From contig SKCR01032777.1 of the NCBI GenBank assembly GCA_019454045.1, positions 124,001 through 188,000 on the forward strand: a DNA stretch of 64,000 nucleotides. The letters run 5' to 3'. Every line of letters begins with the position of its first letter. The first letter of the stretch is position 1. The notes beneath the pieces were generated by a model. It searched no databases and had not been told where the DNA came from. It saw nothing but the letters and a program-made list of their open reading frames with translations. Below are positions 1 through 64,000 of this stretch, in pieces. Position numbers and translations under genes: made by a program. Origin of the DNA: Zanthoxylum bungeanum (lineage: Eukaryota > Streptophyta > Magnoliopsida > Sapindales > Rutaceae).

Positions 1-414
1 CAGACGAGAAAGTTACGTCCAAAATACGAAGACTGCGTAAATCCCGCCACTGCTAATGCACCATTCGGAAATAAAGCCCAAATTCAATCAAGGCAGCCCA
101 TGCACGTCCTAGACCCATTCCAATATTGCTTTAGACATAATAAAGCCTTCACATAATGTCTCATGCATGGACCAAACTCCAGAACCCAAGGAATCTTCCA
201 AATCCACCAAAATGGCCCAAATACACCAATTTGGACCAAGCCATGCAATCAGCCACAACTTCAAGTTAACTTGGCCCAACAAACAGAGCTCATTCTGGAT
301 CACATCATTGCCAACCATATCTTGTAAATCGGTAAGAACGTGGTACGGGGTACGCACGTGTTCGGATAGTCTGACGACCGGATTTAATGCCAACATATCC
401 AAGGATCTCATGGG
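1..414 (+). repeat. Degraded Ty1/copia LTR fragment
   Basis: No coding region is recognisable. The last hundred bases (about 314-414) read like the reverse complement of 20342-20450, which lies inside the LTR of copia element F; shared words include ggtacggggtacgca and gccaaccatatcttgtaaat. The fragment is therefore the same kind of LTR in the opposite orientation. It stops exactly where the solo LTR at 415 begins. Bases 1-300 have no match elsewhere in the window that I could see. Confidence 0.5.
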
Positions 415-928
415 TGATGAGCTGAAAATATATCAATATTTACTGCCCCTTTTACTTAATATTTTGTTTAGTTTCTCAGGTTTGATAAACGTTTTGATGT
501 GTTTTAGTTTATTTTGCAGATAAAATAATATTGGGATACAATGAAATCATTTAGGACGAAATGTGGGTCAAATAAGGGTAAAAATTGGACTTGACATATT
601 AATTTTGGAGATTGGAAACTTGAAATGGCATTTTAACGAAGTGCAGTTTTGGAAATTAAAATTTTGTGCATCTGTCGTATTTTGGGCATAACTTTTTACT
701 CTGATATCGGATTGAGCTGATTCAAGTTCCAGATTAAAGAAGACTCAAAGATCTACAACTTTGAAAGACAAAATAATTTAGAATTCTGAAGATTTCATGC
801 CCGAAATTGATGAACCAGCCAGAAGTGTGTTGTGTGTAATTATTAAAGTCATTTTCAATCATTTTCAAAGAAAAAAATAAATTAATAAATAAATAATAAA
901 AATTATCAAATCACCACCAAACATGATA

Positions 929-1010
929 AGCAATTAGTGGAGTAATTAATAATGGATTTGGTGGAGCAATTAGTGAAGCAATTAGTGGAGCAATTAATAA
1001 TGGATTTGGT
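929..1010 (+). repeat. 34-bp direct repeat upstream of LTR TATA box
   Basis: Bases 929-962 and 977-1010 are near-identical (one T/C difference) copies of a unit built on agcaattagtggag. It occupies the same place as the GGTGGAG minisatellite in the element 1 LTRs, just upstream of TATA, so it is probably part of U3. Confidence 0.75.
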
Positions 1011-1039
1011 AGATGATTTGATGGAGGTAAAATTTTGCC

Positions 1040-1047
1040 TATAAATA
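1040..1047 (+). promoter_or_regulatory. LTR TATA box
   Basis: TATAAATA preceded by CC. The same cctataaat context sits at equivalent positions in the other LTRs (5465, 11227, 42318). Inferred start of R about 30 bases downstream. Confidence 0.65.
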
Positions 1048-1280
1048 ACAAGCTATTTCATTTGTAAATTCATACTTTCTTCTAAGGAATTCCTTAAGAA
1101 TACTAAGAAGATTGTATCTTGTTTGTTTATTTATAGCTTTCAGTAATTATTTTCCGCTTTTGCACTTTATTTTCTTTACTTTTCAGTTTTTACTTTCCGC
1201 AATTTACTTTTACGCACAGTACTTTTCTTTCTTTAATTTACAATTTTTACTTTTCAGTAATGATGAGGTAACTCCCCTTT

Positions 1281-1588
1281 GCTGGGGTAAAAGGTAAAAC
1301 TTTTATTACTAATATTTAGATTAATCTCCCTTAATTATAATATATAAACTAGTTAAAACCTGACTAACGAGGATACCGCCATATTAGTCGGTTGGTAATT
1401 ATTTAAATTGGTTTTAACCTGACTAAACTGGATACCGCCTGATTGGTCGGTTGGTAATTAATTATTAATTTGACTTAATCTGGATACCGCCTATATGACT
1501 GGTTGGTAATTATCATGCAAAGTTAATATATTATATTAATGGAGATATCTAAAATAGAAGTAATAAAAGTGGATCCTTTTACCTCAGC
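1281..1588 (+). repeat. Long inverted repeat enclosing hairpin array (A0 LTR)
   Basis: The left arm (1281-1349) and right arm (1521-1588) are reverse complements over most of about 68 bases: gctggggtaaaagg pairs with ccttttacctcagc, and the acttttattact and atctcc...tataatata blocks also pair. Between them (1371-1515) are three copies of GATACCGCC...GGTTGGTAAT. The same architecture recurs in every related LTR in the window. Confidence 0.8.
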
Positions 1589-1605
1589 ATTTTCTTTTAT
1601 TGTAC

Positions 1606-1812
1606 TTTTACTTTATTTACTTTTCAGCAATTTACTTTCAGCATTTACTTTTCAGCAATTTACTTTCAGCAATTTACTTTCAGCATTTACTTTTCAGTAA
1701 TTTACTTTCAGCATTTACTTTTCAGCATTTAATTTTCAGTATTTAATTTCAGCATTTACTTTCCGTCATTTACTTTTCAGCAATTTACTTTTCAGCATTT
1801 TACTTTATGTCT
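1606..1812 (+). repeat. Tandem TTTACTTTTCAGCA array
   Basis: About a dozen or more imperfect units of 13-15 bases (tttacttttcagcaa and variants such as tttactttcagcat). Each unit ends in a pyrimidine run plus CAG and so resembles a 3' splice site. Related LTR G has only two or three such units (about 42915-42960), so the array expanded in this copy. Confidence 0.8.
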
Positions 1813-2582
1813 TTTATTTTATTTAAGTTTTTACTAGCCCTAGTTATGTGTCGTAACTAAGTTAGTTATCTGAGGTTTTGATGAATTCTAATATCACCGG
1901 TTTATAAAGGGTTATTTTATAGTTTGGGTAATTTAAAGATTTACTTATTAAGTCTTAAGCTTAATGCGTCTTGTTAATTGGCCACTAATAAGATTGATCT
2001 GGTAAATCTAAAATAAACTTGACAAAGGAATTTTAGGTTTCAGCCTTAGACTTAATAGCCCACGATCTTCCTTGAGGATAGATAAACCTTTAATAGATTT
2101 CCTTACAGGATAGACATATACCTGTCGGGCGGGGGTAGCCATAATTGGAACTTAAACTTAATGAATCCAGGTAATTTGGTTGACATAGACATATGATTCA
2201 ATTGGGTTATACTGGGTATTTGCGTCTGACCATCGACAGAGGCTTTCGCATAATTTAGTGTTCCAGGTTAGTAAACCGATTTATTACACAAACATGAAAT
2301 AACCACTTCATCTTTTTAAAGATATTAGAAAGATTCACAACCCTATATAGTTTCCTAATATTGAATTTTCTTAAACCTACTTTCGCGCAATTTTATTTAC
2401 TTGTTTTTAAATTCAAAATCATCACCATTTCAAATCAATTAATCAACCTGTTAGATACTAGTAATCATTTGACCTCATAAAATTAATAGATTAGGTATTA
2501 AGTCCTCATGGGATCGATACTTTTTATACTACTTTAAAGATATGTGCGCTTGCGTTATACACGTGTGATTACGCACCGGTTA

Positions 2583-2810
2583 AGTGCTACTACACAAAAT
2601 GGGTCATTCAAAGGTGTTAGGGAAACCTATCCAAGAGTTTGGAATTCTAAGTTCAAGCTTGGAGCTAAACAATTCATACAAAGAGGAGCTTGGAGCACTA
2701 CACAAAGTTTGAAATTTTTTGTTATCTCTACATCCTACTTTGCTGATCTATATAAGTATTTTTCCGCAATCTTACATAGTTTATTCACACAATTTTATGC
2801 TTAAATGATC
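2583..2810. other. Unassigned spacer
   Basis: Non-coding sequence between the solo LTR and the hAT relic. The short open frame at 2544-2804 starts inside the LTR and shows no family features. I see nothing else here. Confidence 0.5.
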
Positions 2811-3048
2811 ATAGGCTTGTTCTTAGATGGACTAATACATACATGGGTGTGACTTGTCATTGGATTGATGCATCATTTACCATGCAAAAACGACTTATTG
2901 CATTTAGAGTTTTTGATGACCAACATACTGCACAAAATATTTATAGAATGATGAAGGTAATTTTTGATGAATATGGTTTAGTAGAAATTTTTTTAATAAT
3001 TGGATTTGATAATGCATCTGCAAATACCTTTACCTCCCGTGAGAGTTG
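2811..3048 (+). pseudogene. hAT transposase fragment
   Basis: Translation from about 2811 reads WTNTYMGVTCHWID, then MQKRLIAFRVFDDQHTAQNI, then a block ending GFDNASANT. This is the central catalytic stretch of plant hAT (Ac/RICESLEEPER-like) transposases: the W-T-x...HxID segment after the first catalytic Asp, and the D-N-A-S-A-N block holding the second. It has no start, BED finger or dimerisation domain, and it ends at a stop after TSRES. It is a truncated relic unrelated to the hAT at 46461. Confidence 0.7.
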
Positions 3049-3224
3049 AGGAAGAAAAGATAGAGGGTTTTCAAAAATAGACCGGATCGTCCGTCGAATT
3101 GGGAATCGATTGTGAGTCCGATCCGGTTAATGGATAAAAATTTATCTGTAAAGAAATTTTGAAAATCGGTTAAAATCCGTTAATCAGACCGGATCAGTTT
3201 AGTTAGTTAGTATTTTTTTTAAAA

Positions 3225-3470
3225 AAAAATCAAAAATTGATTTCTTCACCATTTCGATCTTGAAAGCCTCAAAATTAGAAAATATTGTAAATAACAAAGT
3301 TGTAAATATTTGAGTCTTCTTTCATTTGGAACTAAAATTGTCTCAATCCTATATCGAAGTAAAAAGTTATGGCCAAATTATAAAAACGGTGCAAAATTGG
3401 AATTTCCGAAATTATATACTGTTAAAACGTTCTTTCAAGTTTCTGACCTCCAAAATCCAAATGTCACGTT
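3225..3470 (-). repeat. Reversed relic of gypsy LTR
   Basis: Read on the plus strand, 3240-3430 (tttcgatcttgaaagcc, ttgagtcttcttt, ttatggccaaat, gcaaaattggaattt) resembles 34645-34800 inside the minus-strand LTR 33229-35011. It is therefore a strongly diverged fragment of the same LTR family in minus orientation, without recognisable ends. Confidence 0.55.
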
Positions 3471-4190
3471 CATTTTTATAGTTATGCATGCAAAATATTA
3501 TTTTACATATATAAGAGATAAAAATCACAATAAAAATATATAAAACATAAATTTAATTATTATTTCACAAATGTGCTAAATTAAGAGGATTAATGAAACT
3601 ATAATTGTAAAATGATTAATTTTCTTTTTTATAAATGTATACTTTTTAGTGTTTATCAATAATTATTATAAATTTAAAGTTAAATATATGAAAAATATAA
3701 TTAAAATCGAATATATAATTAAGCAATTGGTAAATTTGTTACATTTGAGGAAAAAAAAAAAGGGGGTTATAAAATGATTATAATAATATAATAATTAAAT
3801 ATTTGAAATTAGGAGATAAGATTATGTTTTTTTTATGATATGAGATATAAATATATCTAATAAAGATATTTTATAATAATTGGGTACATATAATATTAAA
3901 ATTATGGTAAAATAATATTTTATTATTTGTATGTCAAATAATTGGATATGTATAGCTTTAAATCTATTCTCGATGCATGTAAACTAGTTTGAATATTCCG
4001 ATTACCCAAAAAAAAAAAAAAAAAACTATGCTTAGCCAACGGCAGACAAAACGCCAAGTAAAATAAATAAATAAACAAAAATAAAAAGAACATTAAAAAA
4101 AAAAAATTAGCAACACACTTTTGGTATTTTGGGTGATGTCATATGGTACCTGCTAATAAATATACGTGGAAGTTTTATTGAATACAACTA
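3471..4190. other. AT-rich non-coding stretch
   Basis: Very AT-rich sequence with homopolymer A runs (about 3752-3763 and 4008-4024). No coding, tRNA or repeat structure was recognised. Confidence 0.5.
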
Positions 4191-4561
4191 TAATTTATTT
4201 AAGGATTATTTAAATTTTATTATTAAATTTATGATAAAATAATAATTGGATATTACGAATTTTAAAATATTAAATTTACTATTAAATGCTTAACAAAATA
4301 TTATTTTATTATTTTTCAGTCAAAATTTTAATTGATCGTTACATTTTAATATTAAGATCAACTAAGTCAACCGACGGTTAATTAATGGTCAACGAAAAAC
4401 AGAAAAGTAATAAAATATTAAATTTTATATAACTTTGGTAGTAGAATATTATTTTATCATATGTTTAATAGTAAAATATAATATTATTAAATTTACTGAC
4501 ATTTAATTATAATTTTATCATAAATTTAATAATAAAATATAAATGATCCTTTATTTAATTA
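4191..4561. mobile_element. AT-rich foldback (MITE-like) element
   Basis: The left arm about 4191-4248 and right arm about 4504-4561 are reverse complements over roughly 58 bases with few mismatches (shared core aaatttatgataaaat). The inner flanks (about 4255-4320 against 4430-4500) are also partly complementary, so nearly the whole 370-base unit can fold back. It has no coding capacity and no clear TSD. It looks like a terminal-inverted-repeat MITE relic of unknown superfamily. Confidence 0.6.
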
Positions 4562-4845
4562 TTTTCAAATGTTACCCAATAGGATTTAAATTTACCGTTA
4601 AAGACGGTAGGGAGGATAAGGCATTTTGATAATTGAACCTGTCAAAACCCGTCATCTTAGTGGGTTGATTAATCAAATATGTATAATTTTATTTAATATA
4701 TAATAAATTATAATTTACAATACCTAAGTTGTTGCCCAGGTGCGCAAGCGGTTGATTGAAAAATCCACTCAAACGTTACTTTAGTGGCACCTTTAACAAC
4801 ATATAATTGAAGTAGTATTGTTCCCTTGCCAACTAATGCTCTTTT
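4562..4845. other. Spacer flanking element 1
   Basis: Non-coding. It ends with ctttt (4841-4845), the left target-site duplication of element 1. Confidence 0.4.
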
Positions 4846-5331
4846 TGATGAGTGGTAATTATATCACTATTTCTCATTCATTTAACCTAATATTTTATAT
4901 AGTTTCTCATGTTTTATGAATGTTTTGATGTGTTTTTGTTTATTTTGCATATAAAAATAATATTGGGACTTAATGGAATCAACTCGGGGCTAAAACGATG
5001 AAATCCGGAGCAAAAAAAGTCAAAAATGAAAATTTACTGTAGCGTCACGAAGTGCAGTACTAAATTCTAATTTTTCCCAAGTTTGGTATTTTGGCCATAA
5101 CTTTTTCATCCGATATCCGATTGAGCTGATTCCAGTTTCAGATTAACGAAGACTCAAAGATCTACAACTTTGAAATTTTAAATATTTTCGTATTCCGAAG
5201 TTTACTAGACCGAAATTAACGAATAATCCAATGTGTTTTGTATAATTACTAAAGTCATTATCAAAAAAATAAAAAAAAAATGGAAAATGACAATTTACAA
5301 TTGTCAAACTTCCACATAATATGATTGCAAG

Positions 5332-5452
5332 TTTGGTGGAGTATTTTGTGGAGTGTCTTGTGGCATGTTTGGTGGAGTATTTGGTGGAGGATTTTGTGGA
5401 GTGTTTGGTGGAGTATTTGGTGGAGCAATTGGTGGAGAAATTGGTGGAAGCC
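5332..5452 (+). repeat. 12-bp GGTGGAG minisatellite in U3
   Basis: About ten units of the type tttggtggagta. Because 12 is a multiple of three the run stays open as a Leu-Val-Glu-rich reading frame, but it ends on the TATA box and is most simply a promoter-proximal repeat. It is present again at about 11092-11214 and, reversed, at 34440-34540. Confidence 0.75.
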
Positions 5453-5633
5453 TTTAGATTTTCCTATAAATACCAAGCCATTTCATTTGTAATTCTCATG
5501 CTTTCCTTAGGTTTTTGTAAGGAATTTAAGGATTGTATATTGTTTGTATTTATTTTCAAAATTTAATTTATGCATTTTTATTTTCAGTAATAGTAGTAGT
5601 TTATTTTCTTTTATGTTTTGTAGTTAATTTTCC

Positions 5634-5992
5634 GCTGAGGGAATGATGAAGCTTTTATTATTTTAGTTTAGATTAATCTCCCTTAATTATAATATGGAAA
5701 TTATAATTTAACATAAAAGGTTATACTGCCTTAATGGCTGGTTTTATTTATTTGACATAATGTGACACCGCCTATATGGTCGGTCTTTATGTGACAGATG
5801 ATTACCGCCTATATGGCTGGTTTATGGACAAATAATGATACCACATTTATGGTCGGTCGGACTTAATTAAAATATGACTTAATGAGGATATCGCATATAT
5901 GGCTGGTTGGTAATATCACTGATAAATTCTATATTATAGTAAGAGAGATTTCTAAATTAGTAATAGTAAATGTGGATCCCCAACCCCCAACA
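5634..5992 (+). repeat. Inverted repeat with five hairpin units (element 1 5' LTR)
   Basis: The left arm has agattaatctccc followed by ttaattataatat, and the right arm carries ctatattatag and gagagatttct, its imperfect complement. Between them are five units such as caccgcctatatggtcggt and taccgcctatatggctggt. Within a unit ACCG can pair with CGGT or, with a G-U pair, TGGT, and CC with GG around a TATAT loop. Confidence 0.75.
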
Positions 5993-6725
5993 TTTTATTT
6001 TTATTTTAGGGAAGTGATGAAACACAATATTCACACACTTAATAATTGATTTTCTTTTTATGGACAATTCTTTAGTTTGTTTATTGAGTCTTAAGCTTAA
6101 TGCTTCTTATTAATTGGCCATTAATAAGATTATTTGGTAAACTTAAAATGAACTTGACGAATGGATTTTAGGTTTTAGCCTTAGATTCAATAGCCCACGA
6201 TCTTTCTTGAGAATAGATAACCCTTTAATAGATTTCCTTACAGGATAGACATATACCTATTGGGTGGGGTAGCCACTTTTGGAACTTGAACTTAATGAAT
6301 TCAGGTAACTTGGTTGACATAGACATATGATTAATTGAGTTATTTGAGTATTTGCGTCTGACCATCGACATAGGCTTTTGCATATCTTCGTGTTTCAGGT
6401 TAGTAAACTGATTTATTACATATATATATAAGAGAATCAATTCATCTTTAGGATAATATTGTGTGGAATCACAACCTTAGATCTTTGTGTCTTTTATTTA
6501 TTTTTCTTATTATTTTCTTTTATTTATTTTATTTAAGGAAATCCACATTCAACCAACCAAAATCAATCATTCTCTTCTCCATTAATTAGATACTTGTAAA
6601 TAAATAGTATCAATAATTAATAACAACTGTAGGAATTAAGTCCTCAAGGGATCGATATTTTTTTACTACTTGAACGATTCGTGCGTTTATGTTATACACG
6701 TGTGATTACACACCGGTCATATTTT

Positions 6726-6743
6726 TGGTGCCGTTGCTGGGGA
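6726..6743 (+). other. tRNA-Asp primer-binding site
   Basis: TGGTGCCGTTGCTGGGGA, six bases after the LTR, is the Athila-type PBS complementary to the 3' end of tRNA-Asp with two changes. The unmutated form occurs on the minus strand at 33205-33222. Confidence 0.85.
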
Positions 6744-6856
6744 CTTATTTTTCTTGAGTTATTAATTTTGAAGCTATCTAATTTACTTGTATATAATTTT
6801 CTTTATTTTTATTTGTAATTTTTATTTCTTTCTTTTATTTTTCAGGTGGTTGAAAA

Positions 6857-7408
6857 ATGGAACATTATTGGGAGATAGAAAGATTACGAGCTTTACTAGA
6901 AGAAGATACACCCCAATTTAGGGAGCAACAGTCCGGTTTTGTGAGGCCTGTTGTCTAGCCCAACAACTATCACTGGATGCCAGAACCAAGCAATACTACA
7001 TTTTCTCAATAGAACGCAATAGGGAGATGTGTAATTTGTGATGGTAACCACCCGAGTGATCAATGTATATACCTTTCAGAATGACAGAATTATCAGAATC
7101 ATTCACGGTACGAAGAACCAGCATATTTCACTGAACCTTATTATCCATCTTATCCACCATCCACCTACAATTTTCATCAAGAACAAGAATCATCAGAGGA
7201 ATATCAGTTGATTGGCATGTTCAAAGATTGGTTCAAGGAACGAGAAGCTCAAATTGATGCACAATTTCAGAGTCAAACGAAATCCATACAGAGAATGACA
7301 GATCAAGTTAGACAATTAACAAATAACCTGAATCACATATCTCACAGAGCAAATTCAAATAATATTGAAGAAGCCTTCGATATCCTGAGATTCATCACGA
7401 CATCATAA
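6857..7408 (+). pseudogene. Element 1 gag remnant
   Basis: The ATG at 6857 follows a pyrimidine-rich stretch and CAG (ending 6845) that could serve as a 3' splice site. The frame starts MEHYWEIERLRALLEEDTPQ and hits a stop after about 33 codons. Further on are a short zinc-knuckle-like CVICDGNHPSDQC and, at 7208-7408, a coiled-coil-like segment (FKDWFKEREAQIDAQFQ, then IQRMTDQVRQLTNNLNHIS) typical of the gag C-terminus of Athila/Tat elements. Several stops and frame changes make it non-functional. The start segment is shared with the minus-strand gag at 32949-33093. Confidence 0.65.
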
Positions 7409-7494
7409 CAGAGGACGAGCCTGAGCAGTATCAAGAATAAGAGGTATCAATTTAGGAGCCCAAACCAACAAAGTATCTATTTGATTTTTATTAT

Positions 7495-8274
7495 TTGGAC
7501 TCTGACGAGGATGATGAAGTGGAGCTGTTTGTACCAACAAAAACTGAGGACAAAATTCTCTATTCTCAAAATGAAGATCTTGGAGATTTTATTGCACAAG
7601 TGTTTGAAGAAGATCTACCTGAGTCAGTCATATCAGAGGATGAAGACCTAAAATCAGACATCTATTTACATCCTCAGGTTGACACTTATGGAGCATGCAT
7701 TTCACATATGACAGATGAAGAGCTGAATGAGGAAATTTTAAAATACATATGTGAAGAAAAGGTGGAGCAAGAAATAGAGAAAATGGAGGAGCAAAAGTCT
7801 GACCATATTAAAGATCTTGGACATTCAAAAGAAACATCACTGTTTTGGGGAGTACAAATCAAAGATATCACCCAGAATCTTGACAGAATGGAACTCCCAT
7901 TCCAAGTCAAGCACTATACGAGACCTTCTGATTTTCTTTCTTTCTTTTTAGGAACCACTGGAGTGACAAAGATTAAAAAGGTGGCACAAGCACTGAATGA
8001 GACAAAATTCTTTTTGCCACTTTACCGTTGGAAGAGACCCTTCAAAAGCAATGCTCATTGGATTGTCTTTAATCGGACATCCAAAACCACGTTGAAACCT
8101 ACAATAACAGATGGATTTCACTCACGTCTGGCTGAAGATGAAAAATTTAGCCCTAGCAGGGAGGCAACCCATGCAATTTGTTTTAATGTCTATTTTTATA
8201 TTTTGTGTATACATGTTGTAGAATTTTTAATTTTGTGTGATATTTTCAGGGAAAAACACAAACAGAGCATTTAA
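7495..8274 (+). CDS. Acidic ORF of unknown function in element 1
   Basis: A 259-codon frame with a very acidic N-terminal half (Asp/Glu-rich to about residue 115; includes HMTDEELNEEILKYICEEK) and a more basic end (about residues 155-205, TKIKKVAQALNE...RWKRPFKSN). It occupies the place where pol should be but has no D-T/S-G protease, YxDD or DDE motif. The last 35 or so residues run through the conserved post-pol hairpin, so the real C-terminus is probably upstream of 8120. A strong pyrimidine tract plus AG at about 7929-7952 could be a splice acceptor. I do not recognise the family; it may be a rearranged gag-pro segment. Confidence 0.4.
   Translation: MDSDEDDEVELFVPTKTEDKILYSQNEDLGDFIAQVFEEDLPESVISEDEDLKSDIYLHPQVDTYGACISHMTDEELNEEILKYICEEKVEQEIEKMEEQKSDHIKDLGHSKETSLFWGVQIKDITQNLDRMELPFQVKHYTRPSDFLSFFLGTTGVTKIKKVAQALNETKFFLPLYRWKRPFKSNAHWIVFNRTSKTTLKPTITDGFHSRLAEDEKFSPSREATHAICFNVYFYILCIHVVEFLILCDIFREKHKQSI
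8125..8186 (+). other. Conserved post-pol hairpins (element 1)
   Basis: CGTCT-ggctga-AGATG (8125-8140, last pair G-U) is followed by an agccctagca spacer and GGGAGGCAACCCATGCAATTT. The same block follows the coding part of element B (16465-16513) and element 2 (36752-36815). Confidence 0.65.
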
Positions 8275-8567
8275 GGTAAAACAAGATAAGAGGAATGGTG
8301 TTTGGCAATCACAAAGATGAAAGCTAATTCATTAGTGATGGCTGAGTAATGAATGAATTATTGAGACGCATCATAATAGATTTATACCAAGCGAGTAGCG
8401 GATTGCGTACACAATTCTGCTGCCTTAATAATTATTTTGATTTGCTTTTATTTTGTTATTTGCTTTTATTTTCACCGACAAGATCTATATTTTTTGACTT
8501 TCGCAATTTATTTTAACGTTCATTGTCATTTGATAGGTACTAGTGCTATTTTTACTCACCATTTTCA

Positions 8568-8580
8568 GGATCTATAAATT
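8568..8580 (+). promoter_or_regulatory. Splice-acceptor-like and TATA-like signals before LOG
   Basis: An attttcag acceptor-like site ends at 8568 and TATAAATT lies at 8573-8580, about 42 bases before the LOG ATG. The same pair occurs before the second LOG copy (AG at 37618, TATAAATT at 37623-37630). The words ctataaattca and actc resemble the core promoter of LTR G (42318-42331). Either a spliced subgenomic RNA or an internal promoter could express the cargo. Confidence 0.5.
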
Positions 8581-8621
8581 CAACTCGTCATTCAGATAAA
8601 CATCCAAATAAGAGAGAGAAA

Positions 8622-9274
8622 ATGGAAGCAACTTCACAACAACGAGTCATTAAAATCTGTGTGTTTTGTGGATCTAACTCTAGAAATAAACCAGAATTCG
8701 TTGAGGCTGCAAAGGAATTTGGGAGAGTTATAGCAGAACGAAATATGCACCTAGTATATGGCGGTATAAATCTTGGATTGATGGGAAGCATTTCAAAAGC
8801 CGTTCAGGAGGGTGGCAGTCACGTTTTGGGAATCATTCCAAAAACTTTGGCGGACGAACATATAATCGGAAAAATAAATGGAGATGAACGCATTGTCTCG
8901 GGTATGTCTGAACAACTCCTTGAAATGGTCAAAACTGCTGATGTTTTTATTTCTTTACCAGGTGGGCTAAGAACATTTGAAGAGATATTCACGGTGGCAT
9001 CATGGGCGCACTTGAACATTCATCGGAAGCCCATTGGATTACTTAACATTGATCAATTTTTCGATTTTCTGTTTGTATTTCTTGCGGAAGCCAAAAGACA
9101 TGAGTTCGTCACAAATCAATACAAGATATTTTCCTGGCTGCAACAAAGGCTGAAGAATTAATTGACCAAATCCTAGCCTTTAAACCAAAAATCTACCTCA
9201 TTCTTTACAAGTTAAACTGGTCAGATAGCGATCGTGGAAAAAAGCATAAATTGGACATAGATCTTAATCGGTAA
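8622..9274 (+). pseudogene. LOG: LOG-like cytokinin riboside 5'-monophosphate phosphoribohydrolase carried by element 1
   Basis: LOG enzymes release active cytokinin bases from their riboside monophosphates in the cytosol. The frame from ATG 8622 matches the family along its length: CVFCGSNS near residue 12, LVYGGINLGLMG near 45, GIIPKTL near 70, the SGMSEQLLEM segment near 93, SLPGGLRTFEE near 111, and the LNIHRKPIGLLNID block. The main frame stops at 9161 (179 aa) because of a one-base loss near 9123; the remaining LOG tail (AATKAEELIDQILAF...DIDLNR) continues in another frame to 9274. Plant LOG genes have several introns; this copy has none, so it was probably captured from an mRNA. Damage at key sites: the third Gly of VYGGG is Ile, the Arg of the MxxR motif is Gln, and the second Gly of PGGxGT is Arg. 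Probably inactive now. Confidence 0.88.
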
Positions 9275-9337
9275 TTTTTCGTAGAATTTCAGCTAACCAG
9301 GTATTATCTTCTAAACTCATCTTCTACTTTTTCAGAC

Positions 9338-9376
9338 ATTGGGGACAATGTCTCATTTAGGTTTATGGGGGAATAG
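9338..9376 (+). other. Conserved GGGGACAATG / G-rich motif
   Basis: cattggggacaatg followed about 20 bases later by a G-run (tatggggga). The counterparts are 16729-16762 in element B and 38406-38440 in element 2. Its position after the last ORF and its purine-rich second half suggest an internal polypurine tract or 3' regulatory signal. Confidence 0.45.
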
Positions 9377-9827
9377 TTAATAGTATCTTGTTTTTATTGT
9401 GTTATTTTTAGTCCAAATTTTTTTCGAAAAATACAAAAAAATTGAAAATTTTTACAAAAAATTAAATTTTTTTTTTTGTGTTTTTGTTTTTAACTTGATT
9501 AATCAGGTGAAATTGGTGAGAGATAGCTGTGTAAGGAGTTTCCACTATTGATACGTATCTCGAACCCATTTTCGAAACAAATTATTATTTTTTATTTCCT
9601 TTTGAATTATTTAATTTGTGAATTCTCCATAAAACTGACTAAAATGAATATTCATATGCTCAGTTGGCAGGTATTATCAACATGCATGGTAACATATGGA
9701 CATGAGCTATAATTGAAAAGTTTGTAATATTCAGTGCTCTAGTTTAATTGGAGGAAGCATCTATAAATGGCAATGGAGTAAAAAAAAATAGAAAAAGAAA
9801 AAAAAGAAAAAAAAGTGTGCAAAAAAA

Positions 9828-10063
9828 TCTGAGATCCGAGTTATTAAGTTCGTAGGTGTGTTTTAACACCTAGTGCCATAAAACCAACTGGTTTGGGAGC
9901 CATCGGCCCAAAGCTCGCTACATGGATCGAAGATGTTGCAAAAAATATATATATATGAAGTCTGAGTAATTAAGCACGTATGGGTGTCTTAACACATGGT
10001 GTCCTAAAGCCAACTGGTTTGGGAGCCACCGAACTAAAGCTCACTACATAGATGGAAGATATT
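9828..10063 (+). repeat. 133-bp tandem duplication in element 1 3' region
   Basis: Two diverged copies begin tctgag at 9828 and 9961. Both keep ccaactggtttgggagcca, aaagctc, ctacat and ggaagat. Both also keep a small hairpin near the start: GGTGT/ACACC at 9855-9870, and GTGT/ACAC in copy two. Non-coding. Confidence 0.75.
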
Positions 10064-10410
10064 GTATATAAATAAAAAAAATCAAAAAATCAAAAAAAAT
10101 TATTCCATTGCTACAAAAATATGTGAATTCTGATAAAACTTTAGGACAAAAATATTATACTCTTCTCAACTGCACTTGTGACTATTGTGGGAAAAATGAG
10201 TTGATTAATATTTTGTTGGCTGTGTATATGGAGAATGGTAAAAATAATCGGAGAATTTACTTATTCGGTAATTTAGAAAGAAACAAAATAATTATTGACT
10301 TGGATAAGAAGTTTCACATGTTTAGTCACTAACTTTTTTATTCTATTTTCTCTTGTCTTTTTGCTTTTGTGTGCATTAGTTTTATTATCTTTTTACTTTT
10401 ATCAAACGTT

Positions 10411-10523
10411 TGTGGGTATCGTTGCTGCAAGCCCTCACGAGACTACAACTCGTCCACTATGGATACCTAGGGGTTTAAAGGCTTGTTGCATACGCTAAAT
10501 GCAATCGTGATCTCTACGAAAGT
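10411..10523 (+). other. Structured 3' module shared with element B
   Basis: About 110 bases closely match 17606-17719 in a different element. Stems seen by eye: GGTATC 10415-10420 with GATACC 10462-10467; ACGAG 10437-10441 with CTCGT 10449-10453; TTGCAT 10486-10491 with ATGCAA 10499-10504; and a possible crossing pair AAGCCC 10429-10434 with GGGTTT 10471-10476. The first stem is GGTGTC/GACACC in element B, a compensatory change. Confidence 0.65.
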
Positions 10524-10583
10524 GGGTTAGTTTAATGATTTATTGTATTTTATTTTATTGTTTTGCTCGAGGACTAGCAAAAT

Positions 10584-10599
10584 GTTAGGTTTGGGGGTG
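10584..10599 (+). other. Polypurine tract of element 1
   Basis: gttaggtttgggggtg immediately precedes the TGATGAG start of the 3' LTR, the expected site of plus-strand priming. Confidence 0.7.
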
Positions 10600-12488
10600 T
10601 GATGAGTGGTAATTATATCACTATTTCTCATTCATTTAACCTAATATTTTGTATAGTTTCTCGAGTTTTATGAACCTTTTGATGTGTTTTTATTTATTTT
10701 ACATATAAAAATAATATCGGGACTTAATGGAATCAACTTGGGGATAAAACGATGAAATCTGGAGCAAAAAAAGGTCAAAAACGAAAATTTATTGTACGTG
10801 TCACGAAGTGCAATCCTAAATTCCAATTTTGCGCAAGTTTGATATTTTGGCCATAACTTTTTCATCTGATATCCAATTGAGCTGATTCAAGTTGTAGATT
10901 AAAGAAGTCTCAAAGATCTACAACTTTGAAATTTTACATAGTTTCGAATTCTGTAGTTTTCCAGTCTGAAATTAACGAATAATCGAATGTATTTTGTGTA
11001 ATTACTAAAGTCATTATCAAAAAAATAAAAAAAATTGGAAAATGACAATTTACAATTTACAATTGTCAAAATTCCACAAAACATGCTTGCATATTTGGTG
11101 GAGTGTTTTTTGGAGTGTCTTGTGGCATGTTTGGTGGAGTATTTGGTGGAGGATTTTGTGGAGTGTTTGGTGGAGTATTTGGTGGAGCAATTGGTGGAGA
11201 AATTGGTGGAAGCCTTTAGATTTTCCTATAAATACCAAGCCATTTCATTTGTAATTCTCATGCTTTCCTTAGGTTTTTGTAAGGAATTTAAGGATTGCAT
11301 CTTGTTTGTATTTATTTTCATAATTTAATTTATGCATTTTTATTTTCAGTAATAGTAGTAGTTTATTTTCTTTTATGTTTTGTAGTTAATTTTCCGTTGA
11401 GGGAAGGGTGAAGCTTTTATTATTTTAGTTTAGATTAATCTCCCTTAATTATAATATGGAAATTATAATTTAACATAAAAGGTTATACAGCCTTAATGGC
11501 TGGTTTTATTTATTTGACATAATGTGACACCGCCTATATGGTCGGTCTTTATGTGGCAGATGATTACCGCCTATATGGCTGGTTTATGGACAAATAATGA
11601 TACCGCCTTTATGGTCGGTCGGACTTAATTAAAATCTGACTTAATGAAGATATCGTATATATGACTGGTTGGTAATATCATTGATAAATTCTATATTATA
11701 GTAAAAGAGATTTTTAAATTAGTAATAGTAAAGGTGGATCCCCAACCCCTAGTATTTTATTTTTATTCTAGGGAAATGATGAAACACAATATCCACACAC
11801 TTAATAATTTATTTTCTTTTTATGGACAATTCTTTAGTTTGTTTATTGAGTCTTAAGTTTAATGCTTCTTGTTAATTGGCCATTACTAAGATTGATTTGG
11901 TAAACTTAAAATGAACTTGACGAATGGATTTTAGGTTTCATCCTTAGATTCAATAGCCCACGATCTTCCTTGAGGATATATAACCCTTTAATAGATTTCC
12001 TTACATGATAGACATATACCTGTCGGCGAGGGTAGCCACTTTTGGAACTTGAACTTAATGAATTTAGGTAACTTGGTTGACATAGACATATTATTAATTG
12101 GGTTATTTGGGTATTTGCGTATGACCATCGACAGAGGCTTTTGCATATCTTCGTGTTCCAGGTTAGCAAACTGACTTATTACCTATATATATATATATAA
12201 GAGAATCAATTCATCTTTAGGATAATATTGTGTGGAATCACAACCCTAGATCTTTGAGTCTTTTATTTATTTTTCTTAGTATTTTCTTTTATTTATTTTA
12301 TTTAAGGAAATCCACATTCAACCAACCAAAAACAATCATTATCTTCTCCATTAATTAGATACTTGTAAAAAAATAGTATCAATAATTAATAACAACAATA
12401 TGAATTAAGTCCTCGTGGGATCGTTATTTTTATACTACTTGAACGATACGTGCGCTTGCGTTATACACGTGTGATTACGCACCGGTCA
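10600..12488 (+). repeat. Element 1 3' LTR
   Basis: 1889 bases, same ends and internal order as the 5' LTR: GGTGGAG minisatellite (about 11092-11214), TATAAATA (11227-11234), inverted-repeat arms about 11396-11460 and 11690-11755 around five hairpin units, and the terminal CACCGGTCA. Followed by ctctt, the right TSD. Confidence 0.85.
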
Positions 12489-12619
12489 CTCTTCCTTTCC
12501 ATTGTCGCTAGTAATTAAATTGGCTGATATTTCTATTTGTTGATAATTTATTTCATTTCTTTGATTTATTTTGCTGGAGAACTTGCAGTAGAAATCACAG
12601 TTCATCTCGGAGTCACTGA
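12489..12619. other. Spacer right of element 1
   Basis: Starts with the right TSD (12489-12493). The rest has no recognisable feature. Confidence 0.4.
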
Positions 12620-12879
12620 ATTATTTTGTTGGAGCACTCATCCTTAGGAAAGTAGTACTACTACTAAAAATAAAAATACATAAATAAAATTACAAAATCT
12701 TAAACAAACAAGATACAATCCTTAGTCCCATATTAAGAACTCTAGGAAGGTATGAATTTTTGAAATGAAATCGGCCTGAATTTATAGGCAAGTCATGGTT
12801 CCACACATCGCGACGCATACAACCTTACACGTCGTTACGCGCCGTCGATTTTGGACGCGTGGCACGGGCTTTGCGGAGA
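12620..12879 (-). repeat. Reversed G-type LTR fragment, left part
   Basis: On the minus strand it reads cgcgt...cctataaattcaggcc...ttcatacc, like the TATA region of solo LTR G (42290-42400). The upstream half of the same LTR appears at 19166-19474, so element B interrupts it. Confidence 0.6.
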
Positions 12880-14275
12880 TGATTACTGCACTTTGAAACA
12901 TCACTTATTCTATTTTATTGTTCGATATTTAGTTCTATATATCATATTTTATTATATAATTTTTATCATTATATTAATTTAGAAAGTATTTATTATTTAA
13001 GTTAATTTAGTAATTTTCCCTTTATAGGAATTGGAAGCTTTGACCAAATTGAGAGCATTAAAGAAGAAACTTGTTGACTATTTGAAATTGAATTGGAAAA
13101 GCACACGTGGGCCAAGCTTGTTTACAAAAGAAAGAAGACAAATTGCTTGGAGGAAAAAAAGAATAAGGCATGGAGTGGGCCAAGAGAGAGAGACTGAGTT
13201 AATTAAGTTTACCAACTTAAAAAAGGAAAGCAAAGAAGAATAATGCATGTGGAAGAAGAGAGAAAGAAGTAGCAAACTTGGACCATGCATTCACGTGGGC
13301 TATTAGGTTTCAAACTTTGTTGGCCATGCAAGTGAATATGTGCTACCGTGAATATATATAAACTAAAGCCGGTTTCAGCGAAAGAGGGGGAGCAGCCTGG
13401 GCATAATACAAAATCAAGAGTTGCTGCCGAGAAACAAAAAGAACTAAAACCAGCAGAGGCCGAGAGCTGCGCATAATACAACAAAATTAGAAGCAGGCCG
13501 AGAGTTGGAGAGAAGAAATCAGAGCGCAGAAGCCGAGATGCGGAGCAGCAATAATTCAGAACGACATGTCTCTCCAATCCCAGGCTATCTTTATTTCTTT
13601 TATGGAGAACTAATCTCCTAGGCAAAGTTAGGGATGAATTCTTGTGTTTGATTTTTATTATTTATGTTTTTGATTTCCTAAGTACTTTTTATCGTTTAAT
13701 AAAATTAATGTTTGTTATTCTTTATTATCCTTCGATTATTTAGCCCGGAAATTATGTTTTGTCAAATCCTATATAGATCCAGTCATGCTTCTTCTATGTG
13801 TGGTTTGCGATTTCAGTTGTGACTGGTAAAGTTATTTTGCGTGTTGGTCTTTTGCTGCAATATTGCTTCAGGGTATATTATCGACGTTAGATAACTCGTA
13901 ACAATGACTTTTGTGTGACGTTAACATAGAGAAAATAATCATTAATTACCTTAGAATTTGAATATGTGTAGAATTGAATATCTTCCGGTTGTTGGTTTGA
14001 GATGTGAAACCTTCAATTGTGTAATAAAAGGAATCAATAATTGAATATAGGAATTTGATGCAAGAAGGATTCTCGATGCTTTGCCATACCTCTCTACTGA
14101 TATCTCTACGAATTTATCTATAGTTTCTACTTTAATTACCAATTCTATCGTTTTCTTTATTTTAGTTATTGCTTACATTTTGTTTGAGTAAATTAGTTCT
14201 GTTGTAACCTTCTCTCTGAGGAATCGACACCCCAACTATACTGTGATAACCGCAAGTCATATTTGGGCGTAATCA
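12880..14275 (+). repeat. Element B 5' LTR
   Basis: Aligns with 17819-19165 over its length. Relative to the 3' copy it has lost about 11 bases near the start and retains about 60 bases around 13065-13130 that the 3' copy lacks. A TATA-like tatatataaac lies near 13353. Open frames on the minus strand here are accidental. Confidence 0.8.
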
Positions 14276-14280
14276 AAATT

Positions 14281-14298
14281 TTGCGCCGTTGCCGGGGA
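14281..14298 (+). other. tRNA-Asp primer-binding site of element B
   Basis: TTGCGCCGTTGCCGGGGA, five bases after the LTR, with one mismatch to the Athila-type PBS. Confidence 0.88.
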
Positions 14299-14508
14299 GA
14301 CGGTTTACAAGCAAAATGAGTAGGTTTACTTAGTCACCAACAAAGCGGTAACTTCGTTCCTTATCCTTTTTTTTATTATTTTATTTATTATTATTATTTT
14401 TTTATTTCTAGTATTTAGTTTATTTATTTTATTTCAACTTTAGTTTTTAGTTTATATTTTTTATTACGCATTTTTTTTTTGTTTCCCGTATTACTTGAGT
14501 TTAATAGC

Positions 14509-16278
14509 ATGCCTAGACGTAGTGATAGGTTTGGTAGGTTTGTTAGGACTAAAGAAGAAAGCTCAGATTCTGAGAACATATTTGAAAATCATTTTTCCAC
14601 ACCATCTGTGTTTAGCGCACATAATATGAGTGAATACGAGAGACCACATAGGAGAACTCTTGAAGAGTCCTCCACCCCACTCGCACAACTACATCATCAT
14701 GCATCATGTTTCCTCCTAATGCACCACATATAGACTTTAGGCCTGAAATGATATAGCATCTCCCAACTTTTCACGGTTTAGAGAGCGAACATCCTTATGT
14801 GCACATTAGAGAGTTTGAAGAGGTTGTAACGACTTTCCATGACCGGTTTGGAACCACTGACATAATTAGACTTAAGTTATTCCCATTTACCTTTAAAGAT
14901 AGAGCTAAAAGCTGGTTATATTCTCTAAGACCGCGATCAATAGGATCATGGGGTGAGATGACACATGCATTCTTTAAAAAATACTTCCCCACCATAAGAC
15001 GAATGCCTTGAAAAGACAAATCTCCACCTTCTCCAAGATAGACAGTGAAACCTTTTATCAAACATGGGAAAGGTATAAGGAGATGTTAGCTAGTTGCCCT
15101 CACCATGGATATGAGAGTTGGCGCTTAGTAAGTTATTTTTATGATAGTCTAACCCCTAGAGAGCGCTAGTTTGTTGAGACTATGTGTAATGGTGAGTTTA
15201 TAAAGAAAGACCCCGATGAGGCATTCGAGTATTTAGATGAACTAGCTGAGAAATCTCGTACTTGGACTGGACCCAATGCCTTAGATAACATTGATAAGAC
15301 ACACACTTCTTCTAGCAAAAGCATACACCACTTTAGGGAAGATGATAGCCTTAAGGCACAAGTTAAGCTATAAACTAGACATATGAGAGCCTTAATAGCC
15401 AAAGATAGCAAGATGATGTATTTCGTAGCCCAGCTAGAATCCCAAGAGTGCCGGTATATGGTGAGATGAGAGGGACATATGAGGAACAATGCCATGCATT
15501 AGAGACGTACCAAAAGCCTTACACACCTTACTCAGATACCTATAATCCTAGTTGGACGAACCATCCCAACCTTAGTTGGCAGCAAAAGTCTCATCAGCCG
15601 AGTCAAACACCACCTAGAGGTTATAGTGCTCCTCAGTATCACACATCTATCGTTCCTAGGAATTCTTTAGAGGATACTATGCAAGCATTCATAGAAGCCC
15701 AGAAAGCAACTGTAGAGGTCCGGAAGGCAATTGTGGAAGCCTAGAGTAAAACAAATAAAAAGTTTGAGTCATTGATAACTCAGGTCGCTGAAGACCATAA
15801 GGAAATTAGGAGTCAGATCTCTAAATTGACTAATGTCATGAGTGTGCAAAAATAAGGAAAATTCTCATCCCAGATTCAACCTAATCCACTAAGTCAGCAC
15901 ATGGCACATGGTAATCATGAGGTATCCAGTATAAGATGTGTTAATGCCATAATCACTAGGAGCAGTAAGGAGGTAGGCTTGCAGGATACTCCCAAAACTG
16001 TAGGTGACCCTAAAAATAATAGTGCTAACACACCTCAGGAAGAACAAGTGCCACATTTCCAAGTTAAAGTACTTTTCCCACAAGCAATTATGCCCACAGT
16101 GAGAGTTCTAGATCTAAATGTTGAAAAACAATCACAGGGTGAGGGTGAGTGTCATTACTCTTACATGCTAGAAACAGTCCAGCCAGAAATAACTTTTATA
16201 CCACCTGAATTCAATCCTCATGAGCTGAAACTGGTCCCAAAGAACCGAAAAAGGAGAAAAGGAAAATTAGGGCTCAAT
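14509..16278 (+). pseudogene. Element B gag polyprotein, multiply broken
   Basis: Starts MPRRSDRFGRFVRTKEES at 14509. The plant retrotransposon-gag domain follows at 14760-15240: PTFHGLESEHPYVHIREFEE, LFPFTFKDRAKSWLYSL, then across a frameshift near 15000 the block ending YESWRLVSYFYDSL and the ETMCNGEFIKKDPDEAFEYL helix. Next come an NPSWTNHPNLSWQQ proline-rich segment (15540-15590) and a coiled coil near 15770-15850. The protein continues to about 16278 (ITFIPPEFNPHE...), where the pro region would begin. Stops and frameshifts near 14730, 15009, 15168, 15371, 15742 and 15853 prevent a full protein. Gag would package the element RNA if supplied intact. Confidence 0.8.
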
Positions 16279-16464
16279 TAAAAATGATACCTGAGAGATT
16301 AAAAGGGAGGTTGAGCCAACCTTTCCTTATGAGCAGCCCAAGATTTCAACATTCTCCGGACTTAGGAAGATCCATGGATAAACTGCCATAGCTAGTCAAA
16401 AATCTTGTCACATGCCTTCATCAGTACGCTAGATGGAAGCCACCATGAACAATTTAAGTGGTTA

Positions 16465-16513
16465 CGTCTGGTTGAAGACGTTAAACTTAGCGCTAACGGG
16501 GAGGCAACCCTTG
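16465..16513 (+). other. Conserved post-pol hairpins (element B)
   Basis: Perfect stem CGTCT-ggttga-AGACG (16465-16480), then agcgct and GGGGAGGCAACCC, matching 8125-8186 and 36752-36815. Confidence 0.7.
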
Positions 16514-16728
16514 CATCTGCATTTATTTTACTTTATTTTATTTTATTTATTTTAGTTTTATATTATTATGTGCTAATTGCATGTTTATTTTTTCTGTTTA
16601 GATGAGTATTTATGCATGAGTTAGCACAACCTACAGAGCCATATAACTAAAGTCTCACCAGTAGGAACCTGTTCAACTCTGCACCTGGTAGTGTTGTTCC
16701 TTAATCATTTTCTTTATATTTATCTTAC

Positions 16729-16762
16729 ATTGAGGACAATGCAAGTTTTAAGTGTGGGGGTG
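16729..16762 (+). other. GAGGACAATG / TGTGGGGGTG motif
   Basis: attgaggacaatgc, then agtgtgggggtg; counterpart of 9338-9376. Likely a 3' signal of the element family. Confidence 0.45.
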
Positions 16763-17605
16763 TATGCATGCGCATGATAATACTTGTCATAAATACATTT
16801 TTATTTTAAAAAAAATATTTGTTTTTAGTCCTTGATAGTTAAAACATAAGTCCAGTGATGATATTGTTTGTTTTAGGATGAAATCTTAAAAACGATAAGT
16901 TCTTTAATGCACTTTTATCTGATGCTTTGAGTAGTTTATCCATGTTAGACTCGTAAGCACTTAATTATAGGTTTTTAGTAGTGAAAGCCTAAGTATTTGG
17001 CAAAGTGACTAGTTGAAGAAATTGCATATCGATGAATGACCGTTTGCTTAGATTTCTATCCTAATTTTCTTGTGTTATGACGTGTGGTATGGTTGAAAAT
17101 AAAAGAAAAGTCTCTGAAGAAAGAAAATAAACCACCTATAACCGATAAGCATGAAGCTACCCATGGGCGAGTATTAGGACCACCATGAGGAGAAATGATA
17201 CCTTAAAGGGTAGGTGTGTTGGAAAAAAAAAGGAAAAAGAAAAAGTTCAAAAGAAAAGCAAAAAAAAAGGAGACAAGAAAAGAAAAAAAAACATGCCATA
17301 TTGAGCAAAAAAAAGCAACTACAGAGCTTAATCAAGATATCTAGGTTGGTTTGACCTATTGATCCCAATTTTTAAACGAAATCATTGAGTTGACTTACCT
17401 AGGAATCAAGTTGTGAATAAACCTTTACACACACACACAAACTATGAGTCTGGCTTGGATGATTTATTCAATGTCTTGGATTTGAGTTGCGTTGAGTGCT
17501 TTGAAGGTTCTCTGGTTTCATTACTAGACATTCTTTGAGGAAAAAAATTATGTGAAACTATTGGGACTACTTTATTTTATTTTTGCATGTGTTTTGAATG
17601 ATGTT

Positions 17606-17719
17606 TGTGGGTGTCGTCGCTGTAAGCCCTCTCGAGACTATAACTCGTCCACTAGGGACACCTAGGGGTTTAAGGCTTGTTGCATACGCTAAATGTAATC
17701 GTGATCCCTACGAAAGTGT
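17606..17719 (+). other. Structured 3' module (element B copy)
   Basis: Counterpart of 10411-10523. Pairs: GGTGTC 17610-17615 with GACACC 17657-17662; CGAG 17633-17636 with CTCG 17644-17647; TTGCAT 17680-17685 with ATGTAA 17693-17698 (one G-U); possible crossing AAGCCC 17624-17629 with GGGTTT 17666-17671. Confidence 0.65.
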
Positions 17720-17818
17720 CATATATAGATTTTATTTATTTTTATTTATTCAATTTAGTTTTTATTTTATTTTTGCTCTTGAATTGCTAGGGACTAGAAA
17801 TAAGCTGATTAGAGGTTG

Positions 17819-19165
17819 TGATAAGTGCATGAAAATACACTTTGAAACATCAATTATTCGAGTTTATTGTTTGGTATTTAGTTCTATATATTATATTTTA
17901 TTATATAATTTTTATCATTATATTAATTTAGAAAGTATTTATTATTTAAGTTAATTTAGTAATTTTCCCTTTATTATTGTAGGAATTGGAAGCTTTGACC
18001 AAATTGAGAGCATTAAAGAAGAAAGAAGACAAATTGTTTGGAGGAAAAGAAGAATAAGGCATGCCGTGTGCCAAGAGAGAGAGAATGAGTTAATTAAGTT
18101 TACCAAATTAAAAAAGGAAAGCAAAGAAGAATAATGCACGTGGAATAATAGAGAAAGAAGCAGCAAACTTAGACCATGCATTCACATGGGCTATTAGGTT
18201 TCAAACTTTATTGGCCATGCACGTGAATATGTGCTGCCGTGAGTATATATAAACTAAAGCTGATTTCAACGAAAGAGGGGGAGCAGCCTACGCATAATAC
18301 AAAATCAAGAGCTGGTGCCGAGAAACAAAAAGAACTAAAACCAGCAGAGACCGAGAGCTGCGCATAATACAACAAAATTAGAAGCAGGCCGATAGTTGGA
18401 GAGAAGAAATCAGAGCGCAGAAGCCGAGACGCGGAGCATCGATAATTCAGAACGACATTTCTCTCCAATCCTAGACTATCTTTATTTCTTTTATGGAGAA
18501 CTAATCTCCTAGGCAAAGCTAGGGATGAATTCTTGTGTTTGATTTTTATTATTTATGTTTTTGATTTCCTAAGTACTTTTTATCGTTTAATAAAATTAAT
18601 GTTTGTTATTCTTTATTATCCTTCGATTATTTAGCCCAGAAATTGTGTTTTGTCAAATCCCATATAGATCCAGTCATGCTTCTTCTATGTGTGGTTTGCG
18701 ATTTCAGTTGTGACTGGTAAAGTTGTTTTGCGTGTTGGTCTTTTGCTGCAGTATTGCCTGAGGGTATATTATCGACGTTAGATAACTCGTAACAATGACT
18801 TTTGTGTGCTGTTAACATAGAGAAAATAATCATTAATTACCTTAGAATTTGAATATGTGTAGAATTGAATATCTTCCGGTTGTTGGTTTGGGATGTGAAA
18901 CCTTCAATTGTGTAATAAAAGGAATCAATAATTGAATATAGAAATTTGATACAAGAAGGATTCCCGATGCTTTGCCTTTCCTCTCTACTGATATCTCTAC
19001 GAATTTATCTATAGTTTTTACTTCAATTACCAATTCTATCATTTTCTTTATTTTAGTTATTGCTTACCTTTGTTTGAGTAAATTAGTCCCGTTGTAACAT
19101 TCTCTCTGAGGAATCGACACCCCAACTATACTGCGATAATCGCAAGTCATATTTGGGCGTAATCA
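17819..19165 (+). repeat. Element B 3' LTR
   Basis: Begins TGATAAGTGCATG and ends GTAATCA; 1347 bases; TATATATAA at 18244-18252. Matches 12880-14275 with indels. Confidence 0.8.
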
Positions 19166-19474
19166 ATGTCATGTGGCATCGGTTGTGTCGGCAGCTGAAT
19201 TATTGGCTCGGCGTTGCAGCGCTGACATCATCATGATGCAAGAAATAATATGTTTCAATGATGAGTGTCGATAGCATGTGATAATGACACATGTCCAGCG
19301 TACGTTAGCTGATGTGGTGTGATGTTGACATATGATAGGCGTATGTCGGATGATAACAAATTTCTCTGATTGTGACATGTGTCCGGTGTATTTTAGCAGT
19401 ACTGGCGCATGTTAGTGGTCGCGACGCAGAATGCTTGCGCTGTTAGTCTCTAAGACATGCCACAAGATCCTAAA
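19166..19474 (-). repeat. Reversed G-type LTR fragment, right part
   Basis: The minus strand reads gactaacagcgcaag, then ctaacatgcgccag, ggacacatgtca, tatgtcaacatcaca; this matches 41890-42080 of solo LTR G. Continuous with 12620-12879 once element B is removed. Confidence 0.6.
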
Positions 19475-21349
19475 TGTGATTTTATATTTGAAATAAACAA
19501 GTAAAGTGGCGGAATCACTTACATTGTATATGGAGAAATTTCAAAATTTCTTTTTGGATGAAGCTTCAAGCTTGTTGTTTGTGTTGTTTGTTCATTGGGT
19601 GAGTTTCCCTATCACCTCATATGACTCCTCCAAGTGCTAGCTTTGTTGAAATTTTGAAGCAAAATTTCATAACCAATAAGAGAAGTGTTCGGCCAAGAGG
19701 GAAGAAGAAGAGAGAGTTGGTGTTGTCTTTCAAAACTTGGTGGTTGTGTGTTAAAAGAATGCATTAAATTAAAGCCAACTACTTCCATCAATATTAGACA
19801 TTTGACGTAAGTCATGTGGTCCTACCACATTTAAATTCAAAATTTGAGTTGGCTTACTCAACACACAACTTGACTTGGGCCCACCAAAGTCAAAGATATT
19901 TTGTGTTCTCAAAACACAAAAAGTCACATGCAAAGTCACGGGCAATTTTATCAGGTTCGTTTAATTCAAATTAAATAAATTTACCATCGCGTCATAATTA
20001 AATCCAATTTAATTAAATAATTATGCCTCGCAAAATTATTACGATAGTCGCTTTCGAGTTAATTCTAAATTAATTCATTCGCCCGAATTAAAATCCAATT
20101 TTAATTTCGTATTGAAATCTGATTTCAATTAATATATCCGATATATTATTTTAGCCACAAATAAATAAATTAAATAGAAAAATCCAATTTAACTATTAAA
20201 TTTATTTTATCGATTAATTCTAAATTAATCGCCTTCTCTCTTCTATACAAATTTAATCCCAAAATAATTTTCTCTCTTATAATTAATCCTAGATTAATTC
20301 TATCTGAGTCAAATATCATTGGTGAATCTTTGGGAAGCGACCCAAGAGATTCCTAGATATGTTGGTAGTAAATACAGTTATCAGACTATCAGAACACATG
20401 CGTACCCCGTACCATGTTCTCACTGATTTACAAGATATGGTTGGCTTTTAGCAAAGCACTGTGCCTACCCAATTCTCCAGAAATATTCGCAGAGGAATAT
20501 CATCTGTATCAGACGTAGTAATACTAATATTATGTAATGCGTAATATGATCCAATATCAGATGTCACATGCTTGGCCTAGGGCTGGCTCTATGTCCACCC
20601 CGTACGAAGCATATATCGGATCCCGAGTAACTAATCTCTGTAATCGGGAAGTCATGACCTAGTCATACTATCCCGATAGCTGCAACTTTTAGAGTACTAG
20701 TTCTGTATCCCGTGTGACCATCATCTCCATGTGATTGAAGTGATACTTCCGTCTTGACATCATATCCAATACACTACGATTCTCAGTAAACCTAATACAG
20801 GCGTACACAGAACCTATTAAAGCTCCAGACGACCAATACCAAAGTAAACTGATTGTCGCAAGTAATAGCGACGTAAGTCCCAGGTTAAAGATCACATACA
20901 CCTACCCTGATTCGGATTCCCATAGAGACATAGTCATACTACCAATGAGATTCCGAGTGGGTCTATCCAAAGCGAACTGTTCCCGGTCAAACGGCTATCA
21001 GAACCTCTTATTACACTTGCATAAGTATCCAATACCTAAATATATGAGAACTATATCGTTCAGCTTCCATAACGCGCACAAGTGTAATACTAGTCTATTC
21101 TGCATTATCAATGTTCAGTCTCGATAATACTTCGACTATGGATATTTAATGATTAAATCATTCATGGATTAATACTGTCTCATATCTTATTAATCTGATT
21201 TAACCATATGGACTTTTATCATTAATATATCTAAGTAATCTAATTACAATAATGATAAAATATCAATTTCCTTTTGTCACATAGTTAATTTGTACAAAAA
21301 CACAATGTTCTTTACAAATAATGATGTTATGGATCATAATTATCCAACA
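19475..21349 (-). repeat. 3' LTR of copia element F
   Basis: On the minus strand the LTR starts TGTTGGATAATTATG at 21349, just after the purine tract aagtgggaga, and ends near 19475 (...AAATCACA). The right boundary is firm and the left one approximate. It contains the ggtacggggtacgcat segment also found at 1-414. The downstream element body is 21358-21604 and, beyond inserted element C, 30801-32948. Confidence 0.6.
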
Positions 21350-21357
21350 ATCTCCCA

Positions 21358-21604
21358 CTTGGCCTATAGCCAACCACTCAAGTATCTAACACCTGAACTA
21401 TGTACATATAGCTCAAACTTTTGCTGAGATACAGCCTTCGTCAGCGGATCTGTAATGTTATCATCTGATGCGATCTTTTCGATCTTCACATGGCCACGAT
21501 GTATGATCTCACGAATCAGATGAAACCGTCGAAGTATATGATTGGATCTTTGATGAGACCGTTGTTTCTTAGCCTGTGCTATACCCCTTTATTGTCACAA
21601 TATA
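21358..21604 (-). pseudogene. Copia element F, RNase H C-terminal end
   Basis: The minus-strand translation gives the conserved copia RNase H tail: YCDN, AQAKKQRSHQRSNHI, LRRFHLIREI, and a final D-x-LTKA-like block, with one frameshift near the start. It is cut at 21604 by insertion of element C; the upstream part of the same domain resumes at 30806. Right neighbour is C, left neighbour its own LTR. Confidence 0.75.
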
Positions 21605-23551
21605 TGTTGGGAAACGGCTGCGAGTGCGCAGCGGAAAATTAAAATTATGTGCCGCTTTTCCTTTGCCCAAGACCCATTTGTTTTGATTATTCCACAGGCC
21701 TAGACATGTTACTATATATTCTAAGCATAAAACTCATAAAACATGCGAAGAACATAAACCTAAACATGCTAACTATCATAAGAACTCTAATTAAAATAAA
21801 GAAAGAAAATGACTTACTTGAACCGAAGACTCTTCCATCCTCCCTCCAATCTACCAACTTTTCTCGAACTCAGCAAGCTCTTCCATGTTCCAAAGAGCCA
21901 CCCAAGTGTGTGGCCTCGAAAGTTGCACACACCAAAGCCAAAACTCAACGGCAAGACTATGCCTTGAGTGCACATGTATTTTGCCCTTGGTGCTAGCCTA
22001 GACAAATACCTCAAAACTTTTAACTCGAGGTTCCTCTAGTCAATTAGACTTAAGGATCCTCAAAATCAGTGGCTTACTCTTAAACTTTAGATTTGCTCAC
22101 TTATATAAACCCAAGATATGAGGTTTGGTTTGGCAAAGATTAGTGAAGTATTCTTTGGGTTTATATAGTGCTCCAAAGACAACAAAGTTAATTAAGAATC
22201 TGATGATGTGGGATAAAAGCTAATTTAATCTTAGCCATTGGATCTTAATTTAGTGGTTTAATGAGATTATAAAACCCTAATAAGAGTTTGGGCCGAATTG
22301 GAATTCAAAACAAATAAAAAAAAAAAATTTGCTATTCATGAGTTACTATTCACGTGCATAGTAACCTTATTTTTATTATTCCAATTCCCAAAGTGCCCCT
22401 ATCGTCATTCACCAATACTTAGGCCACTATGGAACCTCATAAATGATCTGTTCAATAATTAAACACATTGAACCATTTATGAACAAGTCCTACAACAATC
22501 ATATATGCTGTTAAAATGTATCGTGCACAGTTAACCATTGATTTCGACTTTGTTGTGTGTGACCTTTTGGGTTCCCCTCAAGTTGGACATGAAATGAATC
22601 GTGATAATCTAATCGAACATAAATTATCCTCCGATCAGATGGTCGTTCGATTTCAATGACCAAGGTTGACATGTAGCAACATGCCAATGCCCCCAAATGA
22701 GAAGGAAAGATATATATACCCATTCTATATGCGATTTACATATGATATGGTCCATCGCCTCACTATATCCCCACTTATTGACCTAGGGTATGGAAAGTGT
22801 CTACCCATATGGTCAAAGGTATGATGTTGATAGTGTCATGAATCATGCTAACCCAAGAATCTCACATGATTCTTCCGCTGTGGCCACAGTCTCAAGTACT
22901 GATCACACATATCAACCCGCGAACTGGAATACTACTCTTATAAGAAAATATTATCTGAGAGAGTGGCGATTCTCTGTTGTATCTTTACAAGCTTCATGTG
23001 TTTCAACAAATGACCCAATCATACCCTTATGACTAGATCTTTTGAACCAGGAAGGAGAATGTCAAAGTTATTTGATCCACACATAAGATTGTAAAGACCT
23101 CAAGTCTAAGGACTAGTCATATAATCGATACATGAAAGTTCTCACAAACCAATGGGATAAACACTCCATATGAAAACTTTCGGCGGTCAGTTTGATGGAC
23201 ACGAGCAACTCATGCATCCATGTGATACACCAAGCGGACGGAGCTCCGCTAGTAGCTTATGAGATCGGCTACCCCACTTAAAGGGTGAATCATATCATCA
23301 TGGTAGTCTCTCTGCTTTGTGAACGCCCATGTTATTCACAAAACTATGACTAGGAACATTTAAGAGTAATGATTCTCATAAGGCGTGGAAGCCATCGTCT
23401 TATTACTCCAAGGGCTTTATTTCAGTGTTGATGATTCATATAAGTTATGTAATACACGTATAATAAAGATTGCCATTTTATTAATGAAAATATTACAAAT
23501 ACATGTATATATAGCCCATCCACAAGTTGGGTATAGGGCATATTTCTAACA
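21605..23551 (-). repeat. Element C 3' LTR
   Basis: On the minus strand TGTTAGAAATATGCCC ... CCGTTTCCCAACA. Preceded on that strand by the purine tract gaaagtgggaga. Closely similar to 28835-30800 and 49260-51212. Confidence 0.9.
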
Positions 23552-23565
23552 ATCTCCCACTTTCA

Positions 23566-25383
23566 CTATAGCCAACTAGTATGAATCTGGACACCATACT
23601 CTCGGGTGTGCCTATCATGCTTTTGTTGAGTCAGCCCTTTAGTCAGAGAATCTGCAAGATTATCTTCTGTGGGTATTTTCTCTATAATAACTTCTTTTCT
23701 CTCAACAATCTCTCTGATGAGATGAAATAGCCTGAGTACATGCTTGGATTTTTGGTGGGACCTTGGTTTCTTTGATTGAGCAATGGCGCCCGTGTTGTCA
23801 CAGTACATCGTGATGCCATTCTTTATCGTGGGAAGCACTTCCAGTTCCATGATGAACTTCTTTATCCAGACTGTTTCTTTAGCTGCCTCAGATGCATTAA
23901 TATACTCGGCTTCAGTGGTGGAGTCCGCTGTAGTTGACTACTTTGAGCTTTTCCAACTGACAGCACCGCCATTCAAAGTAAACAGATATCCTGCTTGCGA
24001 TCTGTTGTCATCCCTATCGGTCTGAAAGCTCGCATCATAGTAACCAATGACTTTCATCTCAGAACAGTCTCCGTATGTCAAAAACATATCCTTAGTTCTT
24101 CTTAGATACTTGAGGATTGTTTTGACAACTGCCCAGTGTTGCTCACCAGGATTTGCCTGATACCTGCTCGTTATGCTAAGAGCATAAGAGACATCAGGTC
24201 TTGTATATAGCATGGCGTACATGATCGATCCTATTGCTGAAGCATAATGGATCATACTCATACGCTCTCTATCTGAAAGAGTATGTAGACATTGCTCCTT
24301 AGATAATTTGATTCCATGACAAGTAGGTAAATTACCTCTTTTGGAATCTTCCATTTTGAATCTTTTCAAAACTTTATCTATCTACGTAGATTGAGAAAGT
24401 CCTAACAACCTCTTAGATCTATCACGGTAGATCTTAATGCCGAGGATGTAGGCTGCTTCTCCCAAATCTTTCATGGAGAAATTCTGAGATAATCATTGCT
24501 TGGTGGCTTGCATCATGGGAATGTCATTCCCGATGATTAATATGTCATCGACATATAATACAAGAAAGGCAACAGCATTCCTACTACTTTTCCTATAAAG
24601 ACAAGGCTCGTCTATATTTTTGATGAAGTCAAATTCTTTAATTGTCTCATCAAATCGTATATTCCAACTTCTGGAGGCTTGCTTGAGTCCATAAATGGAT
24701 CATTTAAGCTTGCATACTTTATTATGATCATCCTTAGATGCAAACCCCTCAGGTTGTGTCATATAGACTTCCTCTATGAGGTTCCCATTAAGAAAAGCTA
24801 TTTTGACATCCATCTGCCAAATCTCATAATCAAAGTGTGCAGCTAGTGCCAGTAAAATTTGAATGGACTTTATCATTGCAACATGCGAGAAGGTTTCCTC
24901 ATAGTCAATTCCTTGGATTTGTATATAACCTTTCGCCACCAACCTAGCCTTATAGGTTTGGATGTTGCCTTCTACATCAGTTTTACGCTTGTAAATCCAC
25001 TTGCAGCCTATGGGTTTTATCCCTTCAGGTGCATCTACCAAGTCCCAGACTTGATTCTGATACATAGAGTCTATTTCGGATTTCATGGCCTCAAGCCACT
25101 TGACTGAATCAATGTCATGCATTGCTTCGTCATAACTGGTGGGATCGTCATTATCAATGACCTGATCATGTTCCTCATCAATATGGAAACCATATCTTTC
25201 AGGCTCATGTCTTTCCCTACCAGACCTTCTGAGTTCATAACCTTGTGGTTGTTCCGTCGCTGCCCTTTTGAGGGGCCTGGGGTTTAGTTCTATGTTAGTT
25301 TGTTCTTCTCGTACCTCATCGAGGTCAAGTCTACTCCCACTATATTTCTTGAGAAGGAATTCATTCTCTAGAAATTTAGCATT
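23566..25383 (-). pseudogene. Element C reverse transcriptase and RNase H
   Basis: The RT block enters near 25122 (MHDIDSVKWLEAMKSEIDSM; W-DLVDAPEGIKPIGCKWIYK) and includes AFLNGN and the active-site [12 protein letters not shown] (around 24520-24560). RNase H follows: the YTRPDVSYALSI region, SKQ/ADSTTEAEY-type segment, MYCDNTGAIAQSKKPRSHQK, and the tail DNLADSLTKGLTQQKH near 23600. Stops near 24698, 24480 and 24385 and one before 23930 interrupt it, and the Asp residues of YVDD are intact. Same family as C2 at 51227-53376, which is better preserved. Confidence 0.88.
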
Positions 25384-26463
25384 TCATGAGACAAATGTTC
25401 TTTGTTCATTTGGGACGTAGAACATGTATGCTCTTGAGTTCAAGGCATATCCTACAAACTTACATTTAACTGCCCTATCATCCAATTTGTTAGTTTGTAT
25501 GAGCTTGACATATGCGCCGCATCCCCAAAATCTTAGATAACTAAGACTAGAACATTTCTCAGACCATAACTCATATGGTGTTTGACTAACAGTCTTGGAA
25601 GGAACTTGGTTTAGTAGTAGTGTTGCAGTTTCTAAAGCAAGACCCCAAAAAGAAAGAGGTAGATCCGTGCCTGGCATCATTGATCGAACCATATCTAATA
25701 ATGTCTGATTTCTCCTTTTGGAGACCTCATTATGCTGTGGAGTTCCCGGAGGAGTCCACTGGGAAACAATGCCATTTTCTCTCAAGTAATCTTGAAATTC
25801 GTTGCTTAAGTATTCACCACCTCGATCAGACCTTAGTGACTTAATACTTTTATTAAGCTATTTTTCTACTTCAGCTTTGAAGTCTTTGAATTTCTCAAAG
25901 GCTTCAGATTTGTACCGCATAAGGTACACATACCCATATCGCGAGTGATCATCGATAAAGGTAATGAAGTAGGAGAATCCACCTCTAGCGGTGACTGACA
26001 TTGGTCCGCATACATCAGAGTGTATGAGTTCTAATGTCTCCGCTGCACGCTGTCATTTACCTTTGAAGGGTAATTTGGTCATTTTACCAAGTAAACAAGA
26101 CTCACAAGTTCCATAAGGTTTAAATTTGAAGGGTTTGAAATACCCATCCTTATGTAGCTTAGTTAATCTTGTTTCATTGATATGGCCTAAGCGACTGTGC
26201 CATAGAAGTGATTCATTGAGATTATTCGAGTTAACGTTGTATATATTAGAGGTTGAACATTCTTTGTTAGTTTGTAAGACATAGATACCATTATTCAAAA
26301 TACCATCTCCATATTTTGTTTCATTGAAATAAATAGAACATTCATTACAACTTATTAGGCATGAAAAGCCTTTATTACATAAAGAAGAAATTGAATTGAT
26401 GTTCTTTACTAGAGAAGGTATATAAACACAATCTTCTAAGTCTAAAACTAAACCATTCGGCAA
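25384..26463 (-). pseudogene. Element C integrase
   Basis: The GAG-pre-integrase zinc-binding part is visible (WHSRLGH ... CESCLLGKMTKLPF, about 26090-26210), then the core: HSDVCGPMS near 26010 with the first catalytic Asp, LRSDRGGEY near 25825 with the second, and TPPGTPQHNEVSKRRNQT near 25730. In the last motif the usual catalytic Glu (SERRNQT in the family) reads Lys, and the preceding Gly is Glu. There are stops at about 26050 and 25860. This domain could not integrate DNA. Confidence 0.85.
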
Positions 26464-26790
26464 AACTAATGATTAAGTCCCCACGCACAATGCAGCCAGT
26501 TGCTCCATTACCCATGCGTAAGTCAACCTCCCCATGACGGAGTCTCCTACTGTTTCTAAGGCCCTGCACATTGTTACACAAGTGAGTCCTACAACCGGTG
26601 TCAAGCACCCAAGTAGAAGGTTCAGAGTTTTGAGAATATAGTTCAATCATATACAACATACCTGAAGCATTGGGCTTCTTGGCCTCTTAGGCTTCCCTAG
26701 CTTCCTTGGCTTTCAAGGATCTGCAGTCTTTCTTCGAATGACCATTCTTTCCACAAAAGAAACATTTCATCTTCCCCTTTTTGTTCTTCA
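26375..26790 (-). pseudogene. Element C zinc knuckle and protease
   Basis: The CCHC knuckle CFFCGKNGHSKKDC (about 26727-26770) ends Gag. The aspartic protease motif WVLDTGCRTHLC follows at about 26577-26612. A stop between them (near 26685) and frame changes break the polyprotein. Confidence 0.82.
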
Positions 26791-26891
26791 TCTTACCATT
26801 GGGCTTTAGGTGATCTGGAGCCTTGCCCTTGCCCTTATTTTTCTTTGGGCCTCATGGCTTCAGGTCCGTACCCGTAAGCATGACGGAGGTT

Positions 26892-27455
26892 TTAAGCTCT
26901 GATTTCTGCTAAAGTAGCTTCTTTATCAGACAAATGAAACTGTATAATAAAGGTAGAGAATTCTTTTGGTAAGGACTGAAGAATTAGATCCTGACATATC
27001 TCATGATCCATGATGAACCTGAGGTTGGCCAATTTTTCAATGTGGCCAATCATCTTAAGCACATGTCCACTAACAGATCCTTCCTTATACCTTGTTTGGA
27101 ATAAGGCACATGACACTTGGAATCTCACGGTATGAACGGAAGTTGCATACAACTCCTTCAAGTGAAAGATGATGGTTTGAGCATCCATATTTTCGTGAGC
27201 TTTCTGAAGTTCGTCCGACATAGAGCCAAGCATTATGCAAACTGCTTGCTCATCATCATCGATGTGTTTCTTCCAAGCATCAAATGTATTTTGGTCAGCA
27301 TCTTCTGCGGGTTCAGGGGTAAATGATCTTTCAAGAACATAGAAAATATTTTCTTGTCGTAAGACAATTTTAAGGTTTCTAAACCAGTTATTGTAGTTGT
27401 CCCATTTGAGCTTATGCTCATCAAGGATGGAACGAAGTGATACTCTATTTGCCAT
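26892..27455 (-). CDS. Element C Gag (UBN2-type copia Gag)
   Basis: An uninterrupted 187-codon frame from an ATG preceded by the leader. It begins MANRVSLRSILDEHKLKW and carries the plant copia Gag pattern: W-x-NWFRNLKIVL, DAWKKHIDDDEQAVCIML, LKELYATSVHTVRFQV, MIGHIEKLANLRF. It forms the virus-like particle coat. It ends in an early stop at 26892 before the zinc knuckle, so it is truncated at its C-terminus. The homologue at 63492-64000 runs further. Confidence 0.85.
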   Translation of the reverse strand: MANRVSLRSILDEHKLKWDNYNNWFRNLKIVLRQENIFYVLERSFTPEPAEDADQNTFDAWKKHIDDDEQAVCIMLGSMSDELQKAHENMDAQTIIFHLKELYATSVHTVRFQVSCALFQTRYKEGSVSGHVLKMIGHIEKLANLRFIMDHEICQDLILQSLPKEFSTFIIQFHLSDKEATLAEIRA

Positions 27456-28821
27456 TTGAATGTTTGTGAAATATTTTAACCCACCTGTTACGAGAGAATG
27501 TTAAAATTAGGAATATGTTTTCATTAATGTTTCATAATAACAAGGCTTTAATATTATGAATTTGCTCCCACTCAATTGTTTTAAAATTTTAAGCAAATCG
27601 CATCAACCCCAATATGTTAGATTTCTTGTGGGCAAGAATCCCATTATCATCATTTCATAACTCCGACTAGGGCCGGTCGTTATAAAATATGATAATTAGG
27701 TAGGTTCCCAACCAATTTATGATATAAATCACAATTCCTTGATCATTGGGTTGGGCAATCAAACATGCCATAGCTTATGCTAGTCCTTGTGGACACCCAA
27801 TCTTTGCCACTAAGTTATAAGACCATGCCTAAGGGTCGCTACGTCTTATGACTCAGAAAAGCCAAACCATTGTCAATAGTACGATTTAGGGACAAATTGG
27901 TATTGGTCAGTTTGGTAAAGCCTAGTCCTGCCAATACGGTTTAAGCCATTTGGGTCTATACTTTATAATGGGAGGCAAATTTTAGACTTAAATTATTATT
28001 GAGGATTTTAGCAAGTTTAATTGAATAACTGTCAAATGGATTCCTCCATTGAAAATTCCCAGAGGGAGGGTGGAGCGAACTCTCTTAAATACCCTTACCT
28101 CTTAGGCTCTTATCGCCTTGGTGACAGGAATAATCAATAGATCCTCCAAATTAGTCCAACACTTTAAATATGCTTTAAGGTAAGTTTTGAGTAAATGATC
28201 ATCTAGATGCCTTCACATCTTTTCCTTTTGGCTATAAAAAGGTAGTGAGTGAAGGAAGACACAAAATCATTATCTAACTCTAGTAATACCTTTGGTTAAA
28301 TTAACTTTAGTTTGGAAAGTTTTATTAACGCCTTGGTTCTCACCCCACTTGTATCTTTTATAATGTCTTTTATTATAAACATGTGATTTATATTTATTAG
28401 CCTTAAAGGTAATAAATCTCTAAGTTCATCACTGAATAATTACTTAGCTAAGGGATAAGCAATACACTCTCTATTTCTTAGAAAGTCTCTAGATGTTTGC
28501 ACCCTAAAATAATCATGCCAATTCTAATCATACATAGAATCATCAAGCATATTAGTTTTAATATGTTGGAATTATTTTAGGCATTAAATAAATTTGATTA
28601 ATATTTAATTATGATATTGCATTTTATTTTATTCAAATAAATTACTATTCACATTTTTCTGCAGACGCGTGAACTTTAAATGCAATTTCACAATTCAACT
28701 CTTAACCAAATCATGTAAAAATTGTGCCTAAAATTAAGGTCAGGGTGTTATCTTTCCAACGAGCTTTTAAAAACCCAATTTCGAGTTCAAATGAGAGAGA
28801 AATAATCAAAACAAAAACGGC
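27456..28821 (-). other. Element C 5' leader
   Basis: About 1.35 kb between gag and the PBS with no open frame of note; untranslated leader of the copia element. Confidence 0.6.
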
Positions 28822-28833
28822 GCGCTGATACCA
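28822..28833 (-). other. Initiator tRNA-Met primer-binding site of C
   Basis: The minus strand reads TGGTATCAGCGC one base after the LTR end. The canonical form TGGTATCAGAGC is present in element D (60967-60978). Confidence 0.85.
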
Positions 28834-28834
28834 C

Positions 28835-30800
28835 TGTTGGGAAACGGCCACGAGTGCGCAGCGGGAAATTAAAATTATGTGCCGCTTTCCCTTTGCCCAA
28901 GACCCATTTGTTTTTATTATTCCACAAGCCTAGGCATGTTACTATATATTCTAAGCATAAAACTCATAAAACATGCAAAGAACATAAACTCAAACATGCT
29001 AGCTATCATAAGAACTCTAATTAAAATAAAGAAAGAAAAAGACTTACTTGAACCGAAGACTCCTCCAGTCCTCCCTCCAATCTAACAACTTTTCTCGAAC
29101 TCAGCAAGCTCTTCCACGTTCCAAAGAACCACCCAAGTGTGTGGCCTCCAAAGATGCACACACCAAAGCCAAAACTCAACGGCAAGACTACGCCTTGAGT
29201 GCACAAGTATTTTGCCTGTGGTGTTAGCCTAGGCAAATACCTCAAAACTTTTAACTCGAGGTTCCTCTAGTCAATTAGACTTAAGGATCCTCAAAATTAG
29301 TTGCTTACTCTTAAACTTTAGAGTTGCTCACTTATATAAACCCAAGATATGAAAGGTTTGGTGCAAAGATTAGTGAAGAATTCTTTCGGTTTATATAGTG
29401 CTCCAAAGACCACAAAGTTAATTAAGAATCCGATGTGAGATAAAAGCTAATTTAATCTTAGCCATTGGATCTTAATTTAGTGGTTTAATGAGATTATAAA
29501 ACCCTAATAAGAGTTTGGGCCGAATTGGAATTCAAAACAAATAACAAAAAAATAAAAAAATTTACTATTCACGAGTTTCTATTCACGCGTTACTATTCAC
29601 GTGAATAGTAACCCTTTTTTTATTAATTCCAATTCCCAAAGTGCCCCTATCGTCATTCACCAATACTTAGGCCACTATGGAACCTCATAAATGATCTGTT
29701 CAATAATTAAACACATTGAACCATTTATGAACAATTCCTACAGCAATCATATATGATGTTAAATATGTACTGTGCACAGTTAACCATTGATTTCGACTTT
29801 GTTGTGTGTGACCTTTTGGGTTCCCCTCAAGTTGGACATGAAATGAATCGTGATAATCTAATCGAACATAAATTATCCTCTGATCAGATGGTCGTTCGAT
29901 TTCAATGACCAAGGTTGACATCTAGCAACATGCCAAGGCCCCCAAATGAGAATGCAAGATATATATACCCATTCTATATGCGATTTACATATGATATGGT
30001 CCCTCGCCTCACTGTATCCCCACCTATTGACCTAGGGTACGGAAAGTGTCTACCCATATGGTCAAATGTATGATGTTGATAGTGTCATGAATCGTGCTAA
30101 CCCAAAAATCTCACATGATTCTTCCGCTGTGGCCACAGTCTCAAGCACTGATCACACATATCAACCCGCGAACTGGAATACTACTCTTATAAGAAAATAT
30201 TATCCGAGAGAGTGGCGATTCTCTGTTGTATCTTTACAAGCTTCATGTGTTTCAACAAATGACCCAATCATACCCTTATGATCGGATCTTTTGAACCGGG
30301 GAAGGAGAATGTCAAAGTTATTTGATCCACACATAAGATTGTAAAGACCTCAAGTCTAAGGACTAGTCATGTAATCGATACATGAAAGTTCTCACAGACA
30401 CATGGGATAAACACTCCATATGAAAACTTTCGGCGGTCAGTTCGATGGACACGAGTAACTCATACATCCATGTGATACACCAAGCGGACGGAGCTCCGCT
30501 AGTAGCCTATGAGATCGGCTACCTCACTTAAGGGCGGATCATATCATCATGCTAGTCTCTCCGCTTTGTGAATGCCCATGTTATTCACAAAACTATGCCT
30601 AGGAACATTTAAGAGTAATGATTCTCATAAGGCGTGGAAGCCATCGTCTTATTACTCCAAGGGCTTTATTACAGTGTTGATGATTCATATAAGTTATGTA
30701 ATACACATATAATAAATATTTCCATTTTATTAATGAAAATATTACAAATACTTGTATATATAGCCCATCTACAAGTTGGGTATAGGGTATATTTCTAACA
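28835..30800 (-). repeat. Element C 5' LTR
   Basis: Same ends as the 3' LTR, 1966 bases. Visible substitutions relative to 21605-23551 (several in the first hundred bases) show the insertion is not recent. Confidence 0.9.
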
Positions 30801-30805
30801 ATATA

Positions 30806-32948
30806 AAGGTATAAGCTCAGCTGCTAACAGAACTACTCCTAATCCAATTAGGAATTTACGGATCCAAACTGCTTCTTTTGCTGCCTCAGCCACAACAATA
30901 TATTCCGTTTTTGTTGTTGAATCGGCAACGGTCTATTGGTTGGAAGATTTCCAGCTCACTGCTCCGTTGTTTAAAGAAATATGTACCATATTTATGACTT
31001 ATAGTCGTCTTTATCGGTTTGGAAACTTGAATCGGTAAACCCAGTCACTTCAAGTTCTCATTCTCCATAGACTAAGAAAGCATCCTTAGTTCATCTAAGA
31101 TATTTAAGGATGTTCTTTACAGAAATCTAGTGACCATCACCTGGATCGGCCTGATAGCGACTACACATGCTCAAAGCATATGAGACATCAGGTCGCGTAC
31201 ATATCATGGCATACATGATCGATCCGACTGCGGAAGCATACGTGATCTGAATCATTACATCTCTCTCATATTGAGTTTTAGGACACATGTCCTTCGATAG
31301 AGAGACGCCATGTGACACCGGAAGCAGCCCCCCTTGGACTGATCCATGTTGAATCTCTTCAACACTTTGTCAATGTACGAGCTCTGGGAGAGTGCGACTA
31401 GATATATCTCGGTAGATCCTTATTCTTAGAATAAAGACTGCCTCTCCCAAGTCTTTTATGGAGAATTTTAATGAAAGCCAAGCTTTCACAGATTGTAACA
31501 TGGGAATGTCATTGCCAAGAAGTAATACATCATCAACGTATAGGACGATGAATTTCAGTGCGCTCCCACTAACCTTCTTATATACATAAGAATCATCTTC
31601 GTTTTGAATGAAACCATATTCTTTTATGATCTCATCAAAACATTGGTTCCAAGAACATGATGCTTGCTTTAATCTATAAATGGATCGGTTTAACTTGCAA
31701 ACCTTGTTTGCATGTTTTAGTACGACCAAACCATCAGGTTGTTGCATATAAACATCCTCTAAAAGGTTTTCGTTAAGAAAAGTAGTTTTGACGTCCATCT
31801 TCCATATTTCATAATCGAAATATGCAGCAATAGCAAGCATTATCCTAATAGATTTTATCATGGCAACGGGTGAAAATGTCTCGTCATAATTGATAGCATG
31901 TCGTTGACGATATCCTTTAGCTACTAGCCTTTTGTACGTTTGTATGTTGCCATCCATGCTGTCTTTTTTGAAGACCCATTTACAACCAATAGGTTTAATG
32001 CCTTCTGATGCATCAACCAGTGTCTAAACTTGGTTGGTATACATGGAATCCATTTCGGACTTCATGACCTCTTGTCATAAAGCAGAGTCGATACCTTGTA
32101 TCGCTTCCTCATACGTAGCCAATTCATTATCCTTATTAAGATTAATGTCTATATGAGGTGAGATCAAAAACCCATACCTCTCAGGTTGTTTTCTGACTCT
32201 CTTCGACTTACGTGGTTCTTATGTATTAGAAGATTGTGGAATAGTCTCATCCTTGATGGACTGTTTGTGTTTCGTGAGGAGATCAGTGCTAGGAATAGTA
32301 TCACTCCAATTTTCATCGAGTTATACTTTCCTCTCACTTACCATTGCATTCATGAATTCATTTTCTAGGAAAACCGCATGGAGAGTAACAAATATTTTGT
32401 TCACTTGTGGGTTGTAGAAATAATATCCTTTGATTTCTCTAGGATAACCTACAAATAGGCACTTATCCGATTTGGGTTCTATTTTGGTACCATCCAAACG
32501 TTTAACATATGCCCAACATCCCTAAATCTTCAAGAATGAGAAACTCGGTTTCTTTCGTGTCCATATTTTATATGGAGTCTGTCCAACAGAATTTGACGAA
32601 ACCTTATTCAAAATAAGTATTGTACTATTTAATGTGTATCCCCAGAAGTAAATACAATATTCTTTTAAGTAATCTTGAAACTCATTGCTTAATTATTCTC
32701 CACCATAGTCCGACTGCAATGTTTTAATACTTTTGCCAGTCTGTTTTTCTACTTCATGTCGAAACTCTTTAAATTTCTCAAAAGTTTCCGACTTGTGTTT
32801 CATAAGATACACATAATCATAACGCGATGAATCATCATTAAAACTTACAAAGTATTTATATCCATCTCTAGCCTAGCTAGACATGGGCCCGCATACGTCA
32901 CTATGAACGAGGGCTAACAACTCGGTGGCACATACACCTTTACCACTA
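30806..32948 (-). pseudogene. Copia element F integrase, RT and RNase H (5' side of the C insertion)
   Basis: On the minus strand: HSDVCGPMS near 32885 (integrase, first Asp), a deletion within the integrase near 32655, the RT with WKMDVKTTFLNENL near 31790, and the active site LYVDDVLLLGND near 31525. RNase H then runs to 30806, where element C cuts it. Many stops and frameshifts. The RT differs clearly from C and C2, so F is another copia family. At about 32948 it joins abruptly to a gypsy gag fragment. Confidence 0.85.
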
Positions 32949-33093
32949 AAATGTAATTGCTTGGTACTGACATCCAGTGGTAATTGTTGGGCTGGACAAC
33001 ATGCCTCAGAAAATCGGACTGTTGCTCCCAAATTTGGGGTGTATCTTCTTTTAGTAAAGCTCGTAATCTCTCAATCTCCCAATATTATTCCAT
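32949..33093 (-). pseudogene. Gypsy gag N-terminal fragment
   Basis: The minus-strand ATG at 33093 is followed by a stop at codon 3, then YWEIERLRALLKEDTPQ, the homologue of the element 1 gag start at 6857. It runs about 48 codons and ends at the junction with copia F. Confidence 0.75.
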
Positions 33094-33204
33094 TTCAACC
33101 ACCTGAAAAATAAAAGAAATAAATAAAAATTACAAATAAAAATAAAGAAAATTAGATACAAGTAAATTAGATAGCTTCAAAATTAACAACTCAAGAAATA
33201 TAAG

Positions 33205-33222
33205 TCCCCGGCAACGGCGCCA
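33205..33222 (-). other. Perfect tRNA-Asp primer-binding site
   Basis: The minus strand reads TGGCGCCGTTGCCGGGGA, an exact complement of the tRNA-Asp 3' end, six bases beyond the LTR. Confidence 0.92.
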
Positions 33223-33228
33223 AAAACT

Positions 33229-35011
33229 TGACCGGTGCGTAATCACACGCGTATAACACAAGCGCACGTATCGTTCAAGTAGTATAAAAATATCGATCCC
33301 ACGAGGACTTAATTCCTACTGTTGTTATTAATTATTGATACTATTTATTTACAAGTATCTAATTAAGGGAGAAGAGAATGATTTCTTTTGGTTGTTGAAT
33401 GTAGATTTGCTTAAATAAAATAAATAAAATAAACAAAAGAAAATACTAAGAAAAATAAATAAAATACACAAAGATCTAGGGTTGTGATTCCACAAAATAT
33501 TATCCTAAAGATGAATTGATTCTCTTATATATGTTTAATAAGTCAGTTTACTAACCTAGAACATGAAGATATGCAAAAGCCTCAGTTGATGGTCAGACGC
33601 AAATACCCCAATAACCTAATTAATCATATGTTTATGTTAACCAAGTTACCTGAATTCATTAAGTTCAAGTTCCAAAAGTGGCTACCCCCACCCGATAGGT
33701 ATATGTCTATCCTGTAAGAAAATCTTTTAAAGGGTTATCTATCCTCAATGAAGATCGTGGGCTATTGAATCTAAGGCTGAAACCTAAAATTCCTTCGTCA
33801 AGTTCATTTTAAGTTTACAAATCAAACTAAAGAATTACCCATAAAAAGAAAATCAATTATTAAGTGTGTGGATATTGTGTTTCATCACTTCCCTAGAATA
33901 AAAATAAAATGTTGGGGGGTTGGGTTATAATTTAGAAATCTCCCTTACTATAATATAGAATTTATCAGTGATATTACCAACCAGCCATATATGCCGTATC
34001 CTCATTAAGTCATATTTTAATTAAGTCCGACGACCATAAAGGCGGTATCATTATTTGTCTATAAACCAGCCATATATGCGGTAATGATCTGTCACATAAA
34101 GACCGACCATTTAGGTGGTGTCACATTATGTCAAATAAATAAAACCAGCCATTAAGGCGGTATAACCTTTTATGTTAAATTATAATTTTCCATATTATAA
34201 TTAAGAGAGATTATTCTAAACTAAAATAATAAAAGTTTCACCATTCCCCCAGCGAACAATTAACTACAAAACATAAAAGAAAATAAAATACTAATATTAC
34301 TTAAAATAAAAATATATAAATTAAATACTGAAAATAAATACAAACAAGATGCAATCCTTAAATTCCTTATAAAAACCTAAGGAAAGCATGAGAATTGCAA
34401 ATGAAATGACATGGTATTTATTTGCAAATCTAAAGGCTTCCACTAATTTCTCCATCAATTGCTCCACCAAACACTCCACAAAATCCTCCACCAAACATGC
34501 CACAAGACACTCCACAAAATACTCCACCAAACATGCAAGCATGTTTTGTGGAAGTTTGACAATTGTAAATTGCCATTTTTCATTTTTTATTTTTTGATAA
34601 TGACTTTAGTAATTACACAAAATACATTAGATTATTCGTTAATTTCGATCTTGAAAACTTTGGAATTTGAAAATATTTAAAATTTCAAAGTTGTAGATCT
34701 TTGAGTCTTCTTTAATCTGCAACTTGAAGTAGCTCAATCGAATATCGGATGATAAATTTATGGCCAAAATACCAAACTTGCATAAAATTGGAATTTAGAA
34801 CTGCACTTCATGGAGCGTATAATAAATTTTCATTTTGACCTTTTTTGCTCTGGATTTCATCGTTTTAGCCCCGAGTTGATTCCATTAAGTCCCAATATTA
34901 TTTTTATCTGCAAAATAAATAAAAACACATCAAAATGTTCATAAAACTTGAGAAATTATACAAAATATTAGGTTAAATTAGTGGGAAATAGTGATATATT
35001 ACCACTCATCA
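33229..35011 (-). repeat. Minus-strand Athila-type 5' LTR
   Basis: On the minus strand TGATGAGTGG (from 35011) to CACCGGTCA (33229), 1783 bases. Contains the GGTGGAG minisatellite (34440-34540), the inverted-repeat arms (about 33908-33960 and 34190-34253) and reversed hairpin units between them. Its PBS and gag start lie to the left, so it is the 5' LTR of a truncated element. Its TATA box is degraded. Confidence 0.85.
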
Positions 35012-36234
35012 TTCACCATATGGAAGAGCACAAGAGCCAAACCAATATAAAGAAACAGTGAATTATGTTAACAATTTCAACAGACAAGGGAACAATCCAA
35101 ATTCCAATACCTACAACCCAGGGTGGAGGAATCATCCCAATTTTTCATAGAGCAATAATTCAGGGCAAAAGAACAATCCACCACATGGATTCCAACAACA
35201 AAACAAAGGCCATGATTTTGGAAAAGAACCAGAAATGAAAGAATGGATTGCAGAAATGTTCAGAAAGCAACAAGCACATATGATGCTATGTTTCAAAGCC
35301 AATCTGCATTTATTAAAGCACTAGAAAATCAAATCGGACAACTGGCCAATGCTCAGAGTTACAGACCGCCAGGTAACCTTTCTAGCAACACAGAACCAAA
35401 TTCAAGAAACATGGGGAATGAACAATGTCATGCCATCATGTTAAAAAGTGGTACTGAAATCAACAAAGATGTTGGAGTCAAAACAACTTCTGAGAAAGTT
35501 CCAAAAGAAGCAGAGCAACAAATGGAGGATAAAGATCAAGAAAGGATCACTCTACCTCCACCTTTTCCACAATGTCTCCAGAAGAATAAACTAGACAAAC
35601 GGTTTTCTCCATTCCTAGAGATCTTCAAAAAGCTACATATCAACATTCCATTTGCAGAAGCTTTGGAACAAATGCCCAGCTATGTCAAATTCATGAAAGA
35701 CATATTTTCACGAAAGAGAAGATTAGGAGATTACGAGACAATAATATTGACAGAAGAATGTAGCGCTATCACTCAGAGGAAGCTTCCCCCAAAGTTGAAA
35801 GATCATGACAGTTTCACTGTTCCTTGCACCATAGGAGAACATGACTTTTGTAAGGCTTTGAGTGATTTAGGTGCAAGTGTTAACTTGATGCCTTTTTTCT
35901 ATTTTCAGGAAATTACAAATTGGAGAAACAATGCCTACCTCAGTCTTTCTACAACTTGCTGATAGAACACTCGTATTTCTGAGAGGTGTAGTTGAAGATG
36001 TGCTGGTCAAGGTTGACAAATTCATTTTCCCAGCAGATTTTATTGTCCCTGATATGGAGGAAGATGAAGATGTGCCAATCATCCTCGGGAGACCATTCTT
36101 GGCTATAGGTCGAACCATTATTGATGTACAAAAATGAGAACTAACTATGAGGGTACATGACCAAGAAGTAACATTCAATATTTTCAAGGCCATCAATTTC
36201 CCGGATGACGAAAATAATGAGGAATGTTTTTAGA
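35012..36234 (+). pseudogene. Element 2 gag C-terminus and aspartic protease
   Basis: The gag end reads PYGRAQEPNQYKETVNYV and NTYNPGWRNHPNFS near 35030-35150. A linker follows, then LDKRFSPFLEIFKKLHINIP (35590-35650) and PSYVKFMKDIFSRKRRLGDY. The protease has ALSDLGASVNLMPF (catalytic Asp, about 35850) and, after a frameshift near 35910, VEDVLVKVDKFIFPADF and the flap-side PIILGRPFLAIGR (36076-36110). This arrangement is characteristic of Athila elements. Two or more frameshifts make it inactive. Confidence 0.85.
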
Positions 36235-36399
36235 CTTGATGTGATACATTGTACCATCCAGAACTCCAATGCAATGCAAACTTCTATTGACAAACTTAAA
36301 GCATGTCAATTGCCTGTGGAGCCTAAGATAAAGCGTATTACGCACTGAAGAAGCCAATTCTTGCACTACAAGCAACAGAAGAGAAGTAGCTCCACCAGC

Positions 36400-36741
36400 T
36401 CAACAAATTGGAGGAATTTCACATACAACCTTTTGAGAATTCTAAATTGTACAAAGAAAATGCCAATAAGAGACATGATGAGAAGTTAGTGCGTATAAAA
36501 CTAGAAATAGGGCAGATGGGTACTGTTAAACAAATCAATGATGAAACTCTTCCCATGGAAGCCAAAATCTCGGTGGTCAGGTTCATTCTTAATCACCAAA
36601 GTTTTACTAGATAAAGCCATTGAGATACATGATCCCGACTCCAACAAAACATTCAAGGTTAAAAACAAGCATGTCAAGCACTACTATGGAGAATCATTTG
36701 ATCGACAAAAAGAAAGTGTCACACTTTCAGATCTAGCCTAA
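36400..36741 (+). pseudogene. Element 2 integrase C-terminal end
   Basis: LEEFHIQPFENSKLYKENAN, then across a frameshift near 36540 KPKSRWSGSFLITKV and EIHDPDSNKTFKVKNKHVK. This is the C-terminal DNA-binding part of an Athila-type integrase; the catalytic core is deleted. Stop at 36739-36741. Confidence 0.82.
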
Positions 36742-36751
36742 CGTTCGGGCA

Positions 36752-36815
36752 GTCATGTCTAGCTGATGACGTTAAAATTAGCGCTAGCTGTGAGGCAACC
36801 CATGCAATTTATGTA
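36752..36815 (+). other. Conserved post-pol hairpins (element 2)
   Basis: GTCAT-gtctagctg-ATGAC (36752-36770), then agcgct and TGAGGCAACCCATGCAATTT. It starts ten bases after the pol stop. Confidence 0.65.
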
Positions 36816-36879
36816 TATTCAGATTTGGTGTGTTTTATTTTTTTTTGTTTAATTTATGTAGGTAAGTCACATTTCAGGA

Positions 36880-37327
36880 TGGAAGAAGCTCTCGTAAATC
36901 TTCATAAGAAATTTCCTTCTCTCCCTCAAAAATATCTGATGAAAGTCAACAAAGCTCACTTGGAATAGATGAGACTATTGATGACCAAAGGTATTCCTAC
37001 TGACATTCATTGGATTATTGAAGCATAGATCCGATTGACAGGTGAGTCCTCTGACTCTTTTATTTCACATCTGTCTGGTTTAGAAACAAGCACATATGCT
37101 AAAAAAAGAAGAGCCAAAAAATGGGTGTATGCTATAAATGTGCTCGTATGACATGTAATACCCGTTGTCGTTCTTTAGGAATGATGTCTGATAACCGTGA
37201 AGACAAAATTAAATTCATTAGGGATGGCTTGAGTAAGGAGTCTTTGGATGACATATCTAAGACTCTTGAGACACATCCCAATGGATATGTGTATCACATA
37301 ATTCGCATGTTACATACACAGTTCTGA
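36880..37327 (+). pseudogene. Unrecognised accessory ORF between pol and LOG
   Basis: From ATG 36883 the frame reads MEEALVNLHKKFPSLPQKYL with two in-frame stops, then across a frameshift near 37125 it continues CYKCARMTCNTRC (a possible zinc-binding C-x2-C-x4-C-x3-C) and a charged tail (REDKIKFIRDGLSKE, then HPNGYVYHIIRMLHTQF) to a stop at 37325-37327. About 148 codons in all. I do not recognise a family. The region is missing from element 1. It may be a second captured gene or an element-specific third ORF. Confidence 0.45.
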
Positions 37328-37617
37328 AAAGAAAGATAACACTTAATCTCGGGAATCTGACTCTAAAAGACCATGTTTGCCAATTTATAAGAAAATTGGA
37401 TGGGAAGCTTGTCCCTGACGCATAGATGTCAATCAACCTGTTACTTTCTGTAAATATTATTTCTTTGTCTTTATCTAATAATTGTGATTTGTTTTGTTAT
37501 TTTCTTTTATTTTCTCTGACAGGATCCAGACTTTTTGACCTTTCACGATATATTTTACTATTTAGCTAATAATTGTCCTTTAGAAGATACTAGTGCTATT
37601 ATTACTCACCCTTTTCA

Positions 37618-37630
37618 GGTGCTATAAATT
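37618..37630 (+). promoter_or_regulatory. Splice-acceptor-like and TATA-like signals before second LOG
   Basis: cccttttcag ends at 37618 and TATAAATT lies at 37623-37630, 59 bases before the ATG. Conserved with 8568-8580. Confidence 0.5.
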
Positions 37631-37688
37631 CAACTCATCATTACACTTTTGAAGGCATCCATATTTGAGAAAGAAATACATAAAAAAA

Positions 37689-38334
37689 ATGGAAGCAACT
37701 TCAAGAAGAAGAGTTGAAACCATATGTGTGTTTTGTGGTACTAGTGTTGGTACTAAGCCACAATACGTAGCGGCAACATAAGATTTGGGTCGAGTGTTAG
37801 CTGAAAGAAATATGCACTTAGTATATGGCGGTGGCAATCTTAGACTAATAGGGATCATTTCAAGGACTGTACAGGAAGGAGGCAGTCAAGTCTTGGTATC
37901 ATCCCAAAACCTTTGGCAGAGGCGAATCTTATAGTACCATCAAACGGAGAGGAACTTATTGTGTCCGGTATGTCTGAGCGACTGGTGGAAATGATTAATT
38001 GTGCTGATGTTTTTATTGCTTTGCCAGGCGACTTGGGTACAATGGAGGAAATCTTTACAGTACTATCTTGGGCGAACTTGAACATACACCAAAAACCGAT
38101 TGGACTATTTATCGCTGATGGATTTTATGATTTTCTTTGTGTGTTTCTTGATGATGCCCGAAGAAATGGGTTTGTGTCAAACCTGTAAAAGAACTCCTCT
38201 TCACTGCCAGAACTGCCAATGATTTAATTGACCAAATCTTAGCCTTTGAACCACAAATTGACCCTATCATTTCCAAGATAAACTGGTCTGATCGTGGTAA
38301 GAAGCGTCGGATAAATTTGGATCTTAACCTTTAA
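37689..38334 (+). pseudogene. LOG: Second LOG-like gene, in element 2
   Basis: The homologue of 8622-9274 at the same position in the element. From ATG 37689: MEATSRRRVETICVFCG, a stop at codon 31, LVYGGGNLRLIG, then a frameshift near 37895 to IIPKPL, SGMSERLVEM (Arg kept), FIALPGDLGTMEE (second Gly is Asp), NIHQKPIGLF, and a second frameshift near 38188 into the tail LIDQILAFEPQ...NWSDRGKKRRI and a final LDLNL. The lesions differ from those of the first copy, so both descend from a healthier carried gene. No introns. Inactive now. The basic patch and LDLNL tail resemble a nuclear signal and an EAR repression motif, but this is only a motif match. Confidence 0.87.
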
Positions 38335-38405
38335 TTTTTTTTAAAGATGTAGAATTTCAGCTAACCAGGTATTGTCTTCTAAACTCATCTTTTAATTTTT
38401 AAGAC

Positions 38406-38440
38406 GTTGGGGACAATGTCTCATTTAGGTTTGGGGAAGG
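38406..38440 (+). other. GGGGACAATG / G-rich motif (element 2)
   Basis: gttggggacaatgtctcat, then ttggggaagg; matches 9338-9376. Confidence 0.45.
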
Positions 38441-38573
38441 GAAATAGTTGACTAGTATCTTATTTTTATTGTGTTATTTTTAGTCGAAAAATTCAAAAAA
38501 AAATAAAAAATTTTAAAAAAATTAAAAAAAATATTTTGTTTTTGTATTTTTAATTTGATTAATCAGGTGAAAT

Positions 38574-39885
38574 TATGACTAAGAAATTTGGCAAATGGAT
38601 GTTAAGACTGCATTCCTGAATGACAATCTTGATGAAAGTATCTATATGATACAACCAGAGGGGTTCATAGCCCAAGTTCAAGAGCAAAAGGTTTGCAAGC
38701 TGCAAAGGTCCGTTTATAGACTTAAGCATGCATCTCGATCTTGGAATATAAGGTTTGATACCACGATCAAGTCTTATGATTTTGAGCAGAATGTTGATGA
38801 GCCTTGTGTATACAAGCGCGTCATTGACGAGAATGTGGTTTTTCTTGTTTTATACGTCGATGATTTTTACTCATTGGGAATGATGTAAAGATATTATCGG
38901 ACATGAAAACCTGGCTAGCTAACCAATTCCAAATGAAGATTTGGGAGAGGCCAATTATGTTCTTGGGATTCAGATACTTCGGGATCAGAAGAAACGACTG
39001 TTAGTTATGTCTCAGGCATTCTATATCGACAAGATCCTTGTGCGATTTGGGATGCAGAATTCCAAGAAAGGAAATCTGCCTTATCGGCATGGAATTCATT
39101 TGTTAAAAGAACAATCTCCTAAGACACCTCAAGATGTTGAGGAAATGAGACATATCTCTTATGCTTCGGCAGTTGGTAGTCTCATGTATGCTATGTTATG
39201 CACGAGACCGGACATATGTTTTGCATTGGGAGTAGTCAGTAGGTTTTAGTCGAACCCAGGATTGGATCACTGGATGGCTGTGAAACACATTCTCAAGTAT
39301 CTTAAGAGAACGAGAGATTATATGCTTATGTATTCCGGTGAGGATATGATCCTAAGGGGATATACAGACTCTGATTTTGAGACAGATGTCGATTCTATGA
39401 AATCAACATGTGGATCAGTGTTTACCCTAGGTGGTGGGGTTGTAGTATGGCGGAGTATAAAGCAATCTTGCATTGCTAACTCCACCATGGAGACTGAATA
39501 TGTAGCAGCTTGTGAAGCAGCTAAGGAAGAAATCTGGCTCCATAAATTCTTGGGAGATCTAGAAGTTATTCCAGATATGGATAGACCACTCATACTTTAT
39601 TGCGATAATAGTGGTGCAGTGGCAAAATCCAAAGAACCAATAAGCCACAAGGGGAAAAGCATAGAGAGGAAATATCACCTCATTAGGGAGATAGTGCAGA
39701 GAGGAGACGTTACCATCCCAAATATTGCATCCGCAGAGAACTTGGCTGATCCGTTTACAAAGACCTTGTCGGTTAAAGTGTTTGAAGGTCACCTAGATAG
39801 TCTAGGATTACATGACATGTCCCATTTGCTCAAGTGCAAGTGGGAGATTTTTGGGATGTATGCCCTAGAGCTACATGTGTTGTAA
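38574..39885 (+). pseudogene. Copia fragment E: reverse transcriptase end and RNase H
   Basis: Starts in mid-RT at [18 protein letters not shown], with YVDD near 38855 inside VLYVDDFYSLG. A frameshift follows at about 38885, then GEANYVLGIQILRDQKKRLL, CTRPDICFALGVVSRF (stop at 39247-39249), and RNase H SNPGLDHWMAVKHILKYL, SCIANSTMETEYVAACEAAK, YCDNSGAVAKSKEP and SAENLADPFTKTLS. Its opposite orientation and different sequence set it apart from C, C2 and F. The left edge is fused to the tail of element 2. Confidence 0.88.
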
Positions 39886-40160
39886 AAAGTTTTATGTGTT
39901 TTGAAACAAAACGATGCATTATTCATTTATCAAAGTGTTTATTTAATTTTCGCATATTATAAATTATCTTGAATACCCTAGATTACTTATGTACCTCCAG
40001 ACTTAGTGTATGAGTGTTATGCACAAGAGGATTTAAGTCTGAAGTTAGTAATCGTAAATAGTCTATAGAGCGCAAATAAAGCGGGTACTTTGTTTGTGGT
40101 TTATCTATAACTACGGTCCATTCTATATTTGTATAGCGATCATTCAAACAGTCTAACCCC
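39850..40160 (+). repeat. Probable start of copia E 3' LTR
   Basis: The purine tract aagtgcaagtgggaga is followed by tttttgggatgtatgccc, a decayed version of the usual plant copia LTR start. The end is not defined. Confidence 0.45.
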
Positions 40161-41192
40161 CCACTCCCAGTTTCTCTGTTTTGCAGGTTTTCTCGGGGGG
40201 ACGAGCTCGAGAGGATGGATACTGATAGCAGTTATGAGAGGGTTTGGTCCATCAAGTCGAGTCAAAGTTCAGTTCAGACAGTGTTAGAGAATGTCATATA
40301 GCATATAGCTTATTTTATAAAGAATATGCATGTAAAGAATTATAAGTGTTCATTACTAAAGTTGTGATGTATAGTGAATTTGAGTATTTAGTTTGAAAAA
40401 CATTATGCATTCATGAGATTGAGTTGGGCATCGGTCCCGTGCATGAGTTTGTACATGAGATGAGTTTAATATTGTCAGAAAGTTAGAGGCTCAGGGGGGA
40501 TAGTACAGCCTATTCTCTGCCAATAGCATCTCCTAAATTGGGGATGTTACAAATTCGTATAAGAACAAAAGCTAAAAGAGCTAAAGGAAGATTAAGGTAA
40601 TCTTTTATTTTCTTTATCTTAGAAAAATTATTTTGTTATTCTTGCTTGAATTTTATGTTGTAGAGATTCTTACAAAAGTTGTAAAGATTCTTTACACTCT
40701 AAAATTTGGGCCTTTTTGATTTGGTTGATGGATTTGGTGGTTAGATGTATGTGGGAAGTAAGATTGAATAATATTAGTGTAATATTAGTTCAATTATATC
40801 ATTTGATGACTTGTTACCATTCTATAGTGTTATGACCACTCTTATAACTTCTAGAATTGTTCTTGAGTTCTTCATTGGAGGTGGCTTTGATTGATGTAAA
40901 TATTAATATGATTAATGTTGAGAATAATGGATTTAAAGCATGAAAAATGATAATTTTTGCTCCCTGGCCTGACCTGACCTAGAAAAAGCAAAATTTTGGT
41001 AATGAAAATTATGTCATTTAAATGTATTGGATGTGTATTGGGTATTGGAATAATTGCCGGAAATTATTTCGGAGTGAAAATATGCGAAAACTGTGAAAAA
41101 AGCGTTATCGAGTGAGTTTTGGGCTTAACAAGTGTCCGATGTCCAAACAGTGAATTGGTAACTGTTCGGGTAGCCTGTGAACTTCCCAAGTA
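40161..41192. other. Non-coding, unassigned
   Basis: No ORF of note and no terminal repeats. 40840-40890 (ttctagaattgttcttg) faintly recalls the minus strand of D-type LTRs. Otherwise I see nothing. The final eight bases (cccaagta, 41185-41192) are the left TSD of the MITE that follows. Confidence 0.4.
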
Positions 41193-41457
41193 TAAGAGTA
41201 GCAGAAAAGCCCAGGCCCGGCCCGGCCTGGGCATAAAAAAATATTTTTTATATTTATATTTATATTTATATAATATATATATATTTATATATAAATTAAA
41301 AAAATTTAATTTTTTTATTAATAAAATCGGACCGGATAAAGCCCGACACGAGCTCAGGCCTGACACAACAGACACCCGGGCCCGAGCCAAAAATACTTGT
41401 CGGGCTCAGGCTGAGTTTATCAAAGCCCGGGACCGGCTCAGCCCATTGCCACCCTTA
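41193..41457. mobile_element. Non-autonomous hAT element (MITE)
   Basis: 265 bases with the TSD pair cccaagta (41185-41192) and ctcaagta (41458-41465), seven of eight identical. Terminal repeats TAAGAGTAGCAGAAAAGCCC and the complement of GCCCATTGCCACCCTTA match with decay. GC-rich subterminal repeats include the palindrome GCCCAGGCC/GGCCTGGGC (41209-41232), and the core is an AT-only tract (about 41234-41325). No coding. Confidence 0.85.
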
Positions 41458-41693
41458 CTCAAGTACTATTGGGGCTGACCTGGGCAGCCACTGTGTGTAT
41501 TTTACGGAAAAATGTTTTCGTAAAAATTTTGTGGTGTTTCTAAATTATTTATGTCGTTGTTTGATATCGAATAAATATGCTTAGGTGAAATATGAATGAG
41601 TTATTCATATGGGATATTGAATAATTTATTCGGAATTTTAAAAAATTTTAAAGTTACGATTTCGCCCGAACCGCATCTTCCACTGCGCCTGAC
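41458..41693. other. Spacer between hAT MITE and LTR G
   Basis: Begins with the MITE TSD (41458-41465) and ends with ctgac (41689-41693), the left TSD of solo LTR G. No other feature seen. Confidence 0.5.
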
Positions 41694-41909
41694 TGATGAA
41701 TGGTAAATATATCACTATTTCCCACTCATTTGACCTAATAGTTTCTATTGATTCTTGATTTTTGTGAATATTTTGATGTGTTTTGTGTTATTTTGTAGAT
41801 AAATAAAGTTTCAGGACATTCTGGAGGTGATTTGGGGCCAAAATAGTGAAAAACGGACAAAAGGGTAAAATTGTAATTTTACGCATTACGACATGCAACA
41901 CTTCTGCGT

Positions 41910-42300
41910 CGCAACGTCTAACGTGCTCCAGAAGCTGCTAACATGCACCAGGGACACATGTCAGAATCTGAGAAGTTTGACTTTGCTAACGTGCGCCTGC
42001 CATGTGTCAACATCACAGCCGATCTGCTAACGTGCTCCTACCACGTGTCATCATCCTATGGTGCCGAAAATTGCCATCACCACGTGTTGCCACGTGTCAT
42101 CTCGCCTGTCAGACACGTCATCATCCACATCAGAAGCGGACCGAGTCAACTCCTCATGCCATCGCCACGTCACAGCCACGTCACTCAATTATTGAGTTAA
42201 TCATCCACATCGCCACGTCATCGAATAAGAATCTTGGCGGACCAACTAGAAGTTGTCACGTGTCGCGTCGCGACGTGTGAAGCTTGCGCTTCGCGACACG
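41910..42300 (+). promoter_or_regulatory. ACGT-core (G-box/ABRE-like) cluster in LTR G U3
   Basis: Thirteen ACGT cores in roughly 390 bases, four of them CACGTG, plus repeated ctaacgtgc words. Directly upstream of the TATA box. The G-box/ABRE core is bound by plant bZIP and bHLH factors; the regulatory role here is inferred. Confidence 0.6.
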
Positions 42301-42317
42301 GACACCCTATCGACGCC

Positions 42318-42325
42318 TATAAATT
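42318..42325 (+). promoter_or_regulatory. LTR G TATA box
   Basis: TATAAATT in cctataaattcagctcg, similar to the sequence before both LOG copies. Confidence 0.65.
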
Positions 42326-42519
42326 CAGCTCGAGATTTCGGTTTCAGATGTACCTTCCTCTCTGTAAATCTCTGAATAAATAAGGAGTTTGTATCTAGTT
42401 TCTCTCTAGTTTTCTTTAATTTTCATTTTGTAATTAATTTAATTTACTTTCTGTAATAATAATTTACTTTCTTACTTTCTCAGTTTTTACTATTCAACCA
42501 TGAGGAGGTAACTTTCCTC

Positions 42520-42896
42520 TGCTAGGGTGAAAGATAAATCTTTTACTATTACTATTTAGATTAATCTCCCTTAATTATATTATATTCACTATTTAAAATT
42601 TGACTTAATAAGGATACCGCTATATTGGTCGGTTGGTAATTCATTTTAAACTGGTTTAAACCTGACTAAGCAAGGATACCGCCAGATTGGTCAGTTGGTA
42701 ATTAAACTTTCTTATAGCCTATATGGCAGGTTCATGGACAAATTTTGATACCGCCTTTATGGCTGGTCGGACTTAATTTGACTTAATCAGGTTACCGCCT
42801 ATATGGCTGGTTAGTAATATCATCACAAGTTAATATATTATATTAAGGGAGATATCTAAAATAGTAGTAGTAAAAGTAGATCATTTTACCTTAGCA
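42520..42896 (+). repeat. Inverted repeat with hairpin units (LTR G)
   Basis: The left arm tgctagggtgaaag ... tttagattaatctccc pairs with the right arm gggagatatctaaaa ... attttaccttagca. Five internal units include ggataccgctatattggtcggt and ttaccgcctatatggctgg. Confidence 0.8.
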
Positions 42897-43737
42897 TTTT
42901 ATTTTCTTATAATTTTACTTTTCAGTATTTACTTTATCGCATTTTACTTTTCAGCCTTTACTTTATGTCTTTTATTTTTAAGTTTTTATTAGCCCTAGTT
43001 ATGTGTCATAACTAAGTTAGTTATCTAGGGTTGTGATGAATTCCAATATCACCGTTTTATAAGGGGTTAGATTACGGTTTGGGTAATATGAAGGTTTATT
43101 TATTGAGCATTAGTCTTAATGCTTCTTGTTAACTGGCCATTAATAAGATTGATTTGGTAAACTTAAAATGAACTTGGAAAAGAGATTTTAGGTTAAAGAC
43201 CCTAGAGTCAATAGCCCACGATCTTCCGTGAGGATAAATAACCCTTTAATAGATTTCCTTACATGATAGGAATATACCTGTCGGGCGGGGGTAGTCATAA
43301 TTGGAACTTAGTCTTAATGAATCCATGTAATTTGTTTGACATAGACATATGGTTCAATTGGGTTATACTGGGTATTTGCATCTGACCATCGACATAGGCT
43401 TTTGCATAATTTCATGTTCCAGGTTAATAGACCAATATATTACACAAATATAAGATAACCACTCATCTTTAAAAGATATTGGAAAGATTCACAACCCTGT
43501 ATAGTTTTTAATATTGAATTTTCTTTAATCTTACGCAATTTTATTTACTTGTTTTAATTTTTAAGTTTTAAGTCACCATCCCAATCAAAACAATCAATCC
43601 ATTAGATACCAGTAATCATTTGGCCTCATTAAAATTAATAGCATAGATATTAAGTCCTCGAGGGATCGATACTTTTTATACTACTTGAACGATACGTGCG
43701 CTTGCGTTATACGCGTGAGAAAACACTGGTCACTGAC

Positions 43738-43805
43738 CCCCAATAGAAGGAATCATATGTTTGGGTTCGAACGAAACTTGATAGGTGATTTTCGTGCATA
43801 ATGTG
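43738..43805. other. Short spacer between two solo LTRs
   Basis: Includes gttcgaacgaaact, which resembles the gttcgaatgaaacc units at 46180-46230 on the other side of LTR D3. The two flanks were probably contiguous before D3 inserted. Confidence 0.4.
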
Positions 43806-46165
43806 TGTTGGGGGTATTACTGGATAACGTAGCGGAATGCGGAATATCAATATTTTTCGATTTCAAAAATTTTTCTCGGGCAATTAAAATAAATATATTT
43901 ATTTTAATTACTCAATACTTAAAATCCGAAATTTTTACCCAAGAAATCAAATTTCTTCTTAATTGCCGAATTGCCCCAATACTTTACATTTTGTTCATTT
44001 TGGTCCTCAAATTGTCAAATATAATTTTAAGTGATTCCAAATCATTACCATTATGTATTTAACATGTCCATTACATGGAAAAACGATTGCAACATAAAAG
44101 CCACTAAATTCCAAAAATGTCGAGAGCTCCTCCAAGGTTTCCAACTTTTGCAATTTAGTCCAATCTTGTTCAAAACAAGTCAAGATCAAATCCAATCAAT
44201 CCCAAATTTAATATACATCATATATACATTATTACTCAACACATATATGAAAAACCCTAAATTTGGAAAAGGGTTAAGAATCCTAATTTTACAAATTCTT
44301 CATTTGAATAAATTACACTAAATTAAATAAATTCAACACTTTAATTCAATTTTCTCAACACCAAACAAGTCTCACCACTTTGAAATAACACAAGAACAAC
44401 TTTAGGTCATCAATGAGTGGCCTAACAATTCTAGAATGACAACTTGATTATCAAATAATCAAAAGAATGCTTACTAACATCTTATAAGCTTTCTTTGTTC
44501 ATCATACATGCAAAGCCCTTTAATCCATGCTTCCAACCATCAACAACAAAAAACAAGAAAGAATAGAAAAACTTAAGAACTTCATAGGCTGTAGCAAAGA
44601 ACAATAGGAACAATTTTCCTACAAATAGCAAGTTGGAAATACTTACTTATTTCCAAACTTTTCTTGATTTCCTTTTGGTTTCTTCTCTTTTTCTTTCAAA
44701 CTTGTTTTGTTTATGTTTATGGAGGCTTAGATTAAGTTGAAGCAAATGAAAAATATAACACTTTATATATATTAGGTCATGGCCGAATTTTGGCTTCAAA
44801 AAAGGAAAAAAGATATTTTCATTTTCTAATCAATTTTAAAGAAGCAAATTGTCATTTGACTACCTTTATCATAGCTACAAAAGTCAAACAATTATATTTA
44901 ATCATTTCCTTACCAAATATCAATTTAGATATTTTATATTTTAATTACTTTAATCTTTAACAATTAAATAATTAATTAATTAATTAAATATAAATATCTC
45001 AAATATATGTATTATATTTACTTTAAATATCTCAAATATATATTAATGATATATGTCAAATATCACAATTTGATATTTAATTAATGTGTATTTAATAAAA
45101 TCAAATATTAAATACAAATACACATTAATTAGGAAATTGCCAAAAAGGTCCTTATGCATGTATCTTTCATTTAACCGTTAAACGATTTATAAATAATCAA
45201 TATTATTCATAAAAGTTGCCCTAGTGCTCTACGAGTAATTTCATTAGTGAGACTCTATAGGTTCAGGTATATCCGTCACGAAATCCAATTTCGTGTTCAT
45301 AGTCTACCCACCTGTAAATTATGACGAACATAGATAAACTCTCTGAACCATATAGGTCGAGGTCATTGCATACGTATAATCCATTCGTCACAAGTATCCA
45401 GATTATTCAAAAATATATATAACACTTAAAAATCACGTCGATATTTCTATTAAAAATCTCTTAATAACACTTAGAACTAATTTCTACAGTGTACCAAAGG
45501 CCCATGGATTTAAGAGATTGCCAATTCTATATGGAATACATATGCTCTGTACACGGAACTGACAGATCTTTTTTTGATACACACGGGATATCCTGAACAT
45601 CAGTCCACACCCAACGAACAGACGGATGCGTGATCTTAATAGATCGGTGACGTGATTGCCATCTAAGTATGGATGATAACTCATATAACCATAGTGGTAT
45701 CTCAAGTCAAAGAATTATTATGCTCACTCAACCCGAGAAGATTCTTATTGACGTTGATGTACCCTCCATTAAGAATCTTTGGTGAGTCGTTCGGTGTTTA
45801 TCTACTATAAACACCTACATGTCTATATGAGTCTCCAAAACTCATGGTCATTGAGAAACCATTAGAATCCAAGATTCCAATATACGACATGTATCAGTCT
45901 CAACATGTTTACTTTACTGACCAAGTAGTGTAAACCTTGACCAGAAACTGTCTAAGAATGACAATGTTAAGATATAACTCAATGTCAGTTGCGACGTTTT
46001 TGTAACAGTATCATAACTAATAATTCTAAGGTCTGTTATGTTTTTACCATATATAAAGAGATGTTATATTATAGAAATTACTTATTTTATTCATAATAAA
46101 ATGTTACATAAGTATTTACATGGAAATACATAAGAAAATTGGTGCTCTGAGTACCAACCCTAACA
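43806..46165 (-). mobile_element. Solo copia-type LTR D3
   Basis: Read on the plus strand it runs TGTTGGGGGTATTAC ... GTACCAACCCTAACA, about 2.36 kb, and matches the LTRs of element D (54476-56998 and 60984-63491) at both ends and in the middle (for example cctagtgctctacgagta, ggtgacgtg..tgccatctaag). No interior. The flanks atgtg and ttgcg agree at only three of five positions. Confidence 0.75.
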
Positions 46166-46460
46166 TTGCGTTCATCAATCCGTTCGAATGAAACCTTCTA
46201 GTGAGTTTGCGTTCGAATAAAACCTTCTAGTGAAACCTAACTAACATAGCCAATGCGTAGGAAATGAAACCTTAAGATTAAAACCTAACTAACATAGCCA
46301 ATGCTACGTCTCTGAACTCTGATCCTTTTTTGGAACATTAGCACAAGCTTTGTTTTGTTTTCTAGTTCTATTGTTCCTGCTCTCTATAAGTGAATAATAT
46401 CTTCCAAACAAAATGGGAAGAATCATCATCAATCATCACTAACCGACAAATATACCATTC
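46166..46460. repeat. Short direct repeats beside the hAT element
   Basis: aaacctaactaacatagcc plus aatgc occurs at 46233-46256 and 46281-46304, and gttcgaat-aaaccttctagtg occurs twice at about 46182-46232. No coding. It ends with a possible hAT target site (46453-46460). Confidence 0.6.
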
Positions 46461-46640
46461 TAGGGATGGAAATTTAACCCGCAAACCCACAAACCCATAA
46501 AAACCCACCCGCAATATATTAGCAGGTTTGGTGCGGGTGTGGTAATTTAAAGCAGAACCCGCTGCGGGTATGGTGCAGGTTTTGTATTAAGTAAAATATA
46601 TGGATACCCGCTGCGGGTATCCACAGACCCGTAACCTGCT
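46461..46640 (+). repeat. hAT terminal and subterminal repeats
   Basis: Many acccgc/gcgggt words in both orientations, including the 21-base palindrome GGATACCCGC-T-GCGGGTATCC (46602-46622) and the smaller ACCCGC-T-GCGGGT (46557-46569). Subterminal motifs of this sort are transposase-binding sites in hAT elements. Confidence 0.7.
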
Positions 46641-47297
46641 CACAAAACCTCAACTCCCACTAATGAGTGCCTCATATAAAATCAACTCGCAAAACCTAAA
46701 CTCCCACTCCCAAGCCCCAGCTGCAACCTGCTTCTTTGGTCCTTATCTTCTGATTCACTTCTGGTTGTCTTCTAACTTATCCATCAACCATTCAACATGT
46801 CGTTCCTATCTATTTACACACATTACATTTTGAGTTTCTTCAGATAGGAAAAATTCCAATTCCAATTCCTAATCCTATCTATCTATCATTCGTTCTCTGT
46901 CTCCAACAAAAGTTGGGATCCCTTTAGCAAGTTTGGGGTAATTGATTAAACTAATGACTTTGTTGCTGAAAGAGAATTTATTTTCATTTGTTATTTTTTA
47001 AAAACTAATATGTGGTCCTCATTTTATGTTCATGCATGACTTCTTGATGGGAGCAAATTTTTTATTTCTATTTATTATTTGTTATTATCTTGATGGGAGC
47101 GAATTTATCTTCTTTTTTTGGGGTAGCAACTGGTTTGGTAACAAAACCGGGTCTTGAGGATTTTCCGGAGAGTTGTGTGGCTTTGATTATTGCCACCACA
47201 CTGCAAGCATAAGTTAAGTTCAATATACGACAATATTTAAACATTGACAAATGATATTTATAGAAAATGAAAAGAATTTCAAGCGAAATTGTAACAT
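46641..47297. other. hAT internal non-coding sequence
   Basis: No transposase coding. ttgatgggagc-aattt occurs twice (about 47043 and 47092). The minus strand 47068-47250 is open but I could not place it in a family. Confidence 0.4.
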
Positions 47298-47636
47298 TTT
47301 GGATTGAAGCTTATTGGGTTTCTTCTTAAGATAGAGATAAACACAACCCAAAAGAGCTATGAGAATAATAGGGAATGAGAAAAGCAGAAGATTTGTGCCT
47401 GCAGTAACAACAATATTAACATTTCACCTTACTCGTATTTTTTCACAGGAAAATTATTTCCAGAGTTGTAGTAGTTACTAACCTTGTTCTCTAAAATATG
47501 TTGAGTTGAGCTTGTTTTGAAGCTTGGGAGTCCATGTGTTTTTGTAAAGCTTAGTTGTTAGCAGAGCCCAAACTAGAAGCCAGCAAAGAAACACCACAAA
47601 GCAAATGATCATAATTAAGACTGTGTTGTTACTCAT
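47298..47636 (-). pseudogene. FRO: FRO-like ferric reductase, first two exons
   Basis: The minus-strand ATG (47634-47636) opens a 154-base exon 1 (47483-47636) with a membrane segment (VLIMIICFVVFLCWLLVWA) and YKNTWTPKLQNKLNSTYF. An 84-base GT-AG intron (47399-47482) splits the Gly codon of REQG, and exon 2 continues TNLLLFSFPIILIALLGCVY and LKKK to about 47298. This is the N-terminus of plant ferric reduction oxidases (FRO4/5-like), plasma-membrane flavocytochromes that reduce Fe(III) or Cu(II). The haem-binding helices and FAD/NADPH domains are absent. It lies between the hAT end and the hAT transposase, in reverse orientation. Either a captured gene piece or the relic of a host gene into which the hAT jumped. 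Confidence 0.72.
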
Positions 47637-47850
47637 ATTCTCTTAACTCATTCTTTGCAATTTCTGCAGATGCATGTGATCAAGTGATATAATAAAAGTT
47701 AGTATTCTTTTATGCAGTGACAATAATTTACATAACATGCATACTATTGACTTTTTAAAAAAAAATATATATATATTTATTATTAACTTTTATTTCAGTA
47801 AATCATTTAAGATACAAGTTATATATATGATTAATTTTCTTATATTATAA

Positions 47851-49259
47851 ATGGAGAATATTCAAACACTAGAAAGTGATGAGCAAGTGCAAGGGTAAGA
47901 CCACCATCAACAAAATGAGGTAGCTTCAAACCAAACTCCACTAAGAAGTGAAGAAATTACGAGTGGGGCAACTAATTGTAGATTGACTTCTGAAGTTTGG
48001 GGGCACTTTAAAAGACAAAAGTTGGAGGGAATTTAGAATATATATGCCATTTACAACTACTGTAGGAAGCAATTAAGTGCAAGGCGTAAAAATGGCACCA
48101 CTCATTTACGTTCCCATTTGGAGACGTGCTTTATGCGGAAGAACAATTCAATTGAATCATCTATAAATAAATTGGAAGCTAAGAAAGTAGATGGAAAATT
48201 TAAAGTGTCTATATTTTCTTTCAATCAAGAAAAGAGCTTGCAAATATGATAATAATTCATGAGTATCCATTAAATATGGTTGAACACAAGTGGTTTAAAA
48301 GGTTTACTAGCTCTCTCCAACCAATGTTTACTCATATCTCTCGTAACATATTGAAAAGTGACATTTTGAAGATATTTGACTATGAGAAGGCTAAAACATT
48401 GAGATTGTTGGACTCAAATCGAAGTAGAATTATAATTACTACCGATATGTGGACGTCTAGTAACCAACAAAAAGGATTTATGGCTATAACTTCACATTTT
48501 GTAGATGACAGTTGGAAGTTACAAAGTCGTATCATGAGGTAGTTTCTATATAATATAATTTTTGGTTAATATTATCTTTAAATGTTTGTACTAATAATAT
48601 GGTTTTAATATTCAGGTTCCTATATGTTCCATGTCCACACACTGCTGAGGTATTTTCTGAAGTTTTGGTGACATGCTTATTAGATTGGAACATTGACAGT
48701 AAGTTATCTACTTTAACTGTTGATAATTGCAGCACAAATGATTCTATGATTGCTATCGTTTTAGAAAAGCTTCCTTCTAGTGCACTTTTGATGAATGGGG
48801 ATTTATTTCCCATGCGTTGTTCTGCCCATATTTTAAATTTAATTGTGAAGGAGGGGATGAGTGTGATTAAAGATAGTATTGAAAGAATTCGTAGTAGTGT
48901 TCAATATTGGTCTGGCACACCTAAAAGAGAGGAAACATTTATGGCGAATGCTCGTAAACTAAATATCTCGTGTACTAAGAAGTTAGCTCTTGATTGTAAG
49001 ACTCAATGGAACTCCACATACTTAATGCTTGATACAGCTTTGGGTTACAAAGATGTTTTCCTTCGTTTGAAATACTGAGAAAAACAATACAAAACTTTGC
49101 CAACAGAAGATGATTGGGCTATTGCTCATGAAATTCGAGATAGATTTGAATCATTTTATGAAGTGAATACATTATTTTCTGGGACTAGATATCCAACAGT
49201 TAATATTTATTTTCCAAACATATGTGAGATTAAATTGTCAATTAATGATTGGTTGTATT
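47851..49259 (+). pseudogene. hAT transposase (BED finger, RICESLEEPER-like), truncated
   Basis: The BED zinc-finger region is at 47989-48135 (SEVWGHFKRQKLEG ... LSARRKNGTTHLRSHLETC), with the first Cys of the finger lost. Stops at about 47897 and 48030 and a frameshift near 48225 follow. Then ELANMIIIHEYPLNMVEHKW, RIIITTDMWTSSNQQKGF (first catalytic Asp), a 77-base GT-AG intron (48539-48615) that restores the frame exactly, FLYVPCPHTAEVFSEVL, LTVDNCSTND (second Asp), and RCSAHILNLIVKEG. A stop at 49076-49078 is followed by more homologous sequence to DWLYL at 49259, where copia C2 inserted. The third acidic residue and the dimerisation domain are missing. Confidence 0.88.
48539..48615 (+). 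other. Intron in hAT transposase
   Basis: GTAGTTTC...ATATTCAG. Removal joins AG to G to make the Arg codon of IMRFLYVP, matching the continuous protein in the family. Confidence 0.85.
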
Positions 49260-51212
49260 TGTGGGGAAACAGTCGCGAATGCGCAGCGGAAAATTAAAAT
49301 TATGATGCCGCAATCCCTTTGCCCAAGACCCATTTGTTTTGATTATTCAACAAGCCTAGGCATGTTACTATATATTCTAAGCATAAAAACTCATAAAACA
49401 TGCAAAGAACATAAACCTAAACATGCTAACTATCCTAAGAACTCTAATTAAAATAAAGAAAGAAAAAGACTTACTTGAACCGAAGACTCCTCCAGTCCTC
49501 CCTCTAATCTACAAGCTTTTCTCGAACTCAGCAAGCTCTTCCACATTCCAAAGAGCCACCCAAGTGTGTGGCCTCCAAAGATGCATACACTAAAGCCAAA
49601 ACTTAACGGCAGGACTACGCCTTGAGTGCACATGTATTTTGCCTTGGTACTAGCCTAGGCAAATACCTCAAAACTTTTAACTTGAGGTTCCTCTAGTCAA
49701 TTAGAATTAAGGATCCTCAAAATCAGTGGCTTACTCTTAAAATTTAGAGTTGCTCACTTATATAAACCCAATATATGAAAGGTTTTTGGTGTAAAAATTT
49801 GTAAAGAATTCTTTAGGTTTATATAGGTGCTCTAAAGACAACAAAATTAATTAAGAATCCGATGTGGGATAAACGTTAATTTAATCTTAGCCATTGGATC
49901 TTAATTTAGTGGTTTAATGAGATTATAAAACCCTAATAAGAGTTTGGGCCGAATTGGAATTCAAAACAAATAATAAATAAACAAAATAAAAAAAGGAAGC
50001 GTCATCTGCATTTATTTATTTATTTATTTATTTATTCCAATTCCGAAAGTGCCCCTATCGTCATTCACCAATCCCTAAGCCACTATGGAACCTTATAAAT
50101 GATCTGTTCAATAATTAAACACATTGAACCATTTATGAACAATTCCTACAGTAATCATATATGCTGTTAAATTTGTACTGTGCACTGTTAACCATTGATT
50201 TCGACTTGTGTGTGACCTTTTTGGGTTCCCCTCAAGTTGGACATGAAATGAATCGTGATAATTTAATCGAACATAAATAATCCTCCAATCAGATGGTCAT
50301 TCGATTTCAATGACTAAGGTTGACATCTAGCAACATGCCAAGGCCCCCAAAAGAGAAGGAAAGATATATATATACCCATTATGTATGTGATTTACATATG
50401 ATACGGTCTCTCGCCTCACTGTATCCCTACCTTTTGACCTAGGGTACGGAAAATGTCTACCCATATGGTCAAAGGTATGATGTTGATAGTGTCATGAATC
50501 GTGCTAACCCAAGAATCTCACATGATTCTTCCGCTGTGGCCGCAGTCTCAAGCACTGATCACACATATAAACCCGCGAATTGGAATACTACTCTTATAAG
50601 AAAATATTATCCGAGAGAGTGGCGATTCTCTATTGTATCTTTACAAACTTCATGTGTTTCAACAAATGACCCAATCATACCCTTATGACGAGATCTTTTG
50701 AACCGGGGAGGAGAATGTCAAAGTTATTTGATCCACACATAATATTGTAAAGAACTTAAGTCTAAGGACTAGTCATACAGTCGATACATGAAAGTTCTCA
50801 CAGACACATGGGATAAACACTCCATGTGAAAAATTTCGGCGGTCAGTTCGATGGACACGAGCAACTCATGCATCCATGTGATACACCAAGCGGACAGATC
50901 TCCGCTAGTAGCCTATGAGATCGGCTACCCCATTTTAGGGCGGATTATATCATCATGCTAGTCTCTCCACTTTGTGAATGCCCAAATTATTCACAAAACT
51001 ATGACTAGGAACGTTTGAGAGTAATGATTCTCAAAAGGTGTGGAAGTTATCATCTTATTACTCCAAGGGCTTTATTACAGTGTTTGATGATTCATATAAT
51101 TTATGTAAGACACATATAATAAAGATTACCATTTTATTAATTAATGAAAAATATTACAAATACATGTACATATAGTCCATCCACAAGTTGGGTATAGGGC
51201 ATATCCCTAACA
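49260..51212 (-). repeat. C2 3' LTR
   Basis: The minus strand starts TGTTAGGGATATGCCC at 51212 and ends CTGTTTCCCCACA at 49260; 1953 bases, aligning with 21605-23551. On the minus strand the purine tract tgcaagtgggaga precedes it. Confidence 0.9.
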
Positions 51213-51226
51213 TTCTCCCACTTGCA

Positions 51227-51922
51227 CTATAGCCAACTAGTATGAATCTGGACACCATACTCTCGGGTGTGCCTATCATGCTTTTATTGAGTCAGCCCTT
51301 TAGTCAGAGAATCTGCAAGATTATCTTCTGTGCGTATTTTCTCTATAATAACTTCTTTTCTCTCAATAATCTCCCTAATGAGATGAAATCGCCTGAGTAC
51401 ATGCTTGGATTTCTGGTGGGACCTTGGTTCCTTTGATTGAGCAATGGCGCCCGTGTTGTCACAGTACATCGTGACGCCATTCTTTATCGCGGGAAGTACT
51501 TCCAGCTCTGTGATGAACTTCTTTATCCAGACTGCTTCTTTAGCTACCTCAGATGCTGCAATATAATCGGCTTCAGTGGTGGAGTCCGCTGTAGTTGACT
51601 GCTTTTAGCTTTTCCAACTGACAGCACTGTCATTCAAAGTAAACATATATCATGTTTGCGATCTGCAGTCATCCCTATCAGTCTGAAAACTCGCATCACA
51701 GTAACTATTGACTTTCATCTCAGAACAATCTCCGTATGTCAAAAACACATCCTTAGTTCTTCTTAGATACTTGAAGATTGTTTTGACAGCTGCCCAATGT
51801 TGCTCACCAGGATTTGGCTGATACATGCTCGTTATGCTAAGAGCATAAGAGACATCAGGTCTTGTACATAGCATGGCGTACATGATCGATCCTATTACTG
51901 AAGCATAAGGGATCCTACTCAT
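51227..51922 (-). pseudogene. C2 RNase H
   Basis: SRIPYASVIGSIMYAMLCTR, the RPDVSYALSITSMYQ block and MKVNSYCDASFQTDRDD, then after a stop and frame changes (about 51600-51650) MYCDNTGAIAQSKEPRSHQK and LADSLTKGLTQQKH. Homologous to element C 23566-24369. Confidence 0.85.
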
Positions 51923-53376
51923 ACTTCTCTATCTGAAGGGGTATATGGACATTGCTCCTTAGATAATTTGATTCCATGACAAGTAGGCAAATTACCTCTT
52001 TTGGAATCTTCCATTTTGAATCTTTTCAAAACTTTATCTATATACGTAGATTGAGAAAGTCCTAACAACCTCTTAGATCTATTACGGTAGATCTTAATGC
52101 CGATGATGTAGGCTGCTTCTCCCAAATCTTTCATGGAGAAATTCTGAGATAACCATTGCTTAGTGGCTTGCATCATGGGAATATCATTCCCGATAATTAA
52201 TATGTCATCGACATATAATACAAGAAATACAACAGCACTCCCACTATTTTTCCTGTAAACACAAGGCTCGTCTATATTTTTGATGAAGTCAAATTCTTTG
52301 ATTGTCTCATCAAATTGTATATTCCAACTTCTGGAGGCTTGCTTGAGTACATAAATGGATCGTTTAAGCTTGCATACTTTATTATGATCATCCTTACATG
52401 CAAACCCCTCAGGTTGTGTCATATAGACTTCCTCTACGAGGTTCCCATTAAGGAAAGCTGTTTTGACATCCATCTACCAAATCTCATAATCAAAGTGTGC
52501 AGCTAGTGCCAGTAAAATTCGAATGGACTTTATCATTGCAACAGGCGAGAAGGTTTTGTCATAGTCAATTCCTTGGATTTGTCTATAACCTTTCGCCACC
52601 AACCTAGCCTTATAGGTTTGGATGTTGCCTTCTGCATCAGTTTTACGCTTGTAAATCCACTTGCAATCTATTGGTTTTATCCCTTCAAGTGCATCTACCA
52701 AGTCACAGACTTGATTATGATACATAGAGTCTATTTCGGATTTCATGGCCTCAAGCCATTTGACTGAATCAATGTCACACATTGCTTCGTCATAACTGGT
52801 GAGATCGTCATTATCAATGACCTGATCATGTTCCTCATTAATATGGAAACCATATCTTTCAGGCTCATATCTTTCCCTACCAGACCTTCTAAGTTCATAA
52901 CCTTGTGGTTGTTCCGTCGCTGCCATTTTGAGAGGCTTGGGGTTTAGTTCTATGTTAGTTTGTTCTTCTCGTACCTCATCGAGGTCAAGTCTACTCCTAC
53001 TATATTTCTTGAGAAGGAATTCATTCTCTAGAAATTTAGCATTTCGTGAGATAAATGTTCTTTGTTCATTTGGGACATAAAACACATATGCTTTTGAGTT
53101 CAAGGCATATCCTACAAACTTACATTTAACGGCCCTATCATCCAATTTGTTAGTTTGTGTGAGCTTAACATATACGTCACATACCCAAACTCTTAGATAA
53201 CTAAGACTAGGATGTTTCCCAGACCATAACTCATATGGTGTTTGACTAACAATCTTGGAAGGAACTTGGTTTAGTAGTAGTGTTGCAGTTTCTAAAGCAA
53301 GACCCCAAAATGAAATAGGTAGATCTGTGTCTGGCATTATTGATCGTACCATATCTAATAATGTCTGATTTCTCAT
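51919..53376 (-). pseudogene. C2 integrase end and reverse transcriptase, nearly open
   Basis: One frame from 53376 to 52474 holds the integrase C-terminal part (RNQTLLDMVRSIMPDTDLP, FVGYALNSKAYVFYV) and the RT start (CKWIYKRKTDAEGN, IDYDKTFSPVAMIKSI). A single TAG at 52474-52476 interrupts it just before [17 protein letters not shown]. The RT then runs open to 51919 with [12 protein letters not shown] intact. The best preserved RT in the window; apart from that stop the RT region is full length. Confidence 0.88.
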
Positions 53377-54148
53377 TTCGGAGACCTCATTATGCCGTGG
53401 AGTTCCCGGAGGAGTCCACTGGGAAACAATGCCATTTTCTCTTAAATAATCTTAAAATTCGTCGCTTAAGTATTCACCACCTCGGTCAGACCTTAGCGAC
53501 TTAATACTTTTATTAAGCTGGTTTTCTACTTCAGCTTTGAAGTCTTTGAATTTCTCAAAGGCTTCAGATTTGTATCGCATAAGGTACACATACTCATATC
53601 GTGAGTGATCATCGATAAAGGTAATGAAATAGGAGAATCCACCTCTAGCGGTGACTGACATTGGTCCGCATACATCAGAGTGTATGAGTTCTAATGTCTC
53701 TGCTGCACGCTGTCTTTTACCTTTGAAGGGTAATTTGGTCATTTTACCAAGTAAACAAGACTCACAAGTTCCATAAGGTTCATATTTGAAGGGTCTGAAA
53801 TACTCATCCTTATATAGCTTAGTTAATCTTGTTTCATTGATATGACCTAAGCGACTGTGCCATAGAAGTGATTTATTAAGATTATTCGAAGTTAACGTTG
53901 TATATATTATAGGTTGAACATTCTTTGTTAGTTTGTAAGACATAGATACCATTATTCAAAATGACATCTCCATATTTTATTTCATTGATATAAATAGAAC
54001 ATTCATTACAACTTATTAGGCATGAAAAGCCTTTATTACATAAAGAAGAAATTGAAATGATGTTCTTTACTAGAGAAGGTACATAAGCACAATCTCTAAG
54101 TCTAAAACTAAACCATTCGGCAAAACTAATGAATAAGTTCCCACGCAC
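53377..54148 (-). pseudogene. C2 protease end and integrase core
   Basis: WHSRLGHINETRL, CESCLLGKMTKLPFKGK, the ELIHSDVCGPMSVTARGG block with the first catalytic Asp, and SLRSDRGGEYLSDEF with the second. Just past 53452 the third motif reads PRHNEVSEMRNQT, so unlike element C the catalytic Glu is kept. Frameshifts near 53890 and 53455. Confidence 0.82.
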
Positions 54149-54475
54149 AATGCAGCCAGTTTTGATCCATTACCCATGCGTAAGTCAACCTCCCTATGAC
54201 GGAGTCTTTATTATTTCTCAGGCCCTACACATTGTTATACAAGTGAGTCCCACAACCGGTGTCAAGCACCCAAGTAGAAGGTTCAGATTTGAGAATATAG
54301 TTCAATCATACAAACATACCTGAAACATTAGGCTTCTTGGCCTCTTGGGCTTCCCTAGCTTCCTTGACTTTCAAGGATCTGCAGTCTTTCTTCCAATGAC
54401 CATTCTTTCCACAAAAGAAACATTTCCACTTTCCATTTTTCTTCTCCACCTTACCATTGGGCTTTAGGTGATATG
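54149..54475 (-). pseudogene. C2 Gag zinc knuckle and protease start
   Basis: A CFFCGKNGHWKKDC-type knuckle (about 54375-54425) and the protease DTGC motif near 54255. The sequence breaks at 54475, where element D inserted. Confidence 0.75.
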
Positions 54476-56998
54476 TGTTGGGGTTTTATAAGGAATTACG
54501 GGTTGACGCAGCGGAATGCGGAAAAACTTATTTTTCCGAATTCAAAAAATTTTTCTTGGAACAATTAAAAAAAACATATTATTTAATTAACCAATTTTAA
54601 ATTCTGAAATTTCAACCCAATAAATCAGATTTCTTATAATTACCAAATGACCCCAAAGTTTTGCAAATGAATTATTTTGGTATTTAAATATTTAAATACA
54701 TATTTAATTGATTCCAAATCAACCCAAAATATTATACATGTTAAATACATGAATTTACAACAAATTCCAGAAAATTTCAGAATTTACGAAAACAGTCCAG
54801 ATTTTCCTGAAATTACGAAAACTACCCAGAATTTTAATTAATTGCAATTTGACCCAATTTGTTCAAAATACATCAAGATCAAATCCAATCAATCCCAAAT
54901 TTGACATGCATCAAATATACATTAAATTATATCATATATATGAAAAGCCCCAAAATTGGAATATGTTTCGAACCCTAATTTCATAAATTAGTCCAATTAC
55001 ATAATTTACATTAAGTTGAATCAATTCAACACTTTAATCCATCAATTACCACACCAATCAAATCTCACCATTATGAAATTACCCAAGAACAATTCTAGGT
55101 TAATTATGAATGGCTAAGCAACTCTAGAATTGCAACTTTAATTTCTAATTAATCTATTAAGCTTAATTACAATAATAAGCTTTATAAATTAATTATAAAT
55201 GCTAATCACATCCAACAAGCTTCCAACAAATTTAATTACAAACCAAAGAGTAGAGACATTAATCTTAGCAATACAATTGAAGATAAGATAAATAGAAACA
55301 ATTTCTATCTTTAAGGAAATAAAAAATACTTACAAAATTTTTCCAAAAAAGACTTAAGTTTTCTTTGGTTTTCCTTCAATGCTCTCTCTTTTCACTTTGT
55401 AATTTTTGTGTTGGAAATTGTCTGAGTGTTGTTTGCTGTATTTTGGGCGTGTAAATAGCCCCTGGAATCATAAAACAAAAACAAACAATTTTTGCTTTAT
55501 TATTTTGTAATTACCGATTTTTTTAAACAAAAATTAATTACAATTTATTTCATTTTGTTCAAAAATAATTGGCACACATTTTGGCTTAATTAAAGTAACA
55601 TTTTAACTTTAATAAAGTTAACAAAATGTGTTCCATTATTTCATGCCATTTCCAACTTTAATAAAGCACAAATCATTAAAAGATATTTCTAATATTAATT
55701 ATTTATTTATTAACAATTAAATAATAAATAATAAATATAAATATCTCAAATATATGTATTATATTTACACTAAATATCTCAAATACATATATTAATGATA
55801 TATGTTAAATATCACAATTTGATATTTAATTAATGTGTATTTATAATATCCAATATTAAATACAAAAACCAATTAATTCGGAAATGACGATCAAGTCCCG
55901 ATAGCATGTATTTTTCGTTTAACCATTAAACGAGTTATAAATAATCAATATTATTCATAAGTGTTGCCCTAGTGCTCTACGAGTATATCTCATTAGTGAG
56001 ACTCTCTAGGTTCACGCATATCCGTCACGAAATCAAATTTCATGTCCATAATTCACCCATCCGTAAATTATGACGAACACGGATAAACTCACTGAACCAT
56101 ACAAGTCAAGGTCACTGCATACGTATAATCCCTCCGTCACAGGTATCCTGATTATTCCAGAGATATAGATGAAAACGTCAAATCTCTATAGAAATATTCA
56201 CGTCGACGATACTATTAGCAATCCCTTAAAAATAACACTTAAGAACAATTTCTATAGTGTACCACGGGCCCATGGATTTAACAGATTACTAATCATAAAC
56301 TGGACTACATATGCCATGTACACAGGACTGACAGATCCTATCTTGATACACACAGGATATCATGAGCATGAGTCCACACCCAACGAACAGGCGGAGGTCT
56401 GATCTAAATAGATCGGTGACGTGACTGCCATCTAAGTATGGATGATAACTCATATATCCACAGTGGTATCTCAAGTCAAAGAATCACTATGCTACTCAAC
56501 CTGAGAAGATTCCTATTGACGTTGGTGTACCATCTATTAGGAAATCTTCGGTGAGTCGTTCAGTATTTATCAAATAAACATCTACACGTTTATACGAGTC
56601 TCCCAAGACTCATGGTTTATTGGGATAAACCATCAGAACTATTCTTATATACGACATGTACTGGTCTCATCGGATTTTACTAACCGACCCATGTCAGTAA
56701 ATCTTGACCAGGAACTTAATTTGAGGATAAACAACTTATAGTGACACTTCCCAATGTCAATTACAAACTATGTTGTAACTGTGCACTAAGTTGTAAGTCC
56801 TGGATCTTTGTCTAATATATATACATATCACTAAACCGAATTAAGTTTCAATCTAATCGAAATTAGATCGAATACGTATATAAAAGACAAAAGGTGCTAC
56901 CATTTAAATTAGTAATATTATGAAAAAAAGTATTGCTCGTAATCATGAATCGGACACAAATACGATCCGGATTGGCGTTCAGAGCACAGACCCTACTA
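54476..56998 (-). repeat. Element D 3' LTR
   Basis: Plus-strand reading TGTTGGGGTTTTATAAGG ... CAGACCCTACTA, closely similar to 60984-63491. Confidence 0.85.
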
Positions 56999-59900
56999 AT
57001 TTCTCTCACTTGCTCTAGTGCTAATCCATGGTATCATATACACATCCCAATATATATCATATACTCATGGCCCTCAAGAACTCATCTAGCGTTCAAGAGG
57101 TAGGCAACAACAAGTAAGCTCGCTATGACATACTGAGTTTGTCCAACAAACACAATCATTTTCCTTAGCAAGCATCATTCATATTTTGTAGAATCTAAAT
57201 TCTACATCGATATGACTCAGATGCTATCATCATTGTGCTTCAGCTACAAAGTTGTCTAAGTATTTACGGATCAAATCAAAAATACTATATAGACAACCGC
57301 AAACACAACATTGATAACAAACTTCTAATTTATAAGGTCACTTTGCAACTTCATAAGCCAATACTTCATAAGTTGCAACTAACTCTACTCTCACAATGGA
57401 ATCATCTGTGACACTCTCACTGCATCTTTTCTGATTATTTATGACATATACAATCTAATATCATAATTAGACTCAAAACTAATCTGACCAAAATAGTTGC
57501 GGATTTATTCTTCATTAGTAAGAATCTCGTTCTTAATATCTCAAAGATAATAAAGAACATATTTCATGACCATTCTTATGGTCTAGAGGATATCAAAATA
57601 ACTCGTAATAAAGAACATATTTCATGACCATTCTTAATATAGTATTCATTATGCCATCATCCTTTGATATATAAAATTGAGTAGACATTCTAATCAATTT
57701 CTCTTTCGACAAAGGAATCATCCTTTATGAAAGATGAATATTATATATATTAGACACACTAACTGTCAAACAGTTATACTAACTGTCACACATATAGTCT
57801 CACTGTGTCCTTTATTAGATCATATTTAATGTACGACTAATGAGAGTATCTCACGAGTCTCTTAGTTTTATATTATATATAAAATTTATATCGAATATAT
57901 AATAGAGACCACTTCTACTGTTCTCATGGAGAAAATAAGACTCGGGTAAATCTTTTACCTTATAAACATCTCATTATTACCTTAATAATGATAATGTCAT
58001 TATGATGTAAAATACTAGAAAGAATTTGTACACTCCCACTAACCCTTCTGTCTCATATGTATTCTCTATGCTTTGATAAAATCAGACAATCTGACTGATA
58101 TCAAAATTAGAGAACACTTATTTCCAGAAAGCTCATCCGAGTCTACAATAGGCTCTATAAGCTAATATACCAAATTGTAATCTTAGCAGAATACAAACTC
58201 TAGGGCCATTCCAGAATGTACTCTTCAAACTAAGAAATCACAAGGTATCTCTTATATGAAGAAACCATTCAGAAACGCCACTTTGTATTCTTTAGCTAAA
58301 ATACACAATTTAATATCATCATTAAGCAACAGATCTTAAATTATTGAATCATTGCGACTAGAGACAAGTTTCCTCAGAATCTACAATAGATTACTGAGTA
58401 TGACTTTTCTCACTGTCATACTATAAATGTCAAAGCTTTAATAAGCTCACTTTACTTTTGCTGCGCAAACAATTTGCACATGTTATGAACGTTTCATAAC
58501 TAAAATTTAATCAAGTTCCAAACTTGATCGAAGTAAGCTATAAGCAATCTAAGATTTATGGCCTAATGCTAATTTCTGGAATCGATATCAAATATCGCTC
58601 CCACTATAAATTATAGGATAATTTTTTTTAAAATAAGAAAACAACAGAACCATTAAGTATTAAATACTTTGGAAATGATTTTGATATCCTATTTAACTTA
58701 TATGGAATTAATAAAAGGGTATTTTCATCTTATTAATTATGTAGTTTCATTTATAATATATCACCGTATTTGACTTCAATAAGTCAAGTCTTTTATACAA
58801 TAGTCAACATCCAATGTTAAACACTAAGTAATAAACAATTTTATTGCTTGAGATCGTAGAAAAGATATTCTATCAAATATAATACAATATTATATTAAAT
58901 AGAATAAATGATAAACTTATAGTCGTACCTCCAAGGTGCAAGTACTTTCGATTATATAGTCATTATATAAAAGAAAGATTCAAATCTCAAACATTTCAAG
59001 ATTCGAATTTTATACTTATACATATCATATATGTAACTGTGGAAACTAATGGAACCTAAATTAAAAGGATGAATTAGTGTTACTGGAGCATAACCCCAAG
59101 AGTATTGAAACTAATTTGGTAACACTCAATATCAAATTAATCAAATCATATAAGATCCATCCACTAACCAAATCCATCATTATGGAATCGTGGAAATGTA
59201 AAAATCATATTCTTAGAATAATCTTAGAACAAATTGTCATAAATTCATATGTTTGATCTTATCAAACATCTTTGAACAATTCAAAGACTCACAATGAATT
59301 TTAAAGGTACATTTTTCAAAACTTCAAATCGAATATCTTTGAACCAGTCAAAATATTCTATCTGTGTTTCATCAGAAACATGTAACTAAGTCATGACAGT
59401 TCATTGACTAAGTTACGAAGTAAAGAAAACTACCTTAAACAATTTACAATTCATTAAATTACATACATCAAATGTATCAATTTAATAAATTTTCCGGTCC
59501 AATGACAGTCATTGGTTAAATGAGATTTAGTCACCTTTTCGAATACAATATTCATTAAATGGATAAGGATATGTGGTGTGATCTTATATCAGACCATCCT
59601 TTACCATATGGAATAAGCATCCAATACTTAAGTGATAAAATCTCATATTATTATAAGTTATTTACTTAACCGAATAATTTTATTAATGTTTATCTATTCA
59701 TAAATGACACTATTAGTCATTTTAAAATATGTAACAACTGTTTACTTAGAACAAGTAACTATCTAATAGTCGCAAGTTCTGATATCAAATATCGAAACAA
59801 TCATTCAACATATTTTAAATAACTAGAAGGGAGATATTATATCCAATATCTACAGTTGTCGTATTGTGAAAATCAATATTTTCTACACACAACTATACAC

Positions 59901-60300
59901 ATCTTATTCTTTAGATTTACTATTTACCTTCAACTATTTACAACAATGCAAATAATTGATCAGCAAATTATGTCAGACACGTGACATCTGAATGTCACTA
60001 AAGCCAAGAAACGTCATTATCAGATAAACAAATACCTAATGGGGTTTTCTTAATGCTAGTGAAGAATCTCGATACATGAACCAATTCATGTCAATCTTTA
60101 CTACATAAGAAACTGTTCTGTCTAGAATGATTATATCATTGTCTATTCTAATCTAGAACCTATTCTAAAATTCTGCAACCATAATTGAAGTCATAAAACA
60201 TATCTAAAATATGCATGGAGTGAATAGAAGTTTAATTCTATCAAACAATAGAATAAGGAACAACATAAACGACAATTTACATAATATTACATATTGCATT
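56999..60300 (-). pseudogene. Element D interior, eroded copia pol
   Basis: No ORF over about 60 codons. Order and word similarity to copia pol remain: 58260-58390 (gaaaccattcagaaacgccact ... gacaagtttcctcagaatc) parallels the RT stretch of element C at 24780-24910. 57180-57260 recalls the RNase H end. A roughly 60-base stretch around aataaagaacatatttcatg is duplicated in tandem (57545-57640). Confidence 0.5.
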
Positions 60301-60434
60301 AGTTAAGGATTTTTTAATGTAGCAGTGTCTCCCACTACTTTACGTAAAATCGTAATCCCCTAATGGAAACGAGAATTCAATAATTAAATTGAATTCCATA
60401 GTGGGAAGTGGACCCCATGAATATATTTCGACTC

Positions 60435-60732
60435 ACAACTTTGGTACGTTCTCGCCTACGTATATTCATTAGGTAGACAACTCATTGTCAATCACACTCA
60501 ATGTGACTCCTGGGTTTGGTCTGATCATTTCTTGTTATGACAGCTTTGGCACGTTTATAAGGAGACGTAGCAAGGCTAAACTTGTCAATGACAAACTCAA
60601 GCTACTGGTGTAGTCCTGACAGCTTTGGCACGTTCAAGATTTCCATTTTCACTTGAATTTGTCTATTATCATATAAGTTTTAACGGCGCAAATGAACTAC
60701 CTTCAACCATAACTGCTCAGCTTTGGCACGTT
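60435..60732 (-). repeat. Four spaced copies of AACGTGCCAAAGCTG in the D leader
   Basis: On the plus strand cagctttggcacgtt at 60540-60555, 60619-60634 and 60717-60732, and the variant caactttggtacgtt at 60435-60450, spaced 79-105 bases. They lie 250-550 bases downstream of the PBS, in the untranslated leader, and survive although the surrounding element is heavily decayed. Confidence 0.75.
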
Positions 60733-60966
60733 ACAGCCATAGCATCAGGAAAATATTTACATCTGTATTGACAATGCATACGAAGAAACAAGTATTCCTA
60801 ATACTAGTCACTTTCTTAAAACCTTATTTAAACAGGGATTTTCCGCTAAAGATGTGATTACTTTATTTAATCAAATAAATAATTACATGCATGCTCAAAG
60901 TCAAGATTAAAGTAAATGTTGAATTTTAAAGGCTTAACCATATATCGGGCATCCAGAATCAGACTA

Positions 60967-60978
60967 GCTCTGATACCA
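60967..60978 (-). other. Initiator tRNA-Met PBS of element D
   Basis: The minus strand reads TGGTATCAGAGC, the standard plant copia primer site, five bases from the LTR. Confidence 0.9.
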
Positions 60979-60983
60979 GTTTT

Positions 60984-63491
60984 TGTTGGGGTTTTATAAG
61001 GAATTACGGGTTGGCGCAGCGGAATGCGGAAAAACTTATTTTTCCGATTTCAAATTTTTTTTCTTGGAATAATTAAATAAACATATTTATTTAATTTACC
61101 AATTTTAAATTCTGAAATTTCAACCCAAGAAATCAGATTTCTTATAATTACCAAATGACCCAAAGTTTTGCAAATCAATTATTTTGGTCTTTAAATATTT
61201 AAATACAGATTTAATTTATTCCAAATCAACCCAAAATAATTATAAATGTCAAATACATGAATTTACAACAAATTCCAGAAACTTTTCAGAATTTACGAAA
61301 ACAGTCCAGATTTTCCAGAAATTACGAAAACTGCCCAGAATTTTAATTAATTGCAATTTGACCCAATTTGTTCAAAATACATCAAGATCAAATCCAATCA
61401 ATCCAAAATTTGACATGCATCAAATATACATCAAATTATATCATATATATGAAAATCCCCAAAATTGGAATAGGTTTAGAACCCTAATTTCATAATTTAC
61501 ATTAAGTTGAATCAATTCAACAATTTAATCCATCAATTACCACACCAATCAAGTCTCACCATTATGAAATTACCCAAGAATAATTAGAGGTTAATTATGA
61601 ATGGATAAGCAACTCTAGAATGACAACTTTAATTTCAAATTAATCTATTAAGCTTAATTACAATAATAAGCTTTATAAATTAATATAAATGCTAATCACA
61701 TCCAACAAGCTTCCAACAAATTTAATTACAAACCAAAGAGTAGAGACATTAATCTTAGCAATACAATTGAAGATAAGATAAATAGAAACAATTTCTATCT
61801 TGAAGGAAATCAAAAATACTTACAAATTTTTTCCAAAAAATACGTAAGTTTTCTTTGGTTTTCCTTCAATGCTCTCTCTTTTCACTTTGTAATTTTTGTG
61901 TTGGAAATTTTATGAGTGTTGTTTGCTGTATTTTGGGCGTGTAAATAGCCCCTGGAATCATAAAACAAAAACAAACAAATTTTGCTTTATTATTTTGTAA
62001 TTACCGATTTTTTAAAACAAAAATTAATAACAATTTATTTCATTTTGTTCAAAAATAATTGGCACACATTTTGGCTTAATTAAAGTAACATTTTAACTTT
62101 AATAAAGTTAAAAAAATGTGTTCCAATTATTTCATGCCATTTCCAACTTTAATAAAGCACAAATCATTAAAAGATATTTCTAATATTAATTAATTATTTA
62201 TTTAACAATTAAATAATTAAATAATAAATATAAATATCTCAAATATATGTATTATATTTACACTAAATATCTCAAATACATATATTAATGATATATGTTA
62301 AATATCACAATTTGATATTTAATTAATGCGTATTTATAATATCCAATATTAAATACAAAAACACATTAATTCGGAAATGACGATCAAGTCCCGATAGAAT
62401 GTATTTTTCGTTTAACCATTAAGCTAGTTATAAATAATCAATATTATTCATAAGTGTTGCCCTAGTGCTCTACGAGTATATCTCATTAGTGAGACTCTCT
62501 AGGTTCATGCATATCCGTCACGAAATCAAATTTCGTGTCCATAATTCACCCATCCGTAAATTATGACGAACACGGATAAACTCACTAAACCATACAGGTC
62601 GAGGTCACTACATACGTATAATCCCTTCGTCACATGTATTCTAATTATTCCAGAGATATAAATGAAAATGTCAAATCTCTATAGAAATAATCGCGTCGAC
62701 GATACTATTAGCAATCCCTTAAAAATAACACTTAGGAACAATTTCTATAGTTTACCACGGGCCCATGGATTTAACATATTGCTAATCATAAAATGGACTA
62801 CCTATGCCTGTACACAGGACTGACGGATCCTATCTTGATACACACAAGATATGATGAGCATGAGTCCATACCCAACGAACAGATGGATGTCTGATCTAAA
62901 TAGATCGGTGACGTGACTGCCATCTAAGTGTGGATGATAACTCATATATCCACAGTGGTATCTCAAGTCAAATAATCACTATGCTACTCAACCCGAAAAG
63001 ATTCCTATTGACGTTGGTGTACCATCTATTAGAAAATCTTCGGTGAGTCGTTCAGTATTTATCAAATAAACACATAAACGTCTATACGAGTCTCCCAAGA
63101 CTCATGGTTCATTGGGATAAACCATCAAAACTATTCTGATATACGACATGTACTGGTCTCATCGGATTTTACTAATTGACCTGTGTCAGTAAATCTTGAC
63201 CAGGAACTTAATTTGAGGATAAACAACTTATAGTGACACTTCCCAATGTCAATTACAAACTATGTTGTAACTTTGCACTACGTTATAAGTCCTGGGGTCT
63301 TTGTCTAATATATATACATATCACTAAACTAGATTAAGTTTCAATCAAATCAAAATTAGATAGAATACGTATATAAAAGACAAGAGGTGCTACCATTTAA
63401 ATTAGTTATATTATGAAAAAAAGTATTGCTCGTAATCATGAATCGGACACAAATACGATCCGGATTTGTGTTCAGAGCACCAACCCTAACC
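60984..63491 (-). repeat. Element D 5' LTR
   Basis: Plus-strand reading TGTTGGGGTTTTATAAGG ... CACCAACCCTAACC; the final base of the expected CTAACA is changed. 2508 bases. Confidence 0.85.
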
Positions 63492-64000
63492 ATCTGGAGC
63501 CTTGGCCTAGGCCTTATTTTTCTTTGGGCCTCGTGGCTTCAAGTCCGTACCCGTAAGCATGACATAGGTTTTAAGCTCCGGTTTCAAGTCATTCTCTGCT
63601 TGCTTTATCAGATTGTGCAATTCTGCTAAAGTAGCTTCTTTATGAGACAGATGAAACTGCATAATAAAGTTAGAGAAGTCTTTTGGTAAGGATTGAAGAA
63701 TTGGATCGTGATCTATCTCATGATCCATGATGAACCCGAGGTTGGCCAATTTTTCAATGTGGCCAATCATCTTAAGCACATGTCCACTAACAGATCCTTC
63801 ATAATACCTTGTTTGGAATAATGTACATGACACTTGGAATCTCACGGTATGAACGGAAGTTGCATACAACTCCTTCAAGTGAAAGATGATGGTTTGAGCA
63901 TCCATATCTTCGTGAGCTTTCTGAAGTTCGTCTGACATAGAGCCAAGCATTATGTAAACTGCTTGCTCATCATCATCGACGTGTTTCTTCCAAGCATCAA
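63492..64000 (-). CDS. C2 Gag (partial, runs off the window)
   Basis: Open on the minus strand from the window edge to a stop at 63507. It reads DAWKKHVDDDEQAVYIML, MSDELQKAHEDMDAQTIIFH, LKELYATSVHTVRFQV, MIGHIEKLANLGFIMD and AELHNLIKQAEND. Homologous to element C Gag (26892-27455) but without its premature stop. The N-terminus is outside, and the C-terminal knuckle lies on the far side of element D (54375-54425). Confidence 0.87.

Follow-up and report, generated by a model that had tools for sequence, protein, structure and literature searches.

Introduction

LTR retrotransposons that carry a LOG-family frame have precedents; the 2011 work of Steinbauerova et al. in Genetica is reported to name a pair of Athila-like elements resembling LOGL4. 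The excerpted text of PMC9289625, which cites that 2011 survey (Steinbauerova et al., Genetica) for LOG-domain elements, places a LOG (YgdH) domain in gypsy consensus elements of both Citrus sinensis and C. clementina, and in a gypsy element of Populus trichocarpa when a filter is off; in that excerpt the Citrus and Populus accounts are silent on selection, on pocket residues and on any neighbouring virus-like ORF. The same excerpt describes gypsy elements of orchids that bear an m6A RNA demethylase domain. More generally, Athila-type and other plant elements carry an env-like or extra ORF towards their 3' end (excerpts of PMC6317226 and PMC7264820), the ORF found after pol in the barley element Bagy2 being expressed by splicing (PMC7264820, same excerpt); whether such extra ORFs have a function is a question raised in the excerpt of PMC6317226.

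A LOG within a gypsy element is thus an already known concept; the original prediction was aware of no described LOG-carrying Athila element. What is added here is selection on the frame, a changed pocket, amplification and a virus-like neighbour. Among the titles and abstract openings listed from the open-licence literature, we found no report of a LOG and a virus-like ORF in one LTR element, and a term search of a review from 2026 on plant gene capture (PMC13317346) matched neither ‘cytokinin’ nor ‘lonely’.

Overall architecture of the locus

The window—by which we mean the whole stretch of DNA analysed—is 64,000 nt of Zanthoxylum bungeanum contig SKCR01032777.1 (GCA_019454045.1; positions 124,001–188,000, forward strand). 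Its relevant features, numbered from its first nucleotide, are as follows:

4846–6719, + strand: 5' LTR of element 1, with ends TGATGAG...CCGGTCA
6726–6743, + strand: PBS-like site of element 1, after the 5' LTR
7085–8271, + strand: gag-like remnant and an ORF of no assigned family, element 1 (gag called by eye, without a database match)
8161–8170, + strand: landmark GAGGCAACCC, recurring at 16501 and 36792
8549–8568, + strand: candidate splice acceptor (..TACTCACCATTTTCAG), 53 nt upstream of the LOG ATG with no intervening ATG
8622–9161, + strand: 179-codon LOG-like ORF of element 1, its C-terminus lost by frameshift
9104–9274, + strand: displaced C-terminal part of the element 1 LOG, in another frame, coding to 9271 with a stop at 9272
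9341–9350, + strand: landmark GGGGACAATG, recurring at 38409, with the form GAGGACAATG at 16732
10600–12488, + strand: 3' LTR of element 1, pairing with 4846–6719
12889–19166, + strand: element 3, a related LTR element serving as control, landmarks 231 bp apart
36873–37446, + strand: broken NABP-like ORF of element 2, upstream of its LOG (tblastn with the ORF of genome piece L013, E 1e-73, three pieces)
37689–38334, + strand: second LOG copy, element 2, broken by a stop and frameshifts and more damaged than copy 1
41694–43717, + strand: LTR-related sequence 3' of element 2, from repeat comparison

Element 1 has the LTRs, PBS-like site and purine tract of a Ty3/gypsy LTR element: its two LTRs are 93.07% identical (K2P 0.065), the PBS-like site is of what we take to be the tRNA-Asp type, and a purine tract lies immediately 5' of the 3' LTR. 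Intact LTRs with a target duplication had been predicted; the LTRs are indeed paired, but the duplication is imperfect (CTTTT on the left, CTCTT on the right; four of five positions identical). Placement of the LOG in the slot after pol, also predicted, is true of some relatives, but element 1 itself has no recognisable pol domain, whether in a scan of the forward frames or by Pfam on three ORFs; it is a derivative without pol, whose LOG is by now defunct. We call it Athila-like, a tentative membership based on the apparent type of PBS and on the landmarks rather than on an RT tree. The ORFs scanned in the window and in pieces of the genome gave no match to Athila ORF-1 (PF03078); this absence is not decisive, since just 16% of Athila elements are reported to have that ORF (excerpt of PMC6317226).

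Landmarks GAGGCAACCC and GGACAATG are kept around both LOG copies of the window. The landmark spacing is 1180 bp in element 1, 1617 bp in element 2 and 231 bp in element 3, where a LOG search of the window gave nothing. Both LTRs of element 1 hold a 12-bp minisatellite (TTTGGTGGAGTA type, 9.8 copies; 5332–5448 and 11094–11210) that is open in frame and reads as LVEYLVE-like repeats, and a 126-bp tandem duplication (1.8 copies; 9838–10064) lies between the element 1 LOG and the 3' LTR.

The ORF at 8622–9161 matches PF03641 (6.5e-26, 91.5 bits; cut-off 27) and NCBIfam TIGR00730 (9.7e-37, 126.4 bits; cut-off 96.35), and aligns to AtLOG3 (2a33; 1.8e-44) without a gap across 160 residues; no intron therefore interrupts that stretch, and the intron-free LOG homologue of the original prediction is borne out. 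Against NF058542, the cytokinin-phosphoribohydrolase equivalog, it reaches 92.4 bits where the cut-off is 300, a score for the truncated window copy alone and without a plant LOG as control. The predicted 179-codon frame, with all main LOG blocks readable in it, exists and matches the domain, but the C-terminal part lies in another frame, the catalytic Arg has become Gln and one Gly of PGGxGT is also changed. A scan of genome contigs gave three bacterial LOGs (37–41% identity), whilst scans of viral contigs gave no relatives; a single-sequence AlphaFold model of the ORF (mean pLDDT 50.9) is too poor to use.

A second LOG copy, missed in the original prediction, sits at 37689–38334 between homologous element flanks; 8429–9514 aligns to 37476–38574 at 73%, and one piece of the copy (37892–38185) matches PF03641 at 5.5e-24. 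A different Gly of PGGxGT is changed here than in copy 1, and neither window copy is intact. To its 5' side are remnants that by eye are a protease and the tail of an integrase, without such a match in Pfam; to its 3' side lies part of a copia reverse transcriptase (RVT_2, 8.6e-26). Since the two window copies change frame within one and the same short interval, and since the displaced tail looks constrained, programmed frameshifting was considered; it was dropped, there being no unusual fold downstream (z 0.39 and −0.51) and the intact genome copies reading body and tail in one frame. The coincidence may reflect one lesion common to both copies or two that struck the same place.

At 32948–35011 a reverse-strand LTR, together with the internal start next to it and a minus-strand PBS (33222), abuts the gag-like portion of element 2, an arrangement that suggests insertion or inversion. 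Also within the window, a 5.2-kb repeat pair (21601–26814 and 49256–54472; 92.8% identical), a portion of which is repeated at 28835–30800, includes a minus-strand copia-type pol ORF (RVT_2; 52474–53376), and a 2.5-kb direct repeat is formed by 54476–56995 and 60984–63488 (94.5% identical).

LOG copies in the source genome

The genome searched comprises 3,956,113,105 bases in 51,709 contigs. A first look gave 47,331 PF03641 candidates, which are unscored and are not a count of copies; the PF03641 figures given here refer to the best-scoring 150 places and hence form a lower bound. All 150 are intron-free over the domain (149 cover positions 1–131 and one 1–130) and 147 are without a stop, although, the places being the best-scoring ones, their intactness and the low dN/dS reported below are partly selected for. 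A 66-residue AtLOG3 probe, aimed at host exons, returned at least 150 places at 57–63% identity that look like element copies.

Twenty pieces were fetched from among the 150 (L-numbers name fetched sequences). LOG is present in all 20 and the window LTR family is matched in 18, two being without an LTR match; amplification of the LOG by an LTR element, as predicted, is thus upheld, and the check proposed there, for other copies with this LTR family, finds them among these pieces, alongside the copy with homologous element flanks at 37689–38334. Eight usable repeat pairs surround the LOG, with K2P values of 0.019–0.043 and so less diverged than the LTRs of element 1; their borders were set by script, and some (L021, L029) extend past the LTR. 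In ten pieces the reach of the comparison holds no repeat pair, and another two pairs were left out (L014, misaligned, K2P 0.33; L020, K2P 0.05, which looks like a tandem duplication). A second set of 28 loci includes 12 that were left out as the plus strand alone was read, one (L032) without the motif, and several already among the 20 pieces.

RT, RNase H or integrase domains are found 5' of the LOG at four of eight loci (L018, L019, L023 and L027; ten ORFs scanned), the pol order RT–RNase H–integrase being seen in one 909-codon frame of L027. One ORF of L012 gave no domain match; in L013, L014 and L025 the scan covered just the LOG-adjacent ORF. In L012, L022, L024 and L029 an LTR match or PBS lies at most ~2 kb upstream of the LOG, which leaves no room for pol. 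A ~3.6-kb unit with an NABP-like ORF and landmarks is repeated upstream of the LOG in L020.

Candidate expression signals and the neighbouring reading frame

An acceptor-like site is located 51–75 nt upstream of the LOG ATG in 18 of the 20 fetched copies, with a leader free of ATG in each of the 18; both window copies have the same combination. For the two remaining copies the sites read by eye are ATTCAG (L030) and CAAG (L028).

Between pol and LOG, 13 of the 20 pieces (some partially) and window element 2 have a further ORF, not seen in the seven other pieces nor in window element 1, that resembles carlavirus and vitivirus nucleic-acid-binding proteins (NABPs). Three of these ORFs exceed the Pfam cut-offs for Viral_NABP or Carla_C4:

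L013, 4690–5289: NABP-like ORF
L014, 4763–5320: NABP-like ORF
L025, 4648–5286: NABP-like ORF

Taking the six long complete ORFs of the slot, these three included, Viral_NABP is matched by all six and Carla_C4 by five at E ≤ 0.001; the frame 37103–37324 of element 2, taken alone, has no Pfam match. As the Viral_NABP match is short and the scores moderate (best 7.1e-07), homology with carlavirus NABPs is likely, going by sequence, but not certain. The ORFs encode a basic stretch followed by C-x2-C-x4-C-x3-C, and their dN/dS is at most 0.50 in 15 of 15 pairs (median 0.36), the frames compared having been chosen as open. The cysteine-rich NABPs of carlaviruses combine a basic motif with a zinc finger, and RNA silencing is suppressed by the proteins of two potato viruses but not by that of chrysanthemum virus B (excerpt of PMC3689765).

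Selection on the LOG frame

Compared with each other, the two window LOGs have a pS of 0.583 and a pN of 0.190 (Fisher 1.4e-14), a pattern confined to the LOG frame, and a ratio so low arose in none of 2000 neutral simulations. The displaced tail has the pattern of constraint too (Fisher 0.0005; 12 of 2000 neutral simulations), its plain codon-position test not being significant (p 0.3). This comparison is free of score-based choice, but it is a single pair. For codon comparison across the genome, 14 of the 20 pieces were taken and L025, with a misplaced start, was dropped, leaving 13 (L016 and L019 end prematurely, after 189 codons; L021, L023, L024, L028, L030 and L031 are omitted). Here all but one of the 78 pairs (77) have a dN/dS under 0.5 (median 0.25, largest 0.99), in a test biased downward by the picking of copies with a high Pfam score. 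In the copies compared, it looks as if selection kept the LOG protein working during spread of the element. Between the two window LOGs, the non-coding flanks (151 of 187 and 199 of 228 positions identical) have diverged less than the silent sites of the frame, which suggests that these flanks are constrained or have recombined.

Active site and origin of the element LOG

In CgLOG, catalysis is assigned to Arg99 and Glu122, the AMP-binding residues include Gly116, Gly118, Thr119 and Glu121, and the prenyl site consists of Met96, His97, Lys100, Glu125 and Trp129, whilst differences at the prenyl site of a mycobacterial LOG are tied to different cytokinins (all from the excerpt of PMC4979012). 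Transferring these sites to the element LOGs by alignment, we see that the catalytic Arg98 and Glu121, along with Gly115, Gly117 and Thr118 and the PGGxGTxxE motif as a whole, are kept in all 13 intact genome copies, as are two prenyl-site residues, Met95 and Trp128. In the same 13 copies the other three prenyl-site residues, invariant among the four reference LOGs aligned, are replaced: His96 by Ser, Lys99 by Leu and Glu124 by Ile (12 copies) or Thr (one). The His change by itself says little about substrate, since the bacterial LOG L002 likewise lacks it and has Met there. With three of five pocket residues replaced and the catalytic motif kept, cytokinin activation by the element LOGs is putative; with moderate confidence we prefer a predicted nucleoside-monophosphate hydrolase whose base specificity has changed to simple cytokinin activation. 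The C-terminal tail of the element LOG (e.g. L013, L015, L017, L018 and L027) has a basic stretch and an INLDLNL ending, presumably resembling a nuclear signal and an EAR-type repression motif.

Identity to AtLOG3 is 52–54% for two intact element copies and 44–48% for the window copies. The intact copies are 49–51% identical to a Pseudomonas-type LOG (5zbj), a value nearly equal to that for AtLOG3, so that a plant donor is likely, short of proof. A tree with LOG genes, suggested as a check, sets the element LOGs apart from the plant and bacterial reference LOGs on a branch of ~0.45 substitutions per site (support 100; the tree is unrooted), and LOGs from the window and the genome elements share residues that differ from both AtLOG3 and AtLOG8. 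Host genes were sought with a host-motif pattern, which occurs at 26 genome sites (reversed control, 0). The one site read, L052, matches AtLOG3 in three separate pieces (88.6, 100 and 100%), with a fourth running through an intron and all within ~2.2 kb; this host LOG is AtLOG3-like and intron-split. The suggested check for an insertion beside a host LOG thus finds the host-motif sites elsewhere.

Discussion

We put at about 75% the probability that a Ty3/gypsy (Athila-like) family carries the LOG-like frame, between pol and the 3' LTR, as a standing gene whose product has shifted in substrate and helps the element to multiply. The frame would occupy the slot that holds the env-like ORF in other such elements, and would be translated from a spliced subgenomic RNA, as suggested by the recurrence of the acceptor-like site and by the LOG start being the first ATG after it. 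Its protein would act as a phosphoribohydrolase on a nucleoside 5'-monophosphate, probably not that used by the host LOG, and its action in dividing or germline-lineage cells may aid multiplication of the element. In some relatives the LOG has next to it a second accessory ORF, the one resembling carlavirus nucleic-acid-binding proteins.

It is possible, if rather doubtful, that the element LOG is instead an ordinary enzyme turning cytokinin riboside monophosphates into free cytokinin, with the element gaining through extra cell division. A plant LOG is its best solved-structure match and PGGxGTxxE, both catalytic residues, Met95 and Trp128 persist in 13 of 13 copies, but so does replacement of His96, Lys99 and Glu124, all invariant in the four reference LOGs, and it is differences in this site that are tied to different cytokinins in a mycobacterial LOG (excerpt of PMC4979012). 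The long branch, the three replaced pocket residues and the defective window copy likewise tell against the originally predicted scenario, in which a host LOG mRNA was simply captured and hormone activation spread with it. Were the LOG a neutral passenger, picked up once as host mRNA and copied along without function, the broken state of both window copies would be expected, and LTR elements with captured genes are described (excerpt of PMC3726574); the roughly threefold excess of silent over replacement changes per site in the window pair, dN/dS below 0.5 in 77 of 78 genome pairs (of score-selected copies) and the persistence of full-length frames on a long branch make this very improbable.

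Two separate captures, of different host LOGs into the same slot of two elements, would account for a pS of 0.58 between the window LOGs that is far above the divergence of their flanks; we consider it very improbable, given that the element LOGs share residues unlike AtLOG3 and AtLOG8 and split with full support (on the unrooted tree) from all reference LOGs, and that the host LOG read is AtLOG3-like. Insertion of the element next to a LOG gene of the host, or to a processed pseudogene, might be imagined from the intron-free frame at 8622–9161, if nothing but that frame were considered; it is refuted by the same LOG with homologous flanks at 37689–38334, by LOG in 20 of 20 pieces, 18 with the LTR family, and by the intron-split host LOG.

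The reading of a standing, substrate-shifted element gene can be extended, tentatively and at slightly under even odds, to an accessory module of two genes. The first would encode a zinc-finger nucleic-acid-binding protein of carlavirus type and the second, after it, a nucleotide hydrolase derived from LOG and with a rebuilt substrate pocket, both under protein-level constraint. Such a module would target silencing or transcription in the host, as well as the metabolism of nucleotides or cytokinin, in the manner of plant RNA virus accessory proteins, and would have spread with the element to very many places in the 4-Gb genome. The extra ORF considered here comes from an enzyme family that is well studied, its structures solved and its substrates known; it shows constraint in the copies compared and has named pocket changes, making its function directly testable. 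The NABP-like ORF offers another protein open to testing, and hints that genes may have passed between RNA viruses of plants and retroelements.

Set against known systems, the element shares with carlavirus NABPs a basic stretch then a four-cysteine finger, and the Viral_NABP and Carla_C4 matches; the finger of potato virus H is C-x2-C-x9-C-x4-C (excerpt of PMC3689765) where the element has C-x2-C-x4-C-x3-C, and the element protein is longer and encoded by an LTR element. With AtLOG3 (2a33) and AtLOG8 (1ydh) the intact element copies have in common the family, the catalytic Arg and Glu and PGGxGTxxE; they differ in being intron-free, in an identity of ~44–54% and in three of five prenyl-site residues, and the element C-terminal tail ends in DLNL-type residues. 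Athila-type elements resemble our relatives in their gypsy pol, and in an acceptor-like site before the ORF such as spliced env-like expression needs, but here the extra ORF encodes an enzyme of the LOG family and the scanned pieces have no Athila ORF-1 match. As in the orchid demethylase elements, an enzyme domain has been gained by a gypsy element, the enzyme being a different one. The Citrus and Populus elements, likened to ours by description rather than by sequence, are the same in kind: gypsy LTR elements with a LOG-family domain as a non-canonical domain.
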